Source: Brachionus manjavacas
Taxonomy: Eukaryota; Rotifera; Eurotatoria; Ploima; Brachionidae
DNA: 64,000 nt
Direction of reading: 5' to 3'
Assembly (NCBI GenBank): GCA_019054805.1
Contig: JAHQIY010000001.1
Location: forward strand, 3,052,501 to 3,116,500
The notes below the pieces were generated by a model. The model saw only the letters and a list, made by a program, of their open reading frames with translations. It was not told the origin of the DNA and searched no databases. Numbering within the stretch: the first letter of the stretch is position 1; every line of letters begins with the position of its first letter. The position numbers and the translations under genes are program-made. Shown piece by piece: positions 1 to 64,000 of this stretch.

Positions 1-208
1 ACATTGACTGAACAACAATAATTTACACTCGAAATAACTATATTTTTAACTTAAAAAATAAATTTAAATAATTTATCTATTTAATAATTTCCATGGTAGC
101 TACAATCAATTTTATCTTTTTAAATTATCAATCAAACTCTTCTAATTACTAAATACCGTTTTAGAGTTAATAAAAATAACTTAAAAGGCTTTTTTATAGC
201 AAAGTGTG

Positions 209-1020
209 TCACTTAACTTCTATGGGATTGACTTTTAGCAAAGCAAAATTAAAGCAGAAATTATTTAATTTCTAAAAAGAAAATAACTTTGAAATAAAAA
301 AATAAATACCGAATCATAATCAGGTTTATTGTAAGGAATAGTTGAGATGTAATCTAAACGAGGATTGTTGGTGTTCCAATTTGTTGCTCCATATGTTCTT
401 GGAAAATTTGGAACCACAACATAAGGCTTCAAAAAACAATTGAATCTAAGAAATACTTAGACAATTAATTACTTTTTGATTTTTAACAATTGAACTATAA
501 GTGGGCAAATAAGGCGAAAGTCGGTCGATGTTATTCGGATCACTTGTATACGTGTTATTTCGAATGCCCCAAGATTCAAGATTTGGCGCAGCCATTTCTC
601 TATGCGAGAAATAAGGCGTAGTAATGTTTGGCAATGGCTTGATACCATATGGATCAGCTGATGTATTGTTTCTAAATTGTGTTGGCGATGCCAATGGGGT
701 TGAGTTATTGATGTTTTTTTTTGGAATGACAATTGTTTTTTGCTTATTAATTTTATCTGAACGATCTGTGCTTAGTCCATTCGATTGCTTTGATTTGTTC
801 TGAACTATCCGGTTGGAATGAATGTTGGCATAGGTAGTTTTTGGGTTTAATTTTCTGTATCGTGAATTACGGTTATATTCCAATCTTTTAAAAATTAAAA
901 TTGAAAAAAATAAATAATTAATATTTAAATAGAAAATTGGAGATAAATTGGCTATTAGTAAAAATTACCATACTGTCTTTGCTTAATGCTCCAGTTTTCT
1001 TCATCCGAATTGGACACCAT
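209..1020 (-). CDS. Small unrecognised four-exon protein, about 212 aa
   Basis: I do not recognise this protein. Proposed exons on the minus strand are 1020-974, 884-473, 426-310 and 271-209. All junctions are GT/AG and the phases agree (exon 1 ends ACA|GTATGG and joins ...AAAAG|ATTG), so the 437-nt open stretch at 446-883, which lacks an ATG, gains an ATG start (MVSNSDEENW...) and a TGA stop. Introns 2 and 3 are only 46 and 38 nt. The product is hydrophilic and basic at its N-terminus, rich in Asn, Ser, Pro and Tyr, with short Pro/Tyr motifs (LPNITTPYF, PNFPRTYGATNW). It has no signal peptide or membrane segment. Its style (many P-x-Y and N-W turns, no globular core) resembles small structural proteins, but no family is claimed. 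It is divergent from the gene at 1307. Confidence 0.6.
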
Positions 1021-1306
1021 GTCTTATTTATTAACGCAAATTCTTTTAAGTCAATCCTAGGCAAAAAAAAACAATAAATGGCACAAAATTGCTCAATTCA
1101 AAGATTGATTTTAGAAATTTTACTTTTCTCTTAGTAGGTAAAGTTGTCAATAGAAACCATTTATTTTTTTTCTCTTATTTTTCGATTTGGAAAAAAATCT
1201 AAGTCTAATGGAAGCACGTAGTTTTAGTATTTTTTCTTGCTTTTTTATGTTATTAATTCAAATATTTAAAAGCTTTCAAAACTAAAACAATTGTCGGCAA
1301 CAAACA
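1021..1306. promoter_or_regulatory. Probable shared bidirectional promoter region
   Basis: These 286 bp separate two divergently oriented start codons, the minus-strand gene ending at 1020 and the plus-strand gene starting at 1307. I see no other coding exon in it. No specific factor site or TATA box can be assigned confidently in such A+T-rich DNA, so the call rests on geometry alone. Confidence 0.35.
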
Positions 1307-2260
1307 ATGGCTTACATAAACCGTGAGCTGAGCTTTTCAAGATTGACTAACAAAATTAAATACGTAAATGTTTAAATTAATTTATTTAATTCAATAAAAT
1401 ATATATTTTTTATCAGGATGTAGATGAGTACTTGTACTACAAAAACAATCCTTATTTTGCCGAAAATTATGTGAACTATTTTATTGAAAAATTGCTCGAA
1501 AGCCAGGTAATACCAGACCTTCTGATAGAAGTATTTAGTGAATTGGAAATCGAGAGAGAAGAGGAAAATTTTCGGCTTGTATCCGAAAATTACATAAAAC
1601 AAAAATATATGTATCCAAGGTTAACTTATCAAGTTGAAGACAAGTATTTAATTTTTAGCATTTTTTTCAAAAATTTGAATTGCTTTTTTAAAGTCAAGAT
1701 AATAATTTTCGTAATCTTTACTTGGCACCGGCTAAAAGCCTAAAAAACAATAAAAAAATAGTCAATAAAAGTAATTTTATTTACTCATGTTTGGTTTTAA
1801 TTAAGATATTTTTCAAAAATTTTTAAAGAATTTTTTTTCTATTTGTTTTGATAATTCATCTTTAGGTCATGGAAAAAATGAAGAGAAAATTGTAGAGAAA
1901 AATTATAAGCCGGTATTTATTTATAAAATAATTTTGGAGTAGAATTATTTTAGTTTTGATTGATTAGATTGAATATGTTATTGATAAAAAGCCTTCAATG
2001 TTATTAGATATTGCTGAAGAAATTATTGTTGACGAATTAGAAAATCATTTACTTCCAAAAATAGTCAATGAATGCTTAGAGAGTTTGCTAGCTGAGCCTT
2101 TAAGTGAAAAATTTGATTATCCGCAAAGTTACTCAATTGAGAGTGCAAAAAAACTACTCAAATCAACCGAATATAGTCAAGAGGAAAAAAAAAGGTGATA
2201 TTTTTCCAAAATTAATTTTAATTAATTTTATTCTAAAGGTTGTTTAGTAATTTTTATTAA
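1307..2260 (+). CDS. Small unrecognised acidic helical protein, about 198 aa, with a 17-nt micro-exon
   Basis: Proposed exons are 1307-1363, 1417-1643, 1694-1710, 1866-1912, 1968-2194 and 2239-2260. They sum to 597 nt, exactly 199 codons including TAA. The start ATG opens MAYINRELSF. Exon 3 is a 17-nt micro-exon, needed because direct joining of exons 2 and 4 breaks frame; it is the least certain part. If the last intron is retained, translation stops at 2198 instead. The product is acidic and predominantly helical (for example LLDIAEEIIVDELENHLL), with no signal peptide or membrane segment. I cannot name its family. It is divergent from the neighbouring small gene and may share its promoter. 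Confidence 0.55.
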
Positions 2261-2588
2261 TGTTCTGGTATCAGGATAGCAAAGATTTTTTCTATATCAC
2301 CATATTTTTTAGCTAAATTTAATATATTAAAAATTTCTCGGAACGAATTTAATTAAATAATTTCCCGTTAAGTTAAAAATATCAAAATTGAAAGAAATTA
2401 AAATTTTTTTCATAAAAATTCTATAGTCACTTTTTTTGCTACATTACTAGAGCGCAATTTTATCTATTGCGAATTCAATTTGAATAGAAATTTTTTTTAA
2501 ATTAATTTTGAAATAAATTAGATTAATTTTTTTTATTTTAAAACATTATTTTATATCCCAAAACCAAAATAAAAAGCTTTTAAAAAAT
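2261..2588. other. Intergenic A+T-rich stretch
   Basis: This stretch lies between two converging genes, the plus-strand gene ending at 2260 and the minus-strand gene ending at 2589. It is almost purely A+T with homopolymer runs. I see no exon, repeat or structural RNA; it should contain both 3' untranslated regions. Confidence 0.6.
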
Positions 2589-5500
2589 CTAATCTGAATC
2601 TTCAACATAATAATAATTTTCATCTTTTTTAGTATTAGGCACTACAATTACTTTATTATTTTTAAACATACTATGAACATTAGATTTATATTCACAATCA
2701 TAGTCACTCTTTGTATCTAAGCTAATTTCATCATATTCATTCACTTCAGAGCTGCTAATTTGACCTTCAATCTTGTTGAATTGAGTGTCTGACTGTAAAT
2801 TGACCACATCAATTATTTGTCCAAATGAATTCGAGCATCGATCCTTATTTCTAACAATATAGTAACCAGAATCCTGATTCTTGCCATAACCACAATTATT
2901 TAAAGTCTCATTTGGGTGACAATAATAAAAACAAACATCACACATTAGCATCGCATCATCACATCTCGTATTTATAGCTTCTGGACAAACTATTCTTTTT
3001 TGGCAATAGCAACATATTCTTTTTGAAGGCATAACACGAGACTTGGTTATCTCGCATTCACTTGAAGTGGTATCCGAAAAAATATTTGATGTATCGGAAT
3101 CTCGGAGCCAATTTAACAAAAATCCCTGGCAAAAGGGTTCTTTTTTATTCTCATTAGTAATTTTACGATTGACACCAAAAATTTTGTTATCATTTGCCAA
3201 TTTAAACGAAACTTAAGTTAAAAAGAAATAATTTTTTTCTAATTTATAATAATTTAATAATAATTTTACGCTGTGTGTTTGGATCTACGTGATTTGAGAT
3301 TCGCTTTAATTCAAGTAGATTTTTTGTATTATTGAAATTGTTTAATCCAAAATTTGAAATGAATCCTTTATTAGATATTGCTCTAATGTCCTGATGGTTT
3401 TCAGTAAAAAGATTTTGGCTAAGGTTTGGAAAACTGAATGATCTCGAAGGTCCTTGTGATGCATCCGATTGATTTACATTGACCAAGCTTTGAGATTGTG
3501 CAGGTATCCGTTTGGTGATAAATAACAAATTCGATGCGTTGGAACCTGTTAGATCCGTAAAGCCACTAGATATGTTTCTCGTTTCTATTGGAATAATTTT
3601 ATTTAAAAAAAAATAACAAAGTAATAAAAAAGAACCATTTTTTTGAAATTTTGAACCGGATAATCTTGAACCTATTCCACTGAATGCCATATTATCTCCA
3701 AAATATTTAAAGCTTTTATTAGTCATTACAACTCCACCAGATTTATTTAAAGCCTATTTTTTTAATTTTAGTATTTAGATAATTTCATTATTGAAAAAAA
3801 TATAGAAAAAAATTTTAAAAATTAAAATTCTCTGTGATTAATTGACCACTTTTAAATTATCAGCATATAAAAATATTATTCAGCTTGATTGCTCTGATAT
3901 AAAGTAATATTACCGCTAAATTTTTGGCCTTTCGTCTCTTCCAACAAAGTCCGAACAACGGACACCATTTGAAACAACAGCAACACAATAGTAGTAGCCA
4001 AATTAGCCATAATAAAGTAAATAAACTCAACAATAAAAACAAAACCCAAGTCGGGATTCGAGGATGTTTATAAAATTCTTCTTTTTTTTGTTGACTATAA
4101 TACTGATTTGCTAGTTGACCAAAACTACATTCTTGGCATAGGTTTGGATTGGTAAGGCCAGCTAATAGAATAAAATTTGTTTGATTCATTGCTGCGCATA
4201 TTCTTGCATGAAATTCGTTCAAAACATCTAAGAAAAATAAGATTAAATATAATTGATTTTTTTATCTGTGCCGAGCTCCTTCAGATTAAAAAAAAAAAAT
4301 AATAAAAATAAAAATTAAGACAAAATAAAATAAAAATGTAAAGAAAAAATATAAGAAAAATTAAAATAAGTTAAAATATGATAAAAAGACAATTAAAAAT
4401 TGATAAATTGTAAGAGGTGACTTGTGCAAAGTATTTAAGTATTGAACAGTTCAGGAAAGAAAGAAGAAATAGTAAGATTGCAATTACACAATGGAGTTGG
4501 GTATTCAACATACCTTGATTCAAAACCCGCTTTACATTCAAATCTAATTGATTTTTTGATAAGAATTTAACTTAAATTAGAAATAAAGCTATTAACTATT
4601 TTTAACTAGATCAAAAAAATGAATTCTATTAAAAATTAAACGATCATTTATGATCTATGATCATACTAATGAATGCATGGTTCATTATATCCAACGTGTT
4701 GTCTAATAGAAAAATAATAAATGAGCATATTTTTTATTTTTAATTAGAATAGACTCTGTTGTCAGATTTTTGAAATGAAATTCAAAATAATTTGAATAAA
4801 TAAATAATCTGTATTCTAAAGAAATAATATTAGGAAAAGATTGCTTTTCCATTATCTGATCTAATTAATTTCTTCTAATTTTTTTTTCAAAATTTTTTGT
4901 TTAATTGAACTTTCTATTAGAAAATTTGGATTTTTTGAAACACCGAATTTCTATTTAAGTTATCCAAAAAATGAAAAGTTAATTGCTAAAAAAATAAATT
5001 TCAATGATTGAGCTTTTTGATTATTTTTTCTTCATAAAGATAAATAACAGAATCTTAATAAAATGTATTTGAAAAATAGTATTGCTTTCTGAAAAACCCA
5101 TCTTTTTGATGTTTGATCTAAAACTTTTCATCATTTCTTTATTCGAATCTAATTTTTAATCAATTTTTAAGCCCCATAAAGTGAAAATAATTTTTAAAAC
5201 CATTAAAGTATCTCCTAAAAAATTTCAAAAGTTTAAATTTCTAAGGTATTAACTTAATATTCTTCAATTATTGTTTAATCTTATAATCTTTTTTGATTTT
5301 TTTTCATTAATTTTTTATGTAATTTCTTGAATTTTTCACTTTGATTCTAAATTAGAGTTCAATTTTAAAAATTGAACTCTAAAGGTTTTGTGCAATTCAG
5401 TACAAAATGATTAAAAGAAAAGAAAAAAATGGAAAATAATTGATTAGCTCTTTTCTTTAAGTTTAAAATTAGTTCGGTAATTCAAACATGGTGCAACATT

Positions 5501-8500
5501 CAGAGTTGCATCAAATATCAAGGTCTTGTAAACTGTGTAAATTTAGCAGAAATAAGATTTCAACATATTCCAGCGTAATGCATTTTCTAGAGATTTTGCA
5601 TTTCATTAGCAGATTTTGACAGTTGATGCAACTTTGAATGTTGAACTATGTTGCATTCATGGAGCGGCGGTGAAGTTTGGATAAAAAGCTGCTGCAAAAT
5701 ATGTTCCATTAAATTAAACATCATATTTATATCAATGGGTCTGTTAAAACTCAAGATCAATGATCTTCAATTTTCAAGATCAGTGAAATTCAAGATCAAT
5801 TATTCAATTAACATTTTCTGATACTGAATTTCAATATCAACTAATAAATTTCAAGATCAGACTAATTATTAACAGCTACATTTAACAATCAAGTTTGTTT
5901 CAAAATTGCATTTTCTCTCTCTCTTTTTCTTTTCATTTCAAAAAAAAATTAAAAATGGATCTCGAAACAATTTCTGAGCTAATCAATTCTGGTGACATGA
6001 ATAATTTAGAGCATCGTACTACTGGTACTCGGTATCGAGTGATGGAGATTTCAAGATCAATAGATCGAAGCCTCCCGGTTAGTGAATTGAGAGCGATCTC
6101 AAATGTAAATATTGAACCTAATCAGCATGTAGTTGAAATCGTTAATCAAAAGACAACATTAAAATCAAAAAAAAAAGTTAATAACTTGTCAATTTTCATA
6201 GATTTTTTTTTATTTGTTTCTTAATTGATTTTAATTAAAATATATTTTTGTAACACTTATTTTTTGATCTTGAAAACCAATATCAGGTAATTAAAATGAG
6301 TATCAGTAATTGAAAAATCTGATCTTGAATTTCACTGATCTTGAAAATTGAAGATCATTGATCTTGAGTTTTAACAGACCCATATCAATTATTAGCAATT
6401 AATTTTTAAAATAAATGTTTAACATTTTTTTAAATGATTTCTTAAATTCAAAAAAAAGCAAAAATTAAAAAATCTTTAAATTTAGAAGGATAGATCGAAT
6501 GATAGAAACATAACTAAATGTTTAGTTTTTTTACTTTTCTTTAGAACTTTTATGGCTTTACTTTTATGATTTTTATGCTAAAAAATTTCAAAATAATCTA
6601 TTTATTTTTTAATTTTTCAAATATTTTACTTTGCATTTGTTCACCACCGCATTCACGGAACTAATTTTAAACCTTTAGAAAATATGTGTTATCATTTTGT
6701 TCAATTCTTATACACTAAACTTCACAAAACCTTTAAAAAATAGATAAATGATTCTTTTTAGAAAAAATTTAAAATGAAATAAAATCTTAAAAATTAACTG
6801 AGAGCTAAAGCTAATTCACAAAATTCCTGGTTATTAGATTTTAAAAAATGCCAGATCTTAAAAGCATGATTTTTTGCAGCTTCAATTTTGAAAAAATTTG
6901 CAGCAAAATTCCTGATTAATCAAAAAATAAAAAAATTAAAGTTAAAAAATTTACTTAAAAATGAATTGCAGAATGAAACTAAGGCCGTATTAACTTCTTT
7001 TTGAGGAACTGGTTGACCATTTTGATCATAGAGAATAAATTCCAATACGGAAACATTTTCAGCTGGATGCGTTAGATTATAAAATTGAACACCCTGAGGT
7101 CTATAAATTGGATATAAATTTGTGTCGTTGCTAATACACTTGAGGCTAAAATTTTTGGAATAAAATTGTGAAATTACTGATGGATCTGATACCAAAAGAG
7201 TAGAAAGAAAATTTTCCAAATTTAATTGCTTTTGCTCATTCACAACTTGACTTAAACCTTCAGCTGAAAATAAATTACTCATGAATTTTTCATTTTTATT
7301 TATTAAATCAAAAGTTGAATCAGGATCAAAATCAAGTGGTGTCCAAAGAACATAGGCGGCAAAATTTTGCGGGAGTCCATTCGGAATTAGCTTTAAGACG
7401 GTTTCACTTAACGATGCTCTAAAAGGTGTCAGCATTGAGTTTATGTTAAATGGAATTTGCATTGGTATGAACTTATTCAAATATTTGTTCACATCAGTAG
7501 TTAAAAAATCCAGGTCGAAATTGTCAATTTGATGCGAGAAAATCCCCGGTATAAAAATGGACTTGGCTTGGCAATTTTGACTCGAGGCTGGATTGAAAAT
7601 TCCCGGCACAAATATGAACTCACGGTTTTTGATAATCGGATCAATAAAAAACTCCGATTTAAGAAAAACACCAGGAGTTGGTCTTATTGACAATTCACCG
7701 TCCGGGTCTAGGTAAATTCCCGGCAAAATGTCCAATTTGACCAAATTATATGGCTTCTCATTAAAATTAAATAAATCTAGATAAGGATTCTCGGATGAAA
7801 CCAAGCTTAGTGCTCGATTTAGTTCTAAATAAGAGTTTATTTTTTCACTATTAATTCTCAATGTTTCCAAGCTGGCTCTGACTAGCGGTTTTAAATTGGG
7901 ATTATTTTGGAAAAAATTCCAATTTGAATTGGAAAAAAATGAATTTTTTGAATTTTGGATATTAAGGCGAGTGTAAAGATTTTGAACTAAATCTAAATCC
8001 GGATTTGGAGCCAATTTTCCTTGACTTATCAAGCTAGAAATTGTCTCGGTTAATATTTTGTCAATTCTAGCTCTGGTGAGATCTTCCTGAATGTTTAAAG
8101 GCAGGTCAGATGTAAAAGTATTGACTCGGTTTCTTAAAGAGTTCAATACATCAGGCATGTTTACTGATGGATTAAGAATGGCTAAAGGTCCCTTTGGAAC
8201 CATGTTGTAGTTGTTAAAAGAATAGTGCAGAAAAGCAGTGTCACGAATAAAACTTTGTATTCCGGTCAGAACACTTTGATCGCTTATGTCTAGGTTTGTG
8301 TTTAGGCTATCTGAGAATTGGGATTCATCAAAAGTTAAATAGTTGAGGCTTGATTTCAAAAGAGGACCTTCTTTTTCAAGACATATGTGATCCGATGCTG
8401 AGTTGTTGAACAATGGATAGCAGAATTCGCTTTCTCCTTGACACTTGTTTATCGGAATCATCGAAGCTGTCATTCTGGTACATTGCTGTGTTGAAAGCTC

Positions 8501-11500
8501 ACAATTTGTTCCAATTATTGAATCACGTTCACACTGACAAGTGTATGACTGGTATTTGCTTAATTGGTTCAAAGGCTCTCGGATAGCATTGGCCAAATTA
8601 AAACTGTCTTTTTGGCATTTGCTGGTGTTTGGATTGCAAGAGGGTATTGCAGATTCAGGATGACATTGGTGCGGTTTTGGATTTATTACTGAACTAAGAC
8701 ATCTAAAGCCTTTGTATTCACTGTCACATAAACAAATGCCTATTGATTTCAAATCGTCCATAGATAGCTTTAATTTCGCTAGCTCATCAATAAATAGGTA
8801 AGAGTTTGACTTTGATCCGTGAACAAGTCGATAGTATTTTAACAATAAAGCTAAGTCTTTATTTGATGCAAATTGTAGACGCCTGTAGAAGAATTCTACA
8901 TCCAAAGAAGACACATAGTTTTCACTTTTAAGACTTGACAATAGAAGACACACATTTGGACCGGACCCGTTTTTGTTACAGTCTCTATCATAATTACATT
9001 CCAGTTTTGATTCCTTAAAAGAAAAGAAAATCACTTAAAATTTTTAAAAAATATTTGAAGCTCGCAAAGTCATCACTTGATCATGTAAGATCAAAAAAAT
9101 CACCGGCTAATATTAAGAACATATATATAATTGTTTCAATTAAAGAGAAAAAAAATAAATGACTTAAAAAATCTTTGAAAAGTTTAATAGTTGCTTTGCC
9201 TCTTTTGGATCTGTGTGCAGTAAAATTAATTCAGCAAAAAAAAATACTTTTAAATCGAAAATCACTTATACAATTGAGGTTTATATTTAATGACTTTTTT
9301 TCAGAAGATATTAAAAAGGTTGTAAATGAAAGTGTAGGCAGGAATTTTTATTAACAATTTTTGACGAAAATTTGTCGTAAATTAATTACAAAAAGGTAGA
9401 ATGCATTAATCTTGAATATGATAAAATTAGTAAAATTAATTTTTGATTTGAAATAATATGGAAAAAATTTATTTTTCCTAAAAATTTCTTAAAAATTCAT
9501 CTTTTTAAACTTACAATATTAAGCCATTTTTTAAAGGAAAAATTAACAAAGTAAATTGTAGTTATTGCACGAAAATTTAAATTCATTAACTTAAAAAATG
9601 TTATATTCCAAAGATCAAATCAACACTGTGTATCTTAAACCGATAGTTTAAACAGTGAGTTGTCTAAACCATTAAAAATTAAATTTGTTTTAGTTATCTT
9701 TTTTCTTTATCACTTGTAACATTTATTTAAAAATTTAGAGATCAACATGTCTGCAGATGATATTAATTTAAGTTTTTCAAATCATGCTTAATGAGTTTTA
9801 ATTAATGATTTAATTTTAATAAAATAAATATTAAAAATGTGCATGTTTTTTGAAAGAAAAGAAACTTGTCCAAAAAAGATTGAAATTTGTGGACAAACTA
9901 TAGATTTAAAAAAAAAAATTGTCTTTTGGACTAGATCAAGATCTAAATATTACAATGCTAATTTTTATTTATTAATTAAAAAAATATGAAGCCTTTTATT
10001 TTGCTCCTAGTTAAGTAAAATTTCTGTTTTAAATTTCTTTGTGATCAAAATATCAATTGTGAAGTTTTCAACATTTAAGCAATCAGTCTCATAATATATA
10101 TCTGATTTTAATTAATTTCTTATTATTATTTTAATTAAGTCTCATAGGCAAAATAAATATAAAGAATATAAAATAAAAAAAGGAATTTTTATATATTTTT
10201 TTGGGGAAATTTGAATTATTAAACATGAATGTCGTATAAATAGATAAATTTATTGAATTTTTTTATAATGAATTTAAATAACTGAAGTTTTTTCTGCAAC
10301 ATGCCTTTGGATTGAATTTTTTTACAATAGTAGATTAGGTTTTTCATATTTTAGGTTTTTTACAAATTTAACTTGATTTATCGCCAACTTCCTAATATAT
10401 GCAAAAAAAATTTGTAAAATTACTTAAAATAAAATGTTTTTGCCAGATTTTTCAATATTAAATATTTGGCAAGTTTTTTTTCTATTTAACTTTTTTGAAA
10501 TTTTGAAATTATTGCTTCATTAAAACTCGATACTTAAAACTCGATACTTAAGCATGTTAAAATTTGAAATAAAATTACGCAATTATTTTTAGAAATGTAA
10601 AATAGAAAATAAAACTTGCCATTTTTTGAAAAAAATGAATTCTTGTTTTTGCTTTAAAAATGAAAAAGGAAAAAAAATCTACAAAATTTTGCCAAAAAAA
10701 CTTAATTTATAGAAAAAAGATAAATACCGTAATGCCTTGCCCCCTAATGCATTGCACTTTAAACCAGAATTCTGGATTTTAATGCTGCATTTAACCCACT
10801 TTTTTTTCCAGATACGCTGCGAGTAAAAATGCTGCAGTTAATGTCAAAATTTTGGTATAAATGCCGCATTAAATATGTAAAAAATAATAAAAATATATTT
10901 TTCTATTTTTTCAATTGTTTCAAAATTTGAAACACAAAAAATGTTCTTCGGACATAATGCATGCATGTAAAGTTAAAATTTTGAATTTTAATGCGTCACG
11001 AAATTTTATTTAAATTGATAAAAAAAACGGTATTTAAATATAAAAATGGCATAAAATTTTCCGTATAAAAATTATTTGTTTTTAAAAAAAAAAGAAATTT
11101 TATTATTTTCTCTCGCTAGCTTCTCTCTCACGTGCTTCTTTTTCTAGAGTTTTTTTATTTTTGCTTCCCTTTTTGCGACCACCACGGCCTTTTCTGGTTG
11201 GTTCTACATTTGCTGCTGTTTCGAGACTTTCATTTTCGACTTCTGACTGAGTATTAGCAGCTTTATTCATAAGCATTAAAACTCAAAATTTTAACTTTAC
11301 ATGCATGCATTATGTCCGAAGAACATTTTTTGTGTTTCAAATTTTGAAACAATTGAAAAAATAGAAAAATATATTTTTATTATTTTTTACATATTTAATG
11401 CGGCATTTATACCAAAATTTTGACATTAACTGCAGCATTTTTACTCGCAGCGTATCTGGAAAAAAAAGTGGGTTAAATGCAGCATTAAAATCCAGAATTC

Positions 11501-14500
11501 TGAAAATAAATTCCGCATTAGGGGGCAAGGCATTACGGTAATTGTCAATTTTTTAGATCTTGATAAATTTCGCTTCAAAACTTAATTGTGTTGGCAAATG
11601 TACCGGAGAAACTCTGGACTGCGAACCTAACACGCTAAATTCTAGGAAATAGGCGGTCATTTGTCATTTTAAACTATACACTTTTTTTAAAAAAACTTGT
11701 TTTGGAACTTCTTAAAATGAGTAAAAACAAATATTATGAAAGATTAGGAGCAATCACCATTTTAATTATTTTACCTAATGTTTTTCAGGATTAAAAAAAA
11801 ATTATTTAAATATTATTTATTTAATCAACTGTCAGATTCGTTGATCATATATAATTAATTATTATTTATTTATTTATTTGAGTCCGTTCCAAGCTAGAGC
11901 TTCTTCAGAATAAATTATATAAAAAAATAAAATCAAAATCAAAATAAATTAAGTAAGCTAAAAAAATGCAAAGAAAGTCAAAAAGTTAATGTGACACATG
12001 TTTACATAGTTGAAGCTTCAGGAAAAAAAGAGGAAATAGTAAGGTAGCAATTACACAATGAAGTTGGGTTTTTAATCATTAATTACCCAACTCCATTGTG
12101 TAATAAGCCTCATTTGTATTCCTCCACTTGTCTGAGAACAAATGGAATAGAATGACTCAGTCCTGTCCCAACATGTCTCTCACTCAACTCAAAAAGCCGA
12201 TTCAAGACTGTTAATATTTTAAGTTTATTTAGTGCCTCATGATGCACGATGTTGGAGGGAGTATCATATTTTAACTTAAGGATAGATCTAACTGCTGTTT
12301 TCTGATTGCTTTTTGATATCATTTTCAGAAAATGAATTCAAGCAAGGAAAAGAATAGTCTAAAATTGATCCGACTAAAGATTTATATAAATTTCTTAGTG
12401 TGTTTTGATTAAGACCCCATTTTTTGTTTGACAATATCATGATAATATTTAACCTTTTATTGCAGCGTTCTTTAATTTCGCTCTTTAAATTTAACTTAAA
12501 ATCAATTTAATACCAAGGAACTTGATAACATTTTGGCTCACTATTTGTTTCCATAAATTTTTAAGTTAACATTATCACTCTCTTTTTTGTACTTAGAAAA
12601 GACTACTGAAACGTCTTTTCAACTGATATCTTCATTTTCCATTTAATAAGCCATTGTTCTAGTTCGTTGGTGTATTTATTTATCGTATTTTCTAGGTTCC
12701 CCTTTTTGTTATAAATGAAGAATTTAACTAGATCATCTTCGAAAAGCAGAGAGTATTCATTCTAAAAAGTTGTGACACTATCCAAAATAAATAAATGATT
12801 CCACAATTAAGTTAATTGTGCCTTTTAATTTAAATTTAGATCGAACACTACAAATTGAATTAAAACATTTAATTTAAATAAAATTAATGTTTAAGTTTAA
12901 AAAATTGCAACATGGTGTTTTAAGATGTGTTGCATCTTTTTTAGAATAAGTATTTCATTTTCCATTCAAATAAATAATAAAATTAAACCTTATTAAATTT
13001 TTGTCTTTTTTTCTTGAAAGCTGTAGTATTTTAAAGAAAGGGCGAAAATTGCTCAAAACTAAAGGATTCCGAAAAAAAATAAGTTTAAAAATGTCTATGA
13101 ATGATAATAAAAGAAAGTAATGTCTGATGGCTTTCAAAAAAAATTTTTTGAATAACTAGAAATAAATTTATTTATTTGTTTTTACCATTTTGTTGTTCAG
13201 CTTTTTATCAGACCAAAATAAGAATCATTTAGATCTTAAGGATACTAAATTAATTAAAACTTAAGAAATTAAATTAATATTTGACAAAAATTTTATTTTG
13301 TTTTTTTTAATGCAAAAATTTAATAGAATGCTTTTAAATAACAAATTGAAAATAAATTTAGCGATTTGTATCTAATTTTATAATGAATTTATATTAAAAA
13401 GTTTATATTTTCCTACCAAAAAGATAACTTAACTTAAATGCAATTTTAAAATACATTTAACTGATAATTTTTGGAAAATGAGTTAGCTAAATTCTTTAAA
13501 TTAATCATTAGGAGTAAAATAAAATCATTAGTCAAAATTTTTTTATCAAATTTGAGTATCATCAAAGAAATAATTGTTGATGCAAATTTAAGAAGAGAGA
13601 TTTTAGGAAATTTTAGTTATAATAGAATTCAAAATTTTAAGAATTCTTTTCTTCTCCTTATAGAAGCTAATTCACAATAGAGAATAATTTTTCTTTCTTT
13701 CCCTCAAAAAATAATCTGACTTGCGAATTTGCAAAAAAAATATACTTCGATCAATCTTGAAACAGTTGACGTCGAAATTGTTGAGGTAAGAGTGTTTTCA
13801 TTAGTAAAAAAACCAATTGGAATATCTATATCAAAAATTTCTCTCATTACAACACTATTTTGCTCAGAGTCAACGACATTGATTTGAATATTTGAAGTAG
13901 AATTGAGCTCTTAATTTTTTTAATTTTTAAATAAAAAATAATTTAATCTAAAAAAAAAAATTACCAGAAAAAAAATCATTTGGAATAAATAAATTTCCGT
14001 CATCATCTAAAGTTATTTTTTTATCTTCAGCCCGCAGAGAGAATCTTTCTGTAGGATATATGTTTCTATCTACTTGGAATTGACCCATTCGTATTTTAGA
14101 AGTTCCATTGAAAAAAAACTGTCCAACAGGGTCATTGAATCTGTCAAAGTCATATCTTATAGGTGGTGTTGGCTGATTGCTTGTATCAATCTTGAGCCAT
14201 ATCACTTTTGCATATTCCTTTTCGGGTTTTTGTTTAATATTTAGTTTAAGATCCAAATAAGGGTTTGAATATTTGAGAAATTCGTTTCCTAGTTTTTGTT
14301 TTAAAATTATTTTTCCATCTTTCGTAATATCAAAGTATTTATTTGTTTCCAAAACGGAGAATTCAAAATTTTGTTGCTGATCGGAATCCAAGGGAACAAG
14401 TTGAGCTATAGTTGTCTCTTTTGGCAAATTAAAATTTACGCTTATATTTAGAACAAGAGTTGTATTGTTATCGAATAGAACTCGAGAATATTCTTCTTTT

Positions 14501-15364
14501 TCAATTGGAATCAGAAAATATTTCTTATTTTAAAAAAAATACTTTTTAGTTAAAATGAGATAAAAAAAGCAAGTAATCTAGGCTTAAATAATTCTTGGCT
14601 TTTAAAGTTAATTCCTTTTTAAACTTCGCGTTGAGAATGAAATTAGCAATTGATGGCAAACCTGACATAATTATTTAGAAAGACAGAAAACTAAGAAAAG
14701 ATCAGTAAAAAAATTAAAAAAGATTGTGATTTTAATGAATTTATAATTTATTTAATGATTTTTAGAAAAAAATCAGCCTAAATGATTCAAAACCAGAATT
14801 AAATCAAATTTAAATAAACTTCAAATTAACTACTGTAAAAAAATTAAAATAGAAAGTTCAGAATTCCACGCAGATTATCTAAAAAATAAAATTTATTTTC
14901 CTCAACATTCGTATAAATAAAAAACTAATTTTTAAAAGAGAGTATAACCAATTAAAAGTAATAAAAAATTACAGTGAATTCAATATCAGGAATAAACAAA
15001 TCTTGCACAGAGATGGTGACAAAAACGAATTGTTGTTCCAAAAAAATGGGTCGTTTTAGATACAATTTATCAGATTTAAGATAAAAAAAAGGGTCATCGT
15101 CCACTACTCGTATCGAAGTATAACTTTGATTTGAATTTGATGAAACAATTATTGATGCAATTAGACTATCGATTGGTGTTTTCGAGTTCAAACGAATATT
15201 TGGCTCAAGATTGAGAAAAATGTTTCGAATATCATTAATTGATTTCTATTAATGTAAATTTATTATGAAACAGAAATAAATAAAAAAACAATATTTACCA
15301 TGTTGGTGATTTGGGCATAAAGAATGTGAGGAAAGAAAAATATCAAAAAAAAATTTAAACTCAT
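2589..15364 (-). CDS. Cadherin/EGF-like single-pass membrane protein, about 1,496 aa, nine exons
   Basis: Exons (minus): 15364-15299, 15245-14973, 14523-13965, 13909-13746, 9013-6955, 4227-3914, 3753-3636, 3584-3270 and 3211-2589. They sum to 4,491 nt (1,497 codons), all phases agreeing. Exon 1 encodes a signal peptide (MSLNFFLIFFFPHILYAQ). Residues about 23-354 hold two or three cadherin-like repeats (VDDDPFFYLKSDKLYLKRP; FEFSVLETNKYFDITKDGKI; ending SNIQINVVD). From about 355 come Cys-rich EGF-like modules (CLCDSEYKGFRC; CQCERDSIIGTNC), then a roughly 450-residue unrecognised ectodomain. A very hydrophobic membrane segment at about 1101-1125 runs into CCCCFKWC and a KRRK stop-transfer signal. 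The tail of about 370 residues carries a zinc-finger-like cluster (ICCYCQ, CDVCFYYC). An adhesion or receptor role is inferred from family knowledge. Intron 7 (3635-3585) is 51 nt with no stop, so it may be retained as 17 extra residues. Confidence 0.75.
4264..4542 (-). mobile_element. Truncated LINE 3'-end fragment
   Basis: This fragment lies in intron 5 of the cadherin-like gene. Read on the minus strand it ends in a motif of the form CTGAAGGAGCTC followed by A-rich sequence. It shares CAATTACACAATGGAGTTGG and its surroundings (as written on the plus strand) with the copies near 12.05 kb and 51.93 kb. No coding capacity remains. The 3' anchoring with 5' truncation is typical of LINE insertion. 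Confidence 0.5.
5737..6381. mobile_element. Merlin-like non-autonomous DNA transposon (645 bp) with 8-bp TSD
   Basis: The termini are long inverted repeats beginning GGGTCTGTTAAAACTCAAGA; the match extends about 60 bp inward with repeated AAGATCA words. A perfect 8-bp target-site duplication, ATATCAAT, flanks it (5729-5736 and 6382-6389). The GGGTCT terminus and 8-bp duplication match the larger Merlin-type element at 58.7 kb. A plus-strand ORF from ATG 5955 to 6224 (about 89 codons) with a basic end (LKSKKK) has no recognised function and is probably element-borne. It sits in intron 5 of the cadherin-like gene. Confidence 0.8.
6390..6954. other. Intron sequence without features
   Basis: This is the 5'-proximal part of intron 5 of the minus-strand cadherin-like gene, between its donor at 6954 and the Merlin-like insertion. 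It is A+T-rich, with no exon or repeat that I can support. Confidence 0.5.
9014..10724. other. Intron 4 of the cadherin-like gene, 3' part
   Basis: About 1.7 kb of A+T-rich intronic sequence between exon 5 and the 812-bp element. Both strands carry frequent stops in every frame. I see no exon, no tandem repeat and no structural RNA. Confidence 0.5.
10727..11538 (-). mobile_element. 812-bp DNA element with about 270-bp terminal inverted repeats and an AT-hook ORF
   Basis: The ends are inverted copies beginning CCGTAATGCCTTGCCCCCTA and flanked by TA on both sides (10725-10726, 11539-11540), consistent with a TA duplication. The arms pair almost perfectly for about 270 bp (roughly 10727-11000 against 11270-11538) and carry many AATGC/GCATT words, likely transposase-binding subterminal repeats. 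The unique centre encodes on the minus strand a 54-codon ORF (about 11270-11103, MNKAANTQSEVENES...) with a basic Gly/Arg-rich AT-hook-like core (RKGRGGRKKGSKNKK). No transposase is present, so it is non-autonomous. The superfamily is uncertain: TA target points to Tc1/mariner, but the arm length is unusual. Confidence 0.75.
11862..12780 (-). pseudogene. 5'-truncated LINE with reverse-transcriptase remnant
   Basis: On the minus strand, 12780-12600 encodes the end of a non-LTR reverse transcriptase (DDLVKFFIYNKKGNLEN, then WLIKWKMKISVEKT), nearly identical to the plus-strand copy at 51.1 kb. The rest encodes a decayed C-terminal part. The minus-strand 3' end is CTGAAGAAGCTCTAGCTTGG followed by an AAAT-rich tail (TTTATTTATTT on the plus strand at about 11870). 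It lies within intron 4 of the cadherin-like gene. It is non-functional, with stops and frameshifts. Confidence 0.7.
12781..13745. other. Intron 4 of the cadherin-like gene, 5' part
   Basis: A+T-rich intronic sequence between the LINE remnant and exon 4. Short open stretches exist on both strands (a 69-codon one on plus at 13471-13680) but show no family signature, splice context or codon bias. I consider it non-coding. Confidence 0.5.
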
Positions 15365-15595
15365 TCTGTTATTTTGAAAAAGAAAAATCTTGAAAAATCT
15401 ATAATGAATAGTAAGTAATAAAAAATAAACCATATTTAAAAAAAAAAATATATATGAAACATATGTAAAAAAATTCGCAATATTAAAAAGAATAAATTAA
15501 AAAAACAAAATAAAAATAAAACAAATTATTATTTCAAAAATTCTAAAAAAAATAAACTATATATTTGACGTAGTTCCGTTAATTACTGATTACCG

Positions 15596-18500
15596 TTAAC
15601 CAATAATTGACGTTGTTGTACCTTGTGTATTTGTAGATATTTTTGGATTTGAAGTGAAATATTCCGATGTGGTTGTTTCTTGTCTTTGAGTCGGATTGCT
15701 GGTTACAAAAACTGTTGGTTCATCAATAATTGACGTTGTTGTACCTTGTGTATTTGTAGATATTTTTGGATTTGAAGTGAAATATTCCGATGTGGTTGTT
15801 TCTTGTCTTTGAGTCGGATTGCTGGTTACAAAAACTGTTGGTTCACCAATAATTGACGTTGTTGTACCTTGTGTATTTGTAGATATTTTTGGATTTGAAG
15901 TGAAATATTCCGATGTGGTTGTTTCTTGTCTTTGAGTCGGATTGCTGGTTACAAAAACTGTTGGTTCATCAATAATTGACGTTGTTGTACCTTGTGTATT
16001 TGTAGATATTTTTGGATTTGAAGTGAAATATTCCGATGTGGTTGTTTCTTGTCTTTGAGTCGGATTGCTGGTTACAAAAACTGTTGGTTCATCAATAATT
16101 GACGTTGTTGTACCTTGTGTATTTGTAGATATTTTTGGATTTGAAGTGAAATATTCCGATGTGGTCATTTCTTGTCTTTGAGTCGGATTGCTGGTTACAA
16201 AAACTGTTGGTTCATCAATAATTGACGTTGTTGTACCTTGTGTATTTGCAGATATTTTTGGATTTGAAGTGAAATATTCCGATGTGGTTATTTCTTGTCT
16301 TTGAGTCGGATTGTTGGTTACAAAAACTGTTGGTTCATCATTAATTGACGTTGTTGTACCTTGTGTATTTGTAGATTTTTTTGGATTTGAAGTGAAATAT
16401 TCCGATGTGTTTGTTTCTTGTCTTTGAGTCGGATTGCTGGTTACAAAAACTGTTGGTTCATCATTAATTGACGTTGTTGTACCTTGTGTATTTGTAGATT
16501 TTTTTGGATTTGAAGTGAAATATTCCGATGTGGTTGTTTCTTGTCTTTGAGTCGGATTGCTGGTTACAAAAACTGTTGGTTCATCAATAATTGACGTTGT
16601 TGTACCTTGTGTATTTGTAAATTTTTTTGGATTTGAAGTGAAATATTCCGATGTGGTTGTTTCTTGTCTTTGAGTCGGATTGCTGGTTACAAAAACTGTT
16701 GGTTCATCATTAATTGACGTTGTTGTACCTTGTGTATTTGCAGATATTTTTGGATTTGAAGTGAAATATTCCGATGTGGTTGTTTCTTGTCTTTGAGTCG
16801 GATTGTTGGTTACAAAAACTGTTGGTTCATCATTAATTGACGTTGTTGTACCTTGTGTATTTGTAGATATTTTTGGATTTGAAGTGAAATATTCCGATGT
16901 GGTTGTTTCTTGTCTTTGAGTCGGATTGCTGGTTACAAAAACTGTTGGTTCATCATTAATTGACGTTGTTGTACCTTGTGTATTTGCAGATATTTTTGGA
17001 TTTGAAGTGAAATATTCCGATGTGGTTGTTTCTTGTCTTTGAGTCGGATTGCTGGTTACAAAAACTGTTGGTTCATCATTAATTGACGTTGTTGTACCTT
17101 GTGTATTTGTAGATATTTTTGGATTTGAAGTGAAATATTCCGATGTGGTTGTTTCTTGTCTTTGAGTCGGATTGCTGGTTACAAAAACTGTTGGTTCATC
17201 ATTAATTGACGTTGTTGTACCTTGTGTATTTGCAGATATTTTTGGATTTGAAGTGAAATATTCCGATGTGGTTGTTTCTTGTCTTTGAGTCGGATTGCTG
17301 GTTACAAAAACTGTTGGTTCAACAATAATTGACGTTGTTGTTCCTTGTGTATTTGTAGATATTTTTTGGATTTGTAGTGAAATATTCCGATGTGGTTGTT
17401 TCTTGTCTTTGAGTCGGATTGCTGGTTACAAAAAATGTTGGTTCACCAATAATTGACGTTGTTGATCCTTGTGTATTTGTAGATATTTTTGGATTTGAAG
17501 TGAAATATTCCGATGTGGTTGTTTCTTGTCTTTGAGTCGGATTGTTGGTTACAAAAACTGTTGGTTCATCATTAATTGACGTTGTTGTACCTTGTGTATT
17601 TGTAGATATTTTTGGATTTGAAGTGAAATATTCCGATGTGGTTGTTTCTTGTCTTTGAGTCGGATTGCTGGTTACAAAAACTGTTGGTTCATCATTAATT
17701 GACGTTGTTGTACCTTGTGTATTTGTAGATATTTTTGGATTTGAAGTGAAATATTCCGATGTGGTTGTTTCTTGTCTTTGAGTCGGATTGCTGGTTACAA
17801 AAACTGTTGGTTCATCATTAATTGACGTTGTTGTACCTTGTGTATTTGCAGATATTTTTGGATTTGAAGTGAAATATTCCGATGTGGTTGTTTCTTGTCT
17901 TTGAGTCGGATTGCTGGTTACAAAAACTGTTGGTTCATCATTAATTGACGTTGTTGTACCTTGTGTATTTGTAGATATTTTTGGATTTGAAGTGAAATAT
18001 TCCGATGTGGTTGTTTCTTGTCTTTGAGTCGGATTGCTGGTTACAAAAACTGTTGGTTCATCATTATTTGACGTTGTTGTACCTTGTGTATTTGTAGATA
18101 TTTTTGGATTTGCAGTGAAATATTCCGATGTGGTTGTTTCTTGTCTTTGAGTCGGATTGCTGGTTACAAAAACTGTTGGTTCATCATTAATTGACGTTGT
18201 TGTACCTTGTGTATTTGCAGATATTTTTGGATTTGAAGTGAAATATTCCGATGTGGTTGTTTCTTGTCTTTGAGTCGGATTACTGGTTACAAAAACTGTT
18301 GGTTCATCATTATTTGACGTTGTTGTACCTTGTGTATTTGTAGATATTTTTGGATTTGAAGTGAAATATTCCGATGTGGTTGTTTCTTGTCTTTGAGTCG
18401 GATTGCTGGTTACAAAAACTGTTGGTTCATCAATAATTGACGTTGTTGTACCTTGTGTATTTGTAAATTTTTTGGATTTGAAGTGAAATATTCCGATGTG

Positions 18501-21500
18501 GTTGTTTCTTGTCTTTGAGTCGGATTGCTGGTTACAAAAACTGTTGGTTCATCATTAATTGACGTTGTTGTACCTTGTGTATTTGTAGATATTTTTGGAT
18601 TTGAAGTGAAATATTCCGATGTGGTTGTTTCTTGTCTTTGAGTCGGATTGCTGGTTACAAAAACTGTTGGTTCATCAATAATTGACGTTGTTGTACCTTG
18701 TGTATTTGCAGATATTTTTGGATTTGAAGTGAAATATTCCGATGTGGTTGTTTCTTGTCTTTGAGTCGGATTGCTGGTTACAAAAACTGTTGGTTCATCA
18801 TTAATTGACGTTGTTGTACCTTGTGTATTTGTAGATATTTTTGGATTTGAAGTGAAATATTCCGATGTGGTTGTTTCTTGTCTTTGAGTCGGATTGCTGG
18901 TTACAAAAACTGTTGGTTCATCATTAATTGACGTTGTTGTACCTTGTGTATTTGCAGATATTTTTGGATTTGCAGTGAAATATTCCGATGTGGTTGTTTC
19001 TTGTCTTTGAGTCGGATTGCTGGTTACAAAAACTGTTGGTTCATCATTAATTGACGTTGTTGTACCTTGTGTATTTGCAGATATTTTTGGATTTGAAGTG
19101 AAATATTCCGATGTGGTTGTTTCTTGTCTTTGAGTCGGATTGCTGGTTACAAAAACTGTTGGTTCATCATTAATTGACGTTGTTGTACCTTGTGTATTTG
19201 TAGATATTTTTGGATTTGAAGTGAAGTATTCCGATGTGGTCATTTCTTGTCTTTGAGTCGGATTGCTGGTTACAAAAACTGTTGGTTCATCAATAATTGA
19301 CGTTGTTGTACCTTGTGTATTTGTAAATTTTTTTGGATTTGAAGTGAAATATTCCGATGTGGTTGTTTCTTGTCTTTGAGTCGGATTGCTGGTTACAAAA
19401 ACTGTTGGTTCATCATTAATTGACGTTGTTGTACCTTGTGTATTTGCAGATATTTTTGGATTTGAAGTGAAATATTCCGATGTGGTTGTTTCTTGTCTTT
19501 GAGTCGGATTGTTGGTTACAAAAACTGTTGGTTCATCATTAATTGACGTTGTTGTACCTTGTGTATTTGTAGATATTTTTGGATTTGAAGTGAAATATTC
19601 CGATGTGGTTGTTTCTTGTCTTTGAGTCGGATTGCTGGTTACAAAAACTGTTGGTTCATCATTAATTGACGTTGTTGTACCTTGTGTATTTGTAGATATT
19701 TTTGGATTTGAAGTGAAATATTCCGATGTGGTTGTTTCTTGTCTTTGAGTCGGATTGCTGGTTACAAAAACTGTTGGTTCATCATTAATTGACGTTGTTG
19801 TACCTTGTGTATTTGCAGATATTTTTGGATTTGCAGTGAAATATTCCGATGTGGTTGTTTCTTGTCTTTGAGTCGGATTGCTGGTTACAAAAACTGTTGG
19901 TTCATCATTAATTGACGTTGTTGTACCTTGTGTATTTGCAGATATTTTTGGATTTGAAGTGAAATATTCCGATGTGGTTGTTTCTTGTCTTTGAGTCGGA
20001 TTGCTGGTTACAAAAACTGTTGGTTCATCATTAATTGACGTTGTTGTACCTTGTGTATTTGTAGATTTTTTTGGATTTGAAGTGAAATATTCCGATGTGG
20101 TTGTTTCTTGTCTTTGAGTCGGATTGCTGGTTACAAAAACTGTTGGTTCATCATTATTTGACGTTGTTGTACCTTGTGTATTTGTAGATATTTTTGGATT
20201 TGCAGTGAAATATTCCGATGTGGTTGTTTCTTGTCTTTGAGTCGGATTGCTGGTTACAAAAACTGTTGGTTCATCATTAATTGACGTTGTTGTACCTTGT
20301 GTATTTGCAGATATTTTTGGATTTGAAGTGAAATATTCCGATGTGGTTGTTTCTTGTCTTTGAGTCGGATTGCTGGTTACAAAAACTGTTGGTTCATCAT
20401 TATTTGACGTTGTTGTACCTTGTGTATTTGTAGATATTTTTGGATTTGAAGTGAAATATTCCGATGTGGTTGTTTCTTGTCTTTGAGTCGGATTGCTGGT
20501 TACAAAAACTGTTGGTTCATCAATAATTGACGTTGTTGTACCTTGTGTATTTGTAAATTTTTTTGGATTTGAAGTGAAATATTCCGATGTGGTTGTTTCT
20601 TGTCTTTGAGTCGGATTGCTGGTTACAAAAACTGTTGGTTCATCATTAATTGACGTTGTTGTACCTTGTGTATTTGCAGATATTTTTGGATTTGAAGTGA
20701 AATATTCCGATGTGGTTGTTTCTTGTCTTTGAGTCGGATTGTAGGTTACAATAACCGTTGGTTCATCATTAATTGACGTTGTTGTACCTTGTGTATTTGC
20801 AGATATTTTTGGATTTGAAGTGAAATATTCCGATGTGGTTGTTTCTTGTCTTTGAGTCGGATTGCTGGTTACAAAAACTGTTGGTTCATCATTAATTGAC
20901 GTTGTTGTACCTTGTGTATTTGCAGATATTTTTGGATTTGAAGTGAAATATTCCGATGTGGTTGTTTCTTGTCTTTGAGTCGGATTGCTGGTTACAAAAA
21001 CTGTTGGTTCATCATTAATTGACGTTGTTGTACCTTGTGTATTTGCAGATATTTTTGGATTTGAAGTGAAATATTCCGATGTGGTTGTTTCTTGTCTTTG
21101 AGTCGGATTGCTGGTTACAAAAACTGTTGGTTCATCATTAATTGACGTTGTTGTACCTTGTGTATTTGCAGATATTTTTGGATTTGAAGTGAAATATTCC
21201 GATGTGGTTGTTTCTTGTCTTTGAGTCGGATTGCTGGTTACAAAAACTGTTGGTTCACCAATAATTGACGTTGTTGTACCTTGTGTATTTGTAGATATTT
21301 TTGGATTTGTAGTGAAATATTCCGATGTGGTTGTTTCTTGTCTTTGAGTCGGATTGCTGGTTACAAAAACTGTTGGTTCACCAATAATTGACGTTGTTGA
21401 TCTTTGTGTATTTGTAGATATTTTTGGATTTGTAGTGAAATATTCCGATGTGGTTGTTTCTTGTCTTTGAGTCGGATTGCTGGTTACAAAAACTGTTGGT

Positions 21501-21700
21501 TCACCAATAATTGACGTTGTTGATCCTTGTGTATTTGTAGATATTTTTGGATTTGTAGTGAAATATTCCGATGTGGTTGTTTCTTGTCTTTGAGTCGGAT
21601 TGCTGGTTACAAAAACTGTTGGTTCACCAATAATTGACGTTGTTGATCCTTGTGTATTTGTAGATATTTTTGGATTTGTGGTGAAATATTCCGATGTGGT
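15596..21700 (-). repeat. 123-bp coding minisatellite, about 50 copies
   Basis: The period is 41 codons, consensus starting ETTTSEYFTSNPKISTNTQG and ending EPTVFVTSNPTQRQ. Copies differ at a few positions only (STNTQ/SANTQ, SIIDE/SINDE/SIIGE, FTS/FTT/FTA), and variants alternate in blocks, pointing to higher-order duplication and recent homogenisation. Thr+Ser content is near 40 percent, as expected of an O-glycosylated mucin domain. The oldest-looking copies (FTTNPK, SIIGE) lie at the 21.3-21.7 kb end, next to the unique region. Confidence 0.95.
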
Positions 21701-24700
21701 TGTTTCTTTTTTTTTTGCTTCAGTTGTTGTTGTTTCATTTTTTGATTTGTTTGTTTTTTTTTTTTCTGTTGTAGATAATTCTGTCGATTTTTTTATGGTT
21801 GTTTGAATAATCACCTTTGTTGTTTTTTTATTGAATCTACTGCTTTTCTTAGCTTCAGTTGTTCTTGATGTCATATCTTTATCAGACATCTTTTCTGATT
21901 CGAACTGTTTTGAAGAGGTGCTTATTTTTGTTGATGATTTTAAATCTTTGAATGTTGTTTCCTTTTTTTTCACTTCTGTCGTATCAAATAATAATTTTTG
22001 GGAAGTCAATATTGATATTTCTGTTTCTTTTTTATTTTCATCCCTATCTATATTTGTTATTACAATTTTGCAATTTTTTATATTCGTTTCCACATTAATA
22101 TTGCAAATTTCTTTTTTTATTTTTTCTTTGTTTCCATTTATTTCGCTTTCAGTCAATATTTCTATAAATTTAATTATTAATTTCTGTTTTAATTATTTTT
22201 GTTTCTACCTTCAATGCTACTATAATTGAATATAGGCTCACCAAATTTATCAGGAATTAAGAGTTGAATATTTTGTTTGTTTTTACTTATTTCGTTTCTT
22301 AATTTCAAGACGTTAAAATTTTCGATTTTTTCATTTTCGTTAAAATTTGTTAAAATTTTTGTTTTGTAACCGAAAATTGATAATTTTTCATTATTTTCAT
22401 TTTCTCTTAATTTTTAAAATGAATTTTAAATAATGTATAATATTTTTTTACTTTTGCCAAATCCCGTCTACCAAATCAAAATCAAAAATAGATTTCATTA
22501 TATTTATTATCTTTTTGTCAATGTAATTCATTATATTTTATTAAACATATTTTTATTTTTACCTTTTCCGTTAGTTCAGTTATTTCAATATTTCCAATAA
22601 AATATCTTAAAAGTGATATTTGTTCATTTGGACTTAAGGTTATTAAATCTCGGATTGATATTGATCTATTTAATATTACTTAATTCAAATATTAGCTTTT
22701 TTATTTTTTTTCCCCTTTAAAAGATTACCATATTGATCAGGGATCGTTGCTGGTCTCGTTGTTGTGTACACATCAGATATCTGTATTAAATTGCTTAAAT
22801 TCCCTTTGATAAAAGAATTAGTTTTTAATTTAATAAACCAATATTTACCTTTAAAAAAAATTGTTTTGAAATTATTTAAACAATCTCTTTTTAAAATTTG
22901 ATTTTTTTCAAGCACTAAGCATTTTACTTCAATTTGAGTTTGGTCAGGATTTTGATCACAGTTTTTAAATTCTCGAAACCTTTTGTATTTCTTTAAATAA
23001 AAAATGTTTTCCTTAATGTAATATCTTATTTACCACGGTCCATTATTAATTTGGGTTGCATCAATCCAATGTAAAGATTCTTGAATCATTATGCCACCTA
23101 TCTTTTTATTTTAATTTTATTTGAAAAATTTAATTTTTACTTTTAATTTATACCCAATACGAATCTTCGATGTTTTTTTTCGCCATGAAATCTATAAAAT
23201 TTATTAACAAGATAGGATCTTTTAAAACTAACAAATTCCAGTCATTTTTATTAGAAAATCGATAAGCTTCAAACCATGTCATAGCTGATTTTGATATAAA
23301 TAAATCATGTCCATCTCCAGTAGCTAAATAGCTCAAATTTTCTATTATAATTTCATCAATGCATTTTTTTGACTGAAATGAACTAAAGAAAATTTAATTT
23401 TTTATAGGCTTAATTTGAAAAAAACATACTAGACACTTCCATTCCTACATTTACAAATATTTTCAAAGCATTTCTGAGAATAAGGACATTCATAGTTATA
23501 TCTGCATTTCCTCTCAAATGGATCTTTTATGTTAAAAATTCAAATTAATATCAAAATTATCAATATCAATATCTAGTACTTGTTTCGAAGGCATTCCAGA
23601 ACAAAGCATTCGATTTTGCTCCAATATTGTAATTTTTTTCTGACTTTTTCTTCTCTAAATCTTAAATTATTGTTAATTAAGTGATTTTAAAAAAAATATT
23701 TTTAAATGTCGATTTTTTTCGAATTTTTACCAAAAACTGAAAAAATAAAAATACCTTTAATACAAATATAATTATGTATACTAAAACAATTGACGTTTTT
23801 CAGTCCATATTTATTCAGAGTAGCACAGTCTTCTGATAATTTTAATTTATTGCCTCCGCTTTTTGATGGCACATAGCAATCACTCCACCTTTTAAAAAAA
23901 AATTTAAAATTTATAATTTTTTGTTCAAACATTGATATTTATTTAAATACATGTATCCAGAAGAGGGAATCGATCTACCATCTAGCCAAGTCCAGTTGGT
24001 CTGAAGTGTTTCAGCCTTCGCACCGATCTTAAAAAAGAAGAAAAATGGTTAAATTAAAAAAAAATGATGAATTCAAGTACATAAAAGGATTCTGATGATC
24101 GATGGTGATCAAAAAATTTCATCGAAAAATCAAGAACAATATCCGATTCAACAATGAGTAAATTCGATCTTCTCCTCGTACAATCGATTCTCGCACTATA
24201 CCAGTTCTTTTTAAACATGGAAATGAAATAGCATTTGTTTTCGTAATCAAACCAGCCCATTGGACATCTCAAACATATCTGGTCAGCATGTGACCTTTTT
24301 TTTTAATTTTAATGAATTTTCAAGTGAATTTTAGCTGAAACCTATTCGATTAATGATCATGGATTTATTTATATTATTAAAGGTATCTACATTTTTAACT
24401 TAAATGTTTTTGGCTACTACGATTGACTAAAATCCATTTTATTTTGGTTCAACTACTCATCAAAATTACCAAAAATAAAATCATTAACATTTTGGTAAAT
24501 TTGATGAGTAATTGATTCTATTAATCTGAGTAGATCTCTTTAACATAGTTGTTTTCCCTTACCATATAGAATTTGGTGGACATGCGCATGATGATGAAAT
24601 GCAAAAGAGATTCTTTTGACATTCACTATTTAATCTACATGGTTTCCCGAAAAGATTGTTTTTGAAAAAATTAAATAAATCTTTTAAAAAAAGAGATTTA

Positions 24701-24809
24701 TTAAATTTATCTTTAAAGGAAAAATTAATTAAATACTTTGAGATGATATCTGTAGCGACAGAAGAAGAATACATAATCTAAGAGCTTTTTTTAAAATACA
24801 GTCTTTCAT
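15596..24809 (-). CDS. Secreted double C-type lectin with giant 41-aa mucin repeat array, about 2,743 aa, 15 exons
   Basis: Exons (minus): 24809-24737, 24680-24563, 24294-24081, 24027-23951, 23888-23755, 23660-23580, 23523-23430, 23382-23154, 23101-23034, 22979-22849, 22803-22729, 22678-22563, 22510-22452, 22405-22209 and 22161-15596; together 8,232 nt, all phases consistent. Exon 1 gives a signal peptide (MKDCILKKALRLCILLLSLQ). Two modules follow, each a short Cys-rich EB/EGF-like stretch (FGKPCRLNSECQK; PFERKCRYNYECPYSQKC) plus a C-type lectin domain (CPMGWFDYENKCYF...NWTWLDG; YWIGG...WIDATQINNGPW). The calcium/sugar EPN/QPD motif is not evident, so carbohydrate binding is unproven. A unique region to about residue 707 precedes about 50 Thr/Ser units, then a stop with no membrane anchor. 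Two 1-nt indels, near 18468 and 17365, put 1.1 kb out of frame with a stop at 18410; they cancel each other. Confidence 0.75.
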
Positions 24810-26427
24810 TTTTTTTGTTTCTATTCATACTTTTTTCAAACTCTTAGGATACTTTTTATAACATAAAATAAATGACATTCTGATCAAAATATTTAATAAG
24901 ATGAATTAAATTAAATGCATATTTAAAAAAAAATAAATTTATAGTGTGCTTTTTACAAGTTTGATTTTAAAAATAAGCATTTTTTAGCGTTTAATCATAT
25001 TATTTAAAATCATCAGACTATTCGAAAATAGCTGTTCTGTAAAATCTCGTCACGAATCAATATGGTAAATTTCAACTTAAAATTTAGCATATTTATCAGT
25101 CGAAGTTACTCAAAGTTTATTTTAAAAAAAACTAAAATAATAGATATTCTTGAATTTTTGCTACTGGATTTTCTTTTTTTCTTTTAATTTCTACAACAAT
25201 GAACGAAATGTCGGATAATTGAAATAATTTTTTATTAAATTTTATCATATAGGTTAATTGAGACTTTGACGAATACAGAAATTATCCGACATTTTATGAC
25301 GGACATTAGAGATAATTTTTCATGTAAATATATTACAAAGTAAAATGAAATTTGAATTTGGTCGGAATTCTGTAAATTCTGGATAAGCGAGAGTCTGATT
25401 GTCAAGGGTTAACTGTTTATGTATTTATTTGTTTATCTGTACTGAAGATAAAAATAAAAATAAAAAAATAATCAAAAAAATAAAAAAAATTTTATCAAAT
25501 AAAATAAAGATGAAAACTTAAAAGATAAATTAAAACAAGTATGTGATTTCAATTTTTATGCCAATTGAGGTTTAATAATTATTTTTAAAATATTTAGACG
25601 ATAAAAATAAATTAAATATAAACACTAATAACTAAATGCTAAGTTTTTCCCTTATTAGCTGGAATTATTATTAAGATTATTTTTAAAAATTGAAAATTTT
25701 ATTTTTGACCATAATACATTTTAGATTATCTGTAATTTTGTTTTAAAATTGTAAATTATCGAACTAATTGATTTGCTTAAGTTTTTATTTTAAATTAAAT
25801 TTCTTATTATTAAATCAAGAAAAAAAAAATTTTTAAAACTATTATTTAATACATTTTCAAAAGTCTTTTATAAAAGAAATCAAAATTTTTTAAGTTATTG
25901 TAAATATCATATTTTTAATCGATACATTTATTTAACTTTTTTTAAATTTAATGACACTAAGACAGCTGCTTAAAGGCCGAAAGCTTTTCTTTCAGCACAC
26001 AGTTTTTTTGGTTAAAATTAAGTGAAAAAACTTTTGATTTTTAGAGAATTTAAAAGTTTAAAAAAAGACAAAAATTTAAATTTAAAATATTGAAATATAA
26101 AATCAAAATTAAAATTTTAATTGATAATTTCAGACAAGGATTCATATCTGGTCAATGCATGTTCAAATAAAAAAATCTTAGCAACCAAGAACCACAAGTG
26201 AATGGACACTTTGAATCTTAGTTTATCAAATACGGATAAACAATAGTCAAAACAATTTTAAATTTCTAATTTAAAAAAAAGACCGATTGTTTCCATGACA
26301 ATACTAAAAAATAGCTCATTTTACTATTTTGCATTCTTATTTTAAATTATTATTTTGGACTAATTCGATATTTCATTTTTTAAATAAAATTTCTATTATT
26401 CATTTAATTATTGTCTCAAGTTTTAAC
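24810..26427. other. Intergenic region between divergent genes
   Basis: It separates the minus-strand lectin-mucin start (24809) and the plus-strand start at 26428, so it should hold both promoters. It is A+T-rich without exons. At about 25208-25400 there is a decayed transposon-like stretch with inverted TCGGATAATT words (see separate entry). At 25425-25500 an A-rich LINE-like 3' tail is suggested by TTTATTTGTTTATCTGTACTG. Confidence 0.5.
25208..25400. mobile_element. Decayed pogo/Tigger-like terminal fragment
   Basis: An inverted pair AAATGTCGGATAATT / AATTATCCGACATTTT lies 70 bp apart. It is followed at 25370-25400 by CTGGATAAGCGAGAGTCTGA, which resembles the ends of pogo/Tigger-type elements. 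There is no matching left terminus, no target duplication and no coding sequence, so this is a low-confidence remnant. Confidence 0.3.
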
Positions 26428-27533
26428 ATGGCTAATCATCAAAATAAATACTCACTGCCTAAAAAATCTGAATACCGCCATAACTTCCTCCCATTCGACT
26501 ATTACGACTTTTGGATTACAGCGAAAGAGAACGAAAATTTACGCTTCAAAAACAAAATTAGGGATTATTTGCACACGCCATTTGATTGGGACGAAGACCA
26601 GGGATATTACATTGAGCAAGCGAACAAGACAGATCAGGCAAATCAAGGGACTCAAACATCGGAAAGACCAAACAGGCATGACCAACTCAAACTTCAGTCT
26701 AAATCCGAAAGTTGTTTAGAGAAACCGGCCAAAGTGAACAAAAAAATGTCTAAAAAAATAGAACCAAAGCGTAGCACAAAGAGTGCTTCTGTTCAAGTAA
26801 ACACCCATAAAGCTTTTAGACCGAAACGCTCTAACAAACAACCACAAACAAAGCTTAAACCAGATTCCAATTTAGTTAAGTCGAAAAAATTTACTTCCAG
26901 TCTTTCAAGCATGGCAGTTCAAACACCTGTTGAATGGCGTCTAAGAGACTACAAAAACACAAGACCAACATCTAGTAATTTTATCATTAGGAAAAAAGTG
27001 AATTAAACTTAATAAAATATCAATTAAGAAATACAGAGGTCTTCATCTTTGGTTAATTTTCAGCCTAAACGTCCACCTTTTGCTAACTATGGCTGGGCGT
27101 CACGAACCAAAGATTTGTGTGTAAAACCAACTCACAACGCACTAGCAAACAAAGTATAATTTTATTTTAAATTTTTGAATGTAAAGATTTTAGTAAATTG
27201 ATTCAGGTTTTAGCCGACCATTTCAATGACCACGATGCTATTTTAGAACTGACTTTACACAAGTTGAAAAAAGACGCCGGTTTTGTAGCGAATGAATATA
27301 GTGCTGTTGAGTCACAGGTAGCAAATAAATTTAACAACAATAGAAGCGATTCTCGCATCTGGAATAGTGAGTATGATGAAAATTTTGCCGATTATTCCAA
27401 GTCAGCATTGAGAAAAGAACTTTACATGCAAATCAATCCAAATCGTTTGACAAAGAGTTCTTTAATTAGCAATATTCAAAACCCGTTAAACCGTGGTCCG
27501 AATATGGCAAAAAAAATTTACTATCTAGACTAA
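26428..27533 (+). CDS. Unrecognised basic cytosolic protein, about 328 aa, three exons
   Basis: Exons are 26428-26997, 27064-27153 and 27207-27533, all phase 0, with clean AAA|GTGAAT, TTTTCAG|CCT, AAA|GTATAA and GATTCAG|GTT junctions. ATG at 26428 gives MANHQNKYSLPKKSEYRH; an upstream non-ATG extension is unlikely. The protein has no signal peptide or membrane segment. An aromatic N-terminus (FLPFDYYDFW, HTPFDWDEDQGYY) leads to a basic low-complexity middle (KKIEPKRSTKSASVQ) and a conserved-looking block (PPFANYGWASRTKDL) spanning exon 2. The third exon is helical and ends NRGPNMAKKIYYLD. I cannot assign a family; the short aromatic/proline blocks are reminiscent of structural filament or axonemal proteins, which is speculation. 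Confidence 0.7.
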
Positions 27534-28600
27534 ATTTTTGTTTTTTTTCTATGATTATCTTAAAATAAACTAGTAAATCTTTGTTTTTTTAATAAAAATT
27601 TCGAAGATAGCTTATAAATTTTAATTTTAAATAAATGATGAATTAATTGATTTTTTAAAATTATATTAAAAAAAACGCCAGCGTTCTGGAAAATGATAAT
27701 AATAATAATGAGTTAGAGTGACATTCAGGCAAATCACACTCGCACTCTATTTGTAAACAAAAAAAATTTATTTGTTAGACTGAAAACGTTAAAATTTGTT
27801 ATTCTTTTCTGAATGGAATTGTTTCAAGATAATTCATTTAAAATAACTGTAAAAATTTTAGGCTTTATAGATACAATATAGTGATTTATTTATTTATGCG
27901 CTGATAAGATTTTGGTCTATCGATCTAATAATAATAATAATAATTTATTCAGTGAGGGTGATGTAAAAAAATTGAATAAAAAAGTAAACCAAAGATAAGT
28001 TTTGTCTTTCTAAAAAAAATTTAAAGAATCAATTAGAAATTTTTTATAATTGTGTTAGCCACATGATTAAATCGAATTAAAAAAAACACTGGAATAATTT
28101 TTTAAATTCGACTGTTTTTTTTTTTTAATTTATAAAAAAAATTAAACATAGGAAAAAAGAAGATACAAACAAGTAAGATGGCAATTTGGTAAATATAAGT
28201 ATATTTTATTTTCTTGCGTTTTATCTTAAAAAGCTTCTGTAAAAAATGAAGCAATTTTTCTTGATTTTCTTTGGTGATTGATCCAGAAATACAAAATTCT
28301 GGATCAAGAAATCCAGAATTATGATCCGTGCTTTAATTAGCTATATTAGATACTTGAAATGATACTTAGAAGCATCATATCAGTTATTACCATTGCATTG
28401 AGCAGTTTGGATGTATTTGTCTCTCTTTCCGAAACCCATAATTCTTTTTATTATGTTTTTTTTTTGGTTCCTTAAGTTGTTTTTAGCTTTCTTTTGTCTA
28501 TTTGGTTTATTTTTAGTGCTATATATTCATTTGTTAAGATAGGTCAACATTGTGTTTTGTAAAGCTGGATTTTAAATTGGGTTTTGAGAATTCTCTCATT
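27534..28600. other. Intergenic A+T-rich DNA with simple repeats
   Basis: It contains TAA/AAT runs at 27698-27715 and 27928-27945. Between them, GAGTTAGAGTGACATTC and CACTCGCACTCT can pair partially (about 27714-27752). No coding exon is visible. Confidence 0.45.
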
Positions 28601-28619
28601 TTTTCCAATGGATCCGTTT

Positions 28620-29810
28620 GCATTTAGACTCTTTATTGTGTTTTTAATTGGATGTTATTTGTGATCGTCGTTTGTTTTTTCTAATTGATGAATACAAAAT
28701 TCTTGATTTTCTGAGAATTCTCAATCATTTTTGTGTTCATCATACGCGATATTTTTTTGTTTTCCTGTTTTTTATTGCAAAATACTATCAATTCAGATAT
28801 ATTAGGATTAAACTTGATATCTTTTTTGGTCCCGAATTCTACTTTTATTTCTAGCGATCTTTGTTATTTTTTGTCGTCAAGTATAATAATTATAACGTCT
28901 GCATAAAAAATTATTCCAATTTGTAGATTTCGAATTTTGAATCCGAGGTTTTTCTTTTTTTAATAACTCAACTAGTTCTTTACCGTACGTATTTTAAAAA
29001 ATCTGGGTTACATGGGGTCACATTTTTTTGCAAGTGGATGACATCCGCCGGATGTCTTTGATGGATGCCTTTGATTTTTAAAAGATTGGTATTACACGCC
29101 TTGTGAGCCATGAAACTATGTTGTTTATCCTTAATGAGCTTGTTCTTCTCAAGATACTTGACGATCTAGTCCTTAATTAGTGACTCCAACACTTTGCAAG
29201 AAATGAAGGTTAGAAAGAAAGGGCGATAGTTGCTTAGCATAGTTCTGCTCCCCTTTTTATGTATTGGTGATACATTAGCAATTTTCCGATCGGCAGGCAC
29301 TTCCGTTACGATCAATGACTGATTGAAGACAAAAGGAAGTGGTTCGACTAGCGACAAAGTGCATTACTTCATAGCGTGACTGTTGAACTGATCGACTCGA
29401 GCTGACTTATCACTGTTTAAAGTCCTTAGTCTTTCAATACTTTATTAAGAGTAACGACGTCCTCAATTATAAAACACAGATTAATTTTACCTCTCACTTG
29501 TAAATTGGACTCCGCAAATTTCACGACTTCTCTCAGGATCTGTTGCTCAAACACCAAATGAAAGAATTAAGTCTATCGCCAATGCTTACTTTTTCCGTAA
29601 TGAATTTGTTATCTTAGTCCATCAAGCTGCTAAGCATTCTCTTGAAGAATAGTGCCGGTTCATATAAGATAATATCAGCTTTAAGCTTCTTTTACGCACC
29701 TTTTTAATTGTCGTAAAAAGTTCGAAGAATTACACTTTATATCGCATATATCGATTTTACAACTTTTACACTTTGCTGTTCTTGAAATGACTTCATTATC
29801 CCTACCAGCT
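28620..29810 (-). pseudogene. Decayed LINE (second family) with reverse-transcriptase motifs
   Basis: Minus-strand translation gives the non-LTR reverse-transcriptase blocks in order: ANVSPIHKKGSR then NYRPFFLTFISCKVLESLIK at 29290-29166, then YLEKNKLIKDKQHSF...CNTNLL, and downstream GIIFYADVIIIIL near 28900. The catalytic YADD motif has lost one Asp. Stops, frameshifts and an internal deletion (about 29050-28980, between the TNLL block and the YAD block) make it non-functional. The sequence differs from the LINE family at 12.7/51.1 kb. Confidence 0.7.
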
Positions 29811-32132
29811 ATATAAATTTATAATAAAGTATTTCTAGATGCTTTTTATAAAAATATCCTTTTTTACTTAATTCAAATTATGAAAAATAAATTATTGCTA
29901 TTTCCTTTAAAGATTGTTCCTAATAATAGACGGGGATCGAAATTTGATATTCGTTCGTACTCGTTTAATAAATTTATTTTTGATTTTTGATGTTTTTTAT
30001 TTATAAAATTTTTAAAATAAATAAATTACTTAAAAATTAAATTAAATAAAGTAGAGATGATTTCGGGCCGCTAAGCATCCATGTCACTGTCGAAATTCCC
30101 ACTGAGTGGGCAGCCATATTTTTTTAAATTTATGTTCAAGAAAATAAACGAACGGTCCCACGCGAACGGCCCAAAAATGTCCTACCAACAGAGTTAAAAA
30201 TTGATTTTCTGTCTAAAGGCTTTGACATTGATTAAATTATTTAGTTAATTTATTCATGATTACATAAAAACTTTTAATGGTAGAATTAATTTTAACAGTT
30301 TTATTTTAGCTTTATTTTATAAATTAATGTATCGAATTAAAATTTGAAAGTAAAAATTTCTTACCATTAGTATTTTTCGTTTTCATTACATTCTCTGATT
30401 TATTTATAAATTTAAAAAATTATTTCTTTGTATCATATTAAATTTAAGAAGATACAAAGTAAGTACGATACAAGTTTTACGTAAGTTACCTGAAAATAAA
30501 TAGAAAATTGAAACACTAAAGATTTTTATTTTCACTTAATTAGAAAAAAAACAAAAAAAAATTAACAAGATTTTAAGAGCAATTAGTAGATTTCTAAATT
30601 TTCTTGATTGGTACATAAGTTCGATTTACACATTTTAAATAGAAATAACAATTACAAGAAACACAAGTAAGAAATCTAGAATCACATTCGCACTGATAAT
30701 TAAAAGTGTATTTTAATTAACTTGCCAGTGGGTTAAATAAAAAAAATATACTTTATAGTTACTGACTCGTACTTTTATTAAATTAAAAATTTAAACAAAT
30801 TAATATAGTTTTAGCAGTCAACTTTTTATTAATTTAAAGCGACATCTTTTGATTGCGAGAAAGCTTGTCACGTTAAAAAGGCTTGTATTTGGAAGGATGG
30901 TGTGTTGGATTTGATTTCTTAGGGATTATTGTAATATTCGTAGTTTTCATTCTTTAGGAATATCTCTTTTTCAAGACTTAGATTGAAAATCAAAATTAAA
31001 TCATAGAATATTTATTTATTTATTTATTTATTTATTTATTTCATTTTGCGCCAATTCTGGCGATGTATTAAAATTAAAAATTAAAAGTGTAAAAAGTAAA
31101 ATGTAAGACAGAAAATAATGAATATTTATAGGTAAGTTTTTTAACAATTGATTGTGGATTTGATCATGATCTTGATCATGATCTGTAAGGACCTGCAGGT
31201 CCTTAAGATGCAAAATTTTTTAACATTTTTAGAGACAAAATTAATCTTTTGATTGATTCATTAAATCCAAAGTTAAATTTTTTTTGAAGTAATTAGAGTT
31301 AACTATTTCTAAGTCCTTTTCAGTGTTATCCAAGTCAAGATTCAGACTAAAAAAATTTGATAGCAGTTCTCAAAGAAATTTTCCTTATTCTGTGTCAGTT
31401 TTTAATTACTTTTTATTTGAGATGAAAGTCGGTATCGATCTCTTTTACTTTTTCGTTCTTAATTTATTTTATTTTTTCCAGAAAGGTCTACTTGAAAGTG
31501 TCCATTTTTTTCATAAAATCGAACCAATCTTGTTTCCATATTTTTTGAAACGTATTTTCAATTCTAATGTTAACTGATTAAATATTTTTCTGACTAGTGC
31601 ACATCTTGTCTTCTGAAAATTTTTCCTAGTTTTTCTTCGTTTTTTAATTAAAGAGACAATATCAGGTGGAAGGGTTGTTTTTATATGAAAAACTATACTT
31701 TGTTGTGCTGTTGAGATTAAATTTTTTATTTGGGTTTTATGGTTATGGATTGATGGTAAATTTGAATCAAGAAAAAAAGCCGCTTTTTTTCCGGCTTATT
31801 ATTTATGTAAAAAAATATTTTGTTAACTTAAAAAAAATTCTAAACCTATGCTACTAGTGCATGATATCGATAGGAAATATCAATGTTTTAAAAATCACTC
31901 CTTCCTAAAGACATCGATATTGTCTAAGGTATCGAAAAATAAACTAACAAAATTTTTCCTTTAAATTTTTTTTATTTCTTGAAATAAGTCAAAAATTAAG
32001 ACAAAATAAACAATAAAAAATGATTTTAATTTTCATGATTTTAAATTTAAAATATTATTCCGATTAAGGCTAAATTTATTAAAAAAATCAAATTTTCAAA
32101 ATTTAAAGTTTATTGGCCAAATGATTAAAAAG
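29811..32132. other. Gene-poor intergenic DNA
   Basis: No supported gene. It holds a (TTTA)n microsatellite at about 31010-31042 and, at 31155-31207, repeated GATCATGATC and an 18-bp perfect palindrome AAGGACCTGCAGGTCCTT. Short open frames (31323-31577, 31666-31857) are A+T-rich and Phe/Leu-rich without family signals. Sequence at 32017-32132 is 3' flank of the GPI-mucin and is duplicated at about 32853-32968. Confidence 0.5.
31010..31207. repeat. TTTA microsatellite next to nested palindromes
   Basis: A (TTTA)n run is followed 110 bp later by TGATCATGATCTTGATCATG and by the perfect 18-bp palindrome AAGGACCTGCAGGTCCTT. The microsatellite could be a LINE tail on the minus strand, since AAAT-type tails recur at LINE 3' ends in this window. 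The palindromes have no obvious host feature. Confidence 0.6.
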
Positions 32133-35100
32133 TTAATAATTTAATAAAGATATAGATAAAAAAGAAATTAAAAATGTTGAACTGAACATATATGTTTTAC
32201 TTGCTTTACCATTTTCATTCGATGCCGTTAAATCGAGAACTAAAATAAAAATCAAAAAATTGAAATTCCTTATTCAAAAAATATTCACCTGAATAGTTTT
32301 CCGACACTTGAATTCTAAATCCTTTATTTTCAGCAGTTTTCTGAAATTCGTTTTCTTTGGCCCGAAGTTTTTCAAAAATCTCTTGCGCAAAAGCTTGGGT
32401 ACTCTGAATTCCATCAAAGTCTTTATTTATTTCAATGTCTATATAATATTCAGTTCCATTTCTAAATATGATTTTTAAAAATCTAAATTTGGAATACTGA
32501 AATTTTAATTTTACTGGGTGGAATACAAAACTGAATCCTCTCCTGTAACATTTTTAATTTGAATTTCTAATTCAGAAAAATCCATATCAGCTATAAGCAA
32601 AATTCTTCTATTAATTCTCTGCAATATGAAAATCCGCTCCAATCTAATTTTTCTTCTTCCAATGGGATTTGAAACCATGCTACTACTAGATAAAAACTCG
32701 AAAGTTCCTAAAGCTGTTGTACTATTAAATCCCTTATCAGGAGTCGTCGGTGTTTGATCAATTACTTTAAAAAAAATAAAGATAAAGAATAAAAAAATAA
32801 AATAAGAAATTAAATATTCACCGGAATAGTTTTCAGAGAATGATTTTAATAAAAAATGATTTTAATTTTCATGATTTTAAATTTAAAATATTATTCCGAT
32901 TAAGGCTAAATTTATTAAAAAAATCAAATTTTCAAAATTTAAAGTTTATTGGCCAAATGATTAAAAAGTTAATAATTTAATAAAGATATAGATAAAAAAG
33001 AAATTAAAAATGTTGAACTGAACATTTTTGAAACCATGCTACTACTAGATAAAAACTCGAAAGTTCCTAAAGCTGTTGTACTATTAAATCCCTTATCAGG
33101 AGTCGTCGGTGTTTGATCAATTACTTTAAAAAAAATAAAGATAAAGAATAAAAAAATAAAATAAGAAATTAAATATTCACCGGAATAGTTTTCAGAGACC
33201 TCAATCGTAAATCCGACAGTTGCAGCAGTTTCCTGAAATTCACTTTCGTTGGCCTGAAGATCTGCAAAAATCTCTTTAGCGACGCCTTCAACAGTCTGCA
33301 ATCCATCAAAAACTCTATTTACTTCAGCATCGATTAGATATTCATTTCCCAATCTTATAATTAAAGAATAAAATAAAAAATTTATTTAATTAAAATTTAC
33401 TTTCTCGAAGTAAGTATTGTATCCTGTCCTATCACACTCTTAATTTTACTATCTAATTCAGGATAAAGTTTCCCTTCAATTAGCAATATACGAGCATTTA
33501 ATTGCTGTAATTTAAAAATTCCCTTAAGTTTTATCTTTCTAATGCCTATTGGATTTGAAACGATACTGTCTCTTGTAATTGTAGTTGAAATTGATTCTGA
33601 ATTTGGGGAACTAGCAGTGGTAGTTGTACTTGAATCTGAATTTGGGGAACTAGCAGTGGTAGTTGTACTTGATTCTGTATTTGAGGAACTAGAAGTGGTA
33701 GTTGTACTTGATTCTGAATTTAAGGAACTTGCAGTGGTAGTTGTACTTGATTCTGAATTTGGGGAACTAGCAGTGGTAGTTGTACTTGATTCTGTATTTG
33801 AGGAACTAGAAGTGGTAGTTGTACTTGATTGTGAATTTAAGGAACTTGCAGTGGTAGTTGTACTTGATTCTGAATTTGGGGAACTAGCAGTGGTAGTTGT
33901 ACTTGAATCAGAATTTGGGGAACTAGCAGTGGTGGTTGTACTTGATTCTGAATTTAAGGAACTTGCAGTGGTAGTTGTACTTGATTCTGAATTTAAGGAA
34001 CTAGCAGTGGTAGTTGTACTTGATTCTGTATTTGAGGAACTAGAAGTGGTAGTTGTACTTGATTCTGAATTTAAGGAACTTGCAGTGGTAGTTGTACTTG
34101 ATTCTGAATTTGGGGAACTAGCAGTGGTAGTTGTACTTGAATCAGAATTTGGGGAACTAGCAGTGGTGGTTGTACTTGATTCTGAATTTAAGGAACTTGC
34201 AGTGGTAGTTGTACTTGATTCTGTATTTGAGGAACTAGAAGTGGTAGTTGTACTTGATTCTGAATTTAAGGAACTTGCAGTGGTAGTTGTACTTGATTCT
34301 GAATTTGGGGAACTAGCAGTGGTAGTTGTACTTGATTCTGTATTTGAGGAACTAGAAGTGGTAGTTGTACTTGATTCTGAATTTAAGGAACTTGCAGTGG
34401 TAGTTGTACTTGATTCTGAATTTAAGGAACTTGCAGTGGTAGTTGTACTTGATTCTGAATTTGGGGAACTAGCAGTGGTAGTTGTACTTGAATCAGAATT
34501 TGGGGAACTAGCAGTGGTGGTTGTACTTGATTCTGAATTTAAAGAACTTGCAGTGGTAGTTGTACTTGATTCTGTATTTGAGGAACTAGAAGTGGTAGTT
34601 GTACTTGATTCTGAATTTAAGGAACTTGCAGTGGTAGTTGTACTTGATTCTGAATTTGGGGAACTAGCAGTGGTAGTTGTACTTGAATCAGAATTTGGGG
34701 AACTAGCAGTGGTGGTTGTACTTGATTCTGAATTTAAAGAACTTGCAGTGGTAGTTGTACTTGATTCTGTATTTGAGGAACTAGAAGTGGTAGTTGTACT
34801 TGATTCTGAATTTAAGGAACTTGCAGTGGTAGTTGTACTTGATTCTGAATTTGGGGAACTAGCAGTGGTAGTTGTACTTGAATCAGAATTTGGGGAACTA
34901 GCAGTGGTGGTTGTACTTGATTCTGAATTTAAAGAACTTGCAGTGGTAGTTGTACTTGATTCTGTATTTGAGGAACTAGAAGTGGTAGTTGTACTTGATT
35001 CTGAATTTAAGGAACTTGCAGTGGTAGTTGTACTTGATTCTGAATTTGGGGAACTAGCAGTGGTAGTTGTACTTGATTCTGAATTTAAGGAACTTGCAGT

Positions 35101-35652
35101 GGTAGTTGTACTTGAATCAGAATTTGGGGAACTAGCAGTGGTAGTTGTACTTGATTCTGAATTTGGGGAACTAGCAGTGGTAGTTGTACTTGATTCTGAA
35201 TTTAAGGAACTTGCAGTGGTAGTTGTACTTGATTCTGAATTTGGGGAACTAGCAGTGGTAGTTGTACTTGAATCAGAATTTGGGGAACTAGCAGTGGTAG
35301 TTGTACTTGATTCTGAATTTGGGGAACTAGCAGTGGTAGTTGTACTTGATTCTGAATTTGGGGAACTAGCAGTGGTAGTTGTACTTGATTCTGTATTTGA
35401 GGAACTAGAAGTGGTAGTTGTACTTGATTCTGAATTTGCGGAACTTGCAGTGGTAGTTGTACTTGAATCTGAATTTGGGGAACTAGCAGTGGTAGTTGTA
35501 CTTGATTCTGAATTTAAGGAACTTGTAGTGGTGGTTGTACTTGAATCAGAATTTGGGGAACTAGCAGTGGCGGTTGTACTTGAATCAGAATTTGCGGAAC
35601 TAGCTAGCAATAGTAATAAAAAAATTACCATTTTTTTTTTAATAGTTATCAT
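32133..35652 (-). CDS. GPI-anchored mucin with 13-aa repeats; 859-aa and 984-aa forms predicted
   Basis: Exon 1 (35652-33401) encodes a signal peptide (MVIFLLLLLASSANS), about 50 units of 13 residues (consensus SSPNSESSTTTTA), and the first half of a globular module (SNPIGIRKIKLKGIFKLQQL). Exon 2 (33353-33181) completes the module (VNRVFDGLQTVEGVAKEIFA...GFTIEVSENYS), which is vaguely SEA-like but unassigned. Short form: exon 33123-32969 ends directly in the hydrophobic tail MFSSTFLISFLSISLLNY. Long form: exons 32764-32515, 32461-32289 and 32239-32133 add a second module (SNPIGRRKIRLERIFILQRI...GFRIQVSENYS) before the same tail. Both sum to whole codons (860 and 985). The C-terminus has small residues then a hydrophobic run with no charged tail, as expected of a GPI-attachment signal. 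Confidence 0.7.
32839..33199. repeat. Partial tandem duplication of the mucin 3' end
   Basis: About 180 bp ending near 33026 repeats about 180 bp ending near 32190 (offset 836 bp). About 170 bp at 33030-33199 repeats 32671-32840 (offset 359 bp). The simplest reading is duplication of an 836-bp unit followed by a 477-bp deletion in one copy, leaving microhomology TTTGAAACC at the join. The two copies look nearly identical, so the event is recent or an assembly artefact. Confidence 0.85.
33595..35590 (-). repeat. 39-bp coding minisatellite, about 50 copies, with five-unit higher-order repeat
   Basis: The unit encodes SS(P/L/S)N(S/T)(E/D)SSTTTT(A/S). The order SLNSE, SSNTE, SLNSE, SPNSD, SPNSE recurs several times, giving a 195-bp higher-order unit. 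The unit lacks stops in one antisense frame, so a 753-codon Val/Glu-rich ORF lies on the plus strand; I treat that as a shadow. Confidence 0.95.
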
Positions 35653-37440
35653 TTTTGTTATTAAATTTCTTGTTATTTTTTCAATTTTTTATCATTTTTT
35701 ATACTTATCCGAATTTGTTATTTCGTATTCAATATTTTTTTTTTTTGGTTTTTTTTTTTCAAAATCATTGAATTGGAAAGAGTGTTTCAATTTTTTTATT
35801 TAACAACAATTGATTTTTTTCTTTCTTTTTTTTACATTTGTTGGATTTTATTCGTGTTTTAATTAATATTTTAATTTTTTAATTTTTTCAGTATTTCTTT
35901 TTTTTTTTTATATTCAATGAATATTATCAGCTCTTGCATAAACATTTTTTTAAGATAGTTTATTTTTTCTTGTTTAGGTTGTCGCTCATTTAATCTTAAT
36001 GTGAGTATTTTTGAAAACCCTTTTTTCTATATTCGCTTCCTTCTTTTTTTTGACCAAGTCTTAAGGTGGGTGTTTTCATGGCTATTATAATTTTTTTAGT
36101 TCCATCAGTCACCTTCATGTATACCGAAAATCATTTTACCCATTTTCACTGAAATCTTTTTCGAGTCTTCTAAATATTCTTGATTTTTTTTTTAAATCTT
36201 CCTGAAAGCTTTGTCTTTTTTCGTTTTTAGACCCTAATCGTTTACTTCTAATTTAAGAAAGTATAACGAGAATCCTTTAATCCCATTAAATTAATTTCAA
36301 TTCATTCATTTATTTATTAAATAAAGAGAAGCATTTTTTGAACAAAAGAATAGAACTTTCTCATATTTTATTTAAAAAAAATTTCAGTATTTTTAAACAA
36401 ACCTCTTTTTTTATTTGATCCTTTTTTAATTCAATTTAAAATAGAGTTCGAGAACAAAATATTTCTATAAATAAAAAAAGTACACCTTTTTTAGAAGTGT
36501 TTTCAAATTGAGGATTAAATAACAATAATGAAAAGTTTAAAAAAAAATTTAATTTTAAATAATTTATATAGAATTTATTACATTTAAATCTGTTTTGAAT
36601 CATTCAATACAACAGTTTTCAAATAATTAAATTGCATTGTTTATTAGAAGGGCTCTAAAAGTATTTTTTATTAACAGATTAGTAAAAATTTTTTAAAAAA
36701 GTATTTCCATATGTTTTCTTAAAGATTTTGTTAACGAAAGAAGAGCTATAAAAACAATAGCTTTTTTAAATTTAAGCGTGAAATTTTTTTTTAAATGCAT
36801 CACTAATTTCCAAAAAGAATATTAAGATGACTCAAAAATGAGCATGCAAAAATCAAATGCATATAAGGTTTTTTGAGCAAAATAATAAATTAACATTCCA
36901 TTCATTACCTCTCAATAATTTTTATAATCAAAATTTAAGATAAAAGAAATAAAAATTACATACTTCTTCTATTGAACGAACGATGAAAATTTGAACTTAT
37001 AGCTAGAGAATTACATAGTTTTGATAGACAAGTTAGAGAATTAAAAACATTTTTCATTGACTTCGAAAAATTTTAAGTAGTTTTTGTGGAACTTAAAAGT
37101 TTGATTAAATTTTTCAGAAACCTCTTTCAATATTAAATTGAAAGAACAGTTTCTTCATCAGTTTTTATTTCTCATCGATCATCCAAACACAGAATTAAAT
37201 TCAAGATAATTATTAATTTGATTATATTAGTTTAAAATTGATTATTTCAAAGATTTTTTTTTCCATTTTAATCTTGGAGGCAGCGGTAAAGTTCGATGCA
37301 AAAAATGTAGAAAGATATATATTTTGCTATTTTTTTGCTCCAGACTTCACCTTTTATTTTGGAATCATGAAATAAAATTTCGTTTAAAAAATTAGAAAAA
37401 ACTCAAAAAGCAATATGATCATTTAATTTTTCTTTTGATG
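35653..37440. other. A+T-rich intergenic DNA upstream of the GPI-mucin
   Basis: This is the 5' flank of the minus-strand mucin, with long T and A runs. I see no exon, repeat family or structured RNA. Confidence 0.5.
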
Positions 37441-37469
37441 GAATTAACAATAATGATAATAAAAATAAG

Positions 37470-37535
37470 CTTCGGCAAGCATGCTTGCGGAGATGTCTTA
37501 CAAGGAAGACATCTATGGTAGCTGGATGCATTGAA
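37470..37535 (+). repeat. Double-hairpin element, copy 1
   Basis: A palindrome GCAAGCATGCTTGC is followed by AGATGTCTT - ACAAGG - AAGACATCT (a perfect 9-bp stem) and then ATGG. It is preceded by TAATGATAAT about 20 nt upstream. Copy 2 at 38.4 kb has the same layout with different stem bases. Function unknown; it could be a structured RNA or a mobile-element relic. Confidence 0.5.
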
Positions 37536-38399
37536 ATCTATTTACATATACAAAGATATCAATAGCTTTCTTTTTTATTATAAGCACAATCTGTAAATTA
37601 TAAAAACAAAAAAATAAAAGAATTTTTAATAAAACGAATTTTTTTAGTTCATACTAAACTGTTTTTAGAGCAATGTCACTTTTAAATGAAGCTTTAAGAT
37701 TTAATGATGTATCATTATTTTTAACTATCTTAAACTCAAAGCGTGCAATTCTTTTTGTTAGTCAATGCTGGGAATATTCAAGATTATATATATTCATTTT
37801 AATATTATTATTGTTTAAATATTCAGTATTAGTTACTTTGATACTGACCCAATATCATCTTTAATTTTGAAGTGAATTTGCTAATCAATATTAGAGAATT
37901 GTAAATTTTAATAAAAAAGATAATAAGAAATAAATTGAATTGAAATTTAAATAAAAATTTTTATTGAATCATAATGTGAATTTTCAAGCTTAAAAATTTT
38001 ATTTAAAGAAATAGTCGATTTATTTCAAGAAGTCTTAAACTAATGTTCAATTAAATGGAAAAATATCATTTTGAAAATAAAGTTTCAAATCAAACAAAAA
38101 ACAAAAAATTTCGTAACATGAAGTGTCTCTATTGGAAAATTTTTGTAGCAAGGTAAAATATTTTCACAATAAATAATAAATTTAAATACGCCTTTTTTTT
38201 TAAATAATTTTTTTTGTATATTAAATTGGCTAATTATAGTCAAAAATTAAGAGATTTTATCTAATGCATTTTTTTCTATCATATTCTTTTAAAGATTTGA
38301 GTAAATAAAAGCCTAAAAGATTTTTTCAAAATATTTAAGCAAAAATTAAATTTATAATTTTTTTTTAACATACGTAATTAATTGTTAGTTATTATAAAA

Positions 38400-38480
38400 A
38401 TAATGATAATATAAGTTACAACAAGCTAGCAAGCTAGACTTGTGAAGATGGGAAACAGTAGGATCCCATCTATGGAAACT
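38400..38480 (+). repeat. Double-hairpin element, copy 2
   Basis: After TAATGATAAT comes the hairpin CAAG-CTAGC-AA-GCTAG-A-CTTG, then AGATGGGA - loop - TCCCATCT (8-bp stem), then ATGG. Compared with copy 1 the outer AGATG/CATCT is conserved, while the inner three or four base pairs changed on both sides in a compensating way. Same strand and about 940 bp from copy 1. Confidence 0.5.
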
Positions 38481-38489
38481 GAAATAATT

Positions 38490-40250
38490 ATGATATTAAG
38501 ATATTATGTAAAAAAAAATTAATTATCTTTAATACGGTTTAATTTTTAGTCTAACACTTAGAAACAAAATTGGAAATAAATTTAAACCATCAGGACACCA
38601 AGCTTAGGGTAGGAATGATAAATCAATTGTATTTTCTCAACTCGATTCTAATATTTTCTAAATTTTTAGTTTTTATGTAAAATAAAATATCTGTTCTCTA
38701 TTAGATCAGTTTCAATGTTTTTTGCTCCGGACGTAATTACTTTTGCTTAAGTAAATTTTTCTACAAGCATTCCAGAACTCACATTATTATTTGTGAAAAT
38801 AAAATCAGAAACCTAAGACACCTAACAAAAAAGTTTTTGTAAAAAAAATATTAAATTTCGAAATTATTCTTCATTAGTTATTTTAGAATTCTTTTGATTA
38901 TTCTTTTTTAAAACTAATTTTCTCTAATTAAATTTCTCTAATTTAACTTTCTTTAACAATTACCCATGTAAAACATATAATGCTTTACCACAGATAATTA
39001 TTTTGAATAATATTGCATCAATAAAATTTTTGGAAAGTCTTGCAGATATTTAAAATTAACTTAATAATTAAATGCTTAAAAAATAATTAAACATACTAAA
39101 TTATATGACTAACAAAATATTTCAGAATCTTTTTTTTTAATGTGATAACTTGAGCATGATCATCATATTTTGATCATAATTTTCAAAAAATTGTCCCTTT
39201 TATCAATTTTTCTCACCTAAAAATATTAAATAATCCCAAAATATTAAGTTAAGTTCAAATTAAAAAAAAAATAATTAAAGAATTTTTTTGGTAAGAGATG
39301 GTGGCTGGTTAAACCAGTTTTGTTTAAAAGAAGTTTGTTTTTTAAATTTTTTATATTTGCGCTTCTCTAAAACATGGCTTTGAAATATTTAAGTAAGTCA
39401 AAGATTTTTTAAAGTTTTGTTAAATCATTTTTCCTTTAAAATTTTTTTTATATTTAAATTTTTTACCATTTTTTGAGCAAAAATACACTCTATTTGCTTT
39501 GAAATTGACATTATTCAATCAATTAAAGAAAAAATAGTTCATATAGATTTATATGAAAAGAAAGGTTTTGGACACATCTTTCGGCAAAATATTTTTTACT
39601 TTTTAGATTTCCAAATAATAATGTCAAAAAGAAAATGGCTTTTTACAAAATAAACTTATCTTTTGAATTTGCAACGATTATTTTTTAGCTAAAAAATAAA
39701 TGATTTCAAATTGAAATCGAAAAAATTTTCCTTTTTCGATCAATTAAAATTAAAAAAAATAAAATAGGTCTAGTGTGTTTGGTTTTTAATAGTCTTTATT
39801 TTTTTATTTGTAAATCTGTACCAGTCTAATGCCTTCTCAGGATAAAAATATAAAAAAAAAAAGAATAAATAATTTTTAAGTAGTCAAAAGAAAATTAAAA
39901 ACGATAAGTTGAATTGATGAACCATAGTTCACCTATTTAACTCTTGAGAAAAATCCTTGTTCAAATTAATCCTAAAATTTTTAACTTAATCTGTAAATTG
40001 TTTACCTATTTTGAAAAAAGTTTAAGGTAATATTTAAAAAAACACACAACTTAAAAAGGAAATGAACTAACTGTTAAATAACTTAATGTTAGTATTTTAG
40101 CTAAAGTGACTCCACGACACTTCGGCTTCCTCAAGGATGACTTTTAACCAGAGGTAAAAAGAAAAATTAAATAACCGACTAATATAATTAATAAACTGAT
40201 ATTAATTTTTAATAATCTAAAATAAATAAATCACATTGATGACCTTTTAA
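38490..40250. other. A+T-rich intergenic DNA with a LINE-tail remnant
   Basis: At about 39790-39960, sequence including ACCAGTCTAATGCCTTCTCAG and ACCATAGTTCACCTATTTAACTC resembles the segment at 43450-43500, consistent with a second minus-strand LINE 3' end. Nothing else can be supported. Confidence 0.35.
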
Positions 40251-40251
40251 A

Positions 40252-40437
40252 TCAGTCCGTATTTGTCTTTTTTGTGAAGGACCTTAAACGAAGTTCGACA
40301 GGATTTCCAATTCTTTCCGACTTCCTTGTTAACCGCTTTGGCCTTTGTTGATTATATTCTTCTTCTCCTTCATCTTCCTTTTCCTCCAACCTTAATTCGT
40401 ACTCATTCCCAGTCTCAAAGCCAACTGTCCCAGTCAA
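40252..40437 (-). pseudogene. Possible LTR-retrotransposon polyprotein remnant
   Basis: A 61-codon ORF is highly charged: acidic (EEKEDEGEEEYN) then basic (RPKRLTRKSERIGNP). This acidic-to-basic pattern ending in K/R-S-x-R-x-x-x-P is common near integrase C-termini of Ty3/gypsy-type elements. No integrase or reverse transcriptase remains nearby, so this is a weak call. Confidence 0.25.
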
Positions 40438-41249
40438 ACTAGATTGTAACTCAGAGTTTCATTAAACTAAATCGTCTTATCATTATCGACTATTATTGTT
40501 TCTTGTTTAATATTTGTATCATCCCCAATGAAAATATCTTTGAATATTTTGGTACTTTTGTTCATTACTTGAATGTATCTTATATGGAACACTTGAGGCT
40601 ATAAATGAAACTGGAAAAAAAAACTTAACTAAGATTTTAATAAATCATTAAAATCATAGTTTGAATTTTAACTCAGCTGAAAGATTTATTTGACAGCAGC
40701 TTTGTTGAATACGTCATAATTAGAATCATGATACGAAGAGCCTTATTGAGAAGAATTTAGAGCCAAAGCAGTTGAAGTTTAGAAGAAACAGCTTTATTCT
40801 TAATGAATGAAAAACAAGAATCGAATCATCCTCGGACTAGTTAATCTAAATTTACTCTAAGGCCATATCATATATAATGCAGCTTTTAGAAATTAAGTAA
40901 AAGCCCAAGTCTTAACAAACTCAGATCGATGTTTCACGAACCAATAATTAAACGAAATAATTTTCATGAAATAATAAAATAAAGAAATAATGAAATAATA
41001 AACTTTCCTTATAACACGTATGGAATCGTGTATTTACTAAAATTTAAAATTTTTCGGTTTGAAAAACCAGAGATTAACGTATATTGCGGATACGGGTGCG
41101 TGTATGGTATAAACCGAAACCCGTACCCGAACAGATCTTTTTTTCGGGTCGGCTTGTATGCCACCAAGCTATAATTATGTTCCCAATTTGCTTCTGGTTC
41201 CCAAATATCCGGGAGTGTACACCTTGTGCCTTTGTTATTTTCATCGTAA

Positions 41250-43100
41250 GTTTAGTCTCTGGAGATATTCTGCCGTTGAGCTTCGGCTACACAAGCATAC
41301 GTGTATTCATCAATTGAATTAAGGCTCTCGTTATTTTCAGTTTTGGCAGCACTGGTCAGCCCGGACTTGGCTGTTGAGGTTATGTTTTTGTTGTCTTTAA
41401 TAGTAGCATCACTAGTTTGTCTGAACTCAGAAGAAGAAATCAGGCTATAATTGCCTTCAGCTTTGGCCGCACTAGTATGTCTGGATTCTGTTAATGATGT
41501 CATGACTTTTAGTGAATGTCTTGTCAACAACGGCTTTGGTCACACTGGTACGTCTGGAGTCAGTTGTTGAAGTCATCGTCTTGTTGTTTTTAATTTTAGT
41601 TTAAATGGAATGCATGGACTCAGTTCCTGAAGTCAGGTTCTGCTATTGGAAAAAGTTGTTGAATTTAGGGTTGTGAATCGACTAAGCGTTAATCGATTAA
41701 ATCGGTTAAATTTACATTCGATGAAATTTTAACTTTATCGAAAATGTCTTGTTTTTATCGATCAAAAAATCATTGTTAGAATTTTAATTTACTTAATTTG
41801 ATAAATTTTATAAATATCGAAAACTATCGAACAAATTTTGGAAAATAGTATCCCTTTGTTTTCGAATAGATAGTCGAATAGTTAAATCAATTATATTGTT
41901 CGATTTTATAAATCGATTAACCAAAAAATCTAATTCAAAAGTGCAAAAAAAATGTATTCGATATTTTTAAAAGATAAGTAATTTACGAAACCAAACAAAA
42001 CTTGAAAAATCATTTAAAAAAATTATCAAATAAGTTGCGAAATTAAATAAAAATTAAAAAATTGTTTAAAAATCTTAAAAATTATTTTTTGTTTTGCTAA
42101 AACGATTGAATTAAGCTTTATAAAAGTAAATTTTTCCAGATTTTTTGCATTCAGTCTGTTTCTTTCTTCATTTTGAATAAAGCCAGCAACAGAAAAAATA
42201 CTTTCTGCGGGAACTGAACTAGCAATTAAACAAAATAGCTCCTTAATACTACTAGTTAGTATTGGTAAATTAATATTGTAATATTTATAAAACAAAAGTG
42301 GATCTTTTAGCTCTTTTGAATCGGATTCTTTGTAAAATGTCTCGGCGTTACATTCATAAGACTTAAATTCTTGAAAAGTGCCATTTTAATTTGATAAAAA
42401 TGAAATTTTTTTAAAGTTGTTTCTTTTTTTTTAAATTAAATTCTAACTAAATAAGTTTTATAAATCAAGTCTTTATTTTTGAAATATTATTGAAACAAAT
42501 TTAACATTACTTTCCTTTATAATATTTTCATATCATTGAAGTAATAATTTTTTTCAAAAAAATGTTTCGAACATGAAGCTTGGTCGATTAAAATCGACTA
42601 ATATATTCGATATCAATATTCGATCAGTTAATTCGAATAAATAAAATAAAAATGAACTTGATCGACTAAAGAAGAAATCGATATTTAAAATTATATCGAA
42701 TATTTTTCGATATAAGTTTATCGTTACAAAAATTTATCGTTTAGTTTAAACAGTTCGATAATGATTTTTTTTTAATCGATTAGCGAATTTCCTTTCGATA
42801 ATCAACCCTAGTTGAATTCATGCTCTTGCCGTCTTCAGTATCGGCTACATCTGTATCTGAGGACCCATCTATTGTTTACATCTTCTGGTTATATTCAGCA
42901 TTGTATTCAGTATTCATTTGTATTTCGAGGCTCAACTGTCGAGAACTGATGTTTTTTATTTTTGTTTAGAGAAGCGGCACTTGTATCTAGGTACTTAGTT
43001 GAACGTTGTATGATAATTTAATGTTTCTAATTCAGATTAGAGGCTGAATTTTCGATTTGCAGTAAGTTCCGGCTTTTTTGGGTTCTAGTAGCGTTTTCGA
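41250..43100 (-). repeat. Degenerate coding-like minisatellite split by a hAT element
   Basis: Minus-strand sequence at 41252-41640 and again beyond 42811 carries imperfect tandem units of roughly 60-75 bp (plus-strand words such as ACTGGTACGTCTGGAGTCAG, GACTCAGTTCCTGAAGTCAG). A 92-codon open part reads TSAAKAEGNYS...TSAAKTENNES. It looks like a decayed Ser/Thr-rich repeat gene. The hAT element at 41666-42810 interrupts it. Confidence 0.45.
41666..42810 (-). mobile_element. hAT-family DNA transposon, 1,145 bp, with perfect 8-bp TSD
   Basis: The termini TAGGGTTGTGAATCG and CGATAATCAACCCTA are inverted over TAGGGTTG. The perfect 8-bp target-site duplication GTTGAATT occupies 41658-41665 and 42811-42818. 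The minus strand encodes the hAT C-terminal dimerisation domain at about 42380-42090 (NLPILTSSIKELFCLIASSV, then PAESIFSVAGFIQNEERNRL). The N-terminal catalytic part is missing, so it is internally deleted. Many TATCGA/ATCGAT words near both ends are probable subterminal binding repeats. Confidence 0.9.
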
Positions 43101-43239
43101 ATTTGGGTTTGGTTGTGGTCTTGAATACTGACGTGAGTTAGGTTCCTGAGTTTTTCCGAAGTCTCTTGGTTTGAGAAATTTTTGTTGCAATACAATTCTT
43201 TTTGAATGTCGATTGATCCGTAAAATATTACTGAGCCTG

Positions 43240-43530
43240 TCACCCCAGTAAAACTCCGACAGTGTAGGAGAAAATAAAATAAATATAGATTTAGAATAAA
43301 ATAAAATATAAAAATGTAAAAAAAATTTTTTAAAAAATCTATCTCTAGATGGTCATTTATTATATTAAATTTTGAGAAGTCAACGCCCATGAAAATATAA
43401 TTAAAAAATGAGACAGTTTTACTTTTTATTTTTTAAAAAACTTTACAGGCTCAATATTTAAAACAAGTTCTTTACCATAGTGTGCCTATTTAACTCCTCA
43501 TCTAAGCTTTTTAGACTTATTATCTTTCTT
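43240..43530 (-). mobile_element. LINE-like 3' tail fragment (second type)
   Basis: It contains an A-rich spacer after CACCCCAGTAAAACTCCGAC, and the segment CCATAGTGTGCCTATTTAACTC similar to 39.93 kb. No coding capacity. Orientation is inferred from the A/T-rich tail placement seen in related fragments. Confidence 0.3.
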
Positions 43531-43588
43531 TAAAAACAGATACAGCAACAGCTTACAAACTTCAAAATAAATTTTCAAGGTAGAAGTC

Positions 43589-43795
43589 TTGTTTAAAGCG
43601 CACCGAAACGAGGAGCTCCGACTAAAGCTCAAAGAAAAAGAAAAGCCAATGTGGATCAAACAAGTTCAAATAAGAGAACCAGGCGAGATGTTCCAATAGA
43701 CGATCAATTAGAGAGCAAAAATCGTGATTCAACCACTATCTACAAGCAATGTACTACAGGCGTCACAAATGATTTTTTGGTTTGTTCTGTTTGAA
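43589..43795 (+). pseudogene. AT-hook-like basic ORF fragment, transposon-derived
   Basis: An open stretch without ATG encodes APKRGAPTKAQRKRKANVDQ and later SSNKRTRRDVP, ending in a stop at about 43795. The basic Pro/Arg/Gly core resembles the AT-hook stretches found in three other element remnants in this window. No terminal repeats could be identified around it. Confidence 0.35.
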
Positions 43796-44201
43796 AATCA
43801 GAAATGTTTATAAGTCACAAAAATTCAGTCAAAGTTATGACTTGACTTTTTTTAAGTACAAAACTCTTTAAAGAAACGAAAACTGAAAAACGTTTTTAAA
43901 AGTAATTCAAAAGAACTTCGAATCCTTTTCAATCTTAAAAAAAATTGAATAATTGAATATATTTATTAAATTACTATTTTTTGAGTCAGGTCCAGACTTT
44001 TATCTCATCTCATCTTTATAACAGATGTAGATATACAATTTATTTAGAAAAAAATTCAAAATCTTATACTTTTTATATGATATAATAAGAAGCTACTTTA
44101 CTTGTTAATTTGTAATATTTAATAATAACATTTTTAATTAATATTATTGTTTTCATTTTTATTTTTTTATTTTTATAGACTCATTAACATACATAGTTTA
44201 A

Positions 44202-44393
44202 CACTCAAAGGACCGGCGGTGTCAATTTGACACTTTTTCAAAAATTCAAATTTAATTTTTTAGTTAACGATCGATCATAATTACATGTTTTGTTATTTTT
44301 TTAAAGTATTCTGCTTTTCATGTTACAGACTTTTATGGAACGAATGCAACATTTAAACAAAGTTTATGTCAAAAATAGCCGGTCCTTTGAGTG
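44202..44393. mobile_element. piggyBac-type MITE, 192 bp, in TTAA
   Basis: The inverted termini are CACTCAAAGGACCGGC... and ...GCCGGTCCTTTGAGTG. TTAA flanks both sides (44198-44201 and 44394-44397), the hallmark target of piggyBac elements. It has no coding capacity. Confidence 0.85.
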
Positions 44394-44477
44394 TTAATAA
44401 TTGACTTATTTAATAATTAATATATTGAATTATTTTCATTATTATTTTGTATCATTTTCTTTTTAAAAAAAAAATTA

Positions 44478-46123
44478 ATGGGTGGCCAAAAATGGTTTAG
44501 TGACAAAAATTGACAAAATTTTAGGCGTTTTGATACATGGCCTTCCTTTAGGAGTGGTATTTTTCTCTTTATATAAGCCTTTTTTTAAATAAAAAACCAA
44601 ATTATTTTTCACAAGTAAATAAATTTAAAATTACTTTCAAATTCAAGTCAAAGCGCCTAAAATTTTGTCAATTTTGGAGAAAAAAAAAAACCAGCTATTT
44701 AAAAATCTTCCGATAATGTTTTCGGATGAAAAGATGTTCACGGTAGACGGTGGTCTAAATTAACAAAATCACCGAGTTTATGCAGTATCACGTGAGGAAG
44801 CTGACAAAAAAGGAGGTTAAAAAAATCCTATTATTTTGTTTTTAAACTTGAATGTTAAATTCAAGAATTATTTTTAAGGATTATATGGAACATCAAAATT
44901 TCCTCTTTCTGAAATGGTGTGGATAGGATTGACGGAAAAAGGTGCTACTGAACCATTCTTCGTTGAAAAAATTACAAATTATAATATTGTTTAGATAAAT
45001 TAAAAATCTTTTAAAAAATTTTAGACAAGACAATAAATTCGTTGTATTATCAGCGTCGAATTCTACCATTTGCTAAGAGAGAAGGACAGCGAATTTTTGG
45101 TACTAATCAATGGGTTTTTCAACAGGATGGCGCTACACCTCATACATCAAATACCAGTCAAAAATGGTATGAGAAAAATTTGTTCAAATTTATCAGAAAA
45201 TTAAATTGGCCACCGAATTCGCCAGATCTAAATCCATGTGACTACTTTTTTTGCAACGAAGTAGTATCAAAAATGAGGCCAAAAAATACTCAAATAGGGA
45301 AGAATTTATTGAGGAAATTAAAAGAGGTGTCGGACGGGTAAATAAAGAACATATTGAAAAGTCTTTAAGATACTTTAATCAAAGGGTGAGGAGTGTTGAA
45401 GAAGCTAAAGGGGAATATTGTCACAAATAATTTTAATTAAATAAAAAAAAATTCAAATTTTTATATCTTTATTTTTTCATATTAGGACAAGGCCACTATC
45501 ACATATTTTATATCAAAATAAAGGATAAACTTTAAGCTTTTAAATCAGGTATTTTATTCAGTAACTTTCCCTTGTTTTCTCGGAAATTTTCAACTTAATG
45601 ATGTATAGCACTAAAGTTTAAAAAATACTGAAAATCAAGACTCAAAAAAAAATTTTATTTTATAAAGATATTTATTTAAAAGCTTAAATTCAATTATATA
45701 TGTGTTCAAAATTTTAAGATAATACCTTAAACAAATCAAAAGTTATTCAATAAAAACATAAAACACCCGAGTTTTTTAGATTTTAGAACAATGGTCATTT
45801 TTTGGTGTTATTTGATTGTTTCTTCTCGAAAACTAGACGGAATAAAACAATCTATAGCTCATTTTAACCATAAAAAAATTCTCTACAAAATGATAAAACT
45901 CACAACTTTTATATGGTGATTTATGAGGACAACCTAGGTCGCAGGTAGGGGTCAATTAGTAGGCCAGAGTGGACTAATTTTGAAAAGAAAGTTTTATAAA
46001 AATATCAATTTCAGAAACTAGAGAAAAAAAGCCGAAAACCCTCAAAATTTCACTATTATATCATTGTCCGTTCACTATTTTTTTTCTCAATGAATTTTAA
46101 GACAACCATTTTTGGCCACCCGT
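44478..46123 (+). mobile_element. Tc1/mariner-type element with decayed DD37D transposase
   Basis: Inverted termini are ATGGGTGGCCAAAAATGG (left) and CCATTTTTGGCCACCCGT (right), flanked by TA. Plus-strand blocks encode a transposase: MFSDEKMFTVDGG near 44715, WIGLTEKGATEPFF near 44920, and from about 45027 the catalytic FQQDGATPHTS and WPPNSPDLNPCDYFF. The last two catalytic Asp are 37 residues apart (DD37D, maT-like). The end (KEHIEKSLRYFNQRVRS...) is one frame off after about 45300. Sequence breaks at about 44815-44880 and 44990-45025 look like short introns or decay. The N-terminal DNA-binding domain is missing, so it is inactive. Confidence 0.85.
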
Positions 46124-46795
46124 TAGAATTAAATAAGACTAAACTTTTAAGACTTTTGCAATTGATGCAGTTTGATTGTTCCATCTTGTTGCATCCCGAG
46201 AACTAATTTTCTAGTTGTCCTGCTTAAAATTCGCCCGCCACAAATTCGATCATCTAATCCAGAATGATACGTGTGAATGAAATTTTAAATATTACTTAAA
46301 TATTATTAAATATTGCTACATTTAAACAAGTGACTTTTATAATAAATAGTCTAAAAAAATTTTATTTTTAACTTCCTACCATAAATTGCATCCACAAGGT
46401 GTTTAATTAGATTTTGCTTGAAATTGCATTTATTTCCAAACATAAACCCAAACGACATGAAGCTGATATATATTTTTAAATATATAATTTAGCATTATTA
46501 TCATAAATTTACATATTTTATTATCACAGCAAAAAAAAAATCTTAGTTTTACTGCAACAAATAATCAAGCTATCAAAAATCGATTTTAAATGACACCATC
46601 TTCGCTAATCTTTATAATCAACTCGAACAATACTTTTTTTCCGTCTCCAACTAGTCTAAATTAAATTTAAAAAAAAAAATTTTTTTTAATTTTTTAGTTT
46701 TTTAATTTTTAATTTTAGTTTTTTAATTAAAAAAGCATTTTCAGATTATTTATTTTTTTCTAATTTAAATTTAATTTTGTTCAAAAATACTAAAA
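46124..46795. promoter_or_regulatory. 5' flank of HEATR5
   Basis: This 670-bp region lies between the mariner-type element and the HEATR5 start codon. No upstream exon is evident; the last 120 nt are T/A-rich and could be 5' untranslated sequence. No TATA or initiator call is possible in this base composition. Confidence 0.35.
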
Positions 46796-49700
46796 ATGGA
46801 TTCAAGAGCCCAATCGATAGAAAATCAATTGAAAAAAACACTGTCAGACAGCGACACCTTAGTTCTAAGCGACAGCCTACTGGAACAAATAATCGGTCAC
46901 AAAAAGCGGCCCCTGTACCTGCACGACTGGCTTCTGAGTCTGGACACAAAAATAAGCCGCATCCAAAAGTCGACGCTCAAGCAACAACAAGAAAAGCTGG
47001 TGCAGCAGCTGTTCATTTTATTCAATCAATTTCCGGGCCCATCCGTCCGCAGCCTAATCGCCAGCACAATCGCCAGCCTGTACTCGCACGGCGACTTTTT
47101 GTCGCTCTACGCCACAATAGAAAAGTGCAATGAGATACTCAAATCGAAGGACGAGACTCAGCTGCAGCAAATGGCCAAATTGTGCTCGCTGGCATGTCTC
47201 AAGCAGCTTTATCAGCAGCTGGGTCGCACTTGCGGCACGATGTACCAGGACACGTGTCAAATTTTGTTCAAGTGCATGAAAAGCGCCGAGTCGCAGCTGC
47301 GCATCGAAATAGTGCGCACGTTCGAAGCGGTCATAACGGGCCTGGCCAGCGCCGGCTCCTCCAGCCACAAGGACATATTCAAGCAGCTGAAGCCGCTGTG
47401 CCAAGACCGCAACATGAACGTGCGCTCAGCGGCCATCAAGTCGTTGTCCGAAATGATAAAGCACTGCTCGTTTTTGTATATGTCGTCGAGCTCGGCTGCT
47501 CCGTCTAATTCCGGCGTGTGCAGCGAGCTCGAGTCGAGTGTTCAGCTCGGCCTCAAGGCCTTGGACAACTCGAACTTTGACGTGCGAGTTCAAACGAGCG
47601 TTTACCTGGCTCAATTGATCTACTATGCGATTGTGAGCGCGGACAAGCAGCCGGTGAGTGGCGAAGACAAATCGCCCAGTGGCAAGCATAAACAAACGAG
47701 CCAGTGTGGCAAGCAGTTGACACAGGACAAGATCGGCAACATTTTAGCCTTGTTGGCCAACGGGTTTAACAGAGCGAGCGCGTCGTTCAGCGGCTTCAAT
47801 TTGGTGCGCAATGTGACACTGCCGAGCTCGAACAGCTCCAGCTCTCTGACCAACGAGTCGCAGCAAAGTCAAAATGCTGAAAGTCCCATGCAGCAGTCGA
47901 GCTCTGGCTCGGTTGCGAGTAGTCGCGAGATGCGCATCGGCCTGACCTATGCCTATGTGCAGCTGGCCGATTTGCTAGGCGCTACTTGGCTGCAAAAAAA
48001 TCTCACTCTATTTCTAAGTCACGTGCTCAACTTGGTCAATAACACCAGGTCAGTGCAGAGCCACTTGGACGCTGTTTACTCGCGCAAATGTGTCCAATTC
48101 ATTTTGCGCTCGATTGTGGGCGGAATGCTCAACGAAAAGGTGCAGCTACAAGCGGCCAATGAGCTCATGCATCTAATCGAGAAGCTCACTGCCACACACA
48201 ACACTCAGCACATTCTAATTTGTTCGTTGCACGAGCTAAGCTGCATTTTGAGAACGCTGAACACTTCGTGTTCGATACTTCTATCCGAAGACAACAAATT
48301 GGTCGCCAAGCTATCCAACTCGCTGTTGTATGCGCACGTAGGCGTCAAATGCATGACAGCGTGGTGCCTGCGCTCGCTGACCAATTCTCTGCCTTCGCTC
48401 ATGTCCTCTCTTCTAGACACATGCATGGACAAGTTGTCGCTGGTGCGCAATTCGTCTGACGCGCTCACAGGCTACGGCTACGCGTGCTCAGCTCTCATGG
48501 GTGCCATAAATGAGTGTCCGCTGGGCGTGCCGAGCCTCAAGCCAAAGCTGGGCTACAACATTGGCGAAGAGCTGTTGCGCAGCGCCTCCCAAAGTTCAAA
48601 TGTGAGTTTGGCCATGCAAAAGACCAACATTGGCTGGATGTTGATCGGAGCATTTATGACGGTCGGCGGAGGCCTCGTCCGCAAACACTTCACTCGAATT
48701 AGAAAATTGTGGACACTAACGCTGCCCAGTAGCTTGGAGCAAATCGAGCAGGAGAAAAAAAGGGGCGACGCGAGCACTTGGCAGCTGAGTTTGGAGAGTA
48801 GAGCGGGCGCTTTGGCAAGCATGAGCTCTTTTTTGCAAAATTGCAGCGACATGCTCGACGACGAGAGCACATGTCAAGCGTTTGTTCCGCCGGTGCAGTG
48901 TGCCATTTTGCTTCTGTGCCAATTGCCCGCCATTCTCAAGCTAAACCAATCGGTGGGCCTAAAAGCCCAGTCGGCCATGTACAGACTCAAGCTGTATCAA
49001 GTGCTGAGCCATTTGCCGACTAGACTCTACGAGACCAGTTTTGCCATGCTGCTGAGCGAACTAGTGGCCGAATTTACCATGGCCGACCAGTCCAATTCAA
49101 ATTTAGTGACGTCAATGCTTCGCTCAGTGTGCCACTCGAACGACTCCATTCTGTTCTCCAATTCGCTGCACCATGTCGAGTACAAGTCAATCGAGGACCA
49201 GTTGGCGCCGTTTTCGGCGTCCGGATGCGAAACATTCGAACATGACGTCACCTACTTGTACCAGAACACAAACACAAGCGACTCATGCCAATCGGCGCTG
49301 CCGCTCGGCGTCTCAGTCATCGACGCATCCATCCACCTATTCGGCCAAATGTATCCCAAGTGCCCCAACAAGCACAGGTTGCAAATACTGCACCATTTCA
49401 TCGATCTCATACACAAACCGACCAAGTCGAATCGTCAAGCACTGCAGATAAACATATTCACGGCCGTGTTGAGCAGCTTGAAAAATTTGGCCGAGACCAA
49501 GAGTGATTTGGGCGACGAGCCGATTCGCCGTGCCACTCTCAACCTAGTGCTGGACACACTCAGCCACTCGAACGCCATACTGAGGTGTGCGGCCGGCGAG
49601 GCGCTTGGCCGGGTTGCCCAAGTGTGCGCCGACTCTCACTTCGTGAACGAAGTGGGTCAATTTTGCTTCGAAAAGCTGCGAAACAGCCAGGAGGTGACGG

Positions 49701-52700
49701 CGCGCACCGGCTACGCTCTCGGCCTCGGCTGCCTGCATCGCTACGTGGGCTCGATGGGCGCCGGCCAGCAAATGACCACCACGGTCTCGGCCCTGTTCGC
49801 CATGGCCCAGAGTCCCAGCTCGAGCATCGTTCAAGTTTGGGCCATTCACGCGCTCTACTTGATCATTGACTCGGGCGGCTCCATGTTCCGCAATTTCATC
49901 GAGCCGTGCGTCGAATTTATTGTGCAGTCGGCGCTCAGCATTCCGCTCACCAATCGAGACGTGTTCATCGGGCTCGGCAAGCTCTTGAGCTCGCTGATCA
50001 CGTTCCTGGGTCCCGAGCTTCAGCTCGACCAGGACATATGCAGCTCGTGTTTGATCACGTGCACAGTCATGAAGCAGCATTGTGACTCGGCCATAAACGC
50101 CGAGGCCATTCAGTGTTTGCAGCAGATGCATTTGTTTGCGCCCGAGCTAATCGACTTGAAGAGTCTGGTGCCCTATCTGCTCGACTCGCTGGTCAGCAAG
50201 GATTTTGTGCTAAGAAAAGTTAGCATCAATTGTTTGAGACAGCTGTGTCAAAAAGATTCGCTTGATGTGTGCAAAATAGCCAAGGACTATGTGCGTCAAA
50301 GTCATCCGAGTGGGCTGCTGTGTCTCATTAGTGATCGTGGTCTAGAGTTTTTGCTCTTCAAAATGCTCGACATTGAAACAAATCCCAAGCTTGTCAAGGA
50401 CATACACGACATCTTGTACAGCCTTTTGACCAGCACTCTAAACGAGATTACCCTAAAGGATTGGCTGTTTCTATGCAAAGACATTGCCATCAGCTCTGAA
50501 GGTTGGTCTAAAAAATTGCTTTTTCTTTTTAACTTCTGATTTCTTCTTGATATTTTTTATTGCGGTGTTAGCAAACAAACTATTTAAATGGAGTCATTTG
50601 ACTTTTAAAGTAAATCTTTGACGTTGTGACATTTTTTCAACCTATTTTTACAGCTTACTGGACCAGGTGGTGATTTGGTCTCGCTCCTAGTAACTCTACT
50701 ACTTCACATTCATCTTCACCAATTACAGAACACAATAAAATGTATTAATCCAGGAGCAGTCTGGATTTAGAAAACACCGGTGAACATCAGATAATCTTTT
50801 CTTTTTAATTCAAAAAATTGTGGAGTCATTAGAAAAAAAGAGTTTGTTGCCTGTTTTTGATATTTCCTAAGCCTTTGATAGGGTTTGGCTTGAAGGTTTA
50901 CTTTTTAAATTGATTAAAATGAATCCACCTCCTTACTTAACTAATTGGATTGGATTCTTTTTAGACTCTAGGACTTTTAAGACTCAAGGTAAATGTGAAT
51001 GAACACCTGAGCGAAGAATACCAAATATCCGCAGGTCTCCTTCAAGGCTCATTAATTAGTCCTCTTTTGTTTAGTATATATATTAATGACATCCCCAAAA
51101 AGAAATAAAACTATTTGCTTTTCGCAGATGATCTAGTAGCATTCTTCATCTATAACAAAAAGGGAAACCTAGAAAATAAGATAAATAAATACACAACGAA
51201 CTAGAACAATCGCTTATTAAATGGAAAATGAAGATATCAGTTGAAAAGACGTTTTCAGTAGTCTTTTCAAAGTCTAAAAAAATGAGTGATAATCTTAACT
51301 TAAAAATTTATGGAAACAGAATGGTGAGCCAAAATGAAATCAAGTTTTGTGGTATAAATTTGATTCTAAGTAATACTTAAGAACGTTGCAATAAAAGGCT
51401 AAATATTATTAAGATACTGTCATACAAAAAATTGGGTCTTAATCAAAATACACTAGGAAATTTATTAGTCGGATCAATTTTAGACTATTCTTTTCCTTGC
51501 TTGAATTCATTTTCAGAAAATAATATCAAAAAACTACAAGCAATTCAGAATCCTAAATAAAGTAAAAGTCAACTTTTGTTTCGCTATAAATTTTAAAAAC
51601 ATTTGGCAAAATGGTAGTTATGGTAGAAACTCTTTTATGTAACGAGCTAAGTAAAGCCATTTTTTTCTTTTCGCCTTGATATACAATTAGAGTACAACCT
51701 TTTTCTTCATCAAAAATACTATATTGGCTCTTTTTTACTTTTAATTTTTTTTATTTGTTTGCTATACCGAGCTAGAGCTCCTTCAGATTAAAAAAAGGAA
51801 ATTAAAATTAAATAAGATAAAATAGCTTAGAATAGAAGAAAATTAAAATAAGATAAATTGAAAAAAAGAGTTACAGGATACAAATTTTTAAATTTTTGAT
51901 TATTCAGGGAAAAAATAAGAAATTAGGTAGCAATTACACAGTGGAGTCGGGTATTCGAGATATCTTGACTCGAAAACTGCTTTATATTCTTCAACCAGTT
52001 TGACAACTAATGGAACAGAGTTTTTTAGACCATCCCTAAGATATCTCTCACTCAACTCAAAAATTCGATTGGACACGGTTAGTAATTTAGGTTTATTTAA
52101 GGCCTCTTAGCATTTTTCCCCTTATATTTTTCCCTTTTTTTTTACCCTTCTTTATTTTTTTTTGGGCGTTGTTGCATAAATCATAATTAAAAAGAGTCAA
52201 AATTTGAATTAAAGTTTTATTTTTAAAAAAGAGGCATTTAAATGAAAAATAATAATTAAAAAAAAAAGTTACCAAATAACATTAAATACAAAAACGTCAA
52301 TCTCAATTGTTGGCCATGTCTTCCATTGTGCAAACCGTGGTTTGGTGGACTCGATTAAATTTGTTGTTCAACAACTTAAGATTGAAATGTCACAGAATTT
52401 GAACTATTTTTACTTATTTAATATTTTAACAACTTTTTAAAAGTAGATTTTTTTACTTAATTTTTCTTATGTTTTGTACACATCTAAAAACTTAATTTAA
52501 TTTTTCTAATCTTTATGTTTATGAGGCTTTATTCATTCAAATAAATAAGTAAATAAATTAAATGGAAAAATTAGTTTTTTTCTATCAATTAAAGCGTGAG
52601 CATTAAAGTAAATTTTTAGTTTAATTAATTAAAATTAATTTTATAATCTTTATTTTTTAATGGGATTAAATTATTTAATATTATTCAGAGGGAAAAATGC

Positions 52701-55700
52701 TATAGAACCCTAAAATGATGGATACAGTATCAGATTTTTAATAGATTATGAAATTTAATTTATAGTAAAATTTAATACCTAGAAATTTAATTTCTCTTTG
52801 GCTTTGAATTTTATTTCTATCTAATTTAATATAAAAAAAAGGAGGTTCTTTATTGCATTTTGACTCAGCATGACTTTTCAACTAAAATTTTCATTTGCCA
52901 TTTGGAAAGCCATTTTTCTAATTTTTTTTGATAAAAGTTTGAACCAATTTCAAAGAAATAAAGCAACTATCCACTGCAATGTTTTTTTTTATGACTCTCG
53001 ATCAATTTAAATGATACCACCGGTAATCTAAGAAAACTTTTTTTTGAAAAAAAATAATTAGTTCTTAAATTTAAGTTTTTTTTTAATTTTCCAAAAAAAA
53101 TTGATTGATTTTAGTGGCATTTAACTATGTATCGAACACTGGTTTTCATTTTGACCTTTTTCATGTAACACAGTAACATGTAACTTTGGTTGAAAAAAGA
53201 CACAATAATAATTTTTTAAGTAATTTATTTATTTTAATTATTTTTTCTCTGGAGGATGAGAAAGTATTTAATGCACATCTGTGTTGCCAAATAACCTGAA
53301 AATAAAAATTAGGGTCTTGCTTATTATGTGACCAAGGGGGTCATGAAATGTGTAACCTGATGACTTTTGTCAGTTTGGTGACCGGATATTTTTTTTTCGA
53401 CCATCGATACCAAAAATTTACAAATTTATTGGTCATCAAAATTTAAATAATTCCAAATTTTTTAAAGACAAAAATTTTAATAAAATAATTCTTTCAACTG
53501 GTCCAGATGAAGCAGGTAATGATAAAAATTTTTGTGAAAGTCATAACTTCATGAACAGGCAAGACCCAAAAATTGAATGATAACAATTAAAAATTAACAA
53601 TAAGAAATTTTATTTTAATGTTAATATTAACGAAAAAAAATTTTTTTTTCTGCTCAAATTAAGAAATCGATTATTTTTTACTTAATTAAAGAATTAATAG
53701 TCTCTAATCGACGCAACAAAGGTTCACAGTTATACGGAAATGAACGCTTTAATTGTCTTATTTTGTTCTCAACTATTTTCAGTGCTTCAAACATTTGATC
53801 AAAATCCAATTTCTCACCACTTTCTATTCTAATTACGCTCTTAAATTGCTCTATTTTAACTTGAGATTCTCTTAACTTTTTTCTAATATCATCTACAAAA
53901 TTACTTGACTCGATCAATTTAGAATTTAAAAATTTCAAATATTTAAGAAAGTATTCCAAAAAAATTGTTTCATTGCTAATCAGCCAGTCTACCAATACTT
54001 GATAGTCAAAGCGAATGCTTGACAAAAGTTTAAGAAACATTACATGACTGTCTAAGTCAAAATGAAACATTTTTCTAAATAAAACTAAATTTTCTGCTTC
54101 TTTTTTTAAACATAAATAGCAAAAATTAATAACCAAGTCATCATCTTTTCCATTAAAAACCAAATCTGGTCGAAACATGTTTTTATTGTAGAATAAACGA
54201 TTAATTTGTTCAGTGTTAATAACATCTTTGATATTTAATTCGGCCAAAATTTTAAACACCAAAATCAAAAAATTCACCGCCAAGTCCTCTTTTATCTCTT
54301 CTAAGCATTCCAACTTTTCAATTTGCTCTAAAATAAGTTCTTCGTTTAATTTAATAAAAAAAGACTTGAAAAATTCTTTATTAATTTTCATTTCAGTAAA
54401 CACGCTCAATGAATTTAGATATTTGTAGAATATGAAGAATCGATGATCGATTAGGAGTTTTGCTAAATCGATATTGATGAACAATAATTCAATTTTTGAA
54501 ATCAATTTTTTATTGTCTGATAAATACTTTGACTTGGCGATTTCTTTTATAATGCTTAAAGATGGTAAAATCGAAAACGAGCCCAGTTCAGGTTCTAACG
54601 ATGTATTAATCAAACTGAACAATTCTGGGAGGTTTTCAGGGTCTTTCTCTCTATTTATTTTTAAATACGATTTTAACAATTTTACTCCAATATTAAAATT
54701 TGATCTAATGACACTTTTTATCAATGCTAATTCAAAATTGCTATTTTTTTCTACTGATACTTTTAAAAGCTTGATTAACAAATGTTCTATGATTTTGTTC
54801 TGTTTACATTTTAGCTCATTTTGTTTCAGGATTTTTAAGTATTCCTCAAAATTGGCATCTTTTGATTGATCTAATTCAGCGATTTTATTACTGATAAAGA
54901 AAATAGTTTTTTTGTCATCTGAATTCATTTTGACTGAAAATGATAAATTTTGATTTTAAATAATTTTAATTTTGTTGTATATTCATGGTTTCGAAGCAAA
55001 AATTAGCATGAATCAAAAAAATATAAATAATTTTTTTAACAGAAATAAATTTACATCTAGTCTTTGACTAAATAATTTTATTTTAATGTACTTTGTTCAA
55101 TTATTTATCCATAACAGAACTTAACTTTTCTTCTTTTTTTTTTCATCAGTTTTTGCTCATTTATTTAATCGCTAGTCTAAAAAAATGGCATTGATCCATT
55201 CTGAATTGTCTGGGAACTTTCCCTAAAATTATTAAATAAATAAATTTTTCAAAAATTAGTTTATTATATCATTCAAGATTTAAATTATTTTTTTTACTAT
55301 TAGATTACAAACATTCAAATTTGTATTTAAAATTTATATATACCATAATTATCTTTTAAAAAAAAATATTAAAATGTGATTTTCTTTCAGTCATTTTTTT
55401 TTTTTGGATTGAACAGACTTGGGCAAAAGTGATTAAGTCAAATTTTTTTTTTTCAAAAAAAGTCTTTAAAATTTAAAATTGAAAAAGTCTTTAAATTTAA
55501 TTAAATGTTGATGTCGAACACTTAATGTTTATTTTTTCTTTTTTTGATATTTAAAAACAAAATTTAAATTAAAAATTCTTTAAAAGACTTTAAATGACTT
55601 TTTTTTTGACTTTTGCCCAAGTCTGGGATTGAACATGTGCTAATAAATAAAAACATTAGTTAATAATAAAATTAGTAATGGAATTTAGTAATTTTAATAA

Positions 55701-58700
55701 TTTTTTGATCAAAATTATTTGGACAATAAAGCAAAATACAGAGTTGCTTAAAAGTACCAAATTAGGTTCGGACTTGGACTCTGCTACAACTCTTCCAAAT
55801 AAAAAAAACTGACCTGACCATTTTTTCAGAATTTTGTCTAGTTTCAGAATCTTTATAATAAAATTTGGAGGTAATGGATATTTTTAGAACAATATTCTTT
55901 TTTTCTTTGATAAAAAAGAACCTAGGAATATTAAAAAAAAAAAATTTCGTAAGTTTGTCAGAAACGATGACCAACTTTTGTTTTAAAAAACTAGAGAAGG
56001 GAGGAATAAAAAATTTTTTTTCAAAAATTAAGAAATTTTTGGTTTTTGACGCAGATTCCAAATCTGATTTTGAAAATGAAAAGTTTTAGATTTCCGAAAA
56101 TTTTGAAAATGAATTTTTTCAATTGAGTGGAGTTTTAGTCACAAAATTTTATTCTGTCACCAAATGAGATTAGTCTATTTCTTTATCATCTTCGATAAAT
56201 TATTGATTCATTTAAATAGCTAAAAAGAAATTTAAAGGTTTCTAAAATATTTTTTTTAGTTATTTATTTAATTAATATGTTAATTGCTGATTTTTAATAA
56301 AAAATAAGAAATTGTTTTTTAAAAATTTTATTTAAGAATCTTTTACTGGAACTGGTGAGAGCTTAGTTAAAGCGAAGACTATTGTAGAGAAACCAGAAGA
56401 AAATGTAGAAAATGAAGAAAACGATCAGTTTGATGACGATTCCTTATCATTTAATAAATCCTCTTCACCTCAACAAAATCAATCTCATCAGTCCGATTCA
56501 CAAAATCTAAAACTAAAGCAGATAACAAAAATCATCTCTCCAAAATGGCCAAATAGAGCTTTTGCGTTTGATTTAATACGCCGAATTATATCAACTTTCG
56601 GCCAAAACACTTCTACTGACTCAGCCGACTCCTACAAGCACAAGGCACATTTTGATCTTCTCTTAGCCAAAAAACTCAAATCAAAACCAGCTAATTTTAA
56701 AAATCAAGATGACATCGAGCAAAATTATCTGATTCTTTTCTTACAAGATCTTATGCGGATAGCATGCATTGGCGCAACCAGTTCTTTAGACCCACTTAAG
56801 CTTGTAGGTCTAGATCTATTGCTCGACTTGATTTTGTATTTTGGCAAATGTGAGGAGCCCAATCCGGAGTTTAAAGGCCACTTGATTCTTGAACAGTATC
56901 AAGCGCAAGTCAGTGCTGCTTTAAGACCTCAATTCAGCATTGAAACAAGTGCACATGTTACTGCCAAAGCGTGCCAAGTATGCTCAATGTGGATCAGCAG
57001 TGGTGTTGCTAGAGATCTCAACGATCTGAGAAGAGTGAATCAACTTCTCGCCTCTTCACTTCAAAAACTGAATTTAAACAAAACAGCCGGCACTCCCATG
57101 GTCAATAACGACCAGCTTATTTACAGTGAATTGAGCTTAACTGTGGAAAAACTGGCTGTGCTAAGAGCCTGGGCCGATGTGTACATTGTGGCCCGAAAGA
57201 GTCTCAAGTCAGAAAACTTGCTAAATCTGGTAAAACCAGAACTGCATATTTTGAGCCATCATTGGTCCGTTGCTCTCAAGGACTATTCTTATCTTTGCCT
57301 TCCGGCCGAATACTCTAACCAGCTGCCGATCGAAGGTGGCTCATTTTATCACGCTGATTTGGTCGACTCTTCTAAGCCTATCTATAAGCAACACTTTACT
57401 AGAATTCTGCTAGGATATTCCCTTTGGTTAAACGAGATTGCGTTTGAAACAAACGAGAGCGAAGAATTCAAAGAAAAACTTTTTTTCGTGCTACTCGGTC
57501 TAAGTCTGGAGACTTTGTCCAACACCCAGGGCTTGGCTCAGCTTAGTGACGATACTATTCAAGACATTCTCGAATCGATTGATTCACTCTTGAAAATTAA
57601 GTTCTGTAGAGATGTTCTAACAAGCAAAAGTGTTTATTTGTGTGTTGAAATTTTGTCCATATTATACAAGTGAATAAATTTGAAATTTAAAAATAAATAA
57701 AATTTTATTAAATTGATTAACGCTTCTTTTTAGAATTAAACTTACCCGTGATTTGATGAACATTAATTTATTGGTGGTTGGAATCGTAAAACAAATTAAT
57801 GAATTATGGAAAGGTAAGTGTAATGCTGAGCAGACCAAAAATAGTGAAAAAAATTCATCGGCACTTGTTTTTGTCATTTTGGAAATATGCATCAAAGACT
57901 TGATCAGATATTTACCAAATTTATTGCAAAGTGGCAGGAAAAATGAAGAAAATGCTGGAGAATCGGTTGAATTGAGCAAGAACAAAATTACATTTAGCTC
58001 GAGCAAGAGTTCATTTTTGTACCTCCATGTGACCAAATGTGTGAAATTAACAGAGACAGATGTGGAACTGCTCAAAAAAGTCATCGATGTACTGAACGAT
58101 TTACCATTTAATTTTGGAATTAGCTTAGAAAGTAAGTACATTTTTTAAATCTTTCATTCATCCAGCAAATTGGCGATTTAGTTTTGAAGTTGTCATAATT
58201 ACCTGACATGCAAAAAATAAAATTTTTTTTAAAATTAATAATTCATTCATCAATTTATCTGTTGAATTATGAAACTTGTTAAAGATTTTTATTGACTAAA
58301 AAGATTTTTTTCTCAAATATGAAATTTTAAAATATCCCTATCTATTAAACTAAAATAGGTTTAAACTTTTTAATTGATTTTAATAAAAACTTTTGAAGAC
58401 AATAAAATTTTAATCTAAAATTTTTTTAAGAAAAAAAATAAAATTATTTTAGTTTGAATGGTAGGTCTTCAAGCCGTAGAATGGTAGTTCACATTTTAAT
58501 TTAAATAAATAAATAAATAAACTTCAATTTGCCAAAGATTGAGTCTCCTCTAATGATCAATAATATTTGGTCACATAATAGATGAACATATATTCACTTA
58601 ATCGAGAAGACTCAAAAGATAAACATCCTATGAATGAAAGTAAATCTTTTGTATGCACTTATTTTTTCATGTATAAAAATCATAATTATTCTTTTTCTAC

Positions 58701-61700
58701 TTTTTATCTGTATTTAATGGGTCTTATAAACCTGACGATCAGTGTTCGTCACATTTCACGAACAGTAATTTTTGTTTGACGAGCAGGTGTGTATTCGTAC
58801 GATCAGTGAAAAAAAAATTGTAAAAAAAAGCAAATAAAAGTTTCATTTTTTTCAAATTATTTTATTTTATATGTTGCAACTTTGATTTATTTTTTTTGAG
58901 AAACTTGAATTGAATGATGACGCAAGAATTTGAATCAAATAATCTTTTACAGATAATAAACAGACCAGTTATAGGCTTAATTAATTACTTAAAAGAAAAA
59001 ATATCTTGAAAAACTAGTCACTAATTTGTCCAAAATGCAAACGTTCTACATATTGGAGTGAAAGAAAGGATGTTTCAGATAAATATAGTTGGAGATGTGG
59101 ATCTTGAACTACACACTTTAGTTTAAGAACGAATAACTTTTGTAGCCTTTTTGACATTCAGCTTGTAAAATTGGTAACATAATTTATTTTTAGTAATTAC
59201 AAATGTCTCAATTGGATATAAAAGAGAGTGTTGGTTGTAGTTTACCATGTTACTTGTTGAGGAATATTTTAGTGCGTGGTCAGCAATCACTGCTAAAATG
59301 CATGTTACATCAACTCCTTTGGGAGCTTTCTATTCAGTTATTCGGATTGCGTATGCCTGCATAGTCTTAATTCGATTGTACCTTACTCTTGTTTTTTTTA
59401 ATATACGGTCTTTCCAAAGATTGAAAAATCTTTGGTTCCTGTGTAAAATCAAACGTAAAAATTTGATTTATCCTGAGTAATTTATAACTAGTTTGACTCT
59501 TTTTTCTTTTTTTTTTTTTTTCTCGTTTATTGTAAAACAATAATATTATTTAATTGTTATTTATTTTATCTTATTTAGGCTGAAGGAGCGAGCTGAAAGA
59601 GGTAACACTCAATTAGTGAGCTCGAAGCCATTTTAAATTTTTCATTAAATTTAAATAAATAAATCTTTAAAAAAAAAAGTTTATTTCATCAATTAAAGAC
59701 ATTATTACTCAAATTAAGAGTCGAAAGTTTTACTTTTAGGAGTTGTCTAAGTTCAAAACAACGTAAAATAATACATGAACTTTGCGATTTACATTGCTTA
59801 AAGCACGAAACTAAGGGCAATCGATTTTAAAAGTTAACTATTTATTTTTCTTCAATTGTTGTTCCTTATGAATGCAATGAATTAAGCCAGAAATTATCTA
59901 GTATAAGATTGGAAAGTGTTCCTAGAAACAATCATGTTGAAGACGTAATTAATATCCCAATTAAAAGAACTAGAGGCCGTCCGAAAAAAAATCAAGAATA
60001 AGACGAATAAACTAATTTTTTAATTAAACTAATTTACTTGAAATTTCGAAAAAAATATAGAAAACTACTTTAATTTTTCATTTGGAAATAAATATTAATT
60101 AATTTGATAATTTATTTTTTCGTCCCGGTAAAAATTTTCACGATCAGTTCTTTTTTTTTACGAACAGTAATTAATTTACTTGGTCGTCAAATTGACTGTT
60201 CGTGAAATGTAACGAACACTGATCGTCAGGTTTATAAGACCCTATTTAATTTTACTTACTTTTTATTTTTATGCAAAGCTTTAATTTTAATTTTTATTTT
60301 ACTTCTCCTTATGGAGTTTAATTTGAATTAAATAAATAAATAAATAAATAATTATAGACTTGATTTGATACTTTTACCAAATCTTTGTGATAAATCGTAA
60401 AAAATGTAAATTTGTATTTGTAATTTTGTATTTCCTTTGAACATAGTTATGGATTATTAAAGTGTTCTTTTACTGTCGAATGCGCAACTATGAGATGCGT
60501 TTTTTGAAAAGCTGAGTTTAAGTCTGGCTTAAAATACCATGGAAAGATTTTTCAATGAAACATTTGTGATAAATTAAGTTATTAAAGAATTTTTTTGTTT
60601 AATTTTTATAAATTTAATATATTTATTTATATATTTGATTAATTTAGTTTTATATTGATATAAATAAAACTAAATTTTTTCCCTAACTTGGCTTAGACCT
60701 TTGGCCAACTCTGGTTTGCACCATATTTTTAATAATGGTCAGAGATAAATTTAATAATGGTCAGAGATTATTATGGTTTGCACCATTATAATTCCTCTTT
60801 AATGGTAAAATTTAATGCTCCGAGATTTTTAAACAAAAATAAACTTTTGATTTAAAATTTTCCTTCAATTTGGTTTAATTTTTTGTGTTTGAATTACAAA
60901 ATGTATCCACTGATGAAATAACATTCCAAAAGTTCGATGTTTCAAATAAGTTTGGTTTTGTTAACTTTTTATTAAAAACTTAAATCAAAAATAATTCATT
61001 TTATTTTGAATTTTGCTTTCATCTGTTTAAAAATTAGAGGATGAAAAAAATAAAAAAATAAAAATTTGACTAAATTGGTTTCTTAATGACTCATTTTTTG
61101 AGTTATTTGACCTAAGATTTATAAAATATCAAAAATTGATTTGTATTAAAAAAAAATCATCAATGATTTCATTATCAATCATTCAACTCGATAATTAAAA
61201 TGACATTTAAAGTTTAAAGTTTAAAATAATAAATGTGAAAATGCCTGCAATATTCACTTAAAATTACTTTTTTATTCACAATTGAAAAATATTTGTTACA
61301 TCGCACTTTTGCAATGTTATTTCATTTTGTAATTTAAAAAAAACAATTAAACCATTTAATAAATTATTTCAATGTATTTCTATTTTCATTTTAAATCTTT
61401 TTTATAAATCAAAAATTTTGAATTTTAACGATTAAAACGTGAAAAAATTTAAGAGTAACTTAATAAATTTATTATCAGTAATGTAAAAAATTTGAAAATT
61501 AAACTTGAGAAATTATTCAAAATGTCCATCAATGAAAAGATTTTAAATTATTAAAGCTTAGTAAATTATCTTTCATTATTGTATCAAGAGTTGGTCCAAA
61601 GTCAGACTTGGACTTTAAAATTGGAGGTTTAAGTATTATAAAAGGCATGAATTTTGAAAAAAATAGTTAATGTTTGTAAAAAAATTTTTGTATCGGTAAT

Positions 61701-63012
61701 GAACATAATTTAAATCGAAATCAATCGGTTTTTTTTACAAAAAGAAATCAGAAATCAATAAAAAATAACTCAAGTCAAGGTCCTGACTTGACTTTAACTT
61801 TTAACCACTCTGATAGTTACTGATATTAATCACAGTCCCATTCAAATTAGAAACACAAGTCAAATTTGAAAATTTCAAATAATAAAAATTAGTTAGATAA
61901 ATAATTAATATTTTTAAATAAATTTATCAGATATTTTGGCAAACTTTTTTATTCATTTTCAAGGACCAAAAAATTTTATTGACTATTTTCAAAATAAACT
62001 CGAAAAGTATTAAAAATTTATAATTTTGTTTATAGAGCGTGTTTCATTGGTATCGATAGTCTACCACATTTTGCTCAATTTGATTCAATCAAGCATCAGT
62101 CTATTGAACAAAAACGACCAAGCAGATGATTCAAGTAGCAGATTTGAATCAGATTTATACAAGTCAATATACGATTCATTTAGAATTATGTGTTGCGCAT
62201 CGGAAAATAATTCCGAATACAATTCATTTTTTCAATCAGATAACTCAGAATCAGTAAACCCGCTGATCCAAATCCAGCAATCATCCTTAATATCCACTTT
62301 GGCTCTCAAAAACACTTCCAATCTTGTCATTATGAAACTATTAGCCATCTACTTCCAATATTGTTCTCTTCATGTATTCGAACCTTTGAATGTATACGAA
62401 AAATGCAAAGTATTCATGTGTTCAATGCGGTGTTCTGATGATCGCAAAGAACTTCTTTGCATGATTGAAAGCTTGACCGAAATTCTTTCCAATAAAGATA
62501 CCTCTAAAAAAATCAGAATTATACTGTTACGTGAGCATTTGTCTTATTTGTGTAAATTGACATCTAACACTAGTGATTCCGACTGTTTCATATCTCTGAC
62601 CAGTGAATTTGGCTTTGAGCTGGTTAAAAGTTTGATAGATCTTTTCGAAAGCATGGTCGCGCTGACCAACGAAGACCAGGAGGATTCAAATTCTGTTGAT
62701 GAAACTCTGACCATTTATGTGCACATTTTGGGCGCTTATTTGAACCTTGAAGAAGATGATCCAAAGATTAGACGAAAACAGACACAAATAAATGATTTAG
62801 TTATCAAAAAACTTCTTAATTTAGGTCTAAATTATAAACAAGAATTTAAGCAAGTGTTGGAGAAATGGCCTGAGTTGAAAAACAAAATTGGCAATGCGTT
62901 CAAAGCGTCGGCTAGTCAAAGAGAAAATGCACAAAATTCAACCTCGAACCAGAGTGGCTCTGGTTCAAAAACGCCCAAAATCCAGCTTAATTTTAATTTT
63001 TCTAAAAAATAA
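46796..63012 (+). CDS. HEATR5B: HEATR5 (Laa1 family) HEAT-repeat protein, about 2,137 aa, four exons
   Basis: Exons 46796-50501, 56337-57669, 57734-58131 and 62036-63012 sum to 6,414 nt (2,138 codons), with junction phases 1, 2 and 1 all consistent. HEATR5A/B and yeast Laa1 are HEAT-repeat scaffolds that bind the AP-1 clathrin adaptor and act in endosome/trans-Golgi traffic. Family blocks are clear from the N-terminus: KLVQQLF...FPGPSVRSLIA, LYSHGDF, KCNEILKSKD, VDAVYSRKCVQFILR, CPLGVPSLKPK and GLGCLHRYVGSMGAG, then SPKWPNRAFAFDLIRRII in exon 2. The length matches animal HEATR5B (about 2,070 aa). Exon 1 is 3.7 kb without an intron and about half G+C; later exons are nearer 35-40 percent by eye. 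An acidic, Gln/Ser-rich insert opens exon 2. Paralogue assignment (A or B) is by default, since invertebrates usually have one. Confidence 0.93.
50640..51570 (+). pseudogene. LINE reverse-transcriptase remnant in HEATR5 intron 1
   Basis: Plus-strand translation gives, with stops, EQSGFRKHR..TSDNLFF, SLLPVFDIS.AFDRVWLEG, YLTNWIGFFLDSRTFK, and downstream FADDLVAFFIYNKKGNLEN. These are the D..AFD and FADD catalytic blocks of a jockey/CR1-like non-LTR reverse transcriptase. It is the same family as the minus-strand copy at 12.7 kb. Several stops and frameshifts make it dead. It is in sense with HEATR5. Confidence 0.75.
51764..52115 (-). mobile_element. LINE 3'-end fragment, inverted relative to its neighbour
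   Basis: On the minus strand the 3' end is CTGAAGGAGCTCTAGCTCGG followed by an A/T-rich tail. Plus-strand words ATTACACAGTGGAGTCGGG and AAGATATCTCTCACTCAACTC match the copies at 12.05-12.2 kb and partly 4.5 kb. With the plus-strand remnant at 50.6-51.6 kb it forms two head-on insertions of one family. Confidence 0.65.
52690..53000 (-). mobile_element. Decayed LINE reverse-transcriptase fragment
   Basis: Plus-strand words GACTTTTCAACTAAAATTTT and CATTTGCCATTTGGAAAGCC parallel the 12.6-12.7 kb copy (encoding WLIKWKMKISVEKT on the minus strand) with many substitutions. It appears to be an older member of the same family. Confidence 0.4.
53001..53677. other. HEATR5 intron 1 sequence downstream of the nested gene
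   Basis: A+T-rich intron sequence and probable 3' untranslated region of the minus-strand LINS1. An AATAAA on the minus strand lies at about 53614-53609, about 65 nt past the LINS1 stop. Nothing else supported. Confidence 0.45.
53678..54928 (-). CDS. LINS1: Protein Lines homologue, intronless, nested in HEATR5 intron 1
   Basis: A single uninterrupted ORF of 416 codons runs from ATG (MNSDDKKTIFFISNK) to TAA. The diagnostic block lies at about residues 300-340: FLKLLSSIRFDYQVLVDWLI, then SNETIFLEYFLKYLKFL, matching the conserved C-terminal region of Lines/LINS1 proteins (FDH-x-V-L-L-D-x-L-I-S-x-E-T pattern). The rest is helical and Lys/Glu/Leu-rich. Drosophila lines acts in segment and gut patterning; LINS1 is linked to human intellectual disability; its biochemical role is unclear. 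At 416 aa it is shorter than vertebrate LINS1 (about 750 aa), so the N-terminal half may be reduced. It is antisense to HEATR5 and lacks introns, unlike most genes here. Codon use is A/T-rich as in the flanks, unlike HEATR5 exon 1. Confidence 0.75.
   Translation of the reverse strand: MNSDDKKTIFFISNKIAELDQSKDANFEEYLKILKQNELKCKQNKIIEHLLIKLLKVSVEKNSNFELALIKSVIRSNFNIGVKLLKSYLKINREKDPENLPELFSLINTSLEPELGSFSILPSLSIIKEIAKSKYLSDNKKLISKIELLFINIDLAKLLIDHRFFIFYKYLNSLSVFTEMKINKEFFKSFFIKLNEELILEQIEKLECLEEIKEDLAVNFLILVFKILAELNIKDVINTEQINRLFYNKNMFRPDLVFNGKDDDLVINFCYLCLKKEAENLVLFRKMFHFDLDSHVMFLKLLSSIRFDYQVLVDWLISNETIFLEYFLKYLKFLNSKLIESSNFVDDIRKKLRESQVKIEQFKSVIRIESGEKLDFDQMFEALKIVENKIRQLKRSFPYNCEPLLRRLETINSLIK
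54929..56336. other. HEATR5 intron 1, 3' part, and LINS1 upstream region
   Basis: A+T-rich, with long T runs. It must contain the LINS1 promoter and the HEATR5 intron-1 acceptor (TTTAAG|AATCTTTTACTGG). A 55430-55640 segment has the inverted pair CTTGGGCAAAAGT / ACTTTTGCCCAAG, about 200 bp apart. Short ORFs at 55762-56089 are low complexity; I do not support them. Confidence 0.45.
55417..55627. mobile_element. Candidate small MITE in HEATR5 intron 1
   Basis: The inverted ends CAGACTTGGGCAAAAGT and ACTTTTGCCCAAGTCTG bound about 210 bp of A+T-rich sequence. The inner flanks also pair loosely (AAAAAGTCTTTAAA and TTTAAATGACTTTTT). It has no coding capacity. Target duplication unclear. Confidence 0.55.
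58440..58525 (+). mobile_element. LINE-type 3' tail, plus strand
   Basis: A short 3' end, GGTAGTTCACATTTTAATTT followed by (AAAT)n. It is the same style of AAAT tail as at 59.66 kb and 60.34 kb. No coding sequence remains. Confidence 0.35.
58719..60242 (+). mobile_element. Merlin-type DNA transposon, 1,524 bp, with 8-bp TSD and decayed transposase
   Basis: Inverted termini beginning GGGTCTTATAAACCTGACGA match for about 48 bp with one mismatch. The perfect 8-bp duplication TATTTAAT flanks it (58711-58718, 60243-60250). A plus-strand ORF from about 58914 (MMTQEFESNNLL) with later stops leads into an IS1595/Merlin-type zinc ribbon (CPKCKRSTYWSERK, WRCGS, TTHFSLRTN). Near 59960 the last open stretch ends in an AT-hook, IKRTRGRPKKNQE. 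The DDE core is unreadable. An unrelated LINE tail (59575-59670) is nested inside. It lies in HEATR5 intron 3. Confidence 0.85.
59575..59672 (+). mobile_element. LINE 3' tail nested in the Merlin-type element
   Basis: GGCTGAAGGAGCGAGCTGAA followed by about 60 nt and an AAATAAATAAAT tail. The CTGAAGGAGC-x-AGCT core matches (as reverse complement) the LINE ends at 4.3, 11.9 and 51.8 kb, so it is the same family in plus orientation. Confidence 0.55.
60285..60353 (+). mobile_element. LINE-type 3' tail, plus strand
   Basis: Short segment CTTCTCCTTATGGAGTTTAA followed by (AAAT)n. By analogy with the other tails in this window it is a LINE 3' end; no coding part remains. Confidence 0.35.
60354..62035. 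other. HEATR5 intron 3, 3' part
   Basis: About 1.7 kb of A+T-rich intron sequence up to the acceptor TTTATAG|AGCGTG. A local direct repeat, TTAATAATGGTCAGAGAT, occurs twice at 60730-60770. I see no exon. Confidence 0.5.
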
Positions 63013-63089
63013 TTAATTTTTATATTTGTCGTTTTATCATCATTTTTTAATGATACATATATACATATATTTTTTTTCTTTAGATTTTT

Positions 63090-63095
63090 AATAAA
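63090..63095 (+). promoter_or_regulatory. Probable HEATR5 polyadenylation signal
   Basis: AATAAA lies 78 nt downstream of the HEATR5 stop codon. Such hexamers are frequent in A+T-rich DNA, so the call rests mainly on position. Confidence 0.45.
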
Positions 63096-63279
63096 AAGTT
63101 CTAAAATTGTACTTATTTTCATTTTTAAACAAGAAATTAGAAAAAATAGAAAGAAGTTTTTTTTTTCTCTATTTTGATTTGAACTGTTATAGAATGTGTT
63201 AGGATTAAAATTTTGAGAAAATTTTTTTGTGCCAAATTCTTTATTCTCTTAGTTAAAAAAGGACGTTATTTATTCTGCT

Positions 63280-63930
63280 ATTAAATTTTTTTTTTTGCTA
63301 GCTAATATAATGATAGTAATTATTTTCATCTGCTGGTAATTTTTTTTCACCTGCTTGTAAAATTATGATCATGATAACAAAAATAAAAATATTTTGATAA
63401 AATTTTATTCATATTAAGTTTGAATAGAAGAAAAAAGAAATTAAGCTTTATACCAATAAAAAAAATAAAAATTTCATAAGTAAATATCAAATTAATTTTT
63501 TCGCTGTCTTTTTGATTATCTGACAGGATAATTTTCTGTATTTCTTTTTTTAATTGTAGAACCACGAGGTCTGCCACGGCGTTTTGGACCATTTGAAGAT
63601 TTTTCTGCATCAGCTTGATAATTTTGATCAATTATTTAAATCATTCGGCTCATCTAATTGTAAAGGATTTGATAAGTTTTCACTATCTATAACATTGGAT
63701 AAATCGTTATACTTTTGAAACGAATTTTCCAAAGACGTAGCTTGTTGCTGTTGCTATCAAGTGTTAAGGAATTCAAATTGTCGATTAATATTAACTGGTT
63801 TTTCTCTTTTATTTATTCTCAAAACTAGCTAGCAGGTATTAATTTTTTAGAAGCATAAGAAAATTTAGCTATCATTAATTAATTTTTTTTACTAGCAGTT
63901 ATAAAAAAAATTTACTAGCAGAAAAAAATA
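63280..63930 (-). mobile_element. Decayed DNA transposon remnant with AT-hook ORF
   Basis: Minus-strand sequence at 63610-63520 encodes NYQADAEKSSNGPKRRGRPR followed by GSTIKKRNTENYPVR and a stop. RRGRPRG is a textbook AT-hook. Upstream (63770-63650) another frame reads SFQKYNDLSNVIDSENLSN, one base out of phase, so the gene is broken. Both flanks carry imperfect inverted CTGCTAGT/ACTAGCAG words (63297-63360 and 63825-63930), suggesting degenerate subterminal repeats. No target duplication identified. Confidence 0.45.
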
Positions 63931-64000
63931 GATCTCGATAAAAAATTAAAGTAAAATCTGGATTTAAATGTAAATTGATTCATTTGTTAGTTAGAATTTT

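Follow-up and report, generated by a model that had tools for sequence, protein, structure and literature searches.

In vertebrate proteins with mucin-like or proteoglycan stalks, such as group XIV receptors and lecticans, a C-type lectin domain (CTLD) stands beside a small Cys-rich module and a glycosylated repeat region of variable length; these proteins also have EGF and CCP modules, in an order other than that of the gene described here, and a membrane anchor or a hyaluronan-binding domain. In the genus Brachionus, the main text of Gerdol 2022 (PMC8878817) counts 25 secretory C-type lectins (CTLs) in B. calyciflorus and 17 in B. plicatilis. The flatworm adhesive proteins Mlig-ap1/ap2 and Mile-ap1/ap2 are also secreted, and have a CTL domain in ap1 and Thr-rich tandem repeats in ap2, the latter not conserved between species, as summarised in PMC6745481. 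In the Brachionus genes mmr-a and mmr-b, which come from the same species group as B. manjavacas, a signal peptide is followed by near-identical repeats that are kept alike by concerted evolution, by the description in PMC2746195 and PMC3495898.

Here we describe a gene of Brachionus manjavacas in which a double-lectin head is followed by a long Thr/Ser-rich array, and compare it with paralogs from the same genome (114.17 Mb, 61 contigs). The gene lies in what we call the window, the whole stretch of 64,000 nucleotides that was analysed (contig C1:3052501-3116500). With up to two mismatches allowed, a 20-base guide-RNA target from B. manjavacas vasa (PMC10395877) has a single match in this genome, and an exact one, as expected for B. 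manjavacas or for a sister species sharing those 20 bases. GC content of the window per 2 kb is 0.21-0.35, with an exception at 46-50 kb, and scans of the window with Rfam (gathering threshold) and ARAGORN returned nothing. The lectin-mucin gene is real. Its parts are already known; the arrangement is new, as are the different tails carried on one head within one family. In the searched, non-exhaustive literature, no description was found of an architecture combining a C-type lectin, an EB module and a mucin.

Gene structure and secretion

The gene runs from 24809 to 15596 on the minus strand. Its 15 exons are spliced in phase by 14 GT..AG introns of 45-94 bases, with one exception of 268 bases. 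This is the phase-consistent 15-exon gene proposed in the first-pass annotation, and the exon chain of a paralog on contig C11 (L037) agrees with it. The exons are as follows.

24737..24809, minus strand: exon 1, start codon and signal peptide MKDCILKKALRLCILLLSLQISSQ; exit phase 1
24563..24680, minus strand: exon 2, the larger part of EB module 1 (Cys 39-58); exit phase 2
24081..24294, minus strand: exon 3, end of EB1 and first part of CTLD1, with the PF00059 match; exit phase 0
23951..24027, minus strand: exon 4, middle of CTLD1 (NWTWLDG), 20 of 25 residues identical to L037; exit phase 2
23755..23888, minus strand: exon 5, end of CTLD1; exit phase 1
23580..23660, minus strand: exon 6, short spacer exon (DLEKKK..ALFWNAFE); exit phase 1
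23430..23523, minus strand: exon 7, EB module 2, the second EB stretch in Pfam; exit phase 2
23154..23382, minus strand: exon 8, end of EB2 and first part of the divergent CTLD2, 229 nt also in L037; exit phase 0
23034..23101, minus strand: exon 9, middle of CTLD2; exit phase 2
22849..22979, minus strand: exon 10, end of CTLD2; exit phase 1
22729..22803, minus strand: exon 11, start of the linker, 75 nt also in L037; exit phase 1
22563..22648, minus strand: exon 12, linker, 86 nt also in L037; exit phase 0
22452..22510, minus strand: exon 13, 59 nt, IINIMKSIFDFDLVDGIWQ, with a homologous 59-nt exon in L037; exit phase 2
22209..22405, minus strand: exon 14, linker, 197 nt against 194 nt in L037; exit phase 1
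15596..22161, minus strand: exon 15, end of the linker (Cys pair), Lys/Thr-rich run-in, mucin array and stop codon TAA (15598-15596)

The spliced protein has 697 residues before the array. In order, it comprises the signal peptide, EB1 (Cys 39-71), CTLD1 (about 74-203), the 27-residue spacer exon, EB2 (239-271), the divergent CTLD2 (about 272-406), the linker to about residue 600 and the Lys/Thr-rich run-in, with the array starting at residue 698. Several exons have close counterparts in L037. Exon 1 is also 73 nt there, with a signal-peptide-like start, and exon 2, which holds the best PF01683 stretch (residues 35-66), is 118 nt in both genes. The spacer exon is kept with 10 of 27 residues identical (81 nt against 78 nt), and the start of exon 15 aligns at 39.6% identity over 53 codons. 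A 16-nt version of exon 13 was rejected in favour of the 59-nt exon conserved in L037. Exons 2-5 and 7-10 have equal exit phases (2-0-2-1) and lengths of 118/94, 214/229, 77/68 and 134/131 nt, so that by its exon pattern the EB-CTLD module looks like an internal duplication. The linker (about 290 residues) had been called unique, and it has no Pfam match over the cut-off. The best matches below the cut-off, DUF3216 (E=0.017) in the lectin-mucin gene and DUF6287 (E=0.24) in L037, were not accepted as a known domain.

The product is probably secreted, as had been proposed when it was read as a soluble protein with a signal peptide. The signal peptide was judged by eye, and signal-peptide-like starts are also seen in L037 and in a second paralog, L036. 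No strongly hydrophobic span follows it in the head or in the first 400 residues of the array, where the KD19 maxima are 1.39 (after residue 25 of the head) and 0.18, respectively. The array ends in TAA at 15596, with no C-terminal transmembrane or GPI segment such as marks a membrane mucin. The next gene starts 233 bases on (15363), apparently with its own signal peptide, again by eye, and a membrane anchor further downstream, which splicing past the stop might still add, was rejected on this ground.

The lectin head and its paralogs

Two Cys-rich plus C-type lectin modules had been proposed for the head, and a profile search against the C-type lectin family suggested as a check. Both EB modules and the first lectin domain are borne out by Pfam; the second lectin domain fails Pfam and is visible by profile comparison only. 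For the EB modules, PF01683 scores 34.8 bits against a cut-off of 24.3 on the pre-array protein (E=1.8e-8), with two stretches at E<=0.01, and the six-Cys EB pattern is present twice (Cys 39, 45, 51, 56, 58, 71 and 239, 245, 251, 256, 258, 271). For CTLD1, PF00059 scores 42.1 bits against a cut-off of 22.6 (E=1.6e-10, whole pre-array protein). At E<=0.01 it marks one stretch, residues 92-203, and at E<=10 a second, weak stretch is also counted. Matches of CTLD1 to CTLDs in the PDB go down to 3.6e-15.

CTLD2 alone matches no Pfam family at E<=10 and stays below the PF00059 cut-off, and the CTLD2s of the two paralogs match none at E<=1. Its best match in a single-sequence PDB search is a CTLD at E=0.19, the next being an unrelated protein at 0.61. 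Comparison of the set of three CTLD2s with a set of six CTLDs by hhalign gives E=2.7e-11, for one comparison, over 115 columns. Searched against the PDB, the CTLD2 profile finds langerin CRDs first (E=0.0077), and CTLD proteins make up six of the eight rows at E<=1, the remaining two being beta-xylosidase (0.24). The exon phases of CTLD2 match those of CTLD1. It has three Cys (370, 383, 396); of the usual outer disulphide, the first Cys is missing.

Sugar-binding C-type lectins carry a tripeptide of the EPN or QPD type together with a WND motif. Neither is found in CTLD1 when it is aligned to CLEC4A: VPS stands in place of EPS and LKN in place of WND. The paralogs also differ at the WND position, which reads LDD in L037 and LSA in L036. 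The first-pass annotation was thus right that the usual tripeptide is not evident, and because it is absent, canonical Ca2+-dependent sugar binding is not predicted from the sequence.

The paralogs were reached through EB matches in the rotifer's own genome. There are 22 such matches; one is exon 7 of the lectin-mucin gene itself (C1:3075929-3076015, window 23429-23515) and six lie in the loci L035-L037. The family count rests on these seven and is a lower bound, at least three paralogs. Two of the three loci, L036 (contig C12) and L037, carry the EB-CTLD-EB-CTLD head, and L035 has no match to the lectin-mucin head by tblastn. A genome search for CTLDs gave 25 matches within 16 regions. Since the lectin-mucin gene, L036 and L037 are not among them, this search misses split domains. 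None of the 16 regions has a Ser/Thr array like that of the lectin-mucin gene (at least 3 copies, period at least 12, score at least 100). A 60-residue window with S+T of at least 0.36 is found in four (L018, L020, L023, L033), L020 has a 9-aa repeat (S+T 0.32) and L027 a shorter Thr/Ser stretch. Both L027 and L023 contain two CTLDs as well as Thr/Ser stretches and are more distantly related.

L037, which lies on another contig, was found without a gene model, and tblastn with the lectin-mucin head aligns to it exon by exon. Exon lengths are equal in 11 of 14 exons and exit phases in 14 of 14, the latter not an independent count because the L037 splice sites were picked by hand with the lectin-mucin model in view; exon lengths and alignment are the better evidence. 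Two of the L037 introns, of 1,729 and 1,263 bases, are long. Identity over the head is 52.5% (520 codons), and by part 63.5% in EB1+CTLD1, 56.9% in EB2+CTLD2 and 35.5% in the linker. The corresponding dN values are 0.211, 0.307 and 0.54, at dS of 1.57 and 1.78 in the two lectin modules, near saturation, and of 1.4-1.8 across all three parts. The lectin modules are therefore constrained and the linker less so, and as judged from this one pair of genes the head is under purifying selection.

The tail of L037 consists of a 42-bp unit (14 aa, TTAPPVVTTAPPGV) and extends from C11:1817020 to about 1827846, 10.8 kb across L037-L039. It ends in about 150 unique residues in frame with the last units, followed by a stop. 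The lectin-mucin gene is without such an end, and a remnant of it in the window was rejected, the best tblastn match being at E=6.6. In L036, a partly modelled gene whose signal-peptide-like start was seen by eye, the head is 39-54% identical by piece and the tail is about 100 residues of STTATSTTMA type (a unit of about 10 aa), ending in a stop. The tail units are thus not common to the paralogs: 41 aa in the lectin-mucin gene, 14 aa in L037 and about 10 aa in L036.

Because L037 has the same exon chain running into a Thr-rich array, the lectin and repeat exons form one gene, as had been claimed, and paralogs with Thr-rich tails of their own back the reading as a lectin head plus a mucin-type array. 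The general picture suggested by these comparisons is that tails replaced one another rather than joined heads separately. The array would then be the replaced part of a small gene family, and the head its conserved part.

The mucin-type array

Tandem-repeat detection places the array at 15604-21708, with a period of 123, 49.6 copies and 97% match. In units it reads as follows, with the two units that break the frame.

15596..21706, minus strand: mucin-type array, 50 units of 123 bp, consensus ETTTSEYFTSNPKISTNTQGTTTSINDEPTVFVTSNPTQRQ (41 aa)
18387..18508, minus strand: unit 27, 122 bp, one-base frame break where one A of an A-run is missing (about 18473)
17279..17402, minus strand: unit 36, 124 bp, one extra A (about 17362), which restores the unit frame

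There are 47 units of 123 bp, one of 122 and one of 124, and the last is cut by the TAA. The 47 full units comprise 22 distinct sequences with 21 variable sites; they contain 39.7% S+T, 7.3% P, no Cys and one N-sequon, against seven N-sequons in the pre-array protein. They are the tandem Thr/Ser-rich repeats expected of a mucin, in a single open frame only if both indels are errors. Pro at 7% is low for a classical mucin, and the O-glycosylation that we infer for the array is suggested by composition alone. The protein does not resemble a gel-forming mucin, as Pfam scans of the pre-array protein find no multimerisation domains (vWD, C8, TIL or CK) and the 47 full units have no Cys. A 500-base piece of the array has 15 matches in the 114-Mb genome, all in the lectin-mucin array itself, at the sensitivity of the search. 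The distinct changes within the array are 16 nonsynonymous and 6 synonymous, against 266 and 88 possible, and it therefore gives no sign of amino-acid constraint. An array so unconstrained would fit a free tail, and also a decaying one.

As assembled, about 1.1 kb between units 27 and 36 is out of the unit frame, and the literal open reading frame stops at 18410 (residue 1795) after about 26 units. But for the A missing from its A-run, unit 27 has the same sequence as units 10, 20 and 42; between unit 36 and the units closest to it there are two substitutions besides the extra A. The array of L037-L038 has seven frame breaks in two clusters, so that neither array is cleanly open, whereas in both genes the 14 exons upstream could be joined without any break. 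The simplest reading of the frame breaks, and a likely one by their pattern, is homopolymer error in the sequencing or assembly of the repeats. Of the roughly 50 near-identical 41-aa units and 2,000 residues first described, the 50 units hold at the DNA level, and the open frame is broken at units 27 and 36; an array of 2,000 residues requires that both indels be errors, as is likely. Similarly, the idea of a giant homogenised mucin within one protein keeps its lectin head and array in one gene and is weakened by the two breaks in the assembly. If the breaks are real, the tail is about half as long, and still without an anchor.

Proposed role and comparison with known systems

The best explanation, to which we give a probability of about 0.6, is that the gene product is secreted and serves as a structural glycoprotein in a surface layer or secretion of the rotifer (mucus, glycocalyx or a gland product), with a head that docks non-canonically. 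The Thr/Ser array, if O-glycosylated, would form a stiff, hydrated brush, and the Cys-rich, lectin-fold head, lacking the Ca2+/sugar tripeptides, would dock it to a matrix or particle through contact with protein or an unusual glycan. In the tail, bulk Thr/Ser content and length would count, not sequence, which would leave unequal crossing-over free to lengthen the tail, make its units alike and replace it.

A narrower and in itself unlikely reading, partly overlapping with this explanation, is temporary adhesion by the foot (pedal) glands, where the CTLD head would bind the matrix and Thr-rich glycosylated repeats would serve as glue, by analogy with the flatworm adhesive proteins. In Minona ileanae, the adhesive-organ proteins include the CTL-domain protein Mile-ap1 and a Thr-rich-repeat protein, and the conserved head with changing repeats of the rotifer family recalls flatworm repeat units that vary between species, by the account in PMC6745481. 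However, unlike the flatworm proteins, the pre-array protein has no vWD, C8, TIL or TSP-1 domain in the Pfam scan.

Also unlikely is a soluble lectin for defence that would bind microbes after release into the gut or onto the surface, the mucin array acting as a spacer. In Brachionus, no other group of secretory lectins is as large as the CTLs, according to the main text of PMC8878817, but here the sugar tripeptides are absent and not conserved between the paralogs, and CTLD2 is strongly diverged.

Were the frame breaks real, the array or the whole gene might be on its way out. The two breaks in the array and the lack of any sign of amino-acid constraint within it speak for such decay, which is nevertheless quite improbable: all 14 GT..AG junctions are intact, comparison with L037 shows the head under purifying selection, unit 27 would match three intact units but for one A in an A-run, which is the pattern of a homopolymer error, and the breaks seen in the two genes lie in the arrays.

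Very improbable, too, is that this is a candidate egg-coat, mating or self-recognition protein whose fast array turnover gives species-specific surfaces. The mate recognition protein of the species group consists of secreted, homogenised tandem repeats, and the same work names a potential male receptor in a gene of the C-type lectin family (PMC2746195, PMC3495898). By the description given there, the lectin-mucin gene is not of the mmr type. A conserved double-lectin head with separately arisen mucin tails might still, with the same very low probability, constitute a fast-evolving recognition coat (mate, clone or egg); tail turnover by unequal crossing-over would then alter the glycan surface and the head would keep the coat docked. 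The idea that lectin exons and array are two separate genes wrongly joined is hardly tenable and was rejected on the paralog evidence, as L037 carries its Thr-rich array in the same exon at the end of the same exon chain and L036, as far as modelled, has head and Thr/Ser tail in the same order.

The family is of use beyond this gene. The fast evolution of mucin tails is hard to follow because homology is lost. In this case at least three rotifer paralogs share an alignable head and have tails whose units (41, 14 and about 10 residues) are unrelated in sequence; tail length goes from about 100 to about 3,600 residues, the latter if the frame breaks in the assembly are errors. Tail replacement therefore becomes datable and testable. 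The head family also supplies named candidates for proteins of the mucus, adhesive or surface coat of rotifers, in a species for which CRISPR knock-out has been published (B. manjavacas, PMC10395877).

Among the known systems, the mmr genes share with the lectin-mucin gene the species group and a signal peptide followed by near-identical repeats. They differ, the comparison being by description, in having mainly helical repeats of 87-92 codons, no introns and no lectin head (PMC2746195, PMC3495898). Membership of the MMR family was rejected by the same description (PMC2746195) on account of the 15 exons, 41-codon repeat and lectin head. The rotifer secretory CTLs come from the same genus and are likewise secreted; a few of those in Brachionus contain two CRDs in a row, in some an EGF-like Cys-rich domain lies directly before the CRD, and in a bdelloid pair two CRDs at the N-terminus are followed by a long stretch without homology. 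A CTL of A. ricciae has a long Thr/Ser-rich region at its N-terminus, whereas that of the lectin-mucin gene is C-terminal. The words 'mucin' and 'EB module' do not occur in the main text of PMC8878817, and its section 2.2 describes no conserved head with different tails. The flatworm adhesive proteins carry vWD, C8, TIL, EGF or TSP-1 domains, none of which is found in the rotifer pre-array protein, and by the description in PMC6745481 their CTL domain and Thr-rich repeats reside in different proteins, whereas in the rotifer the two are joined in one.

Intron 2 and the downstream flank of the lectin-mucin gene

The sole long intron of the lectin-mucin gene is intron 2 (24295-24562, minus strand). 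By eye, a long inverted repeat with arms ACTCATCAAATTTACCAAAA and TTTTGGTAATTTTGATGAGT lies inside it, and this repeat resembles a miniature transposon. Past the stop codon of the gene, 233 bases on, a neighbouring gene seems, again by eye, to start at 15363 and run downwards on the minus strand, apparently with its own signal peptide. In a Pfam scan, a later ORF below 15363 on that strand gave only sub-cut-off matches, to WZC_N (E=0.0048) and Cadherin (E=0.19).

Other features of the window

33397-35688, minus strand: second mucin-like gene, signal-peptide-like start and Ser/Thr repeat units
42026-42385, minus strand: match to the C-terminal dimerisation region of hAT transposases (E=1.8e-9)
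46775-50539, plus strand: HEAT-repeat ORF of 1,254 codons
56336-57673, plus strand: later ORF, AT-richer than the HEAT-repeat ORF, with a Laa1/Sip1/HEATR5 match (E=5.5e-53)

The second mucin-like gene carries about 52 near-identical 13-residue units, in which Ser and Thr together make up a fraction of 0.72. Two exact pieces adjoining its array have no Pfam match at E<=0.01. The ORFs at 32.2-33.4 kb have stretches in common and look partly duplicated. The HEAT-repeat ORF is 52% GC (54% in 48-50 kb), as against 21-35% in the rest of the window; it and the ORF at 56336-57673 are probably parts of a single HEATR5-type gene.

Related loci elsewhere in the genome

G000:C11:1817020-1827846: 10.8-kb array of a 42-bp Thr/Pro unit, in the paralog sharing the lectin head (L037-L039)
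G000:C3:5060550-5075246, one strand: cluster of 11 C-type lectin-like domain (CTLD) matches (L018-L019)
G000:C12:2860500-2870000, minus strand: large gene, judged by eye (L023)

The paralog array has seven frame breaks, grouped in two clusters. At its C-terminal end the paralog carries about 150 unique residues, which match nothing in Pfam at E<=1. In the CTLD cluster, a Thr/Ser-rich stretch (L018 61-336) lies downstream of the lowest CTLD matches. By eye, the large gene encodes a signal-peptide-like start, a CTLD, an EB-like (Cys-rich) module and a second CTLD, followed by apparent domain repeats, about 150 residues long, with Thr/Pro linkers between them.
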